DNA of 44,384 nt from a virus: positions 1 to 44,384 of the IMG/VR virus record IMGVR_UViG_3300047557_000594, one strand, 5' to 3'. Every line of letters begins with the position of its first letter. Positions within the stretch are counted from its first letter, which is position 1. Shown piece after piece: positions 1 to 44,384 of this stretch. Under the pieces are notes generated by a model. It saw only the letters and a program-made list of their open reading frames with translations. It did not search any database and was not told the DNA's origin. The translations under genes were made by a program, and so were the position numbers.

Positions 1-21
1 CTTAAATATAAAATAACTTTT

Positions 22-267
22 ATGGACTTCAAACTTACACCAAAACAAATGATTCATTTATGCGGTGGCCCAGCCAAAATCGCCCGCAGATTCAAGGTAA
101 CCACCCAAGCTGTGCATCGCTGGCAAAACGAGGGATTACCCGCTAGTAAGCTGATGGAATTGGCTGCCCAGATTGAAAAAGAATCGCATGGGCTAGTTAC
201 CCGCAAGGATATGTTTCCCCAGTCTTGGCATTTAATTTGGCCTGAACTTGCGGAGCGCAAAATTTAG
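22..267 (+). CDS. Cro/YdaS-like helix-turn-helix regulator
   Basis: An 81-residue DNA-binding protein with a Cro/C1-type helix-turn-helix at about residues 13-40 (GGPAKIARRFKVTTQAVHRW, then a wing-like GLPASKLMELA), the size and form of YdaS/Cro-like phage regulators. It likely binds operators near its own gene and acts as the early repressor or antirepressor. No ribosome site precedes the ATG, and the 21 bp upstream are identical to those before the second copy (35236-35481). By eye the two genes differ by 16 synonymous changes and no amino-acid change, so the protein is under very strong constraint. With no integrase in the unit, a role in lysogeny is unproven. Whether it represses or activates is inference. 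Confidence 0.85.
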   Translation: MDFKLTPKQMIHLCGGPAKIARRFKVTTQAVHRWQNEGLPASKLMELAAQIEKESHGLVTRKDMFPQSWHLIWPELAERKI

Positions 268-275
268 GTTATACT
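248..275 (+). promoter_or_regulatory. Promoter of the structured RNA
   Basis: A -35-like TTGCGG (248-253), a 16-bp spacer and a -10 TATACT (270-275) overlap the end of the regulator gene. The predicted start, about 281-283, falls just before the first conserved helix of the RNA. The second copy keeps the layout (TTGCAG 35462-35467, TATACT 35484-35489) although the spacer has changed. The -35 matches consensus only in TTG, so strength is uncertain. Confidence 0.6.
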
Positions 276-281
276 GATTGG

Positions 282-406
282 GCAGAGTGACATTTGCCTA
301 GTATTACCTACCGCAGACCCCATAGGGTTGCTTTGAGTGTTTAGTAAATGGTTGGTAGGTCATTTATTAAGCAATGTCACCTTAGAGCAACCTTATGGGG
401 TTTTTC
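282..406 (+). ncRNA. Structured RNA with covarying helices and a terminator-like 21-bp stem
   Basis: No open frame of note lies here. Helix A pairs 287-300 with 368-380, helix B pairs 306-312 with 354-360, and helix C pairs 317-337 with 381-401 over 21 bp (three G-U) and is followed by TTTTTC. The 5' arm of C lies inside the loop of B and its 3' arm directly follows A, so A/B and C form a pseudoknot or alternative folds. Compared with the second copy (35496-35620), pairs 291-376 (C-G to U-A), 292-375 (A-U to G-C) and 306-360 (A-U to G-C) show double compensatory change, direct evidence for RNA or cruciform pairing. It may be a short terminated RNA of about 125 nt, an attenuator, or the 5' domain of a longer RNA continuing to about 600. 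Function unknown. Confidence 0.75.
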
Positions 407-605
407 TATTTCTGCGGTCACAGTTGGGCGGGAACCGACACCAGCGACTGCGATACAAGTGCTACTGGGGGATAGTTGATGTAACAGCACACACATAGGT
501 GGCGAAGCTAGTGCCTATTCAACGAACGACTGGCGGGTTCTGTGGCTCCGAAAGGCAACAGTTGAAGGAATCTAGGATGGCTGGGTTCCGTTCACCAAAA
601 GGCAA
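407..605 (+). ncRNA. Near-invariant structured non-coding block
   Basis: From 379 to 605 the sequence matches 35593-35820 except one substitution (494) and one inserted A, while adjoining genes differ at many synonymous sites. Possible helices: 413-419 with 446-452; 431-435 plus 441-445 with 580-589; 459-463 with 486-490; 495-501 with 512-518; 519-523 with 561-565, enclosing hairpins 524-527/537-540 and 541-543/558-560 (GAAA loop). Several nest, and the first crosses the second as a pseudoknot. There is no conserved reading frame. It may be the body of a longer RNA starting at about 282, or a DNA element such as an origin or recombination site. It matches no RNA family I recognise. Confidence 0.6.
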
Positions 606-616
606 CTTACCTATAA

Positions 617-634
617 GTTATATATAGATATAAC
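617..634. promoter_or_regulatory. Conserved palindrome, possible regulator operator
   Basis: GTTATATATAGATATAAC is an inverted repeat with 7-bp arms and a 4-bp centre. The second copy at 35823-35840 has the same arms with a different centre (TTAT), in otherwise diverged AT-rich DNA. That pattern fits a dimeric protein site, perhaps for the Cro-like protein. The AT-rich surroundings could also be a melting region. Apart from this palindrome and the promoter at 748-792, I see nothing definite in 606-816. Confidence 0.55.
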
Positions 635-747
635 AAATAAACTCAAAAGTAACATAAATGGGTCATTAGCCCGTTTAATGCCACATTTATAAGCCATTAA
701 AAAAAATTGGCGCACACAAAGTTACACAATCACAAACATAATGCTTA

Positions 748-792
748 ATAAGGGTAAGTCCTAATAAACTTTATTTGATAACGCATTACGAT
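748..792 (+). promoter_or_regulatory. Operator-promoter of the rightward early genes
   Basis: An 18-bp imperfect palindrome, ATAAGGGTAAGTCCTAAT (748-765), is followed after exactly 21 bp by a -10-like TACGAT (787-792). The start would be near 799, ahead of the ribosome site at 808-812. The same palindrome-N21-hexamer layout occurs at 35872-35916 and, leftward, at 32962-32918. No good -35 hexamer is present. The palindrome centre lies about 42 bp upstream of the start, the usual place of a class II activator site, so activation rather than repression is my inference. Confidence 0.55.
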
Positions 793-816
793 TACAGTAT
801 TAACACAGGGGGAATT

Positions 817-1086
817 ATGAAATATTTAGCAGCTTTAGCAATTTTTGTAGCTACACCAATTTTTGCCCAAACTTATGTGATTACTGACCCAAGAGGTTAT
901 GTTTCTCAAACTGTACAAATACAGGGCAATCAGGGTCAAATAGTTGACAACCGTGGGTTTGTAACCCAAAGCATTACGGTTTATCCCAATCAAATTGTTA
1001 CACCGCAAGGATGGGCAGTTGGCACACCGTCTTATACTGTGCCTATGTCACCACCCAGCCCACCATCACCACGAGTATTGCAATGA
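817..1086 (+). CDS. Small exported protein, unknown function
   Basis: The protein has 89 residues and starts at the ATG behind AGGGGGAATT; an upstream in-frame ATG at 775 lacks a ribosome site. Residues 1-18 form a classic signal peptide (MKYLAALAIFVATPIFA, cleavage before QTY). The mature part has two copies of a GYVSQTVQI/GFVTQSITV-like repeat and a proline-rich tail. It is the first gene of the rightward early set. The second copy has a different exported protein in the same place (35943-36290), so the slot seems to be variable cargo acting in the periplasm or outside. No family recognised. Confidence 0.7.
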   Translation: MKYLAALAIFVATPIFAQTYVITDPRGYVSQTVQIQGNQGQIVDNRGFVTQSITVYPNQIVTPQGWAVGTPSYTVPMSPPSPPSPRVLQ

Positions 1087-1271
1087 GCCGAGCCTACGAA
1101 CTAGCCGATATGTTAGAAACACTTTGCGCCAAATCCGAAATTAAAGTTGGATTGGAAGAATTTGAGATTATGTTTCAGTCGGCTGAGATGCTTAAACAGC
1201 AAAGCCTAAAAATCCGTGAGCTACAAATGCGATTAGATGCATTAACAACACGAGTGGGGGAATATCAATGA
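1083..1271 (+). CDS. Small YELAD-type coiled-coil protein
   Basis: A 62-residue acidic protein starting at the ATG that overlaps the previous stop (ATGA). It has an N-terminal AYELADMLE motif, a middle A-EMLKQQS motif and a C-terminal heptad region (RELQMRLDALTTRVGEYQ). The C-terminal 20 residues nearly match the protein at 36241-36408. It belongs to a set of small proteins in both copies built from the same YELAD and MLRQQ modules. Function unknown; the coiled coil suggests binding to itself or a host protein. Confidence 0.65.
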   Translation: MSRAYELADMLETLCAKSEIKVGLEEFEIMFQSAEMLKQQSLKIRELQMRLDALTTRVGEYQ

Positions 1272-1504
1272 ACTCAAATGTTTTTTGTAATACATGCCAC
1301 AGAATACCAAGCCAATGCGGTTGTGGTCGTGGGATTAATTCATATGAATTGGCAGACCGAATTGAAGATAATTTTTATTTAAACGAAGCTGCAAAAATGT
1401 TACGCCAACAATCAGACCTCATAAAAGAAGCGTCTCAGTTTATTCAAGAACAAGGATTAGAAGGACAATGGATTATTTGGTCACAGAAAGCGAATAAGAA
1501 ATGA
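1268..1504 (+). CDS. YELAD-type protein with cysteine-rich N-terminus
   Basis: The protein has 78 residues and a start overlapping the previous stop (ATGA). Residues 7-19 carry a CNTC...CGCG cluster that could bind zinc, followed by NSYELADRIE and EAAKMLRQQSDLIKEAS. It therefore joins a metal-knuckle-like head to the module shared by 1083-1271, 36405-36752 and 36739-37095. No function known. Confidence 0.6.
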   Translation: MNSNVFCNTCHRIPSQCGCGRGINSYELADRIEDNFYLNEAAKMLRQQSDLIKEASQFIQEQGLEGQWIIWSQKANKK

Positions 1505-1695
1505 CTACTTTTACTACTGATGACCGCATAAACGCCTATAGCCACTACAAAATCTATGATGAGCATGGTGAGTTAATGCGTACCGTCAAGACTAAGCACG
1601 AAGCCGAGCATTTAATACAGACCTACACGGACTGGTCGTATCAATTTGTAAAAGCTGACAAACTTAAACTGGATTTGCCCGATGCGCCTTTTTAA
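1501..1695 (+). CDS. Conserved small phage protein, unknown function
   Basis: A 64-residue soluble protein, nearly the same in the second copy (37217-37411; two or three conservative changes). It carries YKIYDEHGELMRTVKTKHEAEHLI, which reads like a short beta hairpin plus helix. It overlaps the next gene by 14 bp in both copies, suggesting coupled translation. No named family recognised. Confidence 0.7.
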   Translation: MTTFTTDDRINAYSHYKIYDEHGELMRTVKTKHEAEHLIQTYTDWSYQFVKADKLKLDLPDAPF

Positions 1696-1918
1696 ATGGA
1701 CTGGCACAATACTGTGTTTGATTGGTATCGGATTGACTAGCCTAAACGAATACCCAGCCAACATTATTTTTGGTTTTGTGGGTAGCGTAATGTGGGCCAT
1801 AGCGGGTTGGAAGCAAGACGATTGGGCGTTGTTTTTAGTAGAATTTGCTGCGGTATTGATGTATTTTGTAGGGCTGTATTTGTATGTTTTTAACAACTTA
1901 ACTAAATGGGGGATTTAG
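1682..1918 (+). CDS. Small multi-pass membrane protein (DUF6552-like)
   Basis: A 78-residue hydrophobic protein with about three membrane segments (roughly 7-20, 25-43 and 50-70) and a conserved W-x-x-AGWKQDDWALFLVEF centre. It resembles the small inner-membrane proteins I remember as DUF6552, unverified. The second copy (37398-37634) is highly similar. Its early position suggests a role in the host envelope soon after infection, which is inference. Confidence 0.7.
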   Translation: MRLFKWTGTILCLIGIGLTSLNEYPANIIFGFVGSVMWAIAGWKQDDWALFLVEFAAVLMYFVGLYLYVFNNLTKWGI

Positions 1919-1919
1919 T

Positions 1920-2294
1920 GTGGAATTTGAGAAATTTTGGGAAGTGTGGCCTAAAAAAGTGGCTAAGAAAAAAGCTGAATTGGCTTGGCGGAAGCTCACC
2001 GAGCTTGAAAAGCGAGAAGCTATGGAAGCCTTGCCAAACCACCTTAAATACTGGGAAGTCAAACGAACCCACATAGACTTCGTGCCTTATCCCGCAAGCT
2101 GGATTAATGCTGCACGGTGGGAAGATGTATTAGACATGACACCCGCCAAAGAAAAAGTGGATAGGTCATGGATGTTTAGTCAGCAAGGAATTGAAGCAAA
2201 GGCCCGTGAACTTGGCATATTGGGTAATGGCTACGATACTTACGAATCATTAAAACGCAAGTGCATGGTGAAGTTAGGAATGGAACTTGAATGA
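1920..2294 (+). CDS. Replication-protein C-terminal-like domain protein
   Basis: A 124-residue protein starting at GTG behind GGGGGATTTA. The core FEKFWEVWPKKVAKKKAE ... LPNHLKYWE ... FVPYPASWINAARWED resembles the helical C-terminal module of phage O/DnaT-like initiation proteins, but the usual N-terminal winged helix is absent. It is a candidate helicase-loading or origin protein and the only replication-initiation-like gene in the unit. The second copy (37636-38010) keeps the GTG start and all these motifs. Assignment rests on motif resemblance only. Confidence 0.6.
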   Translation: MEFEKFWEVWPKKVAKKKAELAWRKLTELEKREAMEALPNHLKYWEVKRTHIDFVPYPASWINAARWEDVLDMTPAKEKVDRSWMFSQQGIEAKARELGILGNGYDTYESLKRKCMVKLGMELE

Positions 2295-2469
2295 GCAAGA
2301 GCATAAATATCGCTGTGCTGTGCGTTTGCTCTGCAAGTGGCGGCATGAATGGGGCTTGGCTAAATTTAGGGAATATCTATCAAAACATAAAATTGATAGT
2401 CATTTGCTAAATGGATTTGTTGAGCAATTTCGCAAAAATAATAAGGGGGATTGGAATACATGGAAATAA
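2287..2469 (+). CDS. Conserved small basic protein with TTG start
   Basis: A 60-residue protein starting at TTG within TTGAATGA, overlapping the previous gene by 8 bp. The nearby ATG at 2291 opens another frame, but only the TTG frame is conserved in the second copy (38003-38188: NEQEHKYRC, LCKWR, EWGLAKFREYLSK). Helical and positively charged. Function unknown; its position next to the replication-like gene may link it to replication. Confidence 0.6.
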   Translation: MNEQEHKYRCAVRLLCKWRHEWGLAKFREYLSKHKIDSHLLNGFVEQFRKNNKGDWNTWK

Positions 2470-2786
2470 ATGTTTACGAATTATTTGACGAAATAGAGCG
2501 GTTAAAAAAACCGTATAGCGATGCCAAAGGTAGGCTTGCTGGATTGGAAGCCGCTAAAAGTAGCGTCAAAGCAATTATGATGAAAAAAAGCTCAGAGCAA
2601 TCGCTTGGTGGTCAAGAGCGAGAAGCTTACGCAAGCCAAGAATATCAAGACCATTGCCAAAAAATTGACGAAGCAACTGCACAAGAAGCATTGCTAAAAC
2701 TAGAATTGTCGCTGGCCCAAATGAAGTTTGAAGCATGGAGAAGCGAACAAGCTACTAACCGCAATTTAGAAAGAATTACAAGATGA
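2460..2786 (+). CDS. Coiled-coil early protein, unknown function
   Basis: A 108-residue protein starting at the ATG 9 bp behind GGGGGA. It is almost entirely helical with SVKAIMMKKS, SLGGQEREAYASQEYQDH and KFEAWRSEQATNRNLERITR motifs. The last two recur in 39073-39402 although the N-termini differ. I recall similar proteins in many phages without a function. The following gene starts inside its stop codon (ATGA). Confidence 0.65.
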   Translation: MEINVYELFDEIERLKKPYSDAKGRLAGLEAAKSSVKAIMMKKSSEQSLGGQEREAYASQEYQDHCQKIDEATAQEALLKLELSLAQMKFEAWRSEQATNRNLERITR

Positions 2787-2950
2787 GAGAATTTGCCGAA
2801 GTATTTTTAGACTTAAACCGTATGATTAAAAAGCTACACAACGCCAAGCTAAAACAAGACCACACACAGGCTTACTTAATTAGCTGTGATGTAACAGACT
2901 TAGCCCAAGAGCTTGAGGATGTACTGCAAAACGATGCAAACATTCAATAA
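2783..2950 (+). CDS. Conserved 55-residue protein
   Basis: An open frame of 55 residues, MREFAEVFLDLNRMIKKLHN at its start, opening in the ATGA overlap with the previous gene. The second copy (39399-39566) encodes the same protein with only about two changes, while many third positions differ, which shows it is a real gene. Predicted helical and acidic. Function unknown. It overlaps the nuclease downstream by 17 bp. Confidence 0.7.
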   Translation: MREFAEVFLDLNRMIKKLHNAKLKQDHTQAYLISCDVTDLAQELEDVLQNDANIQ

Positions 2951-3314
2951 AATCATGCGTAATGCCTTTGCCACGCACATTGATTACGGTGCGTTTAAAG
3001 GTTTAATTCCTAGCAATCCCGCCTTTTGCCCTAGCAATATTGACGGCATAGCCGAGCGCAACGGCAAGTTTTTGGTAATGGAATGGAAACGCCCTAACGA
3101 AAAAGTTAGCGATGGGCAACGCAGATTACTGCAAGCCTTTGCCAAAACGCATAACTTTACGGTGGTTATTGTGCAAGGCAATACGGATGACCAACTGGTT
3201 ATTCAAGACTTTTGGCAAGTGCAACCCTATGGCTCATGTGTAAAATTGGGCCAAGGAGTTGAGGAATTTAAAGCCTTTTATGTAATGTGGTATGAATACG
3301 CCAATAATGTATAA
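2934..3314 (+). CDS. PD-(D/E)XK-type small nuclease
   Basis: A 126-residue protein starting at MQTFNKIMRN; the start is supported by the matching MTQTFNKIMRN of the second copy (39547-39936). The core SNIDGIAERNGKFLVMEWKRP gives a catalytic-type Asp near 37 and Glu-x-Lys at 50-52, followed by SDGQRRLLQAF, as in VRR-NUC or resolvase-like PD-(D/E)XK enzymes. It probably cuts DNA or branched intermediates. It overlaps the preceding gene. Substrate unknown. Confidence 0.7.
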   Translation: MQTFNKIMRNAFATHIDYGAFKGLIPSNPAFCPSNIDGIAERNGKFLVMEWKRPNEKVSDGQRRLLQAFAKTHNFTVVIVQGNTDDQLVIQDFWQVQPYGSCVKLGQGVEEFKAFYVMWYEYANNV

Positions 3315-3349
3315 TTTCATTAGTTTAACTAACATCATAGGGCAAACTA

Positions 3350-3895
3350 ATGGAAGAAGTTTGGAAAGATATACCTTTATTTGACGGTTTATATCAAGCA
3401 TCTAATCTTGGAAACATTAGGGCCAAAAAACGCAAAGTTAAAAAATATAGCCCGTATTACCAAAAAGTAATTGAGCAAACCTATAAGCAAAGACTGTTAA
3501 AACCAGTTGCAGATAAAAGCGGATATTACAGGGTGCATTTGGGTGTTAATGGCAAAAAATACAATGGTTCAGTACATAGAATGGTTTTGATGGCTTTTGT
3601 TGGTATGCCACAACAAGGCCAAGAATGTTGCCACAATGACGGAAACCCACAAAACAACAGATTAGAAAACCTTAGATGGGATACACATTCTGAAAACAAT
3701 CGTGACCGCAAACGGCATGGCACATACCCTAAAGGTAAAAACCACCACAATTACGGTAAATCAATGCCACCAGAATTAAAAGCCAAACTAATTGCATACC
3801 ATACTGGCATAAAGCGAAGCGATGAAATTAGAAAAAAAATGAGTGAAGCACAAACAAAAAGATGGGCTAATGTACAGAAACAAAAAGCTGCTTGA
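3350..3895 (+). CDS. Free-standing HNH homing endonuclease (NUMOD4/NUMOD3 type)
   Basis: A 181-residue protein. The N-terminus EEVWKDIPLFDGLYQASNLG is a NUMOD4 DNA-binding motif; an HNH core follows at about 77-120 (HRMVLMAFVG, CCHNDGNPQNNRLENLRW) and a NUMOD3-like segment at about 125-165 (GKSMPPELKAKL...RSDEIRKKMSEAQ). Such enzymes cut a target allele and spread by repair. It is absent from the second copy, where the nuclease runs straight into a Ref-type gene, so it sits at an exchange point. Its 3' end overlaps the next gene by 26 bp. Confidence 0.88.
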   Translation: MEEVWKDIPLFDGLYQASNLGNIRAKKRKVKKYSPYYQKVIEQTYKQRLLKPVADKSGYYRVHLGVNGKKYNGSVHRMVLMAFVGMPQQGQECCHNDGNPQNNRLENLRWDTHSENNRDRKRHGTYPKGKNHHNYGKSMPPELKAKLIAYHTGIKRSDEIRKKMSEAQTKRWANVQKQKAA

Positions 3896-4160
3896 AATAG
3901 CAAGGAAATTTCCGTGCCAAAATTGCGGAATACAAGATGGTACGGTAGTTGCCGCACATAGCAACCAATTACGAGATGGAAAAGGAAAAGGAATTAAAGC
4001 GCATGATTACAGAATCGCCAGTTTGTGCCACAAATGCCACTATGAAATTGACCAAGGCAGCAAATTATCAAAGCAAGAAAGATTGGAATTGTGGGAAAAT
4101 TCGCACAGAAACACGATTGCCTGCTTATTTGAACAAGGCTTTTTACATACCAAAGTTTGA
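3870..4160 (+). CDS. DUF1364-like zinc/HNH-fold phage protein
   Basis: A 96-residue protein beginning MYRNKKLLEIARKFPCQNCG, the usual start of this family; an in-frame ATG at 3843 lies deeper in the homing endonuclease. Cys pairs at 16/19 and 53/56 and the block VVAAHSNQLRDGKGKGIKAHD match what I know as DUF1364, an HNH-like phage family sometimes called a nuclease. Found only in unit 1. Together with the upstream homing gene it replaces the Ref-like nuclease of unit 2. Confidence 0.75.
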   Translation: MYRNKKLLEIARKFPCQNCGIQDGTVVAAHSNQLRDGKGKGIKAHDYRIASLCHKCHYEIDQGSKLSKQERLELWENSHRNTIACLFEQGFLHTKV

Positions 4161-4168
4161 AGAAATGA

Positions 4169-4206
4169 CCTACGAAACTACAAGGTTGCTCGCTATAAAT
4201 GAATGA
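4169..4206 (+). pseudogene. 3' remnant of a Ref-like nuclease gene
   Basis: The last 24 bp (4183-4206) match exactly the 3' end of the Ref-like gene of unit 2 (40163-40186), encoding the terminal RLLAINE and stop, and the preceding bases (TACGAAACTA) are still partly alignable. Nothing else of that gene remains here. This marks the right border of the replacement by the homing endonuclease and DUF1364 genes. Confidence 0.7.
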
Positions 4207-4279
4207 CCTTGCACTTTATTTTGGAATCATCATATTAATGCTTCCTTTAATAGCGTTGTGGATAGTATCAAAGTTCTAA
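4199..4279 (+). CDS. 26-residue membrane peptide
   Basis: The short frame MNDLALYFGIIILMLPLIA... is one membrane helix followed by WIVSK. It opens in the tail of the preceding gene (ATGAATGA). The second copy (40179-40259) encodes the same peptide with three changes and retains start and stop, so selection on the peptide is likely. Its 3' end overlaps the convergent protease gene by 12 bp. Confidence 0.6.
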   Translation: MNDLALYFGIIILMLPLIALWIVSKF

Positions 4280-4621
4280 GCTGTCTAGGCCAAACTCATC
4301 CCCCACGAGCTTACACCGCCTGCGAAACTCTTTATCATGGTGATTCCAGCGTTCACGGCTATGCGCCCATCGGCTCATGTGGATGGCTTCATGGCACATC
4401 GTTCTGAGCAATGTCGAAAAATGACCACACATAGCATCGCTAATTTGTATGGTGTGGGCGTATTTGCCACCCTCATCGTATAAATAGTAACCATAAGCGG
4501 TTTTGTCATGCACCACTTCAAATTTAATTTCGTCAGGCAAAGGCATTTTCCACCGACTAAATGGGTGGCAGCAATATATCGTTGAATACAGATTTTTTAA
4601 TATTGCTGGGGTTAGTTTCAT
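4268..4621 (-). CDS. SprT-like zinc metallopeptidase
   Basis: A 117-residue protein with the zinc protease signature HEAIH at residues 77-81 and a later HHDKEFRRRC segment carrying a third candidate ligand. Size and layout match minimal SprT-like domains, which in cells cleave DNA-bound or crosslinked proteins. A phage version could act on host DNA-binding proteins, which is inference. It overlaps the upstream phosphoesterase by 4 bp (ATGA coupling) and converges with the small membrane gene. The second copy has HECCH at the same place (40248-40601). Confidence 0.75.
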   Translation of the reverse strand: MKLTPAILKNLYSTIYCCHPFSRWKMPLPDEIKFEVVHDKTAYGYYLYDEGGKYAHTIQISDAMCGHFSTLLRTMCHEAIHMSRWAHSRERWNHHDKEFRRRCKLVGDEFGLDSLEL

Positions 4622-5574
4622 ACTTTCATTACTTGCCCACGGAAGTAGTACAAGCCCTTATCCTCATCAACAACTTCTGCTAGCTCAGGTGGCATAAGCT
4701 TACCGTTATTGTAAGTTAACACAGCGTGTCCAGCCCGCCAGTTGAGGGGTGCGTTTTCCGCATAAATAAATTGGCTGTCTTTAACACAAGCCAAAGTTCC
4801 TGTATCTACGCCATATCTAGTACCCGTATAGTCAGTCCACGGGGTTACCTTTAAGCTATGTAAATGACCGCTAACAAATGACCAACCTGATTTAAGGATA
4901 TTGTTGTAAACCGCATGAACGCCATTGTGCCAACGATGTTTAATCATTGTGTTTTGATTTACGGCAATACTCCAATACCATTTCCAATTTGGGGTATGGT
5001 CGGCTATGTCGAAACCTTTAATCCCTTGGTACTGAGGCATGAGGTTGCTAAGTTTTCCAGAAAATCTTAAATCGTGATTACCAATACAAATTAACAGATT
5101 ACACCCTGCTGGTCGTACAGCTTCAATATCTGCCAACCTTGCTTGGGTTTCTTCCAATTCTTCTTTAACGGTGGGGTGATTTTGCCAGCCAATACGGTGA
5201 TGGGCTGAAATTGTTGCAAAGTCGAACAGGTCGCCATTTAAAACAATTACTTTGGGTTTTAAATATTTGACGCATTGCACAAAAGCACGGTGGGCGGTGG
5301 TGATGTATTTGGGGTTGTAATGGCAGTCCGACCCAACCATAATGACCCCGTTTTCAAGGGTAATATTGCATTGCGTTTGTTCATCGGGAATATAAATATC
5401 AGGGCGACCACGGTTATCTACAGCTTTCAGAATCATGTCGTACTTTTTTTCAAGGCTAGCTCGTCTTTTTAGCACCGCACGGTACGCAATTCCTGTAATT
5501 TTGGCGATTGCTGCGACTGATTCGTGTTGCTTCCAAAGTGCTATGAAATCTTCATCGGAGATTTTTATAGTCAT
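4618..5574 (-). CDS. Calcineurin-like metallophosphoesterase with HTH-like N-terminus
   Basis: A 318-residue protein. Residues 5-45 look like a helix-turn-helix (DEDFIALWKQHESVAAIAKITGIA). The phosphoesterase core has the metal motifs GSDCHYN (81-87), NGDLFDF (113-119), GNHD (165-168) and GHLH (236-239). The enzyme should hydrolyse phosphomonoesters or diesters, possibly nucleic acid, with two metal ions. It is coupled to the SprT-like gene. The second copy (40598-41629) keeps the architecture but is strongly diverged, unlike its neighbours. Confidence 0.82.
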   Translation of the reverse strand: MTIKISDEDFIALWKQHESVAAIAKITGIAYRAVLKRRASLEKKYDMILKAVDNRGRPDIYIPDEQTQCNITLENGVIMVGSDCHYNPKYITTAHRAFVQCVKYLKPKVIVLNGDLFDFATISAHHRIGWQNHPTVKEELEETQARLADIEAVRPAGCNLLICIGNHDLRFSGKLSNLMPQYQGIKGFDIADHTPNWKWYWSIAVNQNTMIKHRWHNGVHAVYNNILKSGWSFVSGHLHSLKVTPWTDYTGTRYGVDTGTLACVKDSQFIYAENAPLNWRAGHAVLTYNNGKLMPPELAEVVDEDKGLYYFRGQVMKV

Positions 5575-5590
5575 ATAAGACCTGATTCGT

Positions 5591-5625
5591 GATAAAGTTA
5601 GCTTATCTTAACTGAAAATTGTTAA
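5591..5625. promoter_or_regulatory. Conserved divergent regulatory region
   Basis: Between the leftward phosphoesterase and the rightward VRR-NUC gene lie two adjacent inverted repeats: GATAA-N7-TTATC (5591-5607) and TTAAC-N8-GTTAA (5608-5625). They recur at 41646-41680 with one changed base although the adjoining phosphoesterase N-termini are unrelated in sequence. This fits operators controlling divergent promoters. I cannot assign clear -35/-10 boxes. The VRR-NUC ATG lacks a good ribosome site. Confidence 0.55.
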
Positions 5626-5631
5626 TAATCA

Positions 5632-5925
5632 ATGCCATACGCCCGTAAGATTGATGTAAATCAAACAAAAATAGTAGAAACCCTTAGAAAAGCTGGGGCT
5701 GATGTATATATTTTGTCAATGGTAGGTAGGGGAATCCCTGATTTAATGGTGTGCTACAACGGTGAAACTATCTTAATGGAAGTCAAGCGTGATGCAAAAG
5801 CCAAGTTCACCAAAGACCAACTTAAGTTCATCGCAAACTGGAAGGGTGGGCCACTAAGCCGTGTTGATTCACCTGAAGCTGCGCTACGAGCGATTGGATT
5901 AGTCCGTGTTGCTGACCAATCTTAA
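5632..5925 (+). CDS. VRR-NUC domain nuclease
   Basis: A 97-residue stand-alone VRR-NUC protein. The signature GIPDLMV (34-40) gives the catalytic Asp and MEVKRD (49-54) the Glu-x-Lys; KFTKDQLKFI follows. Such small PD-(D/E)XK enzymes resolve or cut branched DNA, so a role in phage recombination or maturation is likely. The second copy (41687-41980) differs at only three residues. The next gene begins within its last codons (20-bp overlap). Confidence 0.85.
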   Translation: MPYARKIDVNQTKIVETLRKAGADVYILSMVGRGIPDLMVCYNGETILMEVKRDAKAKFTKDQLKFIANWKGGPLSRVDSPEAALRAIGLVRVADQS

Positions 5926-6586
5926 AGTCACCGAATACAACCAAGACTACTATGACGAGCATAAAGATGCTGGTCTTGATTATCTTGGGCATGGCTATTG
6001 GCAAGAGGAATACGCCAAAATGGTTACAGAAGCCTGTAAAACGCCCCGTGACGGGTTTGTCGTAGATGCTGGGTGTGCGTGTGGCTCAATCCTAAAAGGT
6101 TTTCATAAGCTCAATATGCGGGTTTTAGGGGTAGATTTAAATGAATCCATGATTGGGTTAGGTCGTACCCATTTTGGGTATTACGCCAATGAGCTTGTTT
6201 GTGGCTCAATCGCTGACACCCCCGCATTGACTGAAAGCGTTGATTTGGTGCATACCGCCCAAGTCCTTGAGCATATCCCGCAAGACCAAATGGATGCCAT
6301 TTTGCATGAATTTTCAAGAATTTTAAAGAAAAACGGTAGAGTTTTCATATGTTTAGACGCAGTCAAGGATGGCGAAACTAAAGAAATGTATATGGGTGAC
6401 CCGACCCATGTAAATATTCAGCCGATTGAATATTGGTACAGATTGTTTGCCAAGCACGGGTTTATGTTTGATGTCGAAGCGTATAACAAATTTGTTAGGT
6501 CTAAATACAAGCCGACAGCCGACAAAGACGAGAACTTTTTTAATGCTTACCCTTATTGGAGTGTGTGGATTTTGCAAAAAACCTAA
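5906..6586 (+). CDS. Class I SAM-dependent methyltransferase
   Basis: A 226-residue protein with GTG start overlapping the VRR-NUC gene; the same GTG is kept in the second copy (41961-42641). Motif I is FVVDAGCACG (51-60), followed by the acidic VLGVDLNESM and the LVHTAQVLEHIP post-motif typical of Methyltransf_11/25-like enzymes. It lacks the (D/N)PPY motif of N6-adenine or N4-cytosine DNA methylases, so a small-molecule, sugar or protein target is more likely. Substrate unknown. Confidence 0.82.
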   Translation: MLLTNLKVTEYNQDYYDEHKDAGLDYLGHGYWQEEYAKMVTEACKTPRDGFVVDAGCACGSILKGFHKLNMRVLGVDLNESMIGLGRTHFGYYANELVCGSIADTPALTESVDLVHTAQVLEHIPQDQMDAILHEFSRILKKNGRVFICLDAVKDGETKEMYMGDPTHVNIQPIEYWYRLFAKHGFMFDVEAYNKFVRSKYKPTADKDENFFNAYPYWSVWILQKT

Positions 6587-6614
6587 TATAATTGGGTAAC
6601 TACAGGAGTTTTCT

Positions 6615-6971
6615 ATGGAAAATTGCGCTTTATTCCTAGCCACATTGCTACATTCTGCGACTAATGCGCATTTTTTCCATTTCACGACTGATTCGTATGC
6701 CAAACATAAGGCTTTGGCTAAATATTACGATGGCATTGTAGGCTTGGTTGATACTTTAGCGGAATCTTACATGGGTAAATACGGAAAGCTGACTAGCTTC
6801 CCAAGCGTTTACCACCAACCCAAAGACCCAATTAAATACATGGAATCGCTACAAAATTTTGTGGCTGATGCCCGTCAAGATTTGCCGCAAGATTCTGAAC
6901 TACAGAACATCATTGATGAGATTGCTGACCTTATCAATTCCACCACATACAAGCTCAAGTTCTTGAAATAA
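6615..6971 (+). CDS. Dps/ferritin-like helical protein (DUF5856-like)
   Basis: A 118-residue all-helical protein with a ribosome site AGGAG. LLHSATNAHFFHF...SYAKHKAL follows the Dps pattern of two ferroxidase helices, and LVDTLAESYMGKYG matches the D-x-x-AE-x-x-G region of Dps. It is shorter than a typical Dps and lacks the fifth helix. It may bind iron or DNA, or protect against oxidative damage. I recall phage homologues as DUF5856, unverified. The second copy (42669-43025) is nearly the same. Confidence 0.65.
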   Translation: MENCALFLATLLHSATNAHFFHFTTDSYAKHKALAKYYDGIVGLVDTLAESYMGKYGKLTSFPSVYHQPKDPIKYMESLQNFVADARQDLPQDSELQNIIDEIADLINSTTYKLKFLK

Positions 6972-6982
6972 AAGGATAAATT

Positions 6983-7168
6983 ATGCCACTCGTCAAATCA
7001 GGTAGCAAAGAAGCCGTAGGCAAAAACATTAAAAAAGAGATGGAAGCTGGCAAGCCTAAGAAACAAGCCGTGGCTATCGCATTGGCAACTGAGCGTAAAT
7101 ACGCTAAAGGCAACCGCAAAGCCAAACTTGAGGATGCTTACGCTAAATACATTGAAGAAAAAGCATGA
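6983..7168 (+). CDS. Small basic phage protein (DUF6496-like)
   Basis: A 61-residue lysine-rich protein; VKSGSKEAVGKNIKKEMEAG is a block common in small phage proteins I recall as DUF6496. It lies in a run of tiny basic genes between the early module and the terminase. Charge suggests nucleic-acid contact. Nearly identical in the second copy (43276-43461). Function unknown. Confidence 0.7.
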   Translation: MPLVKSGSKEAVGKNIKKEMEAGKPKKQAVAIALATERKYAKGNRKAKLEDAYAKYIEEKA

Positions 7169-7467
7169 GTAGGCGTGACCAAATCCGTGCTGCAATGGAT
7201 AAGCACGATAAGCCAATCGCCAAGACCACGAAAGGCAAAGGTCGGAATTACTTATCGACAAAAGAAGGTGCTGGCATGACGGCTAAAGGTCGTGAAGCAT
7301 ATAACCGTAAGAACAACGCTAATTTAAAAGCCCCCGCCCCAAACCCAAAGACTGAAGCTGACAAAGGTCGTAAGGCTAGTTTCTGTGCAAGGATGGGTGG
7401 GGTTGTCGCTAAAAGCAAAAACGCTGAACGAGCAAAAGCAAGCATGAGGAGATGGAACTGTGGCTAA
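7165..7467 (+). CDS. Basic phage protein (DUF6321-like)
   Basis: A 100-residue protein starting in the ATGA overlap. GAGMTAKGREAYNRKNNANLKAP-type sequence followed by RKASFCARMGGV and a WNCG end match phage proteins I remember as DUF6321. It is missing in the second copy, where a different gene (43037-43276) precedes the cluster, so it is optional. Function unknown. Confidence 0.7.
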   Translation: MSRRDQIRAAMDKHDKPIAKTTKGKGRNYLSTKEGAGMTAKGREAYNRKNNANLKAPAPNPKTEADKGRKASFCARMGGVVAKSKNAERAKASMRRWNCG

Positions 7468-7645
7468 AGAAGGTTTGTACCATAATATTCACCAAAAAAG
7501 GGCTAGGATTAAGGCTGGTTCAGGCGAGCGCATGAAGAAAGCTGGCGAAGAAGGCCGCCCAAGCGCACAAGACTTCAAAGATGCTGCTAAGACTGCTAAG
7601 AAACCCCGCAGACAAATGATTGCTGACGCTATGAAGGATATGTAA
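7460..7645 (+). CDS. Small basic conserved protein with GTG start
   Basis: A 61-residue protein, GTG start inside the end of the previous gene (8-bp overlap). LYHNIHQKRARIKAGSGERM and AKTAKKPRRQMIADAMKDM are conserved in the second copy (43458-43640), which uses ATG. This small family is common next to phage packaging genes. Function unknown. Confidence 0.7.
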   Translation: MAKEGLYHNIHQKRARIKAGSGERMKKAGEEGRPSAQDFKDAAKTAKKPRRQMIADAMKDM

Positions 7646-7797
7646 TGAAAACCAAATCTCAATCCGAACCCCAAAAGCTTGATTACTCCATGAAAGCTGG
7701 TAAACCAAGTAAGTTACAAGCTAATCAAGATAAGCGTGAGAAGCGTAAAGCTGCATTGTTATCGCACTTTAATAAATTTGCTAAGGACATGGCATAA
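7645..7797 (+). CDS. 50-residue basic protein
   Basis: A frame of 50 residues starting in the TAATG overlap with the preceding gene. The C-terminal half (NQDKREKRKAALLSHFNKFAKDMA) is conserved in 43643-43789 while the N-terminal half is not alignable. The last 34 bp are identical in DNA between copies, so that stretch may also carry a DNA-level signal (see 7764-7851). Confidence 0.6.
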   Translation: MKTKSQSEPQKLDYSMKAGKPSKLQANQDKREKRKAALLSHFNKFAKDMA

Positions 7798-7851
7798 ACT
7801 AAGTTTTAGTATTAGAATTTACCCTAACTAAATCAATCACTTGAGGTAGTA
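7764..7851 (+). promoter_or_regulatory. 88-bp invariant block before terS, possible packaging site
   Basis: These 88 bp, covering the end of the preceding gene and the whole intergenic space, are identical to 43756-43843, while both adjacent proteins differ. They contain ATTAGAATTTACCCTAAC (7811-7828), which matches in inverse orientation 14 of 18 positions of the early operator palindrome, but without the -10 box 21 bp away. Position directly before the small terminase gene is where cos/pac sites often lie. A late promoter or operator is the alternative. Confidence 0.5.
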
Positions 7852-8171
7852 TGGAATCTAAAGTAGAAACATCTAGAAAAGGCGGTAAGCCCAAAGGCTC
7901 GCCTAAAACTGGGGGCAGACAAGCAGGTACACCTAATAAAGCCACAGGCATAGCTAGGTTGGCTTTTGCTACTTTTGTTGATAACAACGCAGACAAGCTA
8001 CAAACTTGGCTTGATGAAATAGCCGCCAATGAAAAGCTTGGCCCTAAAGCCGCATTTGATTGCTTAATGCAAGTTGCTGAGTTTCATGTGCCTAAGCTGG
8101 CTAGAACAGAGCATATTGGTAGCGAAGAACAGCCTGTCAAAGTAATCCACGAACACAAGTTTTTAGATTGA
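7851..8171 (+). CDS. terS: Terminase small subunit (probable)
   Basis: A 106-residue protein directly before the large terminase. The N-terminus is basic and glycine-rich (GGKPKGSPKTGGRQAGTPNKAT), then helices ARLAFATFVDNNADKLQTWLDEIA and GPKAAFDCLMQVAEFHVPKLAR, as in small subunits that recognise the packaging site. TerL begins at a TTG overlapping its stop. The second copy (43844-44152) is similar. Called from context and features. Confidence 0.75.
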   Translation: MESKVETSRKGGKPKGSPKTGGRQAGTPNKATGIARLAFATFVDNNADKLQTWLDEIAANEKLGPKAAFDCLMQVAEFHVPKLARTEHIGSEEQPVKVIHEHKFLD

Positions 8172-9520
8172 AAGAGCTTGTTAAAAGGTACGAATACCCG
8201 TACAAGGCTAGGGATGTATTTACCGACTTTCACAAGCGTAAGCAACGCTGGGCTGTATTGGTTTGCCATAGACGAGCGGGGAAAACGGTGGCAACGATAT
8301 GCGATACGATTCGCAGGGCAGTTACCGAAAACAAGCCTGATGCCCGTTACGCTTACATTGCACCCTATTATTCCCAAGCTAAAAACATCGCATGGGATTA
8401 CCTTTTAAGGTTTGCTGAACCTGCTATTGTCAAAGCTAATCAATCTGAACTATGGGTTGAGTTAGTAAATGGGGCAAAAATAAGGCTATTTGGCGCAGAC
8501 AATCCTGACGCACTTAGGGGTTTATACTTAGATGGAGTCACTTTAGACGAATACGCTGATATGAAACCCCGACTTTGGGGAGAGATTATTCGCCCATTGC
8601 TGACAGACAGACAAGGTTGGGCTACTTTTATCGGTACGCCAAAAGGCCACAATACCTTTTACGACATATACCAGTACGCCACGCTAAATCAAGACGAATG
8701 GTATAGCAAGGTGCTACGAGCTAGCCAAAGTAAGCTAATTGCCCAGTCAGAACTGGATGATGCCTTGAAGTCTATGTCGATTGACCAGTATCAGCAGGAG
8801 TTCGAGTGTTCGTTTGAAGCTGCCATACTGGGTGCTATATACGGCACAGAGATGCGCTTACTGACCGATGCTGGGCGCATCACCAAAGTGGAGTGCGACA
8901 CTATGTTCCCAGTCCATACCGCATGGGATTTGGGCTACAACGATGCCACGGCTATTTGGTGGTTTCAGGTGGTGCATGGCGAGATTCGGGTATTGGATTA
9001 CCACGAAGCGCACGGTCAACCGATTGTGTATTACGCCAACCAAATTAAAGAACGACCCTACGAATATGGCACACATTGGCTACCGCATGATGCTCGTGCA
9101 AAAACACTAGCAAGCGGCGGAAGGTCAATAATTGAACAATTAATAGATAAATTGCCCCTAAAAAGCGGAAATTTGTTTAAAATTGTTCCAAATCTGTCAC
9201 TTCAAGACGGCATACAGGCAACACGCATGGCACTAGCAAGAACTTGGTTTGATGCCATGAAATGCCAAGAAGGGATAGAGTGTTTGCGTCAGTATCAAAG
9301 GGAGTACGATGAGGATAAGAAAGTATTTAGGGATAAACCCCGCCATGATTGGACTTCACATGGTGCGGATGCTTTCAGGATGCTTTCTATTGCTTGGCAG
9401 GATGAATCGGAAATTGCAAGACAAAACGCACCGATTCGTGGAATTACTGTTGGGCAAAACGAAACGACCTTAGAGGAAATGTGGCGCAGCACACCAACAA
9501 CTAAATATCAAAGGTATTAG
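8168..9520 (+). CDS. terL: Terminase large subunit
   Basis: A 450-residue packaging motor and nuclease. The ATPase domain has Walker A CHRRAGKT (33-40), Walker B GVTLDEYAD (123-131) and the coupling motif IGTPKGHN (about 149-156); the RNase H-like nuclease starts at AWDLGYNDATAIWW and ends near HGADAFRM. It cuts DNA from the concatemer and pumps it into the prohead through the portal. TTG start coupled to terS; the second copy starts with ATG (44140). Length is normal for the group. Confidence 0.95.
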   Translation: MKELVKRYEYPYKARDVFTDFHKRKQRWAVLVCHRRAGKTVATICDTIRRAVTENKPDARYAYIAPYYSQAKNIAWDYLLRFAEPAIVKANQSELWVELVNGAKIRLFGADNPDALRGLYLDGVTLDEYADMKPRLWGEIIRPLLTDRQGWATFIGTPKGHNTFYDIYQYATLNQDEWYSKVLRASQSKLIAQSELDDALKSMSIDQYQQEFECSFEAAILGAIYGTEMRLLTDAGRITKVECDTMFPVHTAWDLGYNDATAIWWFQVVHGEIRVLDYHEAHGQPIVYYANQIKERPYEYGTHWLPHDARAKTLASGGRSIIEQLIDKLPLKSGNLFKIVPNLSLQDGIQATRMALARTWFDAMKCQEGIECLRQYQREYDEDKKVFRDKPRHDWTSHGADAFRMLSIAWQDESEIARQNAPIRGITVGQNETTLEEMWRSTPTTKYQRY

Positions 9521-9522
9521 GT

Positions 9523-11811
9523 ATGAACGATACGCTAAACAAGACTTACGAAGATTGGTACAACACCATTGCCCAGTATGACAAAGCATTTCGGGAATGG
9601 GAAGCTAGAGTACCCCGTATTATTAAGCGTTACCGTGACGACAGCCGTACCCGTAACAACCCTAATGCCCGTTTTAATATCCTTTGGTCAAATGTTCAGG
9701 TTATTAAGCCTGCTATTTTTGCAAGACTTCCACGCCCCGATGTAAGCCGTAGATTCCGTGACAACGACCCGATTGGGCGTGTAGCGTCAATGATGCTTGA
9801 ACGGGCGTTGGAATATGAGATTGAACACTATTCTGACTACCGCTCCGCTATGGATAACGCGGTGCTTGACCGCTTATTGGGTGGGCGTGGCACGGCATGG
9901 GTACGCTATGAGCCACATATTGTTGCAGAGCAAAACGACCTAAACACAGGCGTAGCTGGTCAAGATGTAGGCAACGGAATACAGATTACAGAGGATGCCG
10001 ATGAAGCCGAAACGCAAGACGCTGAACTATTGGAATCGGAAGAACGCATTGAGTATGAGTGCGCCCCTGTTGATTATGTGCATTGGCGTGACTTTGGTCA
10101 TACTGTTGCTCGTACTTGGGAAGAAGTAACTGCCGTATGGCGTAAAGTCTATATGAGCCGCCAAGCCCTAATTGACCGTTTTGGCGAGGAAGTTGGTAGC
10201 CGTATTCCGCTAGACACTAAGCCTGAGAACGACAAGTGGGCTACAAAGCAGATGACTGCCGAGCATTACCAAGCGTGTATCTTTGAGATTTGGGATAAAG
10301 AGCAAGGCAAGGTATTTTGGGTTAGCAAGTCGATGGGTGAAATCCTTGACGAAAAGAATGACCCGCTACAGCTTGAGGGATTCTTCCCATGCCCCAAACC
10401 ATTGTTTGCTACGCTAACCACAGACAGCTTAGAGCCAGTACCTGATTTTGTTTTGTACCAAGACCAAGCCAAACAACTCGATACTTTGGCTGACCGCATT
10501 GACGGCTTAGTAAACGCCTTGCGTGTGCGTGGTGTGTATGACGCTTCTGAAGGTGCATTAGCCCGCCTGTTTTCTGAAGGTGAAAACAATACCTTGATTC
10601 CAGTCAAGAATTGGCAAGCATTTGCCGAAAAGCAAGGTATGCGTGGTGCGATTGACCTTGTTGACCTAGCCCCGTTTGCCCAAGCCTTACAGATGGCTTA
10701 TCAAGCAATGGAGCAAGTCAAGGGCCAAATCTACGAGATTATGGGCATTGCCGACATTCAGCGTGGTCAAACCGACCCCAATGAAACGCTTGGCGCACAG
10801 ATTATTAAGTCTAATAATGCTGCGGGTAGGCTTAAATACCTACAACACGCAGTCGTTGACTTTGCTACCGAACTCTTAAAGATTAAGGCGCAGATTATCT
10901 GCAAGCACTTTACTGAAGATACGATTGTCAAGATTAGTGGTGCAATGCAACTAAGCCCACAAGACCAACAGTTAGTGCCACAAGCCTTGATGTTGCTCAA
11001 GGATGAACCCGCTAAGAACTTCCGTATTGAGGTTACTAGCGATTCCATGATTTACCAAGACGAGCAACAAGAAAAGGCTGACCGTGTGGAGTTCTTGACC
11101 GCAGTTAGCCAGTTTATGAACAATGCGTTGCCAATCGCTACCAACGCACCTGAATTAACTCCGTTGCTCATGGAAATGCTTAAGTTTGGTGTGACCGCAT
11201 TTAAGGCTGGAAAAGGTATGGAAGGGCTTATTGATGAAACTGCCGACCAATTTAGAAATCAAGCTAAAGCGATGGAAGGCCAGCCTAAAGAACCACCACC
11301 TGAAGTGCAAAAGATTCAGGCTCAAACCCAAGCAAAGATGCAAGAGCTACAGATGGCTGCCCAACTCGAACAGCAGAAGATGGTTGCCGAGATGGAATTG
11401 GAAAAGGCTAAACAGGAGTATCAGGCACAAGAGAATCAGCTTAAATTCCAACTGGAAGAACAGCGTAACGCTCAAGACCGTGAGATGGAAATGAAGTTGG
11501 CTCAGATGAAGATGATGACTGAGCGCAACACCCAACTCCTATTGGCTTACATTAACAACGGGGCTAAGATTGAAACCGCCCGTATTTCGGCTGGTGTAGA
11601 TAGTGGCGAGGGAATTGCCGAAATGTATGACATGGATGAGGACATGGTGAAAGCCCAAGAACATCCATTAGCCCCTATCGCTAACGCTATTGCCCAAGGC
11701 AACGCAGAAATGACTGCGACTTTAGGTGCTTTGATTGATAAACTTAACCAACCCAAACAAGTTCTCCGTGATGAGAACGGCAAAATCATAGGAGTAACAA
11801 ATGCCCAGTAA
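9523..11811 (+). CDS. Portal protein, P22 gp1-like
   Basis: A 762-residue protein right after terL. The N-terminal wing/stem part (FREWEARVPRIIKRYRDDSR, LWSNVQVIKPAIFARLPRPDV) and the ERALEYEIEHYSDYRSAMDNAVLDRLLGGRG helix are typical of podovirus portals. A long Gln/Glu-rich coiled coil at about 590-670 would form the barrel. It forms the dodecameric ring for DNA entry and exit. The clear large size places it with P22-type rather than siphovirus portals. Confidence 0.88.
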   Translation: MNDTLNKTYEDWYNTIAQYDKAFREWEARVPRIIKRYRDDSRTRNNPNARFNILWSNVQVIKPAIFARLPRPDVSRRFRDNDPIGRVASMMLERALEYEIEHYSDYRSAMDNAVLDRLLGGRGTAWVRYEPHIVAEQNDLNTGVAGQDVGNGIQITEDADEAETQDAELLESEERIEYECAPVDYVHWRDFGHTVARTWEEVTAVWRKVYMSRQALIDRFGEEVGSRIPLDTKPENDKWATKQMTAEHYQACIFEIWDKEQGKVFWVSKSMGEILDEKNDPLQLEGFFPCPKPLFATLTTDSLEPVPDFVLYQDQAKQLDTLADRIDGLVNALRVRGVYDASEGALARLFSEGENNTLIPVKNWQAFAEKQGMRGAIDLVDLAPFAQALQMAYQAMEQVKGQIYEIMGIADIQRGQTDPNETLGAQIIKSNNAAGRLKYLQHAVVDFATELLKIKAQIICKHFTEDTIVKISGAMQLSPQDQQLVPQALMLLKDEPAKNFRIEVTSDSMIYQDEQQEKADRVEFLTAVSQFMNNALPIATNAPELTPLLMEMLKFGVTAFKAGKGMEGLIDETADQFRNQAKAMEGQPKEPPPEVQKIQAQTQAKMQELQMAAQLEQQKMVAEMELEKAKQEYQAQENQLKFQLEEQRNAQDREMEMKLAQMKMMTERNTQLLLAYINNGAKIETARISAGVDSGEGIAEMYDMDEDMVKAQEHPLAPIANAIAQGNAEMTATLGALIDKLNQPKQVLRDENGKIIGVTNAQ

Positions 11812-12205
11812 TCTTAAATATTCCAACGGTACTCGTAACGCCCAACAGGTTGGTTTAATTACCTACGCTGGGTCAGGTGCGCTTATTAACATCTATGCTG
11901 GTAGCCAACCCGCTAACGCCAATACCGCTATTTCAGGGCAAACCTTGCTAGTAACCCTTACGGTATCAGGTTCATTTGGTACAGACAGCAACGGAACGAT
12001 TACTTTATCGACTGTGACTAATGGTGTGGCAGTAGCGACTGGAACGGCAGCTTTCTTCCGTATCACCCAATCGAACGGCACAACCGTAGTGATGGATGGC
12101 TCGGTAGCTACAAGCGATGCCGACTTGGTGCTAAACAATACAAGTATTGCTACAGGTCAGGTTGTCAGTATCTCCGCAGGCACGATTATCAGAGCAAACC
12201 AGTAA
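11801..12205 (+). CDS. Putative virion beta-sandwich protein
   Basis: A 134-residue Thr/Ser/Gly-rich protein overlapping the portal end by 11 bp. Short alternating hydrophobic strands (TLLVTLTVSGSFGT, NGTITLSTVTNGVAVATG) suggest an all-beta fold. Position between portal and fibre genes supports a structural role such as head decoration or connector part. No family recognised. Confidence 0.6.
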   Translation: MPSNLKYSNGTRNAQQVGLITYAGSGALINIYAGSQPANANTAISGQTLLVTLTVSGSFGTDSNGTITLSTVTNGVAVATGTAAFFRITQSNGTTVVMDGSVATSDADLVLNNTSIATGQVVSISAGTIIRANQ

Positions 12206-12214
12206 GGATAAATT

Positions 12215-13462
12215 ATGGCTTTAGTCCTCAAGGATAGGGTCAAAGAAACTACGACCACGACTGGCACAGGCTCGTTTAGCCTTGCGGGGGCAGTTACGGG
12301 CTATGATTCGTTTGGTCAAATTGGTAACGGCAACACCACTTATTACGCTATTTACTTAGACGGTGGGTCAGAATGGGAAGTTGGTATTGGTACTTACACC
12401 GCACCCTCAACCTTATCTCGTGACACCATCTTAGCGTCTAGTAACTCAGGCAATATCGTTACATTCTCTGCTGGGCAAAAGACCATTTGGTGTGATTACC
12501 CCGCAGGTAAGGCTGTATATACCGATGCAAGTGGCTCAATATCTGAGCCTATTGTCAATATTTCAGGCTTATCGGGGGCTATTTCCACGGTTGATACCAT
12601 TGCGTTTGACACCACTTATGCCACAACTTTGACGGCTGGGCAGATTGGATGGAACGGTAACGACACGCTTGGATTGGGGATGATTGGCGGCAATGTAATC
12701 CAACACATTGGTGAGGATACATTCTTTTATGTTAAAGCCAGTTCTGCTATTACCAAAGGTCAGTTATGTATGTTTACTGGTGCAGTCGGGTCAAGTGGCG
12801 TACTAACTGCCGCCCCCGCTACTGCCATTCCTTACGCTGAAGCCATTATTGGTGTGGCTGCCGAAAACATCGCTTTAAACGGCTTTGGATTGGTGCAAAA
12901 CACAGGAACATTAAAAGGGGTAGATACTTCTGCTTTTTTAGATGGGGATATTCTTTATTACAATTCTGCCGTAACAGGTGGGTTTACAAAGACTTTCCCT
13001 ACTAGTGGCCCAATCGTTATCGCTGCCGCAGTCGCTAAAGCTGGTTCTGGCGGTTCAGGCATCCTTACTATTCGTATTTCATTTCAAACAAGGGTAACTG
13101 CTGGCACAGGAATGTCAGTTACTCAAGGCAATGATGTCGTTACGGTAACGAACTCTGCTCCCGACCAAACGGTATCTTTAACGGCTGGCACGGCAATAAC
13201 GATTACAGGCACATACCCCAACTTTACAATTGCTAACGCTGGCGTAACCGCCTTAACTGGCACAGCCAACGAAATTGATGTATCGGCAAGCACAGGCTCG
13301 ATTACTTTAAGCCTACCCGCCACCATCAATGCAAACATTACGGGTAATGCCGCAACGGTAACAAATGGGGTATATACAACAGGCAGTTATGCAAATCCAT
13401 CGTGGATAACTAGCCTAGATGGAAGTAAAATAACAGGTAATCTTGACGGTGGCTCATTCTAA
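12215..13462 (+). CDS. Tail fibre/spike-like protein
   Basis: A 415-residue protein. The start MALVLKDRVKETTTTTGTGS and the following SEWEVGIGTYTAPSTLSRDTI are a virion-attachment type N-terminus shared by many phage fibres. The rest is low-complexity Gly/Thr/Asn beta-strand sequence with NANITGNAATVTNG-type repeats seen in fibre shafts. It ends without a chaperone domain. Probably part of the receptor-binding apparatus with the next gene. Confidence 0.7.
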   Translation: MALVLKDRVKETTTTTGTGSFSLAGAVTGYDSFGQIGNGNTTYYAIYLDGGSEWEVGIGTYTAPSTLSRDTILASSNSGNIVTFSAGQKTIWCDYPAGKAVYTDASGSISEPIVNISGLSGAISTVDTIAFDTTYATTLTAGQIGWNGNDTLGLGMIGGNVIQHIGEDTFFYVKASSAITKGQLCMFTGAVGSSGVLTAAPATAIPYAEAIIGVAAENIALNGFGLVQNTGTLKGVDTSAFLDGDILYYNSAVTGGFTKTFPTSGPIVIAAAVAKAGSGGSGILTIRISFQTRVTAGTGMSVTQGNDVVTVTNSAPDQTVSLTAGTAITITGTYPNFTIANAGVTALTGTANEIDVSASTGSITLSLPATINANITGNAATVTNGVYTTGSYANPSWITSLDGSKITGNLDGGSF

Positions 13463-13473
13463 AGGAAGCAAGT

Positions 13474-15039
13474 ATGGCAACGACAATTAAGCTTAAAAAC
13501 AGCGTAACGACAACAAATGCCCCAAGTTCATTGGCGCAGGGTGAAGTCGCTATTAACATTACCGACAAAAAGGTATGGGTGGGAAATGCCGCCACAACCC
13601 CAATTCAACTGTTAGGCGATGGTGGTTCAGCAACCTTTTCAAGCATAACCGTTACAGGCGTATCTACATTTAGTGCTGGTACGGTTTCTGCCCCATCCAT
13701 CACCACATCAGGCGATACCAACACAGGTATTTACTTCCCAGCAGCCGACACTATTGCCTTTACAGAAGGTGGTGTAGAGGCGATGCGTATTGATTCCTCA
13801 GGGAATGTAGGTATTGGTACGAGTAGTCCTAGTTCAAAACTTGTTGTTAAAACAGGCACAAATCAAAATTTACACTTTAGGGCTGGTGGTGATGTAGGTG
13901 GTACTGGTATTGCTTTAGATGCTTTAAATGATGCAGTAAATGGTGTTGTTGATTTAACACTAAGAGGCACTAATCTATTGTTAATTAGTCATGGTGCTAC
14001 ACCAATGGCTTTTAATACCAATGGCTCAGAACGGATGCGTATCGATTCTAGTGGTAATGTAGGTATTGGTACTAGTAGTCCAACAGCTTCTAGACTACAC
14101 CTTGCTGGGTACAACGGAGGAACTACATACCCAATTAGAATGACTAGTTCTAATTCGGGTGTTGAGTGGGCTTTTGAAACTGGTGGCTCAGCATCTAATA
14201 GCTCATTCCTTGCATTTAGAGATATGGGTAACTCCGCAGAACGGATGCGTATTACCTCTGATGGTAATCTTGGGCTTGGAACAACCTCCCCAAATAAAGG
14301 TGGCGTATCAAGAGCCTTAACACTTAACGGAACTGCTGGAAACATCGTTGAATTTTGCGTCAGCGACACTCGTGTCGGTTGGGTTTATGGAGATAATAAT
14401 TTAACTGCTCTTTCTGCTGGTGGTTCTAGGTATATTGCTTTAGAAACTAACGGCTCAGAACGGATGCGTATTACCTCTGGTGGTGAATTGTTGGTTGGGA
14501 CTACAGGAACTGGCTCATATCAGGATGGAAGATTAAATGTTATTAGTGCATCAACATTGCCTGCGGCAGGATTTAAAAACACTGGCTTAGCTAGTCAAAA
14601 AACAGTTTTTGTTTGGAACAACGCAGACAGCGGAACAAGAAATTTAGTTGGTTTTGTTGTTAGTGGTTCTCCGTCTGAAGTTGGCTCAATTACATCTAAT
14701 GGTTCTAGCACAACTTATGGAACATCATCGGACTATCGCCTAAAAGAAAACATTGCGCCAATGACAGACGCTTTAGAAAAAGTCGCACAATTAAAACCTG
14801 TAACATATACTTGGAAAAATACAGGAATTAATGATAGTGGATTTATTGCACACGAATTACAAGAAATTTGTCCAAATGCAGTAACTGGTGAGAAAGATGC
14901 TGTAGATTCAGAAGGAAACCCAGTCTATCAAGGTGTTGATACATCATTTTTAGTAGCTACACTCACAGCCGCAATCCAAGAACTAAACGCTAAAGTAGAA
15001 GCACAAGCAGCCGAAATAGCATTACTTAAATCTAAATAA
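13474..15039 (+). CDS. Tail fibre with S74 intramolecular chaperone
   Basis: A 521-residue protein. The shaft has four E-x-MRI(D/T)S repeats, the first two continuing as SGNVGIGTSSP, near residues 103, 185, 251 and 328, a pattern of trimeric fibres. The C-terminus carries Peptidase_S74 features: SSDYRLKENIAP, LKPVTYTWK, GFIAHELQEICPNAV and a terminal coiled coil; this domain helps trimerisation and cuts itself off at the conserved Ser-Asp. It probably binds the host surface. Confidence 0.88.
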   Translation: MATTIKLKNSVTTTNAPSSLAQGEVAINITDKKVWVGNAATTPIQLLGDGGSATFSSITVTGVSTFSAGTVSAPSITTSGDTNTGIYFPAADTIAFTEGGVEAMRIDSSGNVGIGTSSPSSKLVVKTGTNQNLHFRAGGDVGGTGIALDALNDAVNGVVDLTLRGTNLLLISHGATPMAFNTNGSERMRIDSSGNVGIGTSSPTASRLHLAGYNGGTTYPIRMTSSNSGVEWAFETGGSASNSSFLAFRDMGNSAERMRITSDGNLGLGTTSPNKGGVSRALTLNGTAGNIVEFCVSDTRVGWVYGDNNLTALSAGGSRYIALETNGSERMRITSGGELLVGTTGTGSYQDGRLNVISASTLPAAGFKNTGLASQKTVFVWNNADSGTRNLVGFVVSGSPSEVGSITSNGSSTTYGTSSDYRLKENIAPMTDALEKVAQLKPVTYTWKNTGINDSGFIAHELQEICPNAVTGEKDAVDSEGNPVYQGVDTSFLVATLTAAIQELNAKVEAQAAEIALLKSK

Positions 15040-15049
15040 GGAGAAGTAA

Positions 15050-15340
15050 ATGGAATTTAATTGGAACATTGTTCAGATGGACAGACTAACATCTGACAAC
15101 TTTGTAGTAACAGTCCACTATTCTGTAACCGCTACCGATGGTGATTACTCTGCTAACACCTACGGAACAGTCGGATATACACAAGAATCCGATAACTTTA
15201 TTCCGTTTGATAACCTAACACCTGAGATTGTTACAGGATGGGTGCAAACATCATTAGGTAAAGATACTGTAGAAGAAGCATTGGCAGCGCAAATTCAAGC
15301 ACAAAAGAATCCTGTGCAAGTAAGCGGTTTGCCTTGGTAA
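15050..15340 (+). CDS. Small virion-region protein, unknown
   Basis: A 96-residue protein behind GGAGAAGTAA. DNFVVTVHYSVTATDGDYSANTYGTVGY looks like beta hairpins, followed by a helix (TPEIVTGWVQTSLG). Small proteins of this shape often follow S74 fibres in aquatic phages, where they may assist assembly. No function known. A terminator follows its stop. Confidence 0.65.
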   Translation: MEFNWNIVQMDRLTSDNFVVTVHYSVTATDGDYSANTYGTVGYTQESDNFIPFDNLTPEIVTGWVQTSLGKDTVEEALAAQIQAQKNPVQVSGLPW

Positions 15341-15348
15341 TTGGGTAA

Positions 15349-15373
15349 AAGCCTGCCCTTTCAGGCTTATTTT
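15349..15373 (+). terminator. Rho-independent terminator after the fibre genes
   Basis: Stem AAGCCTG (15349-15355) pairs with CAGGCTT (15362-15368) across a 6-nt loop, followed by ATTTTA. The U-tract is short, so it may be partial. Confidence 0.65.
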
Positions 15374-15384
15374 AGGAGAGCAAC

Positions 15385-15603
15385 ATGGGCGAAAAAAAAA
15401 TAACCCCCGTGACCGTAGATGGAAAAGATTTTGTGTATGAGGACATGACCCAAGAGCAACAAACTTTGGTCAATCATGTAGCGGACTTAGACCGCAAAAT
15501 TAGCTCAACCACATTTAATCTTGACCAACTTAAAGTAGGACAACAAGCATTTATTCAACTATTAAAAGAATCGTTGGAAAAGCAACCTGAAACGGTACAG
15601 TAA
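15385..15603 (+). CDS. Small DUF6447-like protein
   Basis: A 72-residue protein with a strong GGAG site. VDGKDFVYEDMTQEQQTLVNHVADLDRKI and QLKVGQQAFIQLLKESLE fit a small family I recall as DUF6447, found in phage tail gene clusters. Predicted short beta hairpin plus two helices. Its stop overlaps the next start. Role unknown. Confidence 0.65.
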   Translation: MGEKKITPVTVDGKDFVYEDMTQEQQTLVNHVADLDRKISSTTFNLDQLKVGQQAFIQLLKESLEKQPETVQ

Positions 15604-16394
15604 TGCTTGGATTTAACGCCTTTTCCGAACAGGCAATATCGGACATCAGCTTACCCGTTATTACGGGTATTCTGTATGCAACGGATAACAATGACACCGC
15701 TAATTTACAGGGTGAAGTTCTCGTTGAAGGCGTTATTTCTACCACCGATGGCAACGATTTTGCCCTTTTAAGCGGTGAAAACAGGGTCGATGGGGTATTA
15801 GATACTACCGATAGCCCTGATACCGACCAATTTACAGGCGCAGTAGCCGTAAATGGCGTACTAAGTGCTACAGATGGCACAGACACCGCCAGTTTATTGG
15901 GCGAAATAGCCGTAGATGGCGTGATTCTCACGACTGATGGCAACGATGTAGCCTTGTTATTGGGTGAATTAGGGCCAACACCTGAACCTACAGGCATTGA
16001 TACCCATGACGGATTTACGCCTGAAGAAATCCGTAGGGCTAGAAACCTAGACCGCAAGATTCGGGAAAAACAATTAGCCTTGTATAAGGCACAGCAAGAA
16101 GCTAAGAAGCGGAGAAAGCAACAACTCCGTGACTTGATTGACCCACCAAAAATTGTTGCAAAACAAAAACAAAATAAACTACAATCTATTCAAGAGGTTA
16201 AGGCTGATATACCGTCAGTCGATACTACAGAACTAGAGCAGTCTATCGCCTACCTTGAGAACCAACGCAGTAAATTAGCTAGGGCGGTAGAACTGAGAAA
16301 GCAACAAGCCTACATTCAGGCACAGTTAGCGATTCTTGAAGCCCAGCGTGCTGCTGAGGATGACGATGAAGAATCAATACTGATGCTTTTATGA
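15603..16394 (+). CDS. Repeat-containing virion-type protein
   Basis: A 263-residue protein. Residues about 18-120 hold five tandem copies of a 21-residue unit (V-x-GV-x-x-TTDG-x-D-x-A-x-LLGE), an acidic beta-repeat. The second half (about 140-255) is a charged coiled coil with RKIREKQLALYKAQQEAKKR. The arrangement suggests an elongated structural or adhesive protein. No family recognised. It overlaps the glycosyltransferase-like gene by 4 bp. Confidence 0.6.
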   Translation: MLGFNAFSEQAISDISLPVITGILYATDNNDTANLQGEVLVEGVISTTDGNDFALLSGENRVDGVLDTTDSPDTDQFTGAVAVNGVLSATDGTDTASLLGEIAVDGVILTTDGNDVALLLGELGPTPEPTGIDTHDGFTPEEIRRARNLDRKIREKQLALYKAQQEAKKRRKQQLRDLIDPPKIVAKQKQNKLQSIQEVKADIPSVDTTELEQSIAYLENQRSKLARAVELRKQQAYIQAQLAILEAQRAAEDDDEESILMLL

Positions 16395-17284
16395 CACCGT
16401 TTGGGCAATATAAAAAAGGTTTAGATTTACTACACTTAGGCCACTACCAGTCAGGCTTTCGCCTGTATGAGTTTCGGTGGCATCCCAAAACCCGTGAAGC
16501 ATCGGGCGAAAAGTGGGATAAATGGGTCAAAGCCCCCAAATGGAACGGGGAACGCCTGTACGACAAACACATTACCGTGCAGATGGAGCAAGGCTTTGGC
16601 GACATTATTCAGTTTGCTAGGTTCTTGCCTATGCTCAAGGCTTGGGGCGCACGAGAAGTATCGGTCATGTGCCATAAATCAGTCATGCAGTTGCTTGGGC
16701 AAATGGATTGTATTGACACTATTTCGTGCATCCGTACTGAAGGCAGACCGCTAGAAGCTGACTATTGGATTGGTAGCATGAGCCTGCCCCATTTCGCCCT
16801 ACACGCCCCGTTATATGTGCGTCAGTCATTTCCTATTAGCCAGACCAAAATTGTAGGCTCTGAGGGCTATTTAAACGCCATTTCAAGCGGTATTGAGCGT
16901 AAGGTAGGGGTGAATTGGCACGCCAGCACAGGGCCACTTCATTACATTAAATCCATTGATGTCAACATTTTGCGGGAAATGCTAGGCAATGATGTTTATT
17001 CGCTAAATATCAATACTGATGACATATTCCAACCCTTACCGCCCGATGGCTGGAAAGAGAACTTTTACAAGACCGCTTGCCACATGAAGTCTATGAAAGC
17101 GGTGGTAAGTCCTGATACGGCTACGGCTCACCTTGCGGGTGCATTAGGGGTCAAGTGTTTTTTACTATTGCCTGACGATGAATACATTTGCTGGCGATGG
17201 AAACATGGGGTGTGGTACGACAGCGTTGTACCGCTTAGAAAGCAAGAATGGCAAAAATTGCCGTATTTATTGGAGAAGCTATGA
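16391..17284 (+). CDS. Glycosyltransferase-like (GT-B, GT9/TPR-type) protein
   Basis: A 297-residue protein. The segment YEFRWHPKTREASG...WNGERL, VQMEQGFGDIIQFARFLPML and the C-terminal MKSMKAVVSPDTATAHLAGALG match the heptosyltransferase-like domain often fused to TPR repeats in bacterial glycosyltransferases. The nucleotide-sugar site would use the ISPDT-A-x-H-like element. Here it stands alone among virion genes, so it may glycosylate phage proteins or modify the host surface. Acceptor and donor unknown. Confidence 0.75.
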   Translation: MTPFGQYKKGLDLLHLGHYQSGFRLYEFRWHPKTREASGEKWDKWVKAPKWNGERLYDKHITVQMEQGFGDIIQFARFLPMLKAWGAREVSVMCHKSVMQLLGQMDCIDTISCIRTEGRPLEADYWIGSMSLPHFALHAPLYVRQSFPISQTKIVGSEGYLNAISSGIERKVGVNWHASTGPLHYIKSIDVNILREMLGNDVYSLNINTDDIFQPLPPDGWKENFYKTACHMKSMKAVVSPDTATAHLAGALGVKCFLLLPDDEYICWRWKHGVWYDSVVPLRKQEWQKLPYLLEKL

Positions 17285-17658
17285 CAATCTGCCCGAATTG
17301 TGGCTGGTCGGATACTAAGCATATTGAAGCCAAGACCGATAAGGAAAAATACCTAGATTTTTGGGGATATACGCTAGGCACGCCCGAAGCCGAAGAAGCA
17401 TGGCGGCTAAAGCAAGAAATGACCGCACGGGAAGCCCCAATGGTCATGTCAGATATTGAAGGCTATGTATCTCAGGTCGATGGCACATGGATTAAAAGCC
17501 GTAGCCACCATAGAGAACACCTTAAACAGCATCGCATGATTGAGCTTGGCAATGATGTACCGCTACAGCACAAGCCTGTGGAATTAAGTCGTAAAGACCA
17601 AGAAACCCGTAAACGCAAGATTGCCGAACTTGCTTACGCCAAACTAAATTATCGTTAA
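17281..17658 (+). CDS. Zinc-ribbon-headed small protein
   Basis: A 125-residue protein starting at the ATG overlapping the previous stop. The N-terminus MTICPNCGWSD is half of a zinc ribbon; then EAEEAWRLKQEMTAREAPMVMSDIEGYVSQVDG and a basic tail. A phage protein with this DIxGYxS-x-DG block often precedes the scaffold and may take part in capsid assembly. No firm function. Confidence 0.6.
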   Translation: MTICPNCGWSDTKHIEAKTDKEKYLDFWGYTLGTPEAEEAWRLKQEMTAREAPMVMSDIEGYVSQVDGTWIKSRSHHREHLKQHRMIELGNDVPLQHKPVELSRKDQETRKRKIAELAYAKLNYR

Positions 17659-17667
17659 GGAGCAGAC

Positions 17668-18747
17668 ATGGCAGACCGCAGAGAGATGTTGGAAGCAGCT
17701 TTAGAAGATGCACTTGAGCCACAAGATGAGGGTAAACCCGTAGATACAGAGGAAGAAGTCCATGCGGAGAGTGAAGCCGAAGTTTCTCAAGACGAACCAG
17801 TACGGGATGAAAAAGGTCGCTTTGTCGCAAAAGAGGAAACGCCTACAGAGGAAGCAAGCCCTGAGAATATTGCAGAAGATACGACTGAAGCCGAACAGCC
17901 CGAAGAACAGCTTGCGACTGGCGATATACCAAAGCCTACAACTTGGAAGAAAGACTTATTACCTTTATGGGATAAGATAGCTAAAGGCGAAACACTTACA
18001 CCTGAAGAAAGCAGAAAACACCTTGAATACCTTAACCAACGAGAAAACGAATTTAAAAAGGGCGTTAGCGTATATAAAGCGGAAGCGGAGCGAGCAAAGG
18101 CTCTTGAGGAAGCGATTAATCCATTCATACCTGAACTCCAAGCACAAGGAATCCACCCAGCCGCTTGGATAAACAATTTGGGCCGTGCCCATGTGATGCT
18201 GACCAAAGCACCGTATGAGCAAAAACTACAACTGTTTCATAGACTTGCACAAGATTATGGTATAAACTTAAACCAAGTAAACGAACCAACTGCACCGACT
18301 GATGCTTACACACAACAGTTAATGCAACAACTTTATCAAGTTAATCAAGAGGTTAGCTCGATTAAAGGTCGGTTTGAGATGGAAGAACAACAACGCTTGG
18401 CTAATGAAATCGAGCGTGTAAGAAGTAACAAAGAGCGGTTTCCGCACTTTGACATGGTTAGGGAAGAAATGGCTCAACTACTTGAGCTAGGTAAAGCACC
18501 CGACCTTGAAACGGCTTATGCCAAAGCTGTGCGACTGAACGATGAAGTTTGGGCGATAGAACAGGAACGACTCCTGACTGACGCAAAAAAACAAGCATCT
18601 AGGTCACAGCAAGTAGCACGAGCTAAAGCAACGGCTGTTAGCCCAAAATCCGTTACTCCTAACGGAACACAAGCGAAAGTCGAAGCAAAGGACAGGCGTT
18701 CTCTACTGATGGCGCAATTAGCCGATGCAGAGAGCGGTAGGCTTTAA
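17668..18747 (+). CDS. Capsid scaffolding protein
   Basis: A 359-residue protein directly upstream of the capsid gene. The first 100 residues are highly acidic and disordered, with the RDEKGRFVAKEE motif common in phage scaffolds. The rest is mostly helical coiled coil, ending in a basic RSQQVARAKATAVSPKS tail that could bind coat protein. It would guide prohead assembly and then leave. The call rests on position and composition. Confidence 0.8.
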   Translation: MADRREMLEAALEDALEPQDEGKPVDTEEEVHAESEAEVSQDEPVRDEKGRFVAKEETPTEEASPENIAEDTTEAEQPEEQLATGDIPKPTTWKKDLLPLWDKIAKGETLTPEESRKHLEYLNQRENEFKKGVSVYKAEAERAKALEEAINPFIPELQAQGIHPAAWINNLGRAHVMLTKAPYEQKLQLFHRLAQDYGINLNQVNEPTAPTDAYTQQLMQQLYQVNQEVSSIKGRFEMEEQQRLANEIERVRSNKERFPHFDMVREEMAQLLELGKAPDLETAYAKAVRLNDEVWAIEQERLLTDAKKQASRSQQVARAKATAVSPKSVTPNGTQAKVEAKDRRSLLMAQLADAESGRL

Positions 18748-18769
18748 CAAGTACTAACTAGAAAAGGAG

Positions 18770-19339
18770 CTAAACGAGCAAAAGCAACTCGGATTCGGTA
18801 ATACGGTTATGTTTTTTTAAGTTTTGTTCAGGTGTCAAGTACTGTAAATTCCAAGGTACATGAAGTCCTGAAACTGGGCGAGAATCAACTAAACCTTTTA
18901 GCGGAATTATGTGGTCTACATGATACCCCTTTGGGCAATTAGCGTAAATCTCTAATAATTCAGCTTTATTTACCCAAGGCGGAGTTCTACCTTTAACATC
19001 TTTACGCCTATGATGTAATTTGGCAGGGTTGTATGGGTCGTCTTTCCACCGTTGTCTACGAGATGCGTTAATTTTGGATTTGTTTTTGTCATAGTAAAGT
19101 TTTTTTGATTCAATAACTTTGTTCTTAAAATCTAAATCCTCAGAAAATTTGCTATTACGCCATTGTTTTTGATATTCACGGTATTTGCCGAAATATTTAG
19201 GTGCTGTAATGCGATTTCTTTCTAAGGTGCAAGGTTTACAATAAGTGCTAATAGTTGATGACTTCTTATAAAACTCATGCCTTGGCTTAATAACACCACA
19301 ATGTTTGCAAAGTTTATTTTCTAATTTTGGTTTGGTCAT
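18770..19339 (-). CDS. HNH endonuclease inserted between scaffold and capsid genes
   Basis: A 189-residue protein on the opposite strand to its neighbours. Cys pairs at 11/14 and 34/37 form a zinc finger, and HVDHIIPLKGLVDSRPVSGLHVPWNLQYL (from about 140) is the HNH core with the conserved NLQ. Free-standing homing enzymes often sit next to highly conserved structural genes as here. It fills almost the whole 600-bp space, so the insertion seems clean. Confidence 0.88.
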   Translation of the reverse strand: MTKPKLENKLCKHCGVIKPRHEFYKKSSTISTYCKPCTLERNRITAPKYFGKYREYQKQWRNSKFSEDLDFKNKVIESKKLYYDKNKSKINASRRQRWKDDPYNPAKLHHRRKDVKGRTPPWVNKAELLEIYANCPKGYHVDHIIPLKGLVDSRPVSGLHVPWNLQYLTPEQNLKKHNRITESELLLLV

Positions 19340-19363
19340 TAATCAATTATAAAGGATATTATT

Positions 19364-20338
19364 ATGGCTTTTGCTAATAGTGCTATCACCGACATAATTG
19401 CGACTACCATTCAAAGTCGTAGCGGTGAATTGGCTGATAACTTAACGCAGAACAATGCGATTCTGCAACGACTCAACTCTAAGGGCAATGTACGCCCATT
19501 CTCGGGTGGTAATGTGATTTTGGAAGAAATCATGTACAACGACCCCAACACCAACAACGCTAACTCGTATAGCGGCTACGAAGTACTCAATATTGCTCCT
19601 GATAGCCCAATCTCGGCTGCTCAGTACAAAATTGCTCAGTACGCTGCTGCCGTAACGATGAGCGGTTTGGAAATGCTCCAAAACTCCAGCAAAGAAGCAA
19701 TCATTGACCTGTTAGATGGTCGTATGCAAGTTTCTGAAGCTCGCCTTTTGAACCGCATTTCTAGCGACCTTTATGGCGATGGAACTGGTAACGGTGGTAA
19801 GAACATTGACGGCTTGGCTGCTGCTGTTTCTGTTTCTCCAACCACAGGTACTTACGGTGGTATTAACCGTGCAAACTGGTCTTTCTGGCAGAACCAAGTA
19901 ACTACTGGTCTTTCCAGCACCAACACCTTGGCAAAGATGACCGAAGCCGCTATCAAGCAGGTTCGTGGCACAGACAAGGCTGACCTTTACATTGCTGGTA
20001 ACACCGCATATCAGTTTTTTGTAGGTGCATTGCAAGCAATTCAGCGTATTACTACCGAAGAATCGGGTGCTGCTGGTTTCGCATCCCTCAAGTTCTACGG
20101 CGGTGGTACTTCTGCTGATGTCGTACTCGGTGGTGGTGTAGGTAACCAACAAAATGCTAACTATATGTATTTGTTGAATACCAACTACATTTTCTTCCGC
20201 CCACACAAAGAGCGTAATTTCGTACCTATTGGTGGTGAGCGTCAAGCCATTAACCAAGATGCGATTGTCAAGCTCTACGGTTGGGCTGGAAACTTAACCA
20301 CCAGCAACGCTCAGTTGCAGGGTATTTTGACCACCTAA
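19364..20338 (+). CDS. Major capsid protein
   Basis: A 324-residue protein following scaffold and preceded by AAAGGATATTATT. N-terminal SRSGELADNLTQNNAILQRLNSKG, the SAAQYKIAQYAAAVTMSGLEML stretch and the C-terminal IFFRPHKERNFVPIGG fit HK97-fold coats of podo-like phages. It likely forms the icosahedral shell. Codon use and wobble choice look optimised (many -C and -G endings) compared with the homing gene next to it, as expected for a highly expressed protein. Confidence 0.88.
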   Translation: MAFANSAITDIIATTIQSRSGELADNLTQNNAILQRLNSKGNVRPFSGGNVILEEIMYNDPNTNNANSYSGYEVLNIAPDSPISAAQYKIAQYAAAVTMSGLEMLQNSSKEAIIDLLDGRMQVSEARLLNRISSDLYGDGTGNGGKNIDGLAAAVSVSPTTGTYGGINRANWSFWQNQVTTGLSSTNTLAKMTEAAIKQVRGTDKADLYIAGNTAYQFFVGALQAIQRITTEESGAAGFASLKFYGGGTSADVVLGGGVGNQQNANYMYLLNTNYIFFRPHKERNFVPIGGERQAINQDAIVKLYGWAGNLTTSNAQLQGILTT

Positions 20339-20357
20339 TTTGTAAAGGAAAATAATC

Positions 20358-20666
20358 ATGCCTTATTCAGTTCTCCCTATCTCTGGTGTTGACCTTAACG
20401 GTATCACTTATGAGAGCTTTGAATACACCAACGGTACTACCTTAATTGGAATCCCAAGCTTTGGCCCTCTCGGTGCTGAAACTTTTGGTTCTGACGGTAA
20501 GCGTTATGTATTTGCCCGTGCAGCAGCAACGATTCCAGCAGGCACAACCGCTTGCACAATCAATGCTTCAACCTTTGCAGTTACCGCTTCTGGCGGTTCG
20601 TATGTTTCCCCTGCCGAATCAATGGTTTCGGGTGACTATGGCTGGTTCGGTGCTACTAGCGTCTAA
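20358..20666 (+). CDS. Small head-associated protein
   Basis: A 102-residue protein right after the capsid gene with a strong AAAGGAAAATA site. Gly/Thr/Ser-rich beta sequence (TTLIGIPSFGPLGAETFG, TVFAVTASGG-like strands) suggests a capsid decoration or stabilising protein. A terminator follows it, so it shares the capsid transcript. Confidence 0.6.
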   Translation: MPYSVLPISGVDLNGITYESFEYTNGTTLIGIPSFGPLGAETFGSDGKRYVFARAAATIPAGTTACTINASTFAVTASGGSYVSPAESMVSGDYGWFGATSV

Positions 20667-20686
20667 CCAAAAATTGTAGTAAAAAC

Positions 20687-20719
20687 AAGGGGCTATCTCG
20701 TAATGGGGTAGCCCTTTTT
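20687..20719 (+). terminator. Rho-independent terminator after the capsid genes
   Basis: Arms 20687-20695 and 20709-20717 pair (GGGGCTA with TAGCCC and a G-U), with a 13-nt loop and a following run of T (TTTTTC). It separates the highly expressed capsid pair from the connector genes. Confidence 0.75.
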
Positions 20720-20758
20720 CTTTTAACCGCAGTACCTTAACCACTTAAGGAGTTTTAC

Positions 20759-21403
20759 ATGATTGATAGCGATACCCAAGACGCAGATTCTCGTTTGGCA
20801 GTTAAGTTTTATAAGCGAGCCGTCAAACTAGAACATGAATCCAACGAAGCTGGCAGACCAATCTACAAGGACTTTGACTTTGTACGCATTATGGTTGCTG
20901 GTGACAATCTCACGGAAATTGATACTTACGCCCACGATAGCCATAAACAACGCTTTCCAAAGCAATGGTTACAGTATCAAGCGACTCAAGATTCGAGTAG
21001 CGAAATCATTGGAACGCCCGTAGAACAATGGCCTTTAATTAGCCAATCCCAAGCCCAAGAACTGCGGGGAATTAAGTTCTTTACCGTAGAATCTATTGCC
21101 AACGCTTCTGACCTGCAGTTACAACGCATTGGCATGATAGCTGGTATGTCACCTCATTCGTTTAGGGATAAAGCACGCACTTTCTTAAATCTTGCTGAAG
21201 AAACCGCAGAAGCAAGCAAGCGAGCAGAAGAAATTAACCAGTTAAAGCAAGAACTTGCCCAAAAAGCAGAGGAAAATGCTAGAATTAAGGCTGAAACTGA
21301 TGCGAAGCTGGCACAAATGCAAGAGCAAATGGCGGCGATACTTGCGGCAGTTGGTGAGAAAAAACCCCGCAAAAAGAAGGCGGAAACCATAGAGGAAGCC
21401 TAA
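20759..21403 (+). CDS. Conserved virion-region protein with coiled-coil tail
   Basis: A 214-residue protein behind AAGGAG. Residues 10-60 (RLAVKFYKRAVKLEHESNEAGRPIYKDFDFVRIMV) resemble a small conserved domain found between coat and connector genes in podo-like phages. A long Glu/Lys coiled coil spans about 145-195 and a basic KKPRKKK tail follows. Possibly a head-completion or internal protein. Function unknown. Confidence 0.6.
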   Translation: MIDSDTQDADSRLAVKFYKRAVKLEHESNEAGRPIYKDFDFVRIMVAGDNLTEIDTYAHDSHKQRFPKQWLQYQATQDSSSEIIGTPVEQWPLISQSQAQELRGIKFFTVESIANASDLQLQRIGMIAGMSPHSFRDKARTFLNLAEETAEASKRAEEINQLKQELAQKAEENARIKAETDAKLAQMQEQMAAILAAVGEKKPRKKKAETIEEA

Positions 21404-21406
21404 ACT

Positions 21407-22330
21407 ATGTCATCAACGATGCTCCAACTTGTGCAACAGGTCACCCAAGAGTTAAATCTTGCCGTACCGACCTTTGTTGCGGGTAATACCAGCCAAGATG
21501 TGCAACAAATTCTAAGCCTGATGAATCGTACAGGCTACGATTTAATCAAGGAATACGATTGGCAAGCCTTAGAGTTGGAGTATCGCTTTTACACCGATGC
21601 GGTGACTTTTGTGGGTGATACGGTTAGCAATAATAGCTATAACATTATCGTTACAGGTAACGCTACCGCCCTAAATGGCAATTATTCCATTACTGGCACA
21701 GGCATTAACCAAGATACCTATGTGCAAAGCGTAAGTTACGATTCGGGCATGAATAAGTCCACCATCGTAATGACCCAGTTGGCTAGCGGTACATACACGG
21801 GTGTGACTTTTACTTTCTCGCAGACCAAATACAATTTACCGCCTGACTTTGAAACCATTACGGATAATACCCATTGGGATAAGACAAAGCGTTGGCAGAT
21901 GCTAGGGCCTGAAGATGCCCAGCAATGGCAATGGCTAAAGTCGGGTTATATCTCGACTGGCCCACGCATTCGTTGGCGTATTTTAGGTCAGCAATTTCAA
22001 ATCTGGCCACCTTACAACACTAAAGAATATTTAGGCTTTGAGTACCGCTCAAAAGGCTGGGCGAGAAGTGCGTCAGGCGCAGTTAAAAACAGCTTTACGG
22101 CTGATGATGACACCACGGTTTTAGACGATACGGTGATGGTATTGGGTACAAAACTTAAGTATTTCCAAATTAAGTCGTTTGATACGACCTCGTTGCAACA
22201 AGACTATTTCCGTTATCTGAATGTAGCCAAAGCCAACGATAAGGGTAGTGCAAACCTTAGTTTTGCCCCATACCCAACCAAAGTGCTTATTGGTTACGCT
22301 AACATCCCAGACACGGGCTACGGAACTTAA
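21407..22330 (+). CDS. Head-tail connector / tail tubular A-like protein
   Basis: A 307-residue protein. The helical start LVQQVTQELNLAVPTFV...LSLMNRTGYDLIKEYDWQAL matches P22 gp4/T7 gp11-like adaptor rings. A beta insertion (about 75-140) separates it from the conserved YNLPPDFETITDNTHWDKTKRW and WRILGQQFQIWPP part. It should bind under the portal and connect to the tail nozzle encoded next. Confidence 0.78.
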   Translation: MSSTMLQLVQQVTQELNLAVPTFVAGNTSQDVQQILSLMNRTGYDLIKEYDWQALELEYRFYTDAVTFVGDTVSNNSYNIIVTGNATALNGNYSITGTGINQDTYVQSVSYDSGMNKSTIVMTQLASGTYTGVTFTFSQTKYNLPPDFETITDNTHWDKTKRWQMLGPEDAQQWQWLKSGYISTGPRIRWRILGQQFQIWPPYNTKEYLGFEYRSKGWARSASGAVKNSFTADDDTTVLDDTVMVLGTKLKYFQIKSFDTTSLQQDYFRYLNVAKANDKGSANLSFAPYPTKVLIGYANIPDTGYGT

Positions 22331-22332
22331 TT

Positions 22333-24336
22333 ATGCCAGTCGCTCAACAAAGAAGGGCAATGACGGCTTCTTTGGCTTCCCCCATTGGTGGGTGGAACGC
22401 AAGGGATTCGCTTGCCGAAATGAACCCATTGGATGCGGTTCAATTAACTAACTTTTACCCCACCCCTACCGATGTCACAATGCGTAGGGGCTACACCCGT
22501 AATAGCTTAATTACAACTAGCACGGGGGTAGTTACGATTAATACCATTACCCATTCAGGTGTGACGGCTACCGCCACAACTGCTACTGCTCACGGTTTAG
22601 CCACAGGTGAATTTATATCCATTACAGGCTGTACGCCTAGCGATTACAACGGTATTTATCAGGTAACCGTTACAGGTTCAACCACATTTACCTACACAAT
22701 GACTTCCGTGCCTAGTGGCAACGCTTCTGTTGTAGGTGTATATACCATTGGTATAACCGACCCTATCGAAACTTTAATGAATTACAGCAGTCCAACGGTT
22801 CAAAAGCTGTTTGCTGCGGTAGATGGGGCTTTTTATGACTGTTCAACTAATCCAGCCACCTTGTCATACAACGGCTCGTTTGGTAATGACCGTTGGCAAC
22901 ACATTAACTTTTCTACGGCTGGAGGTAATTTTCTTGTAGCTGTAAACGGACAAGATGCCGCCATGATTTATGACGGCACGGCTTGGTATAAATTGGCTAC
23001 TACTGCTACCGCAGCTACTATTTCAGGTATTACAAGTTCAGGCACAACCGCCACCGTAAACACGACAACTAATCACGGATTAGTAACTGACAACCGTGTA
23101 GTTATTTCAGGTGCTACAGAAGCCGACTACAACGGCACTTTTAGAATTACCGTTACAGGTAACACGACTTTTACCTATGAAATGGCTAATTCCACTACTA
23201 GCCCTGCTACAGGTACACCCGTTTATACCGTTTTAGGTATAGCTGGCATTAATAACAACTTATTTATTCATGTCAACAGCTTACAAGAGCGTATTTACTT
23301 TGTTGAAAAGAACAGCCTAGACTTTTGGTATTTGCCAGTCAACGCATTAAGCGGTACGGCAAAGCAATTCCCGCTTGGCTCAATCGCCCGTAATGGCGGT
23401 TATTTGCAAGCGATGGGAACTTGGACTTTAGACGCTGGCTACGGAGTTGATGACCTCGGTGCTTTTGTTACCTCAATGGGTGAAGTTATCGTTTACAAGG
23501 GGACTGACCCCGATGACCCTAATGCTTGGGCTTTGGTCGGTGTTTGGCAGATGGGTCAAACCTTTGCTAGACGGTGTTTCTTTAAATATTCGGGTGATTT
23601 ATTGCTTTTGACGCAAGATGGCTTAGTGCCAATGTCATCCGCCCTACAATCAAGCCGATTAGACCCCCGTGTCAATTTAACAGACAAAATATTTTATGCA
23701 GTAAGCCAAGCAGCCGACCTATATTCAGGGCAGTTTGGCTGGCAAATTAGCTATTTTGCCCCTTACAACATGGTTATTTTGAATATCCCTGTAACTGAAG
23801 GTATTGAGCAGTTTGTCATGCACAACATTACAAAGTCTTGGGGTAGATTTACCAATATTCAAGCTTATTGCTGGGAAGTATCAGGCGTAGATGGTATGTT
23901 TTTTGGCTCTGACGGCTTTGTCGGCAAGTTTTATGACGGCTTTTCTGACGCTGGTAGCAACATTATTGCTAACGCCCAGCAAGCCTATTCTTATTTTGAC
24001 AGCCGTGGTCAACTAAAACGCTTTACGATGGTTCGCCCCATCTTACAGACTGACAATACCGTACCTAATGTGCTTTGTGGTATTTCGACTGACTTTGACA
24101 CCGTAAATCTGTCAAATCAAATTAGTTTTAACCCTAACCTAGCCCAAGTGGGTATTTGGAATACAAGTACATGGGATAACTCGGTTTGGGGTGCTGGGCT
24201 ACAAACATCTAAAGTTTGGCAAGGGGTCAATGGAATTGGTTACGCTGGCTCGGTCAACATTTCTGTTGCATCGCAAGGTGTGGACTTTCATTGGGCTAGT
24301 ACCGATTATGTAATGGAGCGAGGGGGAGTATTGTAG
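22333..24336 (+). CDS. Tail nozzle protein (P22 gp10 / tubular B-like)
   Basis: A 667-residue protein. IGGWNARDSLAEMNPLDAVQLTNFYPTPTDVTMRRGY is the typical start of this family, in which a beta-propeller nozzle seals the DNA channel. Two inserted domains near 60-140 and 220-300 repeat ATAHGLATGEFISITG / TTNHGLVTDNRVVISG with NGTFRITVTGNTTFTY, a beta motif found in many phage adhesion proteins. It acts with the connector encoded upstream. Confidence 0.8.
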   Translation: MPVAQQRRAMTASLASPIGGWNARDSLAEMNPLDAVQLTNFYPTPTDVTMRRGYTRNSLITTSTGVVTINTITHSGVTATATTATAHGLATGEFISITGCTPSDYNGIYQVTVTGSTTFTYTMTSVPSGNASVVGVYTIGITDPIETLMNYSSPTVQKLFAAVDGAFYDCSTNPATLSYNGSFGNDRWQHINFSTAGGNFLVAVNGQDAAMIYDGTAWYKLATTATAATISGITSSGTTATVNTTTNHGLVTDNRVVISGATEADYNGTFRITVTGNTTFTYEMANSTTSPATGTPVYTVLGIAGINNNLFIHVNSLQERIYFVEKNSLDFWYLPVNALSGTAKQFPLGSIARNGGYLQAMGTWTLDAGYGVDDLGAFVTSMGEVIVYKGTDPDDPNAWALVGVWQMGQTFARRCFFKYSGDLLLLTQDGLVPMSSALQSSRLDPRVNLTDKIFYAVSQAADLYSGQFGWQISYFAPYNMVILNIPVTEGIEQFVMHNITKSWGRFTNIQAYCWEVSGVDGMFFGSDGFVGKFYDGFSDAGSNIIANAQQAYSYFDSRGQLKRFTMVRPILQTDNTVPNVLCGISTDFDTVNLSNQISFNPNLAQVGIWNTSTWDNSVWGAGLQTSKVWQGVNGIGYAGSVNISVASQGVDFHWASTDYVMERGGVL

Positions 24337-24768
24337 GTGCGAAAACTAACGACTGAAAACCAAGAATATTTACGGGGGTGGCTTTCAAAGGTGGTTGGAA
24401 TGCAATTTAGCGACTACTCTCGTTTCATAGGGCAGGAAATTGACGGACAAGTACAGGCTGTAGTGGGTTATGACAACATAACCGACAATTCGTGTTGTAT
24501 GCACATTGGGGCTTTAGTGCCACATTGGGCAAATAAGGAGTTTTTGTGGGCGAGCTTTGATTACCCCTTTAACATCTTGAAACTAAAGGTTATACTAGCG
24601 TTAGTTTCCTCGAATAACGAGGAAGCTTTGCGACTAGACCGACACCTTGGTTTTGTAGATAAAGCGTATATCGAAGATGCCCATATTGATGGGGATTTGG
24701 TGATATTAGCAATGAGGAAAGAAGATTGTAAGTGGTTGAATCTTAAAACCTCTTTAAAAGGAGCATAA
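24337..24768 (+). CDS. GNAT-type acetyltransferase
   Basis: A 143-residue protein, GTG start directly after the nozzle stop. The fold elements HIGALVPHWANKEFLWASFDYPFNILKLKVILALVSSNNEEALRLDRHLGF fit GNAT phage proteins, where the N-x-x-A-x-R...LGF motif closes the acetyl-CoA pocket. The canonical R/Q-x-x-G-x-A loop is not obvious, so activity is uncertain. Such genes are frequent beside tail genes; target unknown. Confidence 0.7.
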   Translation: MRKLTTENQEYLRGWLSKVVGMQFSDYSRFIGQEIDGQVQAVVGYDNITDNSCCMHIGALVPHWANKEFLWASFDYPFNILKLKVILALVSSNNEEALRLDRHLGFVDKAYIEDAHIDGDLVILAMRKEDCKWLNLKTSLKGA

Positions 24769-24770
24769 CT

Positions 24771-26249
24771 ATGGGTGGCGGTGGCGGTATATTAAGTCCA
24801 GTAACTAACGCATTATTCGGGAAGCCTGCAAGCCCCCCGCCTGCGCCCAACTATACGCAGGCCGCACAAGCTACAGCCGCAGGTAATTTAGAATCTGCTC
24901 GTGCCGCTTTAGCTGGCAGTCTAATTGGTCAAGTAACTCCATACGGTAGTTTAAGTTATTCCAAGACTGGTACAGACCAGTTTGGTAACCCTATGTACAC
25001 GGCTACGCAAAGCCTTAGCCCTGACCAACAAGAACTATACAACTATGACATAGCCACTTCAAAAGGATTGGGTCAGTTATCGCAAACTGGCTTAAATTAT
25101 GTACAAAACATGATGGCTAACCCGTTTAGCACGGGTGGTTTACCTTCTTTACAAAGTAACCTGCAACAAGCCCAAATGCAACAAATTGCTGGTGGGCCAC
25201 AGTTGGGTCAAATGGGTCAAGCAGAAGCTCAATTACGGGCTGGTCAATCGCCAAATCTACAAACATCGTTAGGTCAGAATGTTGGCATGGCTGGCTGGGA
25301 TAGGGCAAGTAATTTGCTGATGCAACGCCTAGCCCCACAAATGCAAGTCCAACAAGAGCAATTAGACCAAAAACTTGCAAGTCAAGGAATTCCAATCGGT
25401 TCAGAAGCTTACAATCGTGCTAAAGCCCAGTTGGGTATGCAACAAAATGACTTGTTAAATCAAGCACAGTTGCAAGCACAAGGCATTCAACAAAATCTGT
25501 TTGGTCAAGAATTGGCTGCTGGTCAGTTTGGCAACCAAGCTATGTTAGGTCAAAACCAAGCCCAGTTGCAAAATCTCGGATTTACCAATCAAGCTATGCA
25601 ACAAGACTTTGCTAATCGTATGGCTGGCATGGGTTTTAATAACCAACAGATTCAGCAAATGTATCAGAACCAAGTTGCACAGCAACAAGCCAATAATGCT
25701 ATTGCACAGCAACAATTTGCTAATCAGCTTACTGGTGCTAACTTGGCTAATCAAGCCCGCCAACAAGGCTTTGGTGAGTTGGCTTATATGCGTAATGAGC
25801 CACTTAATACTCTTAATGCGGTTCGTAGTGGCGCACAAGTTACTGGCCCAAGCTTTGTAAATACCCCACAACAAGATACAACGGCTGGCCCTGATTATTT
25901 GGCAGCTACTAACGCCCAATACGCTAACCAAATGGCTGGCTACAACGCACAACAAGCCGCACAGTCTAACCTTATGGGTGGATTAATGGGTCTTGGCGGT
26001 ACTTTGGGTGGTGCTGCTATTTTGGCATCTGACCCACGCATGAAAGAAAATGTTAAGGCGATTGGCGTATTAGACAACGGGCTTACTTTGTATAGCTTTG
26101 AATACAAAAATCAATTTAAAGACCACGAGTATGCAGGTCATGGAGTTCATGTTGGCGTTATGGCTGACGAAGTTGAACAAGTTTATCCATACGCTGTATC
26201 TACATTGGATGATGGTTACAAAGTTGTTAATTACGGGTTGATACCATGA
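24771..26249 (+). CDS. Gln-rich virion protein with C-terminal S74-like domain
   Basis: A 492-residue protein. The N-terminus GGGGGILSPVTNALFGKPA is followed by a long Gln/Asn/Ala-rich helical stretch with repeated QAQLQNLGF and LANQARQQGF motifs (about 130-370). Then a glycine-rich hydrophobic segment (LMGGLMGLGGTLGGAAIL) and S74-type residues SDPRMKENVKAIG...YSFEYKN...HVGVMADEVEQVYP. The domain ends without the usual coiled coil. It could be an ejection protein; the membrane-like segment would fit. Confidence 0.68.
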   Translation: MGGGGGILSPVTNALFGKPASPPPAPNYTQAAQATAAGNLESARAALAGSLIGQVTPYGSLSYSKTGTDQFGNPMYTATQSLSPDQQELYNYDIATSKGLGQLSQTGLNYVQNMMANPFSTGGLPSLQSNLQQAQMQQIAGGPQLGQMGQAEAQLRAGQSPNLQTSLGQNVGMAGWDRASNLLMQRLAPQMQVQQEQLDQKLASQGIPIGSEAYNRAKAQLGMQQNDLLNQAQLQAQGIQQNLFGQELAAGQFGNQAMLGQNQAQLQNLGFTNQAMQQDFANRMAGMGFNNQQIQQMYQNQVAQQQANNAIAQQQFANQLTGANLANQARQQGFGELAYMRNEPLNTLNAVRSGAQVTGPSFVNTPQQDTTAGPDYLAATNAQYANQMAGYNAQQAAQSNLMGGLMGLGGTLGGAAILASDPRMKENVKAIGVLDNGLTLYSFEYKNQFKDHEYAGHGVHVGVMADEVEQVYPYAVSTLDDGYKVVNYGLIP

Positions 26250-26530
26250 ATAGTTATCAAGACTTAATGACGATGGTTGCGCCAGTACCGCAAATGAATT
26301 CGCCTATGCAATCATTAAATCCTATGGCTATGGCTCAAGCGTTGCGTGGTCGAATGCCACAAAATATGCCAATGCAACAAGGCTTAAAACCAAGAATTGA
26401 GTATTTTTTAAACAAAGCTGGTTCTAATTTCGGGTTAAATCCAAATCAAAGACAATTTAATGTTGGGTTAAATCCAAACATGAATCGTAGTGCTTATTTA
26501 GATTTTCTTAACTCCATGAGTGGCGGTTAA
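26246..26530 (+). CDS. Small Met/Gln/Pro-rich protein
   Basis: A 94-residue protein overlapping its neighbour by 4 bp. Met, Gln, Asn and Pro rich, with two NVGLNPN-like repeats (FGLNPNQRQFNVGLNPNMNR). It lies in the ejection-protein cluster and is probably a virion component. No family recognised. Confidence 0.55.
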   Translation: MNSYQDLMTMVAPVPQMNSPMQSLNPMAMAQALRGRMPQNMPMQQGLKPRIEYFLNKAGSNFGLNPNQRQFNVGLNPNMNRSAYLDFLNSMSGG

Positions 26531-26531
26531 T

Positions 26532-27965
26532 ATGGCAACAACTGATTTATATTCACAATTTTTAAACCCTGTCGCCCCTGAAATTATGGGGTTAGAGCGT
26601 CAGCGTGCGTATGCAAAGATGTTAATGGCTCAATCTGCTCAACCACAAGGACAAATGGTTAGTGGTCAGTTTGTAGCACCATCTTGGACACAACAATTAA
26701 ATGCTGCATTAAATCCTGTCATTGGTGCTTATTTATCTAAATCAGCAGATACCGAAGCCACAAAACTAGCAAAACAGTTGCGTCAAAGATATGCAGATGA
26801 AACGCAACAATACCAAGATTTATTGCGTGGTAAAGAAGCCACACCTGCAAAATATACTGAAATGGCTGGGCCTTTTGGTGAAGGAGTTGGTCAAGGAAAT
26901 ACAAACATTCCAATGCCAATATCCTACACCCCTGCTCAAGCTGCTATACCTGCTGACCCACAAGCAGCCTATTTGTTTGGCTCTACTGCTTACAATCCAG
27001 TTTTACAACAAGTTGCTTTAAAGAAATTAACAGAAGGGCCTAAGTGGGAAAAAGCATCGTTTACAGATGAAAAAACAGGTCGAGTTCGTGAAGGTGTTAT
27101 TGATGTTAATTCTTCCGACCCAATATCTACATTCCGTGTTGGTGGTGTCAAGCCTGAAATGACAGCCTACGAGCGTTCAAATCTTAGAATTAAAACCGCA
27201 GAGTTGGCTGACAAAGGCATTGGTGTTAATTTGGGTGGCGATATGTCGCAAACAGTTGTACCGCAAGTGGGTATGCCACAAGGTCAAATGGGTGCTGTGT
27301 CAATACCTAAAGCAGACGCTAAGTTTGCTCCAAGTCAAATTGAGCAATATATACCTGACCCCTCATTAACTGGCGAACAAAACAGGGCTGCTGCGGCAGA
27401 ATTTAATAAAAAACTAAGAACTAACATTGAAAACGCAAAAGATACATTTGGTATTCTTAAATCTGCAACAGAGATTTTAGGTTCTGGCGCACCAAGTTCT
27501 GGCCGACTTGAAAACATTGTTACTGGCACAGGTGAGTTTTTTGGTGTTAGTGGCAAAGCTTCACAAGCAGATGCACAGCTTAAAATTCTTGGTGCTAAAG
27601 CAACTGCAAAAGTGCCACGCTTTGAAGGCCCACAATCTGATAAAGATACCGCCTTGTACCAAGCGGCTGCTGGTGATTTAGGTAACCCAAATATACCAAT
27701 TCAAAGTCGTTTAGCTGCGGCACAAACAATGATTGAATTAAATAAAAAATATTATCCAAATGCGGATTGGGATAGTATTAATGTGACTGGCCCTGTTACT
27801 AAAAAGAATGTTTTAGGTGGTACACGAGGACTTGGCGCACAAACTATGTCACCAAATGAATTTAAAAAGACATTACCAAAAGCAGACCAAGAAGCATTTG
27901 ATTGGGCTACCAAAAACCCTAATGACCCCCGTGCGGCACAAATCAGAAATCGTTTAGGAATTTAA
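26532..27965 (+). CDS. Putative internal virion/ejection protein
   Basis: A 477-residue protein; the ATG just after the previous stop is preferred over an in-frame GTG at 26520. YSQFLNPVAPEIMGLERQRAYAKMLMAQSA begins a family I recognise from podo-like phages; the middle has LSKSADTEATKLAKQLRQRY and the C-terminus is helical with NPNDPRAAQIRNRLG. Likely leaves the capsid with the DNA. Function not established. Confidence 0.6.
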   Translation: MATTDLYSQFLNPVAPEIMGLERQRAYAKMLMAQSAQPQGQMVSGQFVAPSWTQQLNAALNPVIGAYLSKSADTEATKLAKQLRQRYADETQQYQDLLRGKEATPAKYTEMAGPFGEGVGQGNTNIPMPISYTPAQAAIPADPQAAYLFGSTAYNPVLQQVALKKLTEGPKWEKASFTDEKTGRVREGVIDVNSSDPISTFRVGGVKPEMTAYERSNLRIKTAELADKGIGVNLGGDMSQTVVPQVGMPQGQMGAVSIPKADAKFAPSQIEQYIPDPSLTGEQNRAAAAEFNKKLRTNIENAKDTFGILKSATEILGSGAPSSGRLENIVTGTGEFFGVSGKASQADAQLKILGAKATAKVPRFEGPQSDKDTALYQAAAGDLGNPNIPIQSRLAAAQTMIELNKKYYPNADWDSINVTGPVTKKNVLGGTRGLGAQTMSPNEFKKTLPKADQEAFDWATKNPNDPRAAQIRNRLGI

Positions 27966-27967
27966 TA

Positions 27968-29830
27968 ATGGCTTTTGACCCAGATAAATACCTAGCTTCC
28001 AATCCTGTAGTTTCTCCACAGGTTGCTCAAGGTTTTGACCCTGACGCTTATTTATCAAGTGGTGGTGCAACCGTTATTAATACGGATGTACCTACCGTAG
28101 CGTCAATAACGCCACGAACACAAGTAACACCCCAACCAAAACCTACCATGATGGATAGGGTTCGTGCTTTATACGAAGTGCCATTGACTGCGGCTAGTGC
28201 TGCGGTTGCTGGCCCTGCGAGTTCTGCATACGGTGTGTATAAATCCGTTACAAGCCCTGAATTTGGTACACCACAAGGCACACAAATAGGACAGCAAGCT
28301 GCCAATGAAATGGCGCAACGCATGACCTATACACCTACAAGCCCTGTAGCCCAAGAATTTTTACAGGATGTGGGTCAAACATTTGAAGCGGCTAAATTAC
28401 CGCCTGTAATTCCGACTACTGGTATGCTGCCAAGCTATGCCCGTATGATGGGTACAGCACAACCACAAGTATCAGAAGCAATCCAAACCGCACGGCAAGG
28501 TGTACGCACAATGCCTGAAATGTTACGCAGACCATCCGAACCCACAATGTCGGGCGTTGGTTCTGCGGCAACACCTGAAACTGTAACTCGCACCCAAATG
28601 GCTAATCAGTTGCGTGTGCCAGTACCTTTAAGCAAAGGTCAAGCCGAGCGTGATTTGGGTCAACAGCAGTTTGAAATTGAAACCGCCAAGTCTTTTCCTG
28701 ATACTGTTGGTAAACCACTTATTGAAGCTCAAGCAAGGCGCAATGACGCTATCTTGCAAAACTTTGATGCGTTTATTGATGCTACTGGCAAGCAAACATT
28801 TGGACTTGAGCCAACTGGTAAGGTTGTAACCCAAGCTCTTGCAAATCAAGCTAAAACTGCTAAAAAAGCATACCAAGACGCATACAAAGTAGCTAGAGAA
28901 GCTGGCGAAACAAATGAATTGGTGGATGTATCTAATGTTATGCGCTATGTAAATAGCCTTGAAGCGGAAGAAATTAACGCACCAATTATCCAAAGCGCAC
29001 GAGTAAAACTTAACAATTTGGCTAAAAACAATCAAGTTTCTATTAATGACCTTGAAGAAGTCCGCAAGATGATTAATAGATTAAGCGGTATTGAGCCACA
29101 AAATCAGTTATTTGGTCGGCAAATTAAAGACCGAATTGATGCGGCAACTGCTGGTAAGGGCGGTAATTTGTATCAAGAAGCTCGCAAATTGCGTCAAGAA
29201 TATTCGCAACGCTTTGAAAACATTGGTGCAATTAACCGTTTATTGACTACTAAACCCAATTCAACTGACCGCACCGTAGCCTTTGAGGATGTGTTTAATA
29301 AATCCATCATTAATGGCTCATTAGACGATGTTAAAAACTTAGGTTACGCACTTAAAAAAGGTGGCCCTGAAGGTCAGCAAGCGTTGAGTGAACTGCGTGG
29401 TCAAACGATTGAATACTTAAAAGATAAAGTAACGCAGTCGATTGACACGGATATGTACGGCAACCCAGTAGTTAGTCCAGCTAAATTTAAGACGGCTGTG
29501 CGTCAATTAGACCAAGACGGCAAACTTGACTATTTGTTTGGTAAAAAAGGCGCACAAGAAATCCGTGACCTGATGGAAGTTACTATCATGGTCAACGCCC
29601 CAGTCAAAGGTGCTGCCAATTACAGTAATTCTGCTAGTGCTTTGATTAGTGCATTAGACCGTTATGGTGCTGGAATTATGGGCAAATTACCGTTTGGAAT
29701 TGGTCAAATAGCAGAGTACAGCTTTGAAAAAGCCAAACAAAAGGAATTGTCTAAAAAAGTTAAAGAATCCATTAATTATTCGCCCGAAAATATGGCGAAA
29801 CAATTAAGAAAAGGAAAAGAAAATGAGTAG
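27968..29830 (+). CDS. Large putative ejection protein
   Basis: A 620-residue protein. The N-terminus has two FDPDKYLASN / FDPDAYLSSG repeats, common at the start of internal virion proteins; then a proline-rich linker, an Ala-rich hydrophobic patch (LTAASAAVAGPASSAYGV, about 72-90) and a long helical body to the end. In position it corresponds to the large channel-forming internal protein of podoviruses. No enzymatic motif seen. Confidence 0.62.
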   Translation: MAFDPDKYLASNPVVSPQVAQGFDPDAYLSSGGATVINTDVPTVASITPRTQVTPQPKPTMMDRVRALYEVPLTAASAAVAGPASSAYGVYKSVTSPEFGTPQGTQIGQQAANEMAQRMTYTPTSPVAQEFLQDVGQTFEAAKLPPVIPTTGMLPSYARMMGTAQPQVSEAIQTARQGVRTMPEMLRRPSEPTMSGVGSAATPETVTRTQMANQLRVPVPLSKGQAERDLGQQQFEIETAKSFPDTVGKPLIEAQARRNDAILQNFDAFIDATGKQTFGLEPTGKVVTQALANQAKTAKKAYQDAYKVAREAGETNELVDVSNVMRYVNSLEAEEINAPIIQSARVKLNNLAKNNQVSINDLEEVRKMINRLSGIEPQNQLFGRQIKDRIDAATAGKGGNLYQEARKLRQEYSQRFENIGAINRLLTTKPNSTDRTVAFEDVFNKSIINGSLDDVKNLGYALKKGGPEGQQALSELRGQTIEYLKDKVTQSIDTDMYGNPVVSPAKFKTAVRQLDQDGKLDYLFGKKGAQEIRDLMEVTIMVNAPVKGAANYSNSASALISALDRYGAGIMGKLPFGIGQIAEYSFEKAKQKELSKKVKESINYSPENMAKQLRKGKENE

Positions 29831-30101
29831 AAACGGGTCAGGAGTATATAACCTACCTGCGGGTAATCCCGTAGTATCAGGCACAACTATATCGACCACA
29901 TGGGCTAATAACACCATGAACGATATAGCGTCAGCCTTAACTGGTTCTTTGGCGGCTGATGGTCAAACCCCAGCTACAGGTAACTTAAACATGGCTAATA
30001 ACCGTATTACTTCTGTTTCTGACCCTGTGGGCTTACAAGACGCAGCCACTTACAATTTTCTACAAGCAGGTACTTACGACATTAATGGGGGTACTTTCTA
30101 A
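29823..30101 (+). CDS. Short fibre N-terminus-like protein
   Basis: A 92-residue protein. SRNGSGVYNLPAGNPVVSGTTISTTWANNTMNDIASALTGSLAADGQTP is the common virion-binding N-terminus of many phage tail fibres, but the shaft and receptor domains are missing. It is either an adaptor to which a separate fibre binds or a truncated fibre. Ends with YDINGGTF. Overlaps the previous gene by 8 bp. Confidence 0.7.
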   Translation: MSRNGSGVYNLPAGNPVVSGTTISTTWANNTMNDIASALTGSLAADGQTPATGNLNMANNRITSVSDPVGLQDAATYNFLQAGTYDINGGTF

Positions 30102-30271
30102 TGTTTATCATCGACTGGTTATTTGACAAGATGGGCTACACCAAAAAGGTGGATATAGTTACTATGTTTAGTAGCTACAAACTTAACTTAGATGACTGCA
30201 AAAAAGTTGCGACTAAACGGAAAAGTCCTGCAAAAAAGTCGCCAGTAAAAACGGTACGCAAGAAAGCATGA
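30101..30271 (+). CDS. Small basic protein, 56 residues
   Basis: The frame starts with MFIIDWLFDKMGYTKKVDIV, opens one base before the upstream stop codon ends, and closes one base before the next ATG. The C-terminus is lysine-rich (KRKSPAKKSPVKTVRKKA). No ribosome site is evident, so coupled translation is likely. Function unknown; the basic tail suggests nucleic-acid or membrane-surface contact before lysis. Confidence 0.5.
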   Translation: MFIIDWLFDKMGYTKKVDIVTMFSSYKLNLDDCKKVATKRKSPAKKSPVKTVRKKA

Positions 30272-30272
30272 T

Positions 30273-30485
30273 ATGGCTGACGACTTTCTCGACCCTTACA
30301 AATACGGTAAGTTAGTGGCCCAATTTGAGACCATGGAAAAGAAGGTCGATACCATGGAAGCCGACATCAAAAAATTGGTTGCTATGGCTGAACGGTCTAA
30401 AGGTAGTCTTTGGGCAATTATGGGCGCAGCATCCGTCTTTGGCGGTTTTGTTACTTGGATGGCTGACTTGGTGTTTAAGAAATGA
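30273..30485 (+). CDS. XhlA-like holin accessory protein
   Basis: A 70-residue protein: coiled coil at about 15-42 (VAQFETMEKKVDTMEADIKKLV) and one C-terminal membrane segment (LWAIMGAASVFGGFVTWMADLVF). This form is that of XhlA-like cell-surface haemolysin proteins that assist holins. It overlaps the 3-TM holin by 4 bp, giving a lysis cassette. Confidence 0.7.
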   Translation: MADDFLDPYKYGKLVAQFETMEKKVDTMEADIKKLVAMAERSKGSLWAIMGAASVFGGFVTWMADLVFKK

Positions 30486-30850
30486 TTTTAGAAACTATCA
30501 TTGGTGCGCTTGTACCTGTAGGTGTAGAAGGCATTAAACAACTCATAGGGCGTTTTAACGGTGGAGTTCGCCCAACCACCATTGCCGAGCAGATTCAGCT
30601 TGATAACAGCGAAATTGCTCGTTTAGAAGCTCTTGCCAAACTTGATAATCCGTTTGGGCAACCAAGCCAATGGGTAGTCGATTTAAGGGCTTCATCCCGT
30701 TATGTAGGAGCTTTGGTCGTTATTTTTGTAGGCTTATCTACTCTATTCTTACCCGTTGACCAATACATCCAACGCATTGGTTTGGAAGCCGCCAACATAG
30801 CCTTTGGATTCCTATTTGGTAGCCGTATTATGGCAAACCTTAAAAAATGA
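30482..30850 (+). CDS. Holin of the 3-TM (GTA-type) family
   Basis: A 122-residue protein with hydrophobic segments at the N-terminus (LETIIGALVPVGVEGI) and at about 73-90 and 100-116 (YVGALVVIFVGLSTLFLPV; NIAFGFLFGSRIM). Matches the GTA_holin_3TM type that permeabilises the inner membrane so endolysin reaches the wall. Flanked by an XhlA-like gene and an HNH gene inserted before the endolysin. Confidence 0.78.
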   Translation: MILETIIGALVPVGVEGIKQLIGRFNGGVRPTTIAEQIQLDNSEIARLEALAKLDNPFGQPSQWVVDLRASSRYVGALVVIFVGLSTLFLPVDQYIQRIGLEAANIAFGFLFGSRIMANLKK

Positions 30851-31275
30851 ATGTTTGTAGTGTAGATGCTTGTGGCAAAAAAGCTATAGCTAAAGGTTTT
30901 TGCAACGCTCATTACCTTAGAAATAAAAAAAACAAAGATTTAAACAAACCTTTAAGACAAAGAAATTTTGACAAAATTTGCGTAGATTGTGGCAAGCCTA
31001 CTGATGCAAAAGGCGGCCTTATGCGTTGCAAAGCACACTACAAAATTTATAAAAAACAAACACTAAAAGCTAAATTTGTTGAATTATTGGGTGGTTGTTG
31101 TTCTGTTTGTAAAGGCAAATTCCCATTGCCTGTGTATGACTTTCACCACATTAATGACAAAAAAGACGATATAGCTAGAATGTTTAATTATTGTTCTGAA
31201 AAAGAAATACTGGATGAAATAAAAAAGTGCATTCTTTTATGTGCAAATTGCCATAGGATTATTCATGCAAAGTAG
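30847..31275 (+). CDS. HNH endonuclease inside the lysis cassette
   Basis: A 142-residue protein. Zinc-finger-like cysteines at 4/9 and C-x-x-C pairs (CVDCGKPTD, CSVCKGKF) precede YDFHHINDKKDDIA and LCANCHRIIHAK, the HNH core. It separates holin and endolysin and overlaps both by a few bases, an insertion that keeps coupled translation. Such enzymes are usually selfish homing elements. Confidence 0.85.
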   Translation: MNVCSVDACGKKAIAKGFCNAHYLRNKKNKDLNKPLRQRNFDKICVDCGKPTDAKGGLMRCKAHYKIYKKQTLKAKFVELLGGCCSVCKGKFPLPVYDFHHINDKKDDIARMFNYCSEKEILDEIKKCILLCANCHRIIHAK

Positions 31276-31828
31276 ATTTGATATATGTTTAGCTAGAGTT
31301 TTGCATCATGAAGGGGGTTATGTTCATGATAAATTTGATAGTGGTGGTCGAACTAACCTAGGCGTTACACAGCGTGTTTGGGAAGAATTTGTAGGTCACC
31401 CAGTAACCGAAGCAGATATGCGTGCCTTGACCCCTGAAAAGGTCGGTAAACTGTATAAACAGAAGTATTGGAACGCCGCCTACTGTGAAGTCTTACCAAG
31501 AGGGCTAGACTATGTGGTATTCGATTTTGCCGTTAATGCAGGAGCAGGCCGAGCAGTTAAGACGCTTCAATCGGCTATCGGGGTGGTGGCTGACGGAATT
31601 ATCGGGCCTAGGACTAGGGCAGCGATTAATGGTGCAAACGCTAAAGACTTGGTTGCAAAGTATTCAGACGCTCGGACAGATTTCTATCAAGGCATAGTCG
31701 CTAGACGACCCGACCAAGCTCGCTTTATTCGTGGCTGGCTTAGACGGGTCGAAGAAGCTAGGCAATTAGCTTTGCAAGACTGTGATAATCAGGGTAAAGA
31801 CGCCCAAACCAATCAACAGCCTGTTTAG
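31265..31828 (+). CDS. Endolysin, GH108-type muramidase
   Basis: A 187-residue protein starting MQSRFDICLARVL, within the end of the HNH gene; an in-frame ATG at 31241 lies deeper in that gene. HHEGGYV (14-20) holds the catalytic Glu, and DSGGRTNLGVTQRVW plus the C-terminal GVVADGIIGPRTRAAIN peptidoglycan-binding part complete the family. It cuts the glycan of peptidoglycan. No signal peptide, so holin is needed. Its last 63 bp overlap a convergent gene. Confidence 0.9.
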   Translation: MQSRFDICLARVLHHEGGYVHDKFDSGGRTNLGVTQRVWEEFVGHPVTEADMRALTPEKVGKLYKQKYWNAAYCEVLPRGLDYVVFDFAVNAGAGRAVKTLQSAIGVVADGIIGPRTRAAINGANAKDLVAKYSDARTDFYQGIVARRPDQARFIRGWLRRVEEARQLALQDCDNQGKDAQTNQQPV

Positions 31829-31969
31829 CCAATACTGACGCTTTAACCTTGCTGGGTCGTAAATAAGATAGGACTGTAGCCGTAGCATATCCATATCTTC
31901 TTCCACATACTGTGGTTTTTGGTAATAAATGCCAATCTTAACCTTGCCTGTATCGTAAGGGATGTTCAT
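31766..31969 (-). CDS. Small membrane protein at the end of the leftward operon
   Basis: A 67-residue protein with a soluble N-terminus (YDTGKVKIGIYYQKPQYVEEDMDMLRLQSYLIYDP) and one C-terminal membrane segment (LLIGLGVFTLIITVLQS). Its 3' end overlaps the endolysin gene on the other strand by 63 bp, so leftward and late transcripts are antisense there. Function unknown. Confidence 0.6.
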   Translation of the reverse strand: MNIPYDTGKVKIGIYYQKPQYVEEDMDMLRLQSYLIYDPARLKRQYWLNRLLIGLGVFTLIITVLQS

Positions 31970-32601
31970 TGTTTTATTTCCTCAAAGTTATAAAACCATT
32001 CATCTTTGGCTGACCATTTGGCGTGATTCTCAACGCTATACACTTGGGTGGGTATTCTAAAGTCAGGTGTTTTAAGCACCGCAGGCACAAGCGAAACATC
32101 GTACCAAAGGCATCGGTTATTGGGCTGGCACGCAAACTGCCCGTTATCTAGCTGAATAAAGTTGTACGATTTATGCTCTTGCACCCCCTCACTAAAGCTG
32201 GTATCAATGCGGTTGGTATCAGGCGATGCAAAGTCAATGGTGAACAAATAATTGCCAAAATGAAACTGCTTATCTTTGCCAAAAAACTTAACCTTTAACC
32301 CACGCAAATTAGACTTTTCAATGACTGCCATATCGTAAGACAGGCAATCCCAAATCTGTAAGTGGTCTAGCGGTAACGGCTCGTCAACTGGCTTCCACAC
32401 ATACGCATGGATTGGCAGCTTATCGTACAAAGCCCCGTAATTGGTTAGCATGGATTCAATACGAAATGCTTGACCCTTAATGGCTTTGGCGGTCATCCAT
32501 ACGCATGGCTCTAATTCACCGTGGCCCTGTTCGTGGTTATACAAAAACTCCTTACGAACAAAGCATTTGACGGGTGGGATATTGGCTACTAAAAATGTCA
32601 T
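31966..32601 (-). CDS. Conserved phage protein, unknown function
   Basis: A 211-residue soluble protein coupled by 4-bp overlaps to both neighbours. Contains EFLYNHEQGHGELEPCVWMTAKAIKGQAFRIESM and QIWDCLSYDMAVIEK; I recall similar proteins in phage early regions, without function. HEQGHGELEP superficially looks like a metal motif but lacks the HExxH pattern. Confidence 0.6.
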   Translation of the reverse strand: MTFLVANIPPVKCFVRKEFLYNHEQGHGELEPCVWMTAKAIKGQAFRIESMLTNYGALYDKLPIHAYVWKPVDEPLPLDHLQIWDCLSYDMAVIEKSNLRGLKVKFFGKDKQFHFGNYLFTIDFASPDTNRIDTSFSEGVQEHKSYNFIQLDNGQFACQPNNRCLWYDVSLVPAVLKTPDFRIPTQVYSVENHAKWSAKDEWFYNFEEIKQ

Positions 32602-32801
32602 GCGCTCACCAAATCGTTAGCGTATTCTTCAGCTTTTTCTAACAAACCGTAGCTTGCAAACAACTCATATACACTAACGCCCCCAATTCTTAAATCCTCA
32701 ATCTCAACATAGTCCGACATGATGCCAAGATTGGGTTCTGCTGGATAAACTGTGCCGTACACATCAATATCCGTATCACCCATCGTTATTGTGCCAATCA
32801 T
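32598..32801 (-). CDS. Small acidic protein
   Basis: A 67-residue acidic protein (MIGTITMGDTDIDVYGTVYPAEP...EEYANDLVSA). Overlaps by 4 bp the next gene downstream and by 4 bp the membrane peptide upstream. The beta-rich start and helix end recall small phage proteins of the leftward early region. Function unknown. Confidence 0.55.
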   Translation of the reverse strand: MIGTITMGDTDIDVYGTVYPAEPNLGIMSDYVEIEDLRIGGVSVYELFASYGLLEKAEEYANDLVSA

Positions 32802-32890
32802 GATATGCCCCCTGTACGAATGACATAGACAACTGCTGGTATGCCAAAAGCAATTAGCCCCCCAATTACACCCAATAAAATGTCTTTCAT
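32798..32890 (-). CDS. 30-residue membrane peptide
   Basis: A single membrane helix (DILLGVIGGLIAFGIPAVVYVI) starting behind a very strong CAGGGGGAAATT site and ending in the ATGA overlap with the next gene. It is the first gene after the operator-promoter at 32918-32962 and thus likely translated. Similar tiny hydrophobic genes elsewhere in the window (4199-4279, 37092-37220) suggest a general use of membrane peptides. Confidence 0.6.
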   Translation of the reverse strand: MKDILLGVIGGLIAFGIPAVVYVIRTGGIS

Positions 32891-32917
32891 AATTTCCCCC
32901 TGTGTTAAGACATGGTT

Positions 32918-32962
32918 AGTATAGCCCATAGTCAATATTATTTGATTAGGACAAACCCTAAT
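32918..32962 (-). promoter_or_regulatory. Operator-promoter inside the leftward operon
   Basis: Read leftward, ATTAGGGTTTGTCCTAAT (32962-32945) is followed after exactly 21 bp by a -10 TATACT (32923-32918). The predicted start near 32911 precedes the ribosome site of the 30-residue gene. The palindrome shares 16 of 18 bases with that at 35872-35889 in the same relation to its gene. There is no -35 consensus, so a factor binding the palindrome probably recruits RNA polymerase. Confidence 0.6.
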
Positions 32963-32978
32963 GTATGGATATACAGTA

Positions 32979-33154
32979 AAGGTGAGCTACTCGCTGCGTC
33001 TGTCACCTTGCTTGGCTCAGGGCGTTTGGTTAATCCTAACAGGTGTGCCTACTCAACCCACTTAATAACCAACACTCACAGCATCCGCTTTCGCTCGTAA
33101 TAGGTGGGGTGATAGCCCGTGAAGGTTGGGCGGGGGAAGCCCAGCTACCACCCC
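32979..33154 (-). ncRNA. Second structured RNA candidate, leftward
   Basis: This 270-bp space (32891-33161) holds no gene beyond the operator. Read leftward, an 11-bp helix with one mismatch pairs 33154-33144 with 33116-33106 and encloses hairpin 33143-33139/33131-33127. Helix 33072-33066/33032-33026 (7 bp) and a terminal hairpin 33009-33003/32985-32979 (7 bp) follow, with a small GAAA-loop hairpin near 33090. A TATAAT box lies 7 bp upstream of the first helix. No homologue in the window lets me test covariation. It could be a small RNA or a leader of the downstream genes. Confidence 0.5.
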
Positions 33155-33160
33155 GTTGTC

Positions 33161-33189
33161 ATTATAGTTTGTTTTTAGCCCTGTAAAAC
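33161..33189 (-). promoter_or_regulatory. Candidate promoter for the leftward structured RNA
   Basis: A perfect -10 TATAAT (33166-33161) overlaps the stop of the exonuclease gene. The -35 region (GTTTTA, 33189-33184, 17-bp spacer) is poor. The start would be near 33154, at the base of the first RNA helix. Confidence 0.45.
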
Positions 33190-33926
33190 GCCAACAAGTG
33201 ACTAAAACATTCCCACCCGATTCTCAGGTCATCTTCGGGTATCTCTAGTAGTTTAGCCTTGTTTTCGTTGGCATTGACATACACAATGGCGCACCGTGCT
33301 TTGGGCATCTCAAAGCCGTGCCTGTAAGCCGCTAACTGCATATGGTGGTCAAAATAGGTATCAAGCTTATCCACATCTTTTTCGGTGGTCTTAAAGTCGA
33401 TTACAAACCCATCGGTCTTTGGGTGATAGTGGGGTCGGCTAATCAGGTCGCATTTACCGCCATAGCCACCGTGAGCAAAGGACTTCTCAGCAACCCACAG
33501 CTGTGGCCCAAAATGCTCGTTTATAGCCTTTTCTACGACACGGACATAGGTTGGTAACTCAGGTAGGTAAACGCCCTCGTAAAACGCTTCTATGACCCCG
33601 TGAACTTGTGTGCCACGCTCGGCAGCTTTCTTGGCGGTTTCTTTGCTATCGGATACAACCCGACTTAGCCAATCTTCTTCTGATTCCCCGTCTAAGCGAG
33701 GTAATGTAAGTGCAGCGAGTATGGCTTGTTGTTGTTTCCATACATCAAGTGCTGGCTTTGCGGCACACCCAATGATGGTGGTGACTGATGGTAAAAGACC
33801 CTCTTTACGGGCATCTCGCACCGTTGTATTGCGGATTTTGCCATTTGCACCCTCTACGGTGTAGGCTGGCTCACCATTTGGTTTGTACCAATGGCCTGAT
33901 TCTGACGCTATTTCCTTCACTAACAT
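33162..33926 (-). CDS. RecB/Cas4-like PD-(D/E)XK exonuclease
   Basis: A 254-residue protein. LLPSVTTIIGC and GTQVHGVIEAFYEG (105-118) are typical of the RecB-like nuclease family; the catalytic set is GGKCD (Asp 160) and IDFKT (Asp 177, Lys 179). It would resect double-stranded DNA for recombination together with the ssDNA-binding protein upstream. No cysteine cluster as in Cas4 was seen. Behind AGGGGGATGT. Confidence 0.82.
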   Translation of the reverse strand: MLVKEIASESGHWYKPNGEPAYTVEGANGKIRNTTVRDARKEGLLPSVTTIIGCAAKPALDVWKQQQAILAALTLPRLDGESEEDWLSRVVSDSKETAKKAAERGTQVHGVIEAFYEGVYLPELPTYVRVVEKAINEHFGPQLWVAEKSFAHGGYGGKCDLISRPHYHPKTDGFVIDFKTTEKDVDKLDTYFDHHMQLAAYRHGFEMPKARCAIVYVNANENKAKLLEIPEDDLRIGWECFSHLLAFYRAKNKL

Positions 33927-33944
33927 ACATCCCCCTGTTAAAAA

Positions 33945-34145
33945 TTAAGCTGCTAACGACAGTATATCCTTGCGTTCTGATTCGTTGGTCACGCGCTCGG
34001 CACACGCATGAACCACGCTTTTAATGACGGTTTCTAAGTCCTCAACCGCAAATCCGATGATAGGTACTTCCTCATCGTAGCCCCGTTCTTGAAAAGTCTT
34101 AACGGTGTATTTGCACTCAATCACATCTTTAATTGCATGGTTCAT
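33945..34145 (-). CDS. Small early protein, unknown
   Basis: A 66-residue protein behind a strong TAGGAGAAAGCC site. KDVIECKYTVKTFQERGYDEEVPIIGFAVEDLETVIKSVVHACAERV shows a beta-beta-alpha pattern. It lies between the exonuclease and the secreted peptide in the leftward operon. No family recognised. Confidence 0.6.
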   Translation of the reverse strand: MNHAIKDVIECKYTVKTFQERGYDEEVPIIGFAVEDLETVIKSVVHACAERVTNESERKDILSLAA

Positions 34146-34171
34146 GGCTTTCTCCTAAAGGTTAATTCCCC

Positions 34172-34300
34172 CTAGCGACAAATGGTTACCCATTGGCATC
34201 CTGCTGGGCCACAAACATACTGTTGCCAGCAATTTGCTACTTGGGCTATTGCACCACCTACTACAAAAAATGTTGCAAAGATTACGATTAGCTTTTTCAT
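34172..34300 (-). CDS. 42-residue secreted cysteine peptide
   Basis: The first 19 residues (MKKLIVIFATFFVVGGAIA) are a near-ideal signal peptide. The mature 23 residues (QVANCWQQYVCGP..., ending VTICR) have four cysteines and three aromatic residues, so two disulphides are possible. Start behind AAGGGGGTTAT. It could act in the periplasm or outer membrane, for example in exclusion, which is inference. No homologue recognised. Confidence 0.6.
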   Translation of the reverse strand: MKKLIVIFATFFVVGGAIAQVANCWQQYVCGPAGCQWVTICR

Positions 34301-34309
34301 ATAACCCCC

Positions 34310-34918
34310 TTAAAAAGGAATACTTAAATCCTCATCATCCTCAATGGCATTAAGGACTTTGCGGTTCTTGTTTTGAAATTCTGATGACTGCATAATTTGG
34401 TTCTTCAAACCATCGGACAGGCTATCAAATACGGCTTGGTCAAACTTCTGCATATCAAACAGAAGTGTTGGATTTACGCCACTAGGTAAACCAGCTTTAG
34501 CAACTACGGCTGGTACTGGCGTTACGGCTACCGCATCGGCATAGGTCTTGCCGTTGGATTCTCTATGCTGAACGGTAATCATGCACCATTTGTCTAACAA
34601 ATTTGTTAAGTCAAAGCCCCGCAACTCATCATCGGTAAATGATTTGCCCCGCCAGCTCTCCAAGTCTTTCCGTAACGAAGCCTTTTCGCCTAGCGACAGC
34701 GTGTAATTGCGGGTTTGGATTAAGGGTTTGCCATCATCGGTCTTGAGGTCATCACCGTGCAATTCCCAAAAAAACTTGACTTTACGCAACATATTGACTT
34801 TGCCCATGTACTCAGACTTCTGCGTACCGAGGTCAATAATGCGATACAAACGGGCTAAATGTGACCCAGTTGGTGCAATCTTAAATTCTTTCACGGGTGC
34901 TGTTCCTGTAACTATCAT
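34310..34918 (-). CDS. Phage ssDNA-binding protein (NGO0469-like)
   Basis: A 202-residue protein. The OB-fold-like part (GSHLARLYRIIDLGTQKSEYMGKVNMLRKVKFFWEL...CMITVQHRESNGKTYADA) matches the NGO0469-type phage replication/ssDNA-binding group. The tail EDDEDLSIPF resembles the acidic C-terminal tip of SSB proteins that recruits partner enzymes. With the downstream exonuclease it would form a recombination pair. Start overlaps the previous gene by 4 bp. Confidence 0.78.
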   Translation of the reverse strand: MIVTGTAPVKEFKIAPTGSHLARLYRIIDLGTQKSEYMGKVNMLRKVKFFWELHGDDLKTDDGKPLIQTRNYTLSLGEKASLRKDLESWRGKSFTDDELRGFDLTNLLDKWCMITVQHRESNGKTYADAVAVTPVPAVVAKAGLPSGVNPTLLFDMQKFDQAVFDSLSDGLKNQIMQSSEFQNKNRKVLNAIEDDEDLSIPF

Positions 34919-35124
34919 TGTTTTCCCCCAAAAATGTTTTTAAAGTCATTAAATACTTCAGCCAATACAGGGGTAACCCTAGTTTTTTTAGGGAATCCAC
35001 ACGCATAGCGAAGTGTATCTATCTGTGATGAACTCAAAATAACGCCCTCTTCTAATTCTTCAAAAATTACTGTTAATTCATATTCCAATTCAGATTGTGC
35101 TTCTATCATTTGTTGGTCATCCAT
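34915..35124 (-). CDS. First gene of the leftward operon, small acidic protein
   Basis: A 69-residue protein. I choose the ATG at 35124, spaced 8 bp from GGAG, over the in-frame ATG at 35136. Acidic N-terminal helix (EAQSELEYELTVIFEELEEG), then SQIDTLRYACGFPKKT. Function unknown. It precedes the ssDNA-binding protein with a 4-bp overlap. Confidence 0.6.
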   Translation of the reverse strand: MDDQQMIEAQSELEYELTVIFEELEEGVILSSSQIDTLRYACGFPKKTRVTPVLAEVFNDFKNIFGGKQ

Positions 35125-35143
35125 AAGTTTCTCCATAAATTAG

Positions 35144-35157
35144 CCTGAGTATTCAGG
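35144..35157. promoter_or_regulatory. Operator-like palindrome at the leftward start site
   Basis: CCTGAGTATTCAGG is an inverted repeat with 5-bp arms. It covers the expected transcription start of the leftward promoter (35165-35193), where a bound protein would block transcription. Which protein binds is unknown. Confidence 0.5.
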
Positions 35158-35164
35158 TAACTTT

Positions 35165-35193
35165 ACTATAAACCTTTTTTTATTTGTGTGCAA
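35165..35193 (-). promoter_or_regulatory. Leftward early promoter
   Basis: Read leftward: TTGCAC (35193-35188), a 17-bp spacer and TATAGT (35170-35165), start near 35158. The -35 overlaps a perfect 12-bp palindrome CAATAATTATTG (35191-35202). It would transcribe the ssDNA-binding and exonuclease genes. The -35 matches consensus only in TTG. Confidence 0.6.
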
Positions 35194-35199
35194 TAATTA

Positions 35200-35228
35200 T
35201 TGTAAAAATAGCAACTTAAATATAAAAT
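35200..35228 (+). promoter_or_regulatory. Rightward promoter giving a leaderless regulator message
   Basis: TTGTAA (35200-35205), a 17-bp spacer and TAAAAT (35223-35228) place the start at about 35235, one base before the regulator ATG at 35236, and no ribosome site is present. The same DNA precedes the first copy (1-21). A leaderless message is known for lambda cI from PRM. The promoter diverges from the leftward one and shares the palindrome at 35191-35202. Confidence 0.5.
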
Positions 35229-35235
35229 AACTTTT

Positions 35236-35481
35236 ATGGACTTCAAACTTACACCAAAACAAATGATTCATTTATGCGGTGGCCCAGCCAAAATTGCCCG
35301 CAGATTTAAAGTAACTACCCAAGCCGTGCATCGCTGGCAAAACGAGGGATTACCCGCCAGCAAGCTGATGGAACTGGCTGCTCAGATTGAAAAAGAGTCG
35401 CATGGGTTAGTTACTCGCAAGGATATGTTTCCTCAATCTTGGCATTTAATTTGGCCTGAACTTGCAGAACGCAAAATTTAG
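35236..35481 (+). CDS. Cro/YdaS-like regulator, second copy
   Basis: Encodes exactly the same 81 residues as 22-267 in spite of 16 synonymous differences counted by eye, so both phages would share operator specificity. The full upstream region is visible here: it lies one base downstream of a predicted transcription start with no ribosome site. See the first copy for the helix-turn-helix. Confidence 0.85.
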   Translation: MDFKLTPKQMIHLCGGPAKIARRFKVTTQAVHRWQNEGLPASKLMELAAQIEKESHGLVTRKDMFPQSWHLIWPELAERKI

Positions 35482-35489
35482 GCTATACT
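35462..35489 (+). promoter_or_regulatory. Promoter of the structured RNA, second copy
   Basis: TTGCAG (35462-35467), a 16-bp spacer and TATACT (35484-35489), at the same distance from the RNA helices as in copy one. The hexamers persist although bases between the -10 and the RNA differ. Confidence 0.6.
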
Positions 35490-35495
35490 ATAAGG

Positions 35496-35620
35496 GCAGA
35501 GTGATGTCTGTTTAGTATTGCCTACCATAGACCCCATAGGGTTGCTTTGAGTGTTTAGTAAATGGTTGGTAGGCTATTTATTAAGCAACATCACCTTAGA
35601 GCAACCTTATGGGGTTTTTC
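35496..35620 (+). ncRNA. Structured RNA with terminator-like stem, second copy
   Basis: Homologue of 282-406. Helix A is 35501-35514 with 35582-35594 (one bulge), helix B 35520-35526 with 35568-35574, helix C 35531-35551 with 35595-35615 followed by TTTTTC. Relative to copy one, three pairs change on both sides and further changes are wobble-compatible, including those in the small hairpin TAAATGG/CTATTTA in the loop of C. Helix C itself is unchanged. Confidence 0.75.
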
Positions 35621-35820
35621 TATTTCTGCGGTCACAGTTGGGCGGGAACCGACACCAGCGACTGCGATACAAGTGCTACTGGGGGATAGTTGATGTAACA
35701 GCACACAAATAGGTGGCGAAGCTAGTGCCTATTCAACGAACGACTGGCGGGTTCTGTGGCTCCGAAAGGCAAACAGTTGAAGGAATCTAGGATGGCTGGG
35801 TTCCGTTCACCAAAAGGCAA
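35621..35820 (+). ncRNA. Near-invariant structured block, second copy
   Basis: Homologue of 407-605 with one substitution (35708) and one extra A in the junction after the GAAA-loop hairpin, both outside the paired positions I propose. The neighbouring DNA on the right (35821-35942) is mostly unalignable apart from the palindrome and the operator-promoter, so the conservation ends sharply. Confidence 0.6.
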
Positions 35821-35822
35821 AA

Positions 35823-35840
35823 GTTATATTTATATATAAC
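35823..35840. promoter_or_regulatory. Conserved palindrome, second copy
   Basis: GTTATATTTATATATAAC: the arms are the same as at 617-634, the 4-bp centre differs. It lies directly after the conserved RNA block, as in copy one. Confidence 0.55.
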
Positions 35841-35871
35841 AAATAAACCTATAAATATAAAAATGCCCCAT

Positions 35872-35916
35872 ATTAGGGTAAGTCCTAATAAACAAAAGTT
35901 GATAATGCCTTACGAT
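35872..35916 (+). promoter_or_regulatory. Operator-promoter of early genes, second copy
   Basis: A perfect 6-6-6 palindrome ATTAGGGTAAGTCCTAAT (35872-35889), 21 bp, then TACGAT (35911-35916). A start near 35923 would precede the ribosome site AAAGGGGGAAAT of the gene at 35943. Confidence 0.58.
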
Positions 35917-35942
35917 TGAGTTACCAACTTAAAGGGGGAAAT

Positions 35943-36290
35943 ATGAAATACATCATCGCATTACTATTAACGCTAAGTGTACATACGGCTCAAGCTGAAG
36001 CCATTGCTCAATCACCCAACGAAGGCGGTGGGTTTATTGTGCTAACCAATCAAGTATGCGTAGTTAGCAAAAAAACTTATTCCGAACTGCGTAGGGTTTA
36101 TAGCTATACCCAAAGCGGAATAACTCAAGAAGGCTGTTATATGCTTGAGGATGACACTGTAGTGGTAGTTTGGGAAACAGGCAACAAAAGACGCTACGCT
36201 GCAAGTGGATTTACTTTGATTAACCGAGGAAAGCAAATAAATGACGCCCCTAGAAATGGCAGACAAACTAGAAGAGCTAATGAAATCTAG
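35943..36290 (+). CDS. Exported small protein, variable slot
   Basis: A 115-residue protein with a signal peptide (MKYIIALLLTLSVHTAQA, cleavage after about 18) behind a strong GGGGG site. The mature part has cysteines at about 37 and 62 and a beta-rich centre (CYMLEDDTVVVVWETGNKRRYAASGF). Occupies the same place as 817-1086 but is not alignable beyond the signal peptide. Its end overlaps the next gene by 50 bp. Function unknown. Confidence 0.65.
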   Translation: MKYIIALLLTLSVHTAQAEAIAQSPNEGGGFIVLTNQVCVVSKKTYSELRRVYSYTQSGITQEGCYMLEDDTVVVVWETGNKRRYAASGFTLINRGKQINDAPRNGRQTRRANEI

Positions 36291-36408
36291 TAAGGTCGAT
36301 TACACCGTGCAAGAAGCTGCCGATATGATTCGCCAGTTGCACCTTAAAAACCGTGAGTTACAAATGAGATTAGATGGATTAACAACACGAGTGGGGGAAT
36401 ATCAATGA
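36241..36408 (+). CDS. Small YELAD-like coiled-coil protein
   Basis: A frame of 55 residues, starting MTPLEMADKLEELMKSSKVD and ending in RELQMRLDGLTTRVGEYQ, almost the same end as 1083-1271. The middle has EAADMIRQLHLKN, a form of the MLRQQ module. Conservation of the C-terminus shows it is a real gene despite its size. Confidence 0.65.
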   Translation: MTPLEMADKLEELMKSSKVDYTVQEAADMIRQLHLKNRELQMRLDGLTTRVGEYQ

Positions 36409-36752
36409 ACGCATACGAATTAGCAGATAAAGTAGATTTAGAACCCTATGGAATATATGGTGAACAAGCTGCCAATATGCTCCGCCAACAAGCAGACCGC
36501 ATAGCGGAGTTAGAAAAAGAAACACATTCAATTAACTACACTTGCCCTAATTGCGAAACTCATGTTGAGTTGTTTTATAAAACACCACAAATAAAAGAGT
36601 TAAGTGATGAGGAAATAAAGAAATGTGTAATTGCTTGGGTTAAACAAATCTATGGAAATGAATATGTAACACCATTAGATAGTCACATTATAAACGGAAC
36701 AAAGTTAATTAGGTTAGTAGAAAAAAGGATATTTAAAAATGACAGCTTATGA
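36405..36752 (+). CDS. YELAD/MLRQQ family protein with zinc-finger-like pair
   Basis: A 115-residue protein. MNAYELADKV and QAANMLRQQADRIAELE, then CPNCETHVELFY and QIKELSDEEIKKCVIAWV. The QIKELSDEE module recurs in the next gene. The architecture suggests gene duplication and shuffling of small modules. Function unknown. Confidence 0.6.
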   Translation: MNAYELADKVDLEPYGIYGEQAANMLRQQADRIAELEKETHSINYTCPNCETHVELFYKTPQIKELSDEEIKKCVIAWVKQIYGNEYVTPLDSHIINGTKLIRLVEKRIFKNDSL

Positions 36753-37095
36753 CCTAGCAAAAGAGTTAATTAAGTTTATGACGGAAGACTCTTATACCGA
36801 ATTAGATAAATCAATATTTGAGTCAGCCAATATGCTTCGACAACAGGCAAAAAAAATAGAAAAACTTGAGAAATCACTTGCAGAAGAAGAAATTTATAGT
36901 GGAATTTTAGAAGCGATGAATAAATCCACATCACAAATAAAAGAGTTAAGTGATGAGGAACTTAACAAAGCATTTGATTATTACTGCGAAACCGATGAAG
37001 GTGTATTGCGATTTAACTACGAATTGCGTGATGAGTGGAAAAAAGAACAGTTAATTCGTTGGAAAGAAGCATTAAAAAAAGCGAGTAAGAAATGA
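36739..37095 (+). CDS. YELAD/MLRQQ family protein
   Basis: A 118-residue protein. MTAYDLAKELIKFM, SANMLRQQAKKIEKLEKSLAEEE and QIKELSDEELNKAF, then a Trp-containing helical end. It overlaps the previous gene by 14 bp. A close paralogue of 36405-36752 in module order but with a different central part. No function known. Confidence 0.6.
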   Translation: MTAYDLAKELIKFMTEDSYTELDKSIFESANMLRQQAKKIEKLEKSLAEEEIYSGILEAMNKSTSQIKELSDEELNKAFDYYCETDEGVLRFNYELRDEWKKEQLIRWKEALKKASKK

Positions 37096-37220
37096 TTGAA
37101 TTACTTGTAGCCTTTATTTTGTATTATTTTGATGCTCCAACAATTTTTTGGGTTGCTTATTTTTTAATTTTGCTTATTCAGTTAGCAAAAGTTATTTTAG
37201 AAACGGTAAATCAAAAATGA
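37092..37220 (+). CDS. 42-residue hydrophobic peptide
   Basis: Two membrane-type stretches (IELLVAFILYYF; TIFWVAYFLILLIQLAKVIL) in a frame that starts and ends in ATGA-type overlaps with its neighbours. Not present in copy one. The exact tiling between two genes supports it. Confidence 0.5.
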   Translation: MIELLVAFILYYFDAPTIFWVAYFLILLIQLAKVILETVNQK

Positions 37221-37411
37221 CTACATTTACTACCGATGACCGCATAAACGCTTATAGCCATTACAAAATCTATGACGAACACGGTGAACTAATGCGTACC
37301 GTCAAGACTAAGCATGAAGCAGAGCATTTAATACAAACCTACATAGACTGGACTTACCAATTTGTAAAAGCCGACAAAATTAAATTGGATTTGCCCGATG
37401 CGCCTTTTTAA
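37217..37411 (+). CDS. Conserved small phage protein, second copy
   Basis: Counterpart of 1501-1695 (64 residues) with two or three conservative changes. The start is set to the ATG at 37217 because the first-copy gene begins there; an in-frame ATG at 37148 would add a hydrophobic lead that belongs to the overlapping frame. Confidence 0.7.
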   Translation: MTTFTTDDRINAYSHYKIYDEHGELMRTVKTKHEAEHLIQTYIDWTYQFVKADKIKLDLPDAPF

Positions 37412-37634
37412 ATGGACTGGTACATTTCTGTGTTTAATTGGTATTGGGTTAACCAGTATTAACGAATACCCCGCCAACATCATTTTTGGCTTTGTTGGTA
37501 GTGTCATGTGGGCCATAGCGGGTTGGAAGCAAGACGATTGGGCGTTGTTTTTAGTAGAATTTGTTGCTGTACTGATGTACTTTTTTGGTTTGTATTTGTA
37601 TATTTTTAACAATCTATCTAAATGGGGGATTTAG
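37398..37634 (+). CDS. Small membrane protein (DUF6552-like), second copy
   Basis: Counterpart of 1682-1918 (78 residues), same membrane pattern and WAIAGWKQDDWALFLVEF core; changes are mostly conservative and in the last segment. Confidence 0.7.
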   Translation: MRLFKWTGTFLCLIGIGLTSINEYPANIIFGFVGSVMWAIAGWKQDDWALFLVEFVAVLMYFFGLYLYIFNNLSKWGI

Positions 37635-37635
37635 T

Positions 37636-38010
37636 GTGGAATTTGAGAAATTTTGGGAAGTGTGGCCTAAAAAAGTGGCTAAGAAAAAGGCTGAATCTGC
37701 TTGGGGGAAGTTATCCCAGCTTGAAAAGCGAGAAGCTTTGGAAGCCTTACCAAACCACATCAAATACTGGGAACTTAAACGAACCCACATAGATTTTGTG
37801 CCATACCCAGCGTCTTGGATTAACGGTGAGCGTTGGACTGACACCCTTGATATGACCCCCGCTAAAGAAAAGGTGGATAGGTCATGGATGTTTAGTCAGC
37901 AAGGCATCGAAGCCAAAGCAAAAGAACTTGGCATTTTAGGTAATGGCTACGATACTTACGAAACTTTGAAACGCAAGTGCATGGTGAAGTTAGGAATGGA
38001 ACTTGAATGA
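37636..38010 (+). CDS. Replication-protein C-terminal-like protein, second copy
   Basis: Counterpart of 1920-2294, 124 residues, GTG start behind GGGGGATTTA as in copy one. The open frame extends upstream to 37585, but that part is the overlapping membrane gene. FEKFWEVWPKKVAKKKAE and FVPYPASWIN are retained. Confidence 0.6.
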   Translation: MEFEKFWEVWPKKVAKKKAESAWGKLSQLEKREALEALPNHIKYWELKRTHIDFVPYPASWINGERWTDTLDMTPAKEKVDRSWMFSQQGIEAKAKELGILGNGYDTYETLKRKCMVKLGMELE

Positions 38011-38188
38011 ACAAGAGCATAAATATCGCTGCGGTGTTAGGCAGTTGTGTAAGTGGCGTGCAGAATGGGGGTTAGCAAAGTTTAGAGAATATCTATCAAA
38101 ATACAAACTTGATAGTCAATTACTAAGAGATTTTGCTGACCAATGGAAAAAAGGTAACAAAGGTAATAAGGGGGAATGGATTGAATGA
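38003..38188 (+). CDS. Small basic protein with TTG start, second copy
   Basis: Counterpart of 2287-2469 (61 residues). The C-terminus changes to KKGNKGNKGEWIE because the methyltransferase module begins here; its last codons carry the ribosome site and both start codons of the next two frames. Confidence 0.6.
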   Translation: MNEQEHKYRCGVRQLCKWRAEWGLAKFREYLSKYKLDSQLLRDFADQWKKGNKGNKGEWIE

Positions 38189-39086
38189 GTTGGCTCTTTT
38201 CGCAGGCGCTGGTGGGGGAATACTTGGGGGACATTTGCTCGGATGGCGAACCGTCTGTGCAGTTGAATGGGAATCATACCCAGCAAGCGTATTGCTCGCC
38301 CGACAAAATGACGGAATACTCCCGCCTTTCCCGATTTGGGATGATGTTCAAACCTTTGACGGAAAACCGTGGCGAGGAATTGTTGATGTCGTATCGGGCG
38401 GGTTTCCATGCCAAGACATTTCTGCAGCTGGAAAAGGCGCAGGAATTGACGGAGAACGGTCAGGAATGTGGAAAGAGATGGCAAGGATTATTAGCGAGGT
38501 ACGACCCCAATATGTCTTTGTGGAAAACAGTCCAATGCTCACTTCTAGGGGATTGGGAACAGTACTCGGAGACCTTTCCACGCTGGGGTACGATGCGGAA
38601 TGGGGAGTTATTTCAGCAGCCGATGTGGGAGCAAACCACCTTAGAGAACGAATATGGATTGTCGGAAAAAGTACCAAACAATTTAGACTTTTTTCACACA
38701 CCGAACACAACGGGAATAGATGGTGGCAGCAACAGTCGCAAAGCATTGAAGAAAAGAATCGAAATGTGGCCAACACCGACAGTAGGTTGTGTAGAGGGCG
38801 GAGAACAATCAAGCAGGGTAGAGAAAACATTAGGGGGTGGTTACATTCTGAGGAAACTAAACAAAGCAAATATGACATATGGAGCAAAACTTTCAGACGC
38901 AGTTTTGTTCGAAGAAAAGAAGAAAAAAATGTTGGATGGTGGGAAGTTGAACCCAAATTGGACAGAGTGGTTAATGGGATGGCCAATCGGGTGGACAGAC
39001 TTAAATCCATTGGAAATGGACAAGTGCCATTGTGTGCAGCAACCGCTTGGAACATCCTTAAAGGAAGATTAGATGAAAGATTATGA
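38181..39086 (+). CDS. C5-cytosine DNA methyltransferase
   Basis: A 301-residue protein from TTG at 38181, 5 bp behind GGGGGAA; no ATG is available in this frame nearby. Motif I FAGAGGG (7-13), catalytic GGFPCQDIS (Cys 77), ENSPML (115-120, the ENV motif), RERIWIVG (155-162) and the C-terminal RLKSIGNGQVP (about 274-283). It should methylate cytosine to protect phage DNA from host restriction. It is absent from copy one. The whole gene is overlapped by another open frame (38185-39072). Confidence 0.92.
   Translation: MNELALFAGAGGGILGGHLLGWRTVCAVEWESYPASVLLARQNDGILPPFPIWDDVQTFDGKPWRGIVDVVSGGFPCQDISAAGKGAGIDGERSGMWKEMARIISEVRPQYVFVENSPMLTSRGLGTVLGDLSTLGYDAEWGVISAADVGANHLRERIWIVGKSTKQFRLFSHTEHNGNRWWQQQSQSIEEKNRNVANTDSRLCRGRRTIKQGRENIRGWLHSEETKQSKYDIWSKTFRRSFVRRKEEKNVGWWEVEPKLDRVVNGMANRVDRLKSIGNGQVPLCAATAWNILKGRLDERL
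38185..39072 (+). CDS. Overprinted 295-residue open frame in the methyltransferase gene
   Basis: In the +1 frame relative to the methyltransferase. It starts at ATG 8 bp behind the shared GGGGGA, a better start than the TTG four bases earlier, stays open for 295 codons and ends directly before the next ATG (TAGATG). It reads MSWLFSQALVGEYLGDICSD at the start, then LLMSYRAGFHAKTF over the catalytic GGFPCQ region, MWPTPTV, and WTEWLMGWPIGWTDLNPL over the C-terminal motif. I recall database phage proteins with the same words annotated as separate hypothetical proteins, unverified. It may be a real second product or a by-product of the methylase codon pattern. Function unknown. Confidence 0.45.
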   Translation: MSWLFSQALVGEYLGDICSDGEPSVQLNGNHTQQAYCSPDKMTEYSRLSRFGMMFKPLTENRGEELLMSYRAGFHAKTFLQLEKAQELTENGQECGKRWQGLLARYDPNMSLWKTVQCSLLGDWEQYSETFPRWGTMRNGELFQQPMWEQTTLENEYGLSEKVPNNLDFFHTPNTTGIDGGSNSRKALKKRIEMWPTPTVGCVEGGEQSSRVEKTLGGGYILRKLNKANMTYGAKLSDAVLFEEKKKKMLDGGKLNPNWTEWLMGWPIGWTDLNPLEMDKCHCVQQPLGTSLKED

Positions 39087-39402
39087 CCCACACGAAGCAA
39101 TAGACTTTATATTTAAAACCGCACCGCAATACGCTAAAGCGTCAGGTGAATTGGCCCAGCTTGAAAACTTTAGGCATAGTCTTAAAGCCATTAAGATGTC
39201 GCAAACTGAAGAACAATCGCTAGGCGCACAGGAACGAGAAGCCTACCGTAGCCAAGACTACCAAGACCTTTGCAAAGCCATAGGCGTAGCGGTAGAGCAA
39301 AAAGAAGCCCTACGCTGGCAATTAGAAGCTGCCAAGATGAGGTTTGAAGCATGGCGTACCCAACAAGCTAACGACAGACAAATAGAAAGACTAACCAAAT
39401 GA
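39073..39402 (+). CDS. Coiled-coil early protein, second copy
   Basis: Counterpart of 2460-2786, 109 residues. SLGAQEREAYRSQDYQDL and RFEAWRTQQANDRQIERL are conserved; the first 30 residues are not. It begins directly after the stop of the overprinted frame and overlaps the methyltransferase end by 14 bp; site AAAGGAAG. Confidence 0.65.
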   Translation: MKDYDPHEAIDFIFKTAPQYAKASGELAQLENFRHSLKAIKMSQTEEQSLGAQEREAYRSQDYQDLCKAIGVAVEQKEALRWQLEAAKMRFEAWRTQQANDRQIERLTK

Positions 39403-39566
39403 GAGAATTTGCCGAAGTATTTTTAGACCTAAACCGCACAATTAAAAAGCTACACAATGCCAAGCTAAAGCAAGACCATACACAGGCTTACTTAATTAGC
39501 TGTGATGTGACCGACTTGGCCCAAGAACTTGAGGATGTATTGCAAAATGACGCAAACATTCAATAA
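39399..39566 (+). CDS. Conserved 55-residue protein, second copy
   Basis: Counterpart of 2783-2950 with about two residue changes (NRT for NRM near 12-14) and several synonymous ones; start in an ATGA overlap. Confidence 0.7.
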   Translation: MREFAEVFLDLNRTIKKLHNAKLKQDHTQAYLISCDVTDLAQELEDVLQNDANIQ

Positions 39567-39936
39567 GATAATGCGGAACGCCTTTGCTACGCACATTGAC
39601 TACGGTGCGTTTAAAGGCTTAATTCCTAGCAACCCTGCCTTTTGCCCAAGCAATATTGATGGCATAGCCGAGCGCAATGGCAAGTTTTTGGTGATGGAAT
39701 GGAAACGCCCTAATGAAAAGGTTAGCGAAGGCCAGCGTAGATTACTGCAAGCTTTTGCCAAAACGCATAATTTTACGGTGGTTATTGTGCAAGGCAATAC
39801 GGATGACCAACTGGTTATTCAAGACTTTTGGCAAGTGCAACCCTATGGCTCATGTGTAAAATTGGGGCAAGGAGTTGAGGAATTTAAAGCCTTTTATGTA
39901 ATGTGGTATGAATACGCAAACCAAAAAACACTATGA
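39547..39936 (+). CDS. PD-(D/E)XK-type small nuclease, second copy
   Basis: Counterpart of 2934-3314, 129 residues from MTQTFNKIMRN. Catalytic Asp and EWK retained. The last residues (YANQKTL) differ because the frame runs into the Ref-like gene instead of the homing region of copy one; overlap 29 bp. Confidence 0.7.
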   Translation: MTQTFNKIMRNAFATHIDYGAFKGLIPSNPAFCPSNIDGIAERNGKFLVMEWKRPNEKVSEGQRRLLQAFAKTHNFTVVIVQGNTDDQLVIQDFWQVQPYGSCVKLGQGVEEFKAFYVMWYEYANQKTL

Positions 39937-40186
39937 CAAAGTTGCACGACTTGGCTGTATCTTATGCCGACAATTTGGATTCAAAGACACCCCAGCCGAA
40001 ATCCACCACATTAGAAGGTTTGGTGGGTTGCGAGAAAACGCAGAAGTCATACCGTTATGCCCCGAACATCATCGAGGGAATACAGGTGTTCACGGACTTG
40101 GAGCTAAAGGATTTGAGCGTAGATACAATCTTACTCAAGAAGATTTGCTTACCTACACGGAGAGGTTGCTCGCTATAAATGAATGA
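39908..40186 (+). CDS. Ref-like HNH nuclease
   Basis: A 92-residue protein. CILCRQFGF (Cys 17/20), EIHHIRRFGG and VIPLCPEHHRGNTGVHGLGAKGFERRYN match the phage P1 Ref family, RecA-dependent HNH nucleases that cut within displacement loops. It would assist recombination or attack host DNA. Replaced in copy one by a homing endonuclease plus DUF1364, with only its last about 38 bp left (4169-4206). Confidence 0.8.
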   Translation: MNTQTKKHYDKVARLGCILCRQFGFKDTPAEIHHIRRFGGLRENAEVIPLCPEHHRGNTGVHGLGAKGFERRYNLTQEDLLTYTERLLAINE

Positions 40187-40259
40187 TTTAGCACTTTATT
40201 TTGGAATTGTCATATTAACGCTTCCTTTAATAGCGTTGTGGATAGTATCAAAGCTCTAG
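40179..40259 (+). CDS. 26-residue membrane peptide, second copy
   Basis: Counterpart of 4199-4279 (MNDLALYFGIVILTLPLIA...), three residue changes, same overlap with the upstream stop and the convergent protease gene. Confidence 0.6.
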   Translation: MNDLALYFGIVILTLPLIALWIVSKL

Positions 40260-40601
40260 CGGGTCTAGGCCAAATTCTTGGGCAACGAGGGAACAACGCC
40301 TACGGAACTCCTTATCATGGTGATTCCATCGTTCTCTGCTATGCGCCCAACGGCTCATGTGACAGCACTCGTGAGCCATCGTACGAAGAAGGGTCATAAA
40401 ATGACCACACATGGCATCGCTAATTTGAATGGTGTGGGCGTATTTACCGCCCTCATCGTATAAATAGTAACCGTATGCGGCTTTGTCATGGATTACTTCA
40501 AATTTGATTTCGTCAGGCAAAGGCATTTTCCACCGACTAAATGGGTGGCAGCAATATATTGTTGAATACAAATTTTTCAATATTGCTGGGCTTAGCTTCA
40601 T
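40248..40601 (-). CDS. SprT-like zinc metallopeptidase, second copy
   Basis: Counterpart of 4268-4621, 117 residues. The zinc motif is HECCH at 77-81, so the HExxH ligands are kept while the middle residues changed from AI to CC. Confidence 0.75.
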   Translation of the reverse strand: MKLSPAILKNLYSTIYCCHPFSRWKMPLPDEIKFEVIHDKAAYGYYLYDEGGKYAHTIQISDAMCGHFMTLLRTMAHECCHMSRWAHSRERWNHHDKEFRRRCSLVAQEFGLDPLEL

Positions 40602-41629
40602 ACTTGCAATATTTCCCCACGAAACTCGACTTCATCCTCACCGCAGGCCATAATCATTTCAGGCATTAATAGCCTACCACGCTCCCACGAAGCCATAATG
40701 AAACCCTGACGCCAGTCACGGGCTGAGTCTTCACAGTACCCAAAGGCCTCATCGTTAGGGTCGGCTAAAGTGCCAGTTTGCACACCCCAATAGGTCTTTT
40801 GGTCAAAAGTCGATATTGGGCTACAAGTCAACACATGGGTGTGACCCGTAAAGATATTACAGAAACTTGCCTGTACATTCTGATAACCAGCGTACCGACC
40901 CCCTTTATGCCTGTGTTTAATTACAGTATCGTCATTGACCCAAAACGACCAACAAGTTTCCCAATTAGGGAAATGGTATTTAAGGTTAAACCCATCAACC
41001 CCTGAAAACTCAGGCGCACGGGCTACTAATGCAGCTTCATAGCGCATATCGTGGTTACCCAAAGTCCAAATCAGTTTAGCCCCTGCTGGGCGCACCTTTT
41101 CAATGGCTTCTAAATGGGTTTTACAATAGTTTAGTTCGTCTAATACGCTAGGTTGACGGTCATAGTTAATCTTAGGAAAACGGCTCAATACAGCCCCGTC
41201 AAACGCATCACCGTTACAAATGATAGCTTTTGGCTTGAAGTACTCAATAAATTTAATTAATGCTTTAAATGAGGTCGTTGTGCTTTCAGTAAAGTGGGCA
41301 TCGGAAAAGATAATGACACGCCCTTCTTCCATCTCCATGCCACGCCTAACGCTATGTTGCGTTGCTTCTAAACGCTCTTTTAGTTTTTCTTCTCGTTTTT
41401 CTCGCTCAATTTTTGCGTTTTCTGCTAATTCTTTAATTCTGTTTTGTTTGTAAATAGGGTCGGTATCTAGCTTAATCTTGTGTCTTACTTCAATCGACCG
41501 CCTACGAGCCATGATGTTGCGTACATTGACCCCCGTTACTTTTGAAAAAGCAGCAGGGCTTGGGTATTCATGCCACTTTGCTATAAATTCTTCATCGCTA
41601 AGAAAATAACCGTATTGATTTTGACCCAT
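40598..41629 (-). CDS. Metallophosphoesterase with HTH-like N-terminus, second copy
   Basis: A 343-residue protein in the same slot as 4618-5574, but with only fold-level similarity: FSDAHFTES, NGDAFDGA, LGNHDMRY and FTGHTH metal motifs and an N-terminal DEEFIAKWHEYPSPAAFSKVTGVN. It has an extra charged helix at about 60-90 (NAKIEREKREEKLKERLEAT). Near-identical neighbours on either side indicate allele exchange of this gene. Confidence 0.82.
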   Translation of the reverse strand: MGQNQYGYFLSDEEFIAKWHEYPSPAAFSKVTGVNVRNIMARRRSIEVRHKIKLDTDPIYKQNRIKELAENAKIEREKREEKLKERLEATQHSVRRGMEMEEGRVIIFSDAHFTESTTTSFKALIKFIEYFKPKAIICNGDAFDGAVLSRFPKINYDRQPSVLDELNYCKTHLEAIEKVRPAGAKLIWTLGNHDMRYEAALVARAPEFSGVDGFNLKYHFPNWETCWSFWVNDDTVIKHRHKGGRYAGYQNVQASFCNIFTGHTHVLTCSPISTFDQKTYWGVQTGTLADPNDEAFGYCEDSARDWRQGFIMASWERGRLLMPEMIMACGEDEVEFRGEILQV

Positions 41630-41645
41630 ATATAGCCTTGACTAT

Positions 41646-41680
41646 GATAAAGTTAGCTTATCTTAACCGAAAATTGTTAA
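41646..41680. promoter_or_regulatory. Conserved divergent regulatory region, second copy
   Basis: GATAA-N7-TTATC (41646-41662) and TTAAC-N8-GTTAA (41663-41680), as at 5591-5625 with one changed base. A TTGACT (41635-41640) lies just upstream on the plus strand only in this copy. Confidence 0.55.
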
Positions 41681-41686
41681 TAATCA

Positions 41687-41980
41687 ATGCCATACGCCCG
41701 TAAGGTTGATGTAAACCAAACAGAAATAGTAGAAACCCTTAGAAAAGCTGGGGCAGATGTGTACATTTTGTCGATGGTTGGGCGTGGAATACCTGACCTG
41801 ATGGTGTGTTACAACGGTGAAACAATCTTGATGGAAGTCAAGCGTGACGCAAAGGCTAAGTTCACCAAAGACCAGCTTAAGTTTATTGCCAACTGGAAGG
41901 GTGGGCCACTCAGTCGGGTAGATTCACCTGAAGCTGCACTACGAGCGATTGGATTAATCCGTGTTGCTGACCAATCTTAA
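41687..41980 (+). CDS. VRR-NUC domain nuclease, second copy
   Basis: Counterpart of 5632-5925, 97 residues with three conservative changes; GIPDLMV and MEVKRD intact. Confidence 0.85.
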   Translation: MPYARKVDVNQTEIVETLRKAGADVYILSMVGRGIPDLMVCYNGETILMEVKRDAKAKFTKDQLKFIANWKGGPLSRVDSPEAALRAIGLIRVADQS

Positions 41981-42641
41981 AGTCACCGAATACAACCAAG
42001 ACTACTATGACGAGCATAAAGATGCTGGTCTTGATTACTTGGGGCATGGCTATTGGCAAGAGGAATACGCCAAAATGGTCATAGAAGCCTGTAAAACGCC
42101 CCGTGACGGCTTTGTGGTGGATGCTGGATGTGCGTGTGGCTCAATCCTAAAAGGCTTCCATAAGCTAAATATGAGAGTTTTAGGGGTAGATTTAAACGAA
42201 TCCATGATTAAGCTAGGCCGTACCCATTTTGGGTATTACGCTAACGAGCTTGTTTGTGGCTCAATCGCAGAAACTCCAGCTTTGACTGAAAGCGTGGATT
42301 TGGTGCATACAGCACAGGTGTTAGAGCATATCCCGCAAGACCAAATGGATGCCATATTGCATGAATTTTCAAGAATTTTAAAGAAATCAGGTCGGGCGTT
42401 TATTTGCTTAGATGCCGTAAAAGACGGGGAAACCAAAGAAATGTATATGGGTGACCCAACCCATGTAAACATTCAGCCGATTAATTATTGGTATCGACTA
42501 TTCCATAAGCATGGGTTTATGTTTGATGTAGAAGCGTATAACAAATTTGTTAACTCTAAATACAAGCCAACAGAGGACAAAGACGAGAACTTTTTTAACG
42601 CTTACTCTTATTGGTCGGTGTGGATTTTACAAAAAACCTAA
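41961..42641 (+). CDS. Class I SAM methyltransferase, second copy
   Basis: Counterpart of 5906-6586, 226 residues, same GTG start and FVVDAGCACG motif; about a dozen residue changes mainly in the C-terminal half. Confidence 0.82.
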   Translation: MLLTNLKVTEYNQDYYDEHKDAGLDYLGHGYWQEEYAKMVIEACKTPRDGFVVDAGCACGSILKGFHKLNMRVLGVDLNESMIKLGRTHFGYYANELVCGSIAETPALTESVDLVHTAQVLEHIPQDQMDAILHEFSRILKKSGRAFICLDAVKDGETKEMYMGDPTHVNIQPINYWYRLFHKHGFMFDVEAYNKFVNSKYKPTEDKDENFFNAYSYWSVWILQKT

Positions 42642-42668
42642 TATAATGAGGTATGTAAAGGAGTTTCT

Positions 42669-43025
42669 ATGGAAAATTGCGCCCTGTTTCTAGCAACATT
42701 GCTACATTCTGCGACTAACACGCATTTTTTCCATTGGAGTACAGGCTCATACGCCCAACACAAAGCTTTAGGCAATTACTACGATGAAATCGTGGAGTTG
42801 GTCGATACTTTAGCGGAATCTTACATGGGTAAATACGGAAAGCTAACCACTTTTCCAAGCGTTTACCACCAGCCAAAAGACCCAATCAAATACATGGAAT
42901 CGCTACAAAACTTTGTGGCTGATGCCCGCCAAGATTTGCCGCAAGATTCTGAATTGCAGAACATTATTGATGAGATTGCAGACCTTATCAATTCCACCAC
43001 TTATAAACTTAAGTTCTTGAAATAA
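42669..43025 (+). CDS. Dps/ferritin-like helical protein, second copy
   Basis: Counterpart of 6615-6971, 118 residues. Here the motif reads THFFHWSTGSYAQHKAL, closer to the canonical Dps H-x-x-HW than the HFFHF of copy one. The second half is nearly invariant. Confidence 0.65.
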   Translation: MENCALFLATLLHSATNTHFFHWSTGSYAQHKALGNYYDEIVELVDTLAESYMGKYGKLTTFPSVYHQPKDPIKYMESLQNFVADARQDLPQDSELQNIIDEIADLINSTTYKLKFLK

Positions 43026-43036
43026 AAGGAGAAATC

Positions 43037-43276
43037 ATGCCCAACTACAATCCAATGGATATGGCATATGTGCTAAAGATGTCAAAGCGTGGGCAAATGA
43101 CCCCCGAAGAACTACAACTTATGCAGAACATTAATCAGGCGATGTTGCCTGAAGTGGCTGCTGGTAATGTTGGAATTATGCCTGCTACCCAAGGCGGTAT
43201 GCCAGTAGGTCAGCAATTCCCACAGACCGCAACCCCCGCACAACTACAACAAATGATGAGAATGAGAGGCCGATAA
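43037..43276 (+). CDS. Small Met/Gln-rich protein, unique to copy two
   Basis: A 79-residue protein behind AAAGGAGAAATC: NPMDMAYVLKMSKRGQMTPEELQLM, then a Gly/Pro/Gln-rich stretch. No counterpart in copy one. It shares the style of 26246-26530 but not its sequence. Function unknown. Confidence 0.6.
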   Translation: MPNYNPMDMAYVLKMSKRGQMTPEELQLMQNINQAMLPEVAAGNVGIMPATQGGMPVGQQFPQTATPAQLQQMMRMRGR

Positions 43277-43461
43277 TGCCTTTAATCAAATCTGGCAGCA
43301 AAGAAGCGGTAGGCAAAAACATCAAAAAAGAGATGGAAGCTGGCAAGCCCAAGAAACAGGCTGTTGCTATTGCCCTATCTACCGAGCGTAAATACGCCAA
43401 AGGTGCAAGAAAAGCCAAGTTAGAAGAAGCTTACGGTAAGTACATTGAAAGCAAGGCATGA
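43276..43461 (+). CDS. Small basic protein (DUF6496-like), second copy
   Basis: Counterpart of 6983-7168, 61 residues, about eight changes, with IKSGSKEAVGKNIKKEMEAG kept. Confidence 0.7.
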   Translation: MPLIKSGSKEAVGKNIKKEMEAGKPKKQAVAIALSTERKYAKGARKAKLEEAYGKYIESKA

Positions 43462-43640
43462 AGAACGGTCTATACGCCAATATCCACGCCAAGCGTGAAC
43501 GGATTAAAGCTGGCTCAGGCGAAAAGATGAAGAAGGCTGGTCAAGAAGGCCGCCCAACCGCCCAAGACTTTAAAGATGCCGCTAGAACTGCTAAAAAGCC
43601 CCGCAGACAAATGATTGCTGACGCTATGAAGGATATGTAA
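43458..43640 (+). CDS. Small basic conserved protein, second copy
   Basis: Counterpart of 7460-7645, 60 residues, here with ATG in an ATGA overlap with the DUF6496-like gene because the DUF6321-like gene is missing. Confidence 0.7.
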   Translation: MKNGLYANIHAKRERIKAGSGEKMKKAGQEGRPTAQDFKDAARTAKKPRRQMIADAMKDM

Positions 43641-43642
43641 CC

Positions 43643-43789
43643 ATGTGGAAAAAAGAAAAGATTAAACCTGAGAACAGTTTGTTGCAACCGCACAAACAAT
43701 CTACATTAGAGAAGAATCAAGATAAGCGTGAGAAGCGTAAAGCAGAGCTTATGAAGCACTTTAATAAATTTGCTAAGGACATGGCATAA
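43643..43789 (+). CDS. 48-residue basic protein, second copy
   Basis: Counterpart of 7645-7797. NQDKREKRKA...HFNKFAKDMA is retained; the first half (MWKKEKIKPENSLLQPHKQS) is unrelated to that of copy one. Confidence 0.6.
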   Translation: MWKKEKIKPENSLLQPHKQSTLEKNQDKREKRKAELMKHFNKFAKDMA

Positions 43790-43843
43790 ACTAAGTTTTA
43801 GTATTAGAATTTACCCTAACTAAATCAATCACTTGAGGTAGTA
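43756..43843 (+). promoter_or_regulatory. Invariant block before terS, second copy
   Basis: Identical over 88 bp to 7764-7851, ending at the base before the terS ATG. Contains ATTAGAATTTACCCTAAC at 43803-43820. See the first copy for the packaging-site or operator alternatives. Confidence 0.5.
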
Positions 43844-44152
43844 ATGGATAATAAAGAATCGAAAACTGTCGATGTAAGGCATAAAAACCTTAGTCGAGCA
43901 GGCAGACCAGCAGGAATACCCAATAAATCCACCGCAGTGGCTAGAGAAGCCATAGCACGGTTTGTTGATGGTAATAGCCACAAGTTACAAGAGTGGCTAG
44001 AAGCTATTGCTGACGACCCTAAATACGGCCCTAAACACGCATTTGACTGCTTTATGCAGGTGGCTGAATACCATGTACCCAAATTAGCTCGTACTGAGCA
44101 TACTGGTAGCGAAGAGAAACCTATACGCTATGTGGTTACATGGAAGAAGTAA
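43844..44152 (+). CDS. terS: Terminase small subunit (probable), second copy
   Basis: A 102-residue counterpart of 7851-8171. The basic start differs (DNKESKTVDVRHKNLSRAGR), while GIPNKST, RFVDGNSHKLQEWLEAIAD and FDCFMQVAEYHVPKLARTEH are aligned. The changed N-terminus beside an invariant upstream DNA block is notable if it is the DNA-binding part. Confidence 0.72.
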   Translation: MDNKESKTVDVRHKNLSRAGRPAGIPNKSTAVAREAIARFVDGNSHKLQEWLEAIADDPKYGPKHAFDCFMQVAEYHVPKLARTEHTGSEEKPIRYVVTWKK

Positions 44153-44384
44153 CCGAATATACAGACTACAACATAGAACTGTATAAGCCTAGGGATGTAT
44201 TCTTAGACTTCCACGATAGAACCCAGCGATGGGCTGTTATTATTGCCCACCGAAGGGCTGGCAAGACTGTAGCCTGTATTAATGACATTCTTTGGCGAGC
44301 CTTGACCGAAACTAAGGAAAATGCCCGATATGCGTATATTGCACCGTACTATGCCCAAGCTAAGTCTATTGCGTTTGATTACCT
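44140..44384 (+). CDS. terL: Terminase large subunit, partial at the window end
   Basis: The first 81 codons: ATG start overlapping terS by 13 bp, KPRDVFLDFHDRTQRWAVII, Walker A AHRRAGKT at about 37-44 and NARYAYIAPYYAQAKSIAFDYL. It matches residues 1-80 of 8168-9520 with several changes. The rest lies outside the window. Confidence 0.92.
   Translation, partial: MEEVTEYTDYNIELYKPRDVFLDFHDRTQRWAVIIAHRRAGKTVACINDILWRALTETKENARYAYIAPYYAQAKSIAFDY

Follow-up and report, generated by a model that had tools for sequence, protein, structure and literature searches.

The window, that is, the whole stretch of DNA analysed here, is a virus record of 44,384 bases. The first ~9 kb recur in related form as the last ~9 kb, so that the locus described below is found twice, 35,214 bases apart, in the repeats starting at 1 and 35215. 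The two copies are 91% identical over their first 300 bases, and 35215-44384, which closes the record, is a syntenic copy of 1-9170 diverged by 10-17%. Instead of a single genome carrying this stretch twice, the record may represent an assembly that ran round a circularly permuted phage of ~35 kb and continued into a sister strain; the proteins searched included no integrase. The locus follows a Cro/YdaS-like regulator gene whose stop is at 267, and no open reading frame of at least 60 aa lies between this stop and 775. The original prediction had described a gene-free locus shared by both genome copies, and the copies at 1 and 35215 do align as claimed.

The features of the locus are collected in Table 1. 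It is one phage early-operon RNA gene with two domains, the second of which (417-606) is conserved independently of the first (282-416), and it is almost certain that this is a phage RNA with the structure given here. The original prediction had placed a structured RNA or attenuator ahead of the early genes, with a terminator-like stem and a pseudoknot or switch, and had named a lack of covariation in a larger alignment as the result that would speak against it. In large alignments the helices of both modules covary, and the locus is bigger and better conserved than had been described. The original prediction had missed the pseudoknots of module 2, and also the repeat sites coupled by identity, the most unusual feature of the locus. 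As far as the sequence allows one to judge, the RNA would control early transcription.

Table 1. Features of the RNA locus (all on the + strand; positions in the window).
Feature	Position	Strand	Evidence or remark
Sigma-70-like promoter	248..275	+	sequence: TTGCGG 248-253, 16 nt, TATACT 270-275
Module 1, pseudoknotted terminator/antiterminator domain	282..416	+	covariation, folding, recurrent topology
P0 5' arm, GCAGA	282..286	+	pairs with 411-415; 95.8% of cells paired; A-U/G-C exchange in 11 rows
P0 3' arm, UCUGC	411..415	+	pairs with 282-286
Helix A 5' arm	287..297	+	pairs with 371-380; compensatory changes at 8/10 pairs
Helix A 3' arm	371..380	+	pair counts in alignment
Helix B 5' arm	306..312	+	pairs with hairpin D loop 354-360; hypervariable yet complementary; alignment-free test
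Hairpin D	341..370	+	stem 341-350/361-370, 95% of cells paired; loop is B 3' arm 354-360
Helix C 5' arm	316..334	+	pairs with 384-402; crosses A; 89-94% of cells paired, compensatory changes
Helix C 3' arm plus T-run 401-405, intrinsic-terminator-like	384..405	+	T-run invariant in 33 homologues
Module 1, copy 2	35485..35630	+	copy alignment; homologue set
Module 2, full RNA domain	411..607	+	extended covariance model R1, 176.5 bits
RF02932 Betaproteobacteria-1 RNA, copy 1	417..538	+	102.4 bits, gathering 49.4, model 1-120
P1	418-426/445-453	+	compensatory changes at 9/9 pairs
PX pseudoknot	441-444/465-468	+	96.6% paired; CCAG/CUGG, ACAG/CUGU, GUAG/CUAC, ACGG/CCGU
P2	459-463/486-490	+	94.8% paired
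P3 pseudoknot	475-479/519-523	+	5/5 pairs compensatory
P4	495-499/514-518	+	encloses near-invariant GGUGGCGAAGCUAG
P5 pseudoknot	507-512/529-534	+	99.7% paired; U-A/C-G exchange
P6 hairpin	540-543/558-561	+	76-86% paired; loop bears site X
P7 hairpin	568-575/581-588	+	68-74% paired in MAFFT alignment
Site X, AAAGGCAAC	551..559	+	identity coupling with Y; in P6 loop
Site Y, AAAGGCAAC	598..606	+	identity coupling with X; 606 is the 3' limit of conservation
Module 2, copy 2	35625..35822	+	R1, 178.9 bits; RF02932 at 35631-35752
X and Y, copy 2	35765-35773 and 35813-35821	+	AAAGGCAAA at both

The 5' domain and its promoter

From the position of TATACT, transcription probably starts near 281-282, which coincides with the first conserved helix of module 1, P0. 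This hexamer, already taken for the promoter in the original prediction, stands at a suitable distance from G282, and the module-1 homologues retain TAnnnT at the same place, even those with a different upstream gene. A consensus promoter scan of the window did not list the 248-275 promoter because its -35 element is weak.

For module 1, 33 distinct homologues were aligned with MAFFT independently of any structure, and covariation was counted over helices A, B, C, D and P0. Pairing was possible in 87.5% of cells, and 187 cells carried double changes, as compared with 62 in shuffled alignments and 15-58 with slid partners. The covariation score was 0.362, against at most 0.125 for the slid structures, which served as the control for all helices without a full phylogenetic null; for the sites X and Y described below, the control was a within-clade permutation. 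The three double changes reported earlier between the window copies are exact (C291-G376 to U-A, A292-U375 to G-C and A306-U360 to G-C), and P0 reads GCGGA/UCCGC in relatives. The earlier fold required corrections: D is a hairpin whose loop forms B, P0 closes A further out, and helix C, given as 21 bp, has 19 contiguous pairs followed by the T-run.

Helix B is arbitrary in sequence among homologues (ACCUACC, GGCUCUAUA, GCCCUUUAU, AAUCGGUA and others) and is for this reason misaligned by MAFFT, so it was tested by an alignment-free procedure. For the D loop and the upstream segment of the same RNA, complementarity scored 17.65, as compared with 10.92 (sd 0.59) for the partners of relatives and 13.9 for the best of 5000 permutations. 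Folding of module 1 gave -58.9 kcal/mol versus -31.75 kcal/mol for dinucleotide shuffles (7.9 sd better), the fold being C plus D. Crossing of A and C together with a T-run was also recovered in 19 of 94 upstream regions with no detectable sequence likeness, the shuffles giving an expectation of 0.0, which indicates that the topology itself is conserved. Another type of module 1, which looks like a further recurrent RNA domain, was observed at seven loci (L280, L288, L295, L302, L276, L308 and L347); it opens on a near-invariant GTCGGAAGTGACGCTCCGG and ends, directly before module 2, in TTCCGAC or a similar sequence.

Module 1 is probably an attenuator: helices A, B and C each covary, C crosses the other two, and one of the two structures ends in a U-run. 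Helices A and B are complete once 380 has been transcribed, and the 3' arm of C (384-402) comes after. Since the 5' arm of C lies 1-6 nt from B and ~6 nt from D, B and full C can hardly coexist, an exclusivity derived geometrically from linker length. As the polymerase advances, B and A would be the first to form. With the 5' arm of C caught between the two, the terminator would be blocked and the downstream RNA made; where B or A failed, C would form and transcription would stop near 405, leaving an RNA of ~125 nt. Taken alone, C+D far exceeds A+D in calculated stability (-34.6 versus -14.2 kcal/mol), so antitermination would have to be kinetic, and would be adjustable. Module 1 resembles known intrinsic-terminator attenuators in its competing helices, one of them with a U-run, and differs from these in that the competing form is a pseudoknot (B) between a hypervariable loop and an upstream segment. 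Rfam scans revealed no ligand, leader peptide or known aptamer for module 1 and, at a permissive threshold, only chance matches to microRNA families.

Module 2 and the RF02932 family

The original prediction had recognised no known RNA family at the locus. This stands for 282-416 and 539-606, which fall in no Rfam family, and is wrong for 417-538, where an Rfam scan identified RF02932 in both copies at 102.4 bits, about twofold above the cut-off. The match covers the full-length model and includes its three hairpins (P1, P2 and P5); the RNA also occurs in Betaproteobacteria and their phages, as listed below. The Rfam model, in which the core is typed as an sRNA, is limited to 120 nt and these three hairpins; absent from it are PX, P3, P4, P6, P7, the X/Y sites and module 1. 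To our knowledge, no function has been assigned to the family.

In a MAFFT alignment of 58 diverse sequences, the eight helices of module 2 were paired in 88.7% of cells and showed 579 double-change cells versus 206 after shuffling, with a covariation score of 0.538 as compared with at most 0.127 for slid structures. The crossing helices PX, P3 and P5 were supported as well as the non-crossing ones, P5 being doubly compensated in Acidovorax phage AP1 (GCCAGA/UCUGGC), while P6 and P7 were weaker than the other helices in this alignment. Minimum free energy folding of module 2 did not differ significantly from shuffles (z -0.77), as expected because the RNA is pseudoknotted; support there comes from covariation. 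An orphan Rfam entry of 120 nt thus becomes a multi-pseudoknot phage RNA of ~195 nt with a 5' switch domain and a defined genomic setting. The added pseudoknots, the coupled repeats, the 5' domain, the early-operon setting and the cultured carrier are new, although some of these may be present in the original description of the family.

Homologues were collected by four IMG/VR scans, one scan of genome contigs and whole-genome searches, which yielded 213 loci, 190 of them over the full span and 140 distinct. The covariance model R1 finds one copy per full record and matches two named records, Acidovorax phage AP1 (110 bits) and ctpbd312 (MW202545.1, 114 bits). The RNA was detected in 7 of the 399 genomes searched in the order Burkholderiales, 5 of them above the cut-off (~1-2%), and an RF02932 RNA is also present in Azonexus (L155). 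BLAST with the window locus gave no match in phages and plasmids, and BLAST with a divergent member found AP1. An exact 14-mer search of genome contigs returned mostly chance matches and was dropped. In the cultured phage AP1 (OM049504.1), which offers a ready experimental system for the RNA, the unannotated RNA lies at 11851-12059 (9852-10060 of locus record L390) and occupies the gap between the primase gene, ending at 11821, and the next gene at 12115. In MW202545.1 (5652-6109, L391), two hypothetical proteins annotated on the strand of the RNA and overlapping it, UOF78433.1 and UOF78434.1, are probably spurious open reading frames.

Sites X and Y

The 3' part of module 2 repeats itself imperfectly in tandem, as GGCGGGTTCTGTGGCTCC-G-AAAGGCAAC (533-559) and GGCTGGGTTCCGTTCACC-A-AAAGGCAAC (580-606); the unit measures ~47 nt and is present once in full and once in part. 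X and Y are the last 5-12 nt of each unit; they vary between phages and agree within a phage. The mean longest stretch common to X and Y was 6.67 nt, as compared with 4.27 (sd 0.11, maximum 4.67 of 5000) when Y was permuted and 3.65 for the reverse-complement control. Permutation within clades (at most 15% core distance) gave 6.76 versus 5.93 (sd 0.13, 0/5000), and the excess held at every clade cut, again with 0/5000. Two loci whose cores are 99% identical (L092 and L362) differ from each other by a G to A change that is found at X and again at Y. Between the window copies, X gains an A and Y changes from CAAC to CAAA, and two out-of-sample cases agree with the rule, AP1 having GAGCAGA twice and L248 CCGCAAT twice. 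We know of no RNA family that is defined by identity covariation, and such coupling could reveal an RNA function missed by searches that consider complementarity only.

Short direct repeats can in general be homogenised, and X and Y might be alike merely through gene conversion or recent duplication. The flanks argue against it: GGCUCC before X and CACC before Y remain different while X equals Y across very diverse sequences, which makes homogenisation a very improbable cause of the identity. Repeated units are a mark of type III toxin-antitoxin RNAs, and paired recognition sites one of IS110 bridge RNAs; X and Y resemble both in this respect. A repeat antitoxin, or another RNA processed at its repeats, would account for the tandem units, yet the large conserved body is not repetitive, no toxin-like gene is common to the records compared and the downstream neighbour varies, so that we consider this reading highly improbable too. 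Among the nine records compared, neither a type III toxin nor an IS110-family recombinase or transposase is shared, and the window proteins searched, a subset of all, contain no IS110-family recombinase. By these comparisons, the RNA of the locus is neither a type III antitoxin nor a bridge RNA.

In cis, module 1, the core, the downstream region and the stretch separating the two sites contained no complement of the sites beyond chance. Elsewhere in the phages there was no enrichment of copies or of complements (29 versus 34.6 expected and 26 versus 26.7); as both stood at chance level, the idea that X and Y are operators, iterons or antisense sequences was dropped. The one further complement of X found in the phage is the template strand of Y. 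The shared stretches of at least 6 nt are 75% purine, a composition that favours RNA-DNA hybrids. Mismatches between X and Y are asymmetric (X=G,Y=A 45 times, the reverse once), which would fit an rG-dT wobble and is confounded by fixed differences adjacent to CUCC/CACC; it was therefore set aside as proof of a DNA hybrid.

Genomic setting and possible roles of the RNA

In the loci examined, the RNA is sense to early or replication genes and often lies directly behind genes for ParB-like proteins, helicases or primases. The RNA follows a Cro-like gene, is flanked by RusA/HNH genes on one side and ParB-like/helicase/primase genes on the other, or follows a primase gene at 34-56 nt, in which last case module 1 is usually absent. 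The gene following the RNA differs among loci. At L101 and L060/L246, module 1 is replaced by an HNH endonuclease gene, which stands 15-32 nt upstream of module 2. The nine RNA-bearing records compared have no protein family in common, the maximum being 4 of 9, and an obligate phage protein partner was rejected on this ground; a host machine or nucleic-acid pairing is thus the likelier partner.

The put RNAs of phage HK022, of ~70 nt and two stem-loops, need no phage protein and belong, like the RNA described here, to an early operon near cro, putR lying ~270 nt downstream of the PR start (PMC9378689). Nascent module 2 might in the same way bind RNA polymerase in cis and allow readthrough of the early operon, X and Y being contacts; the sense orientation downstream of a Cro-like gene, as for putR, the absence of a shared phage protein and the strongly invariant core would all suit this. 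Module 2, with ~195 nt and several crossing helices, is nevertheless not put by its anatomy. Terminator-like sites downstream in the window occur at chance number, and the strong one lies upstream, in module 1. We know of no identity-coupled sites in put, and antitermination alone gives no reason why X, though variable, must equal Y, so that we regard it as unlikely.

A trans-acting RNA or ribonucleoprotein, in which X and Y are identical recognition sites for one host RNA or DNA target or protein, is in our view improbable to a similar degree. It accounts for two exact copies of a site, since the target may lie outside the phage, and it suits both the terminator domain and own promoter present in many phages and the sRNA type given to the core by Rfam. 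However, near-identical RNAs differ at the sites, so the target would have to change equally fast, and in many phages the RNA sits tight within an operon, with no promoter region of its own. The same signature of identity would be left by a target in the host, or by one of its proteins that binds the two sites.

The reading we favour is an attenuator-gated early RNA that hybridises through X to the template strand of Y, because it predicts the identity directly, needs no phage protein and fits both the purine content and the early or replication setting; as a whole we give it, on sequence evidence, a probability of about 0.35. In phage T4, R-loop origins have the RNA anchored as an RNA-DNA hybrid. 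Compact module 2 would here present loop X to the template strand at Y, and this pairing, which taken singly we put forward tentatively, would anchor the nascent RNA as an R-loop. The R-loop would most likely open or prime early replication, or else keep the RNA on the transcribed region. An RNA primer is not obviously needed, since the phages carry their own helicase and primase, and an extremum of GC skew lies near the RNA in some records only, with no consistent origin there. It is rather doubtful, though conceivable, that the whole widespread family of phage early RNAs consists of self-addressed R-loop RNAs, with an arbitrary, co-evolving address and a pseudoknot attenuator as gate, which open replication or hold the transcription complex.

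The precedent for this reading is RNA II of ColE1, a structured RNA made by the host polymerase that needs no plasmid protein and acts through a persistent RNA-DNA hybrid with its template (PMC5043065). Its mechanism predicts an upstream RNA segment that matches the sense strand of a downstream site, as X matches Y here. In contrast, the two RNAs are unrelated in sequence and structure, and a role in replication would for the phage RNA be an extrapolation.

Two observations were made elsewhere in the window. A 210-aa protein encoded on the minus strand (31966-32601), within a leftward block, matches a PHROG 'ferredoxin' moron family (E 5.5e-84). In copy 2, a 42-nt repeat with 90% identity (36582-36623 and 36928-36969) lies inside two consecutive small open reading frames, which suggests a recent gene duplication.
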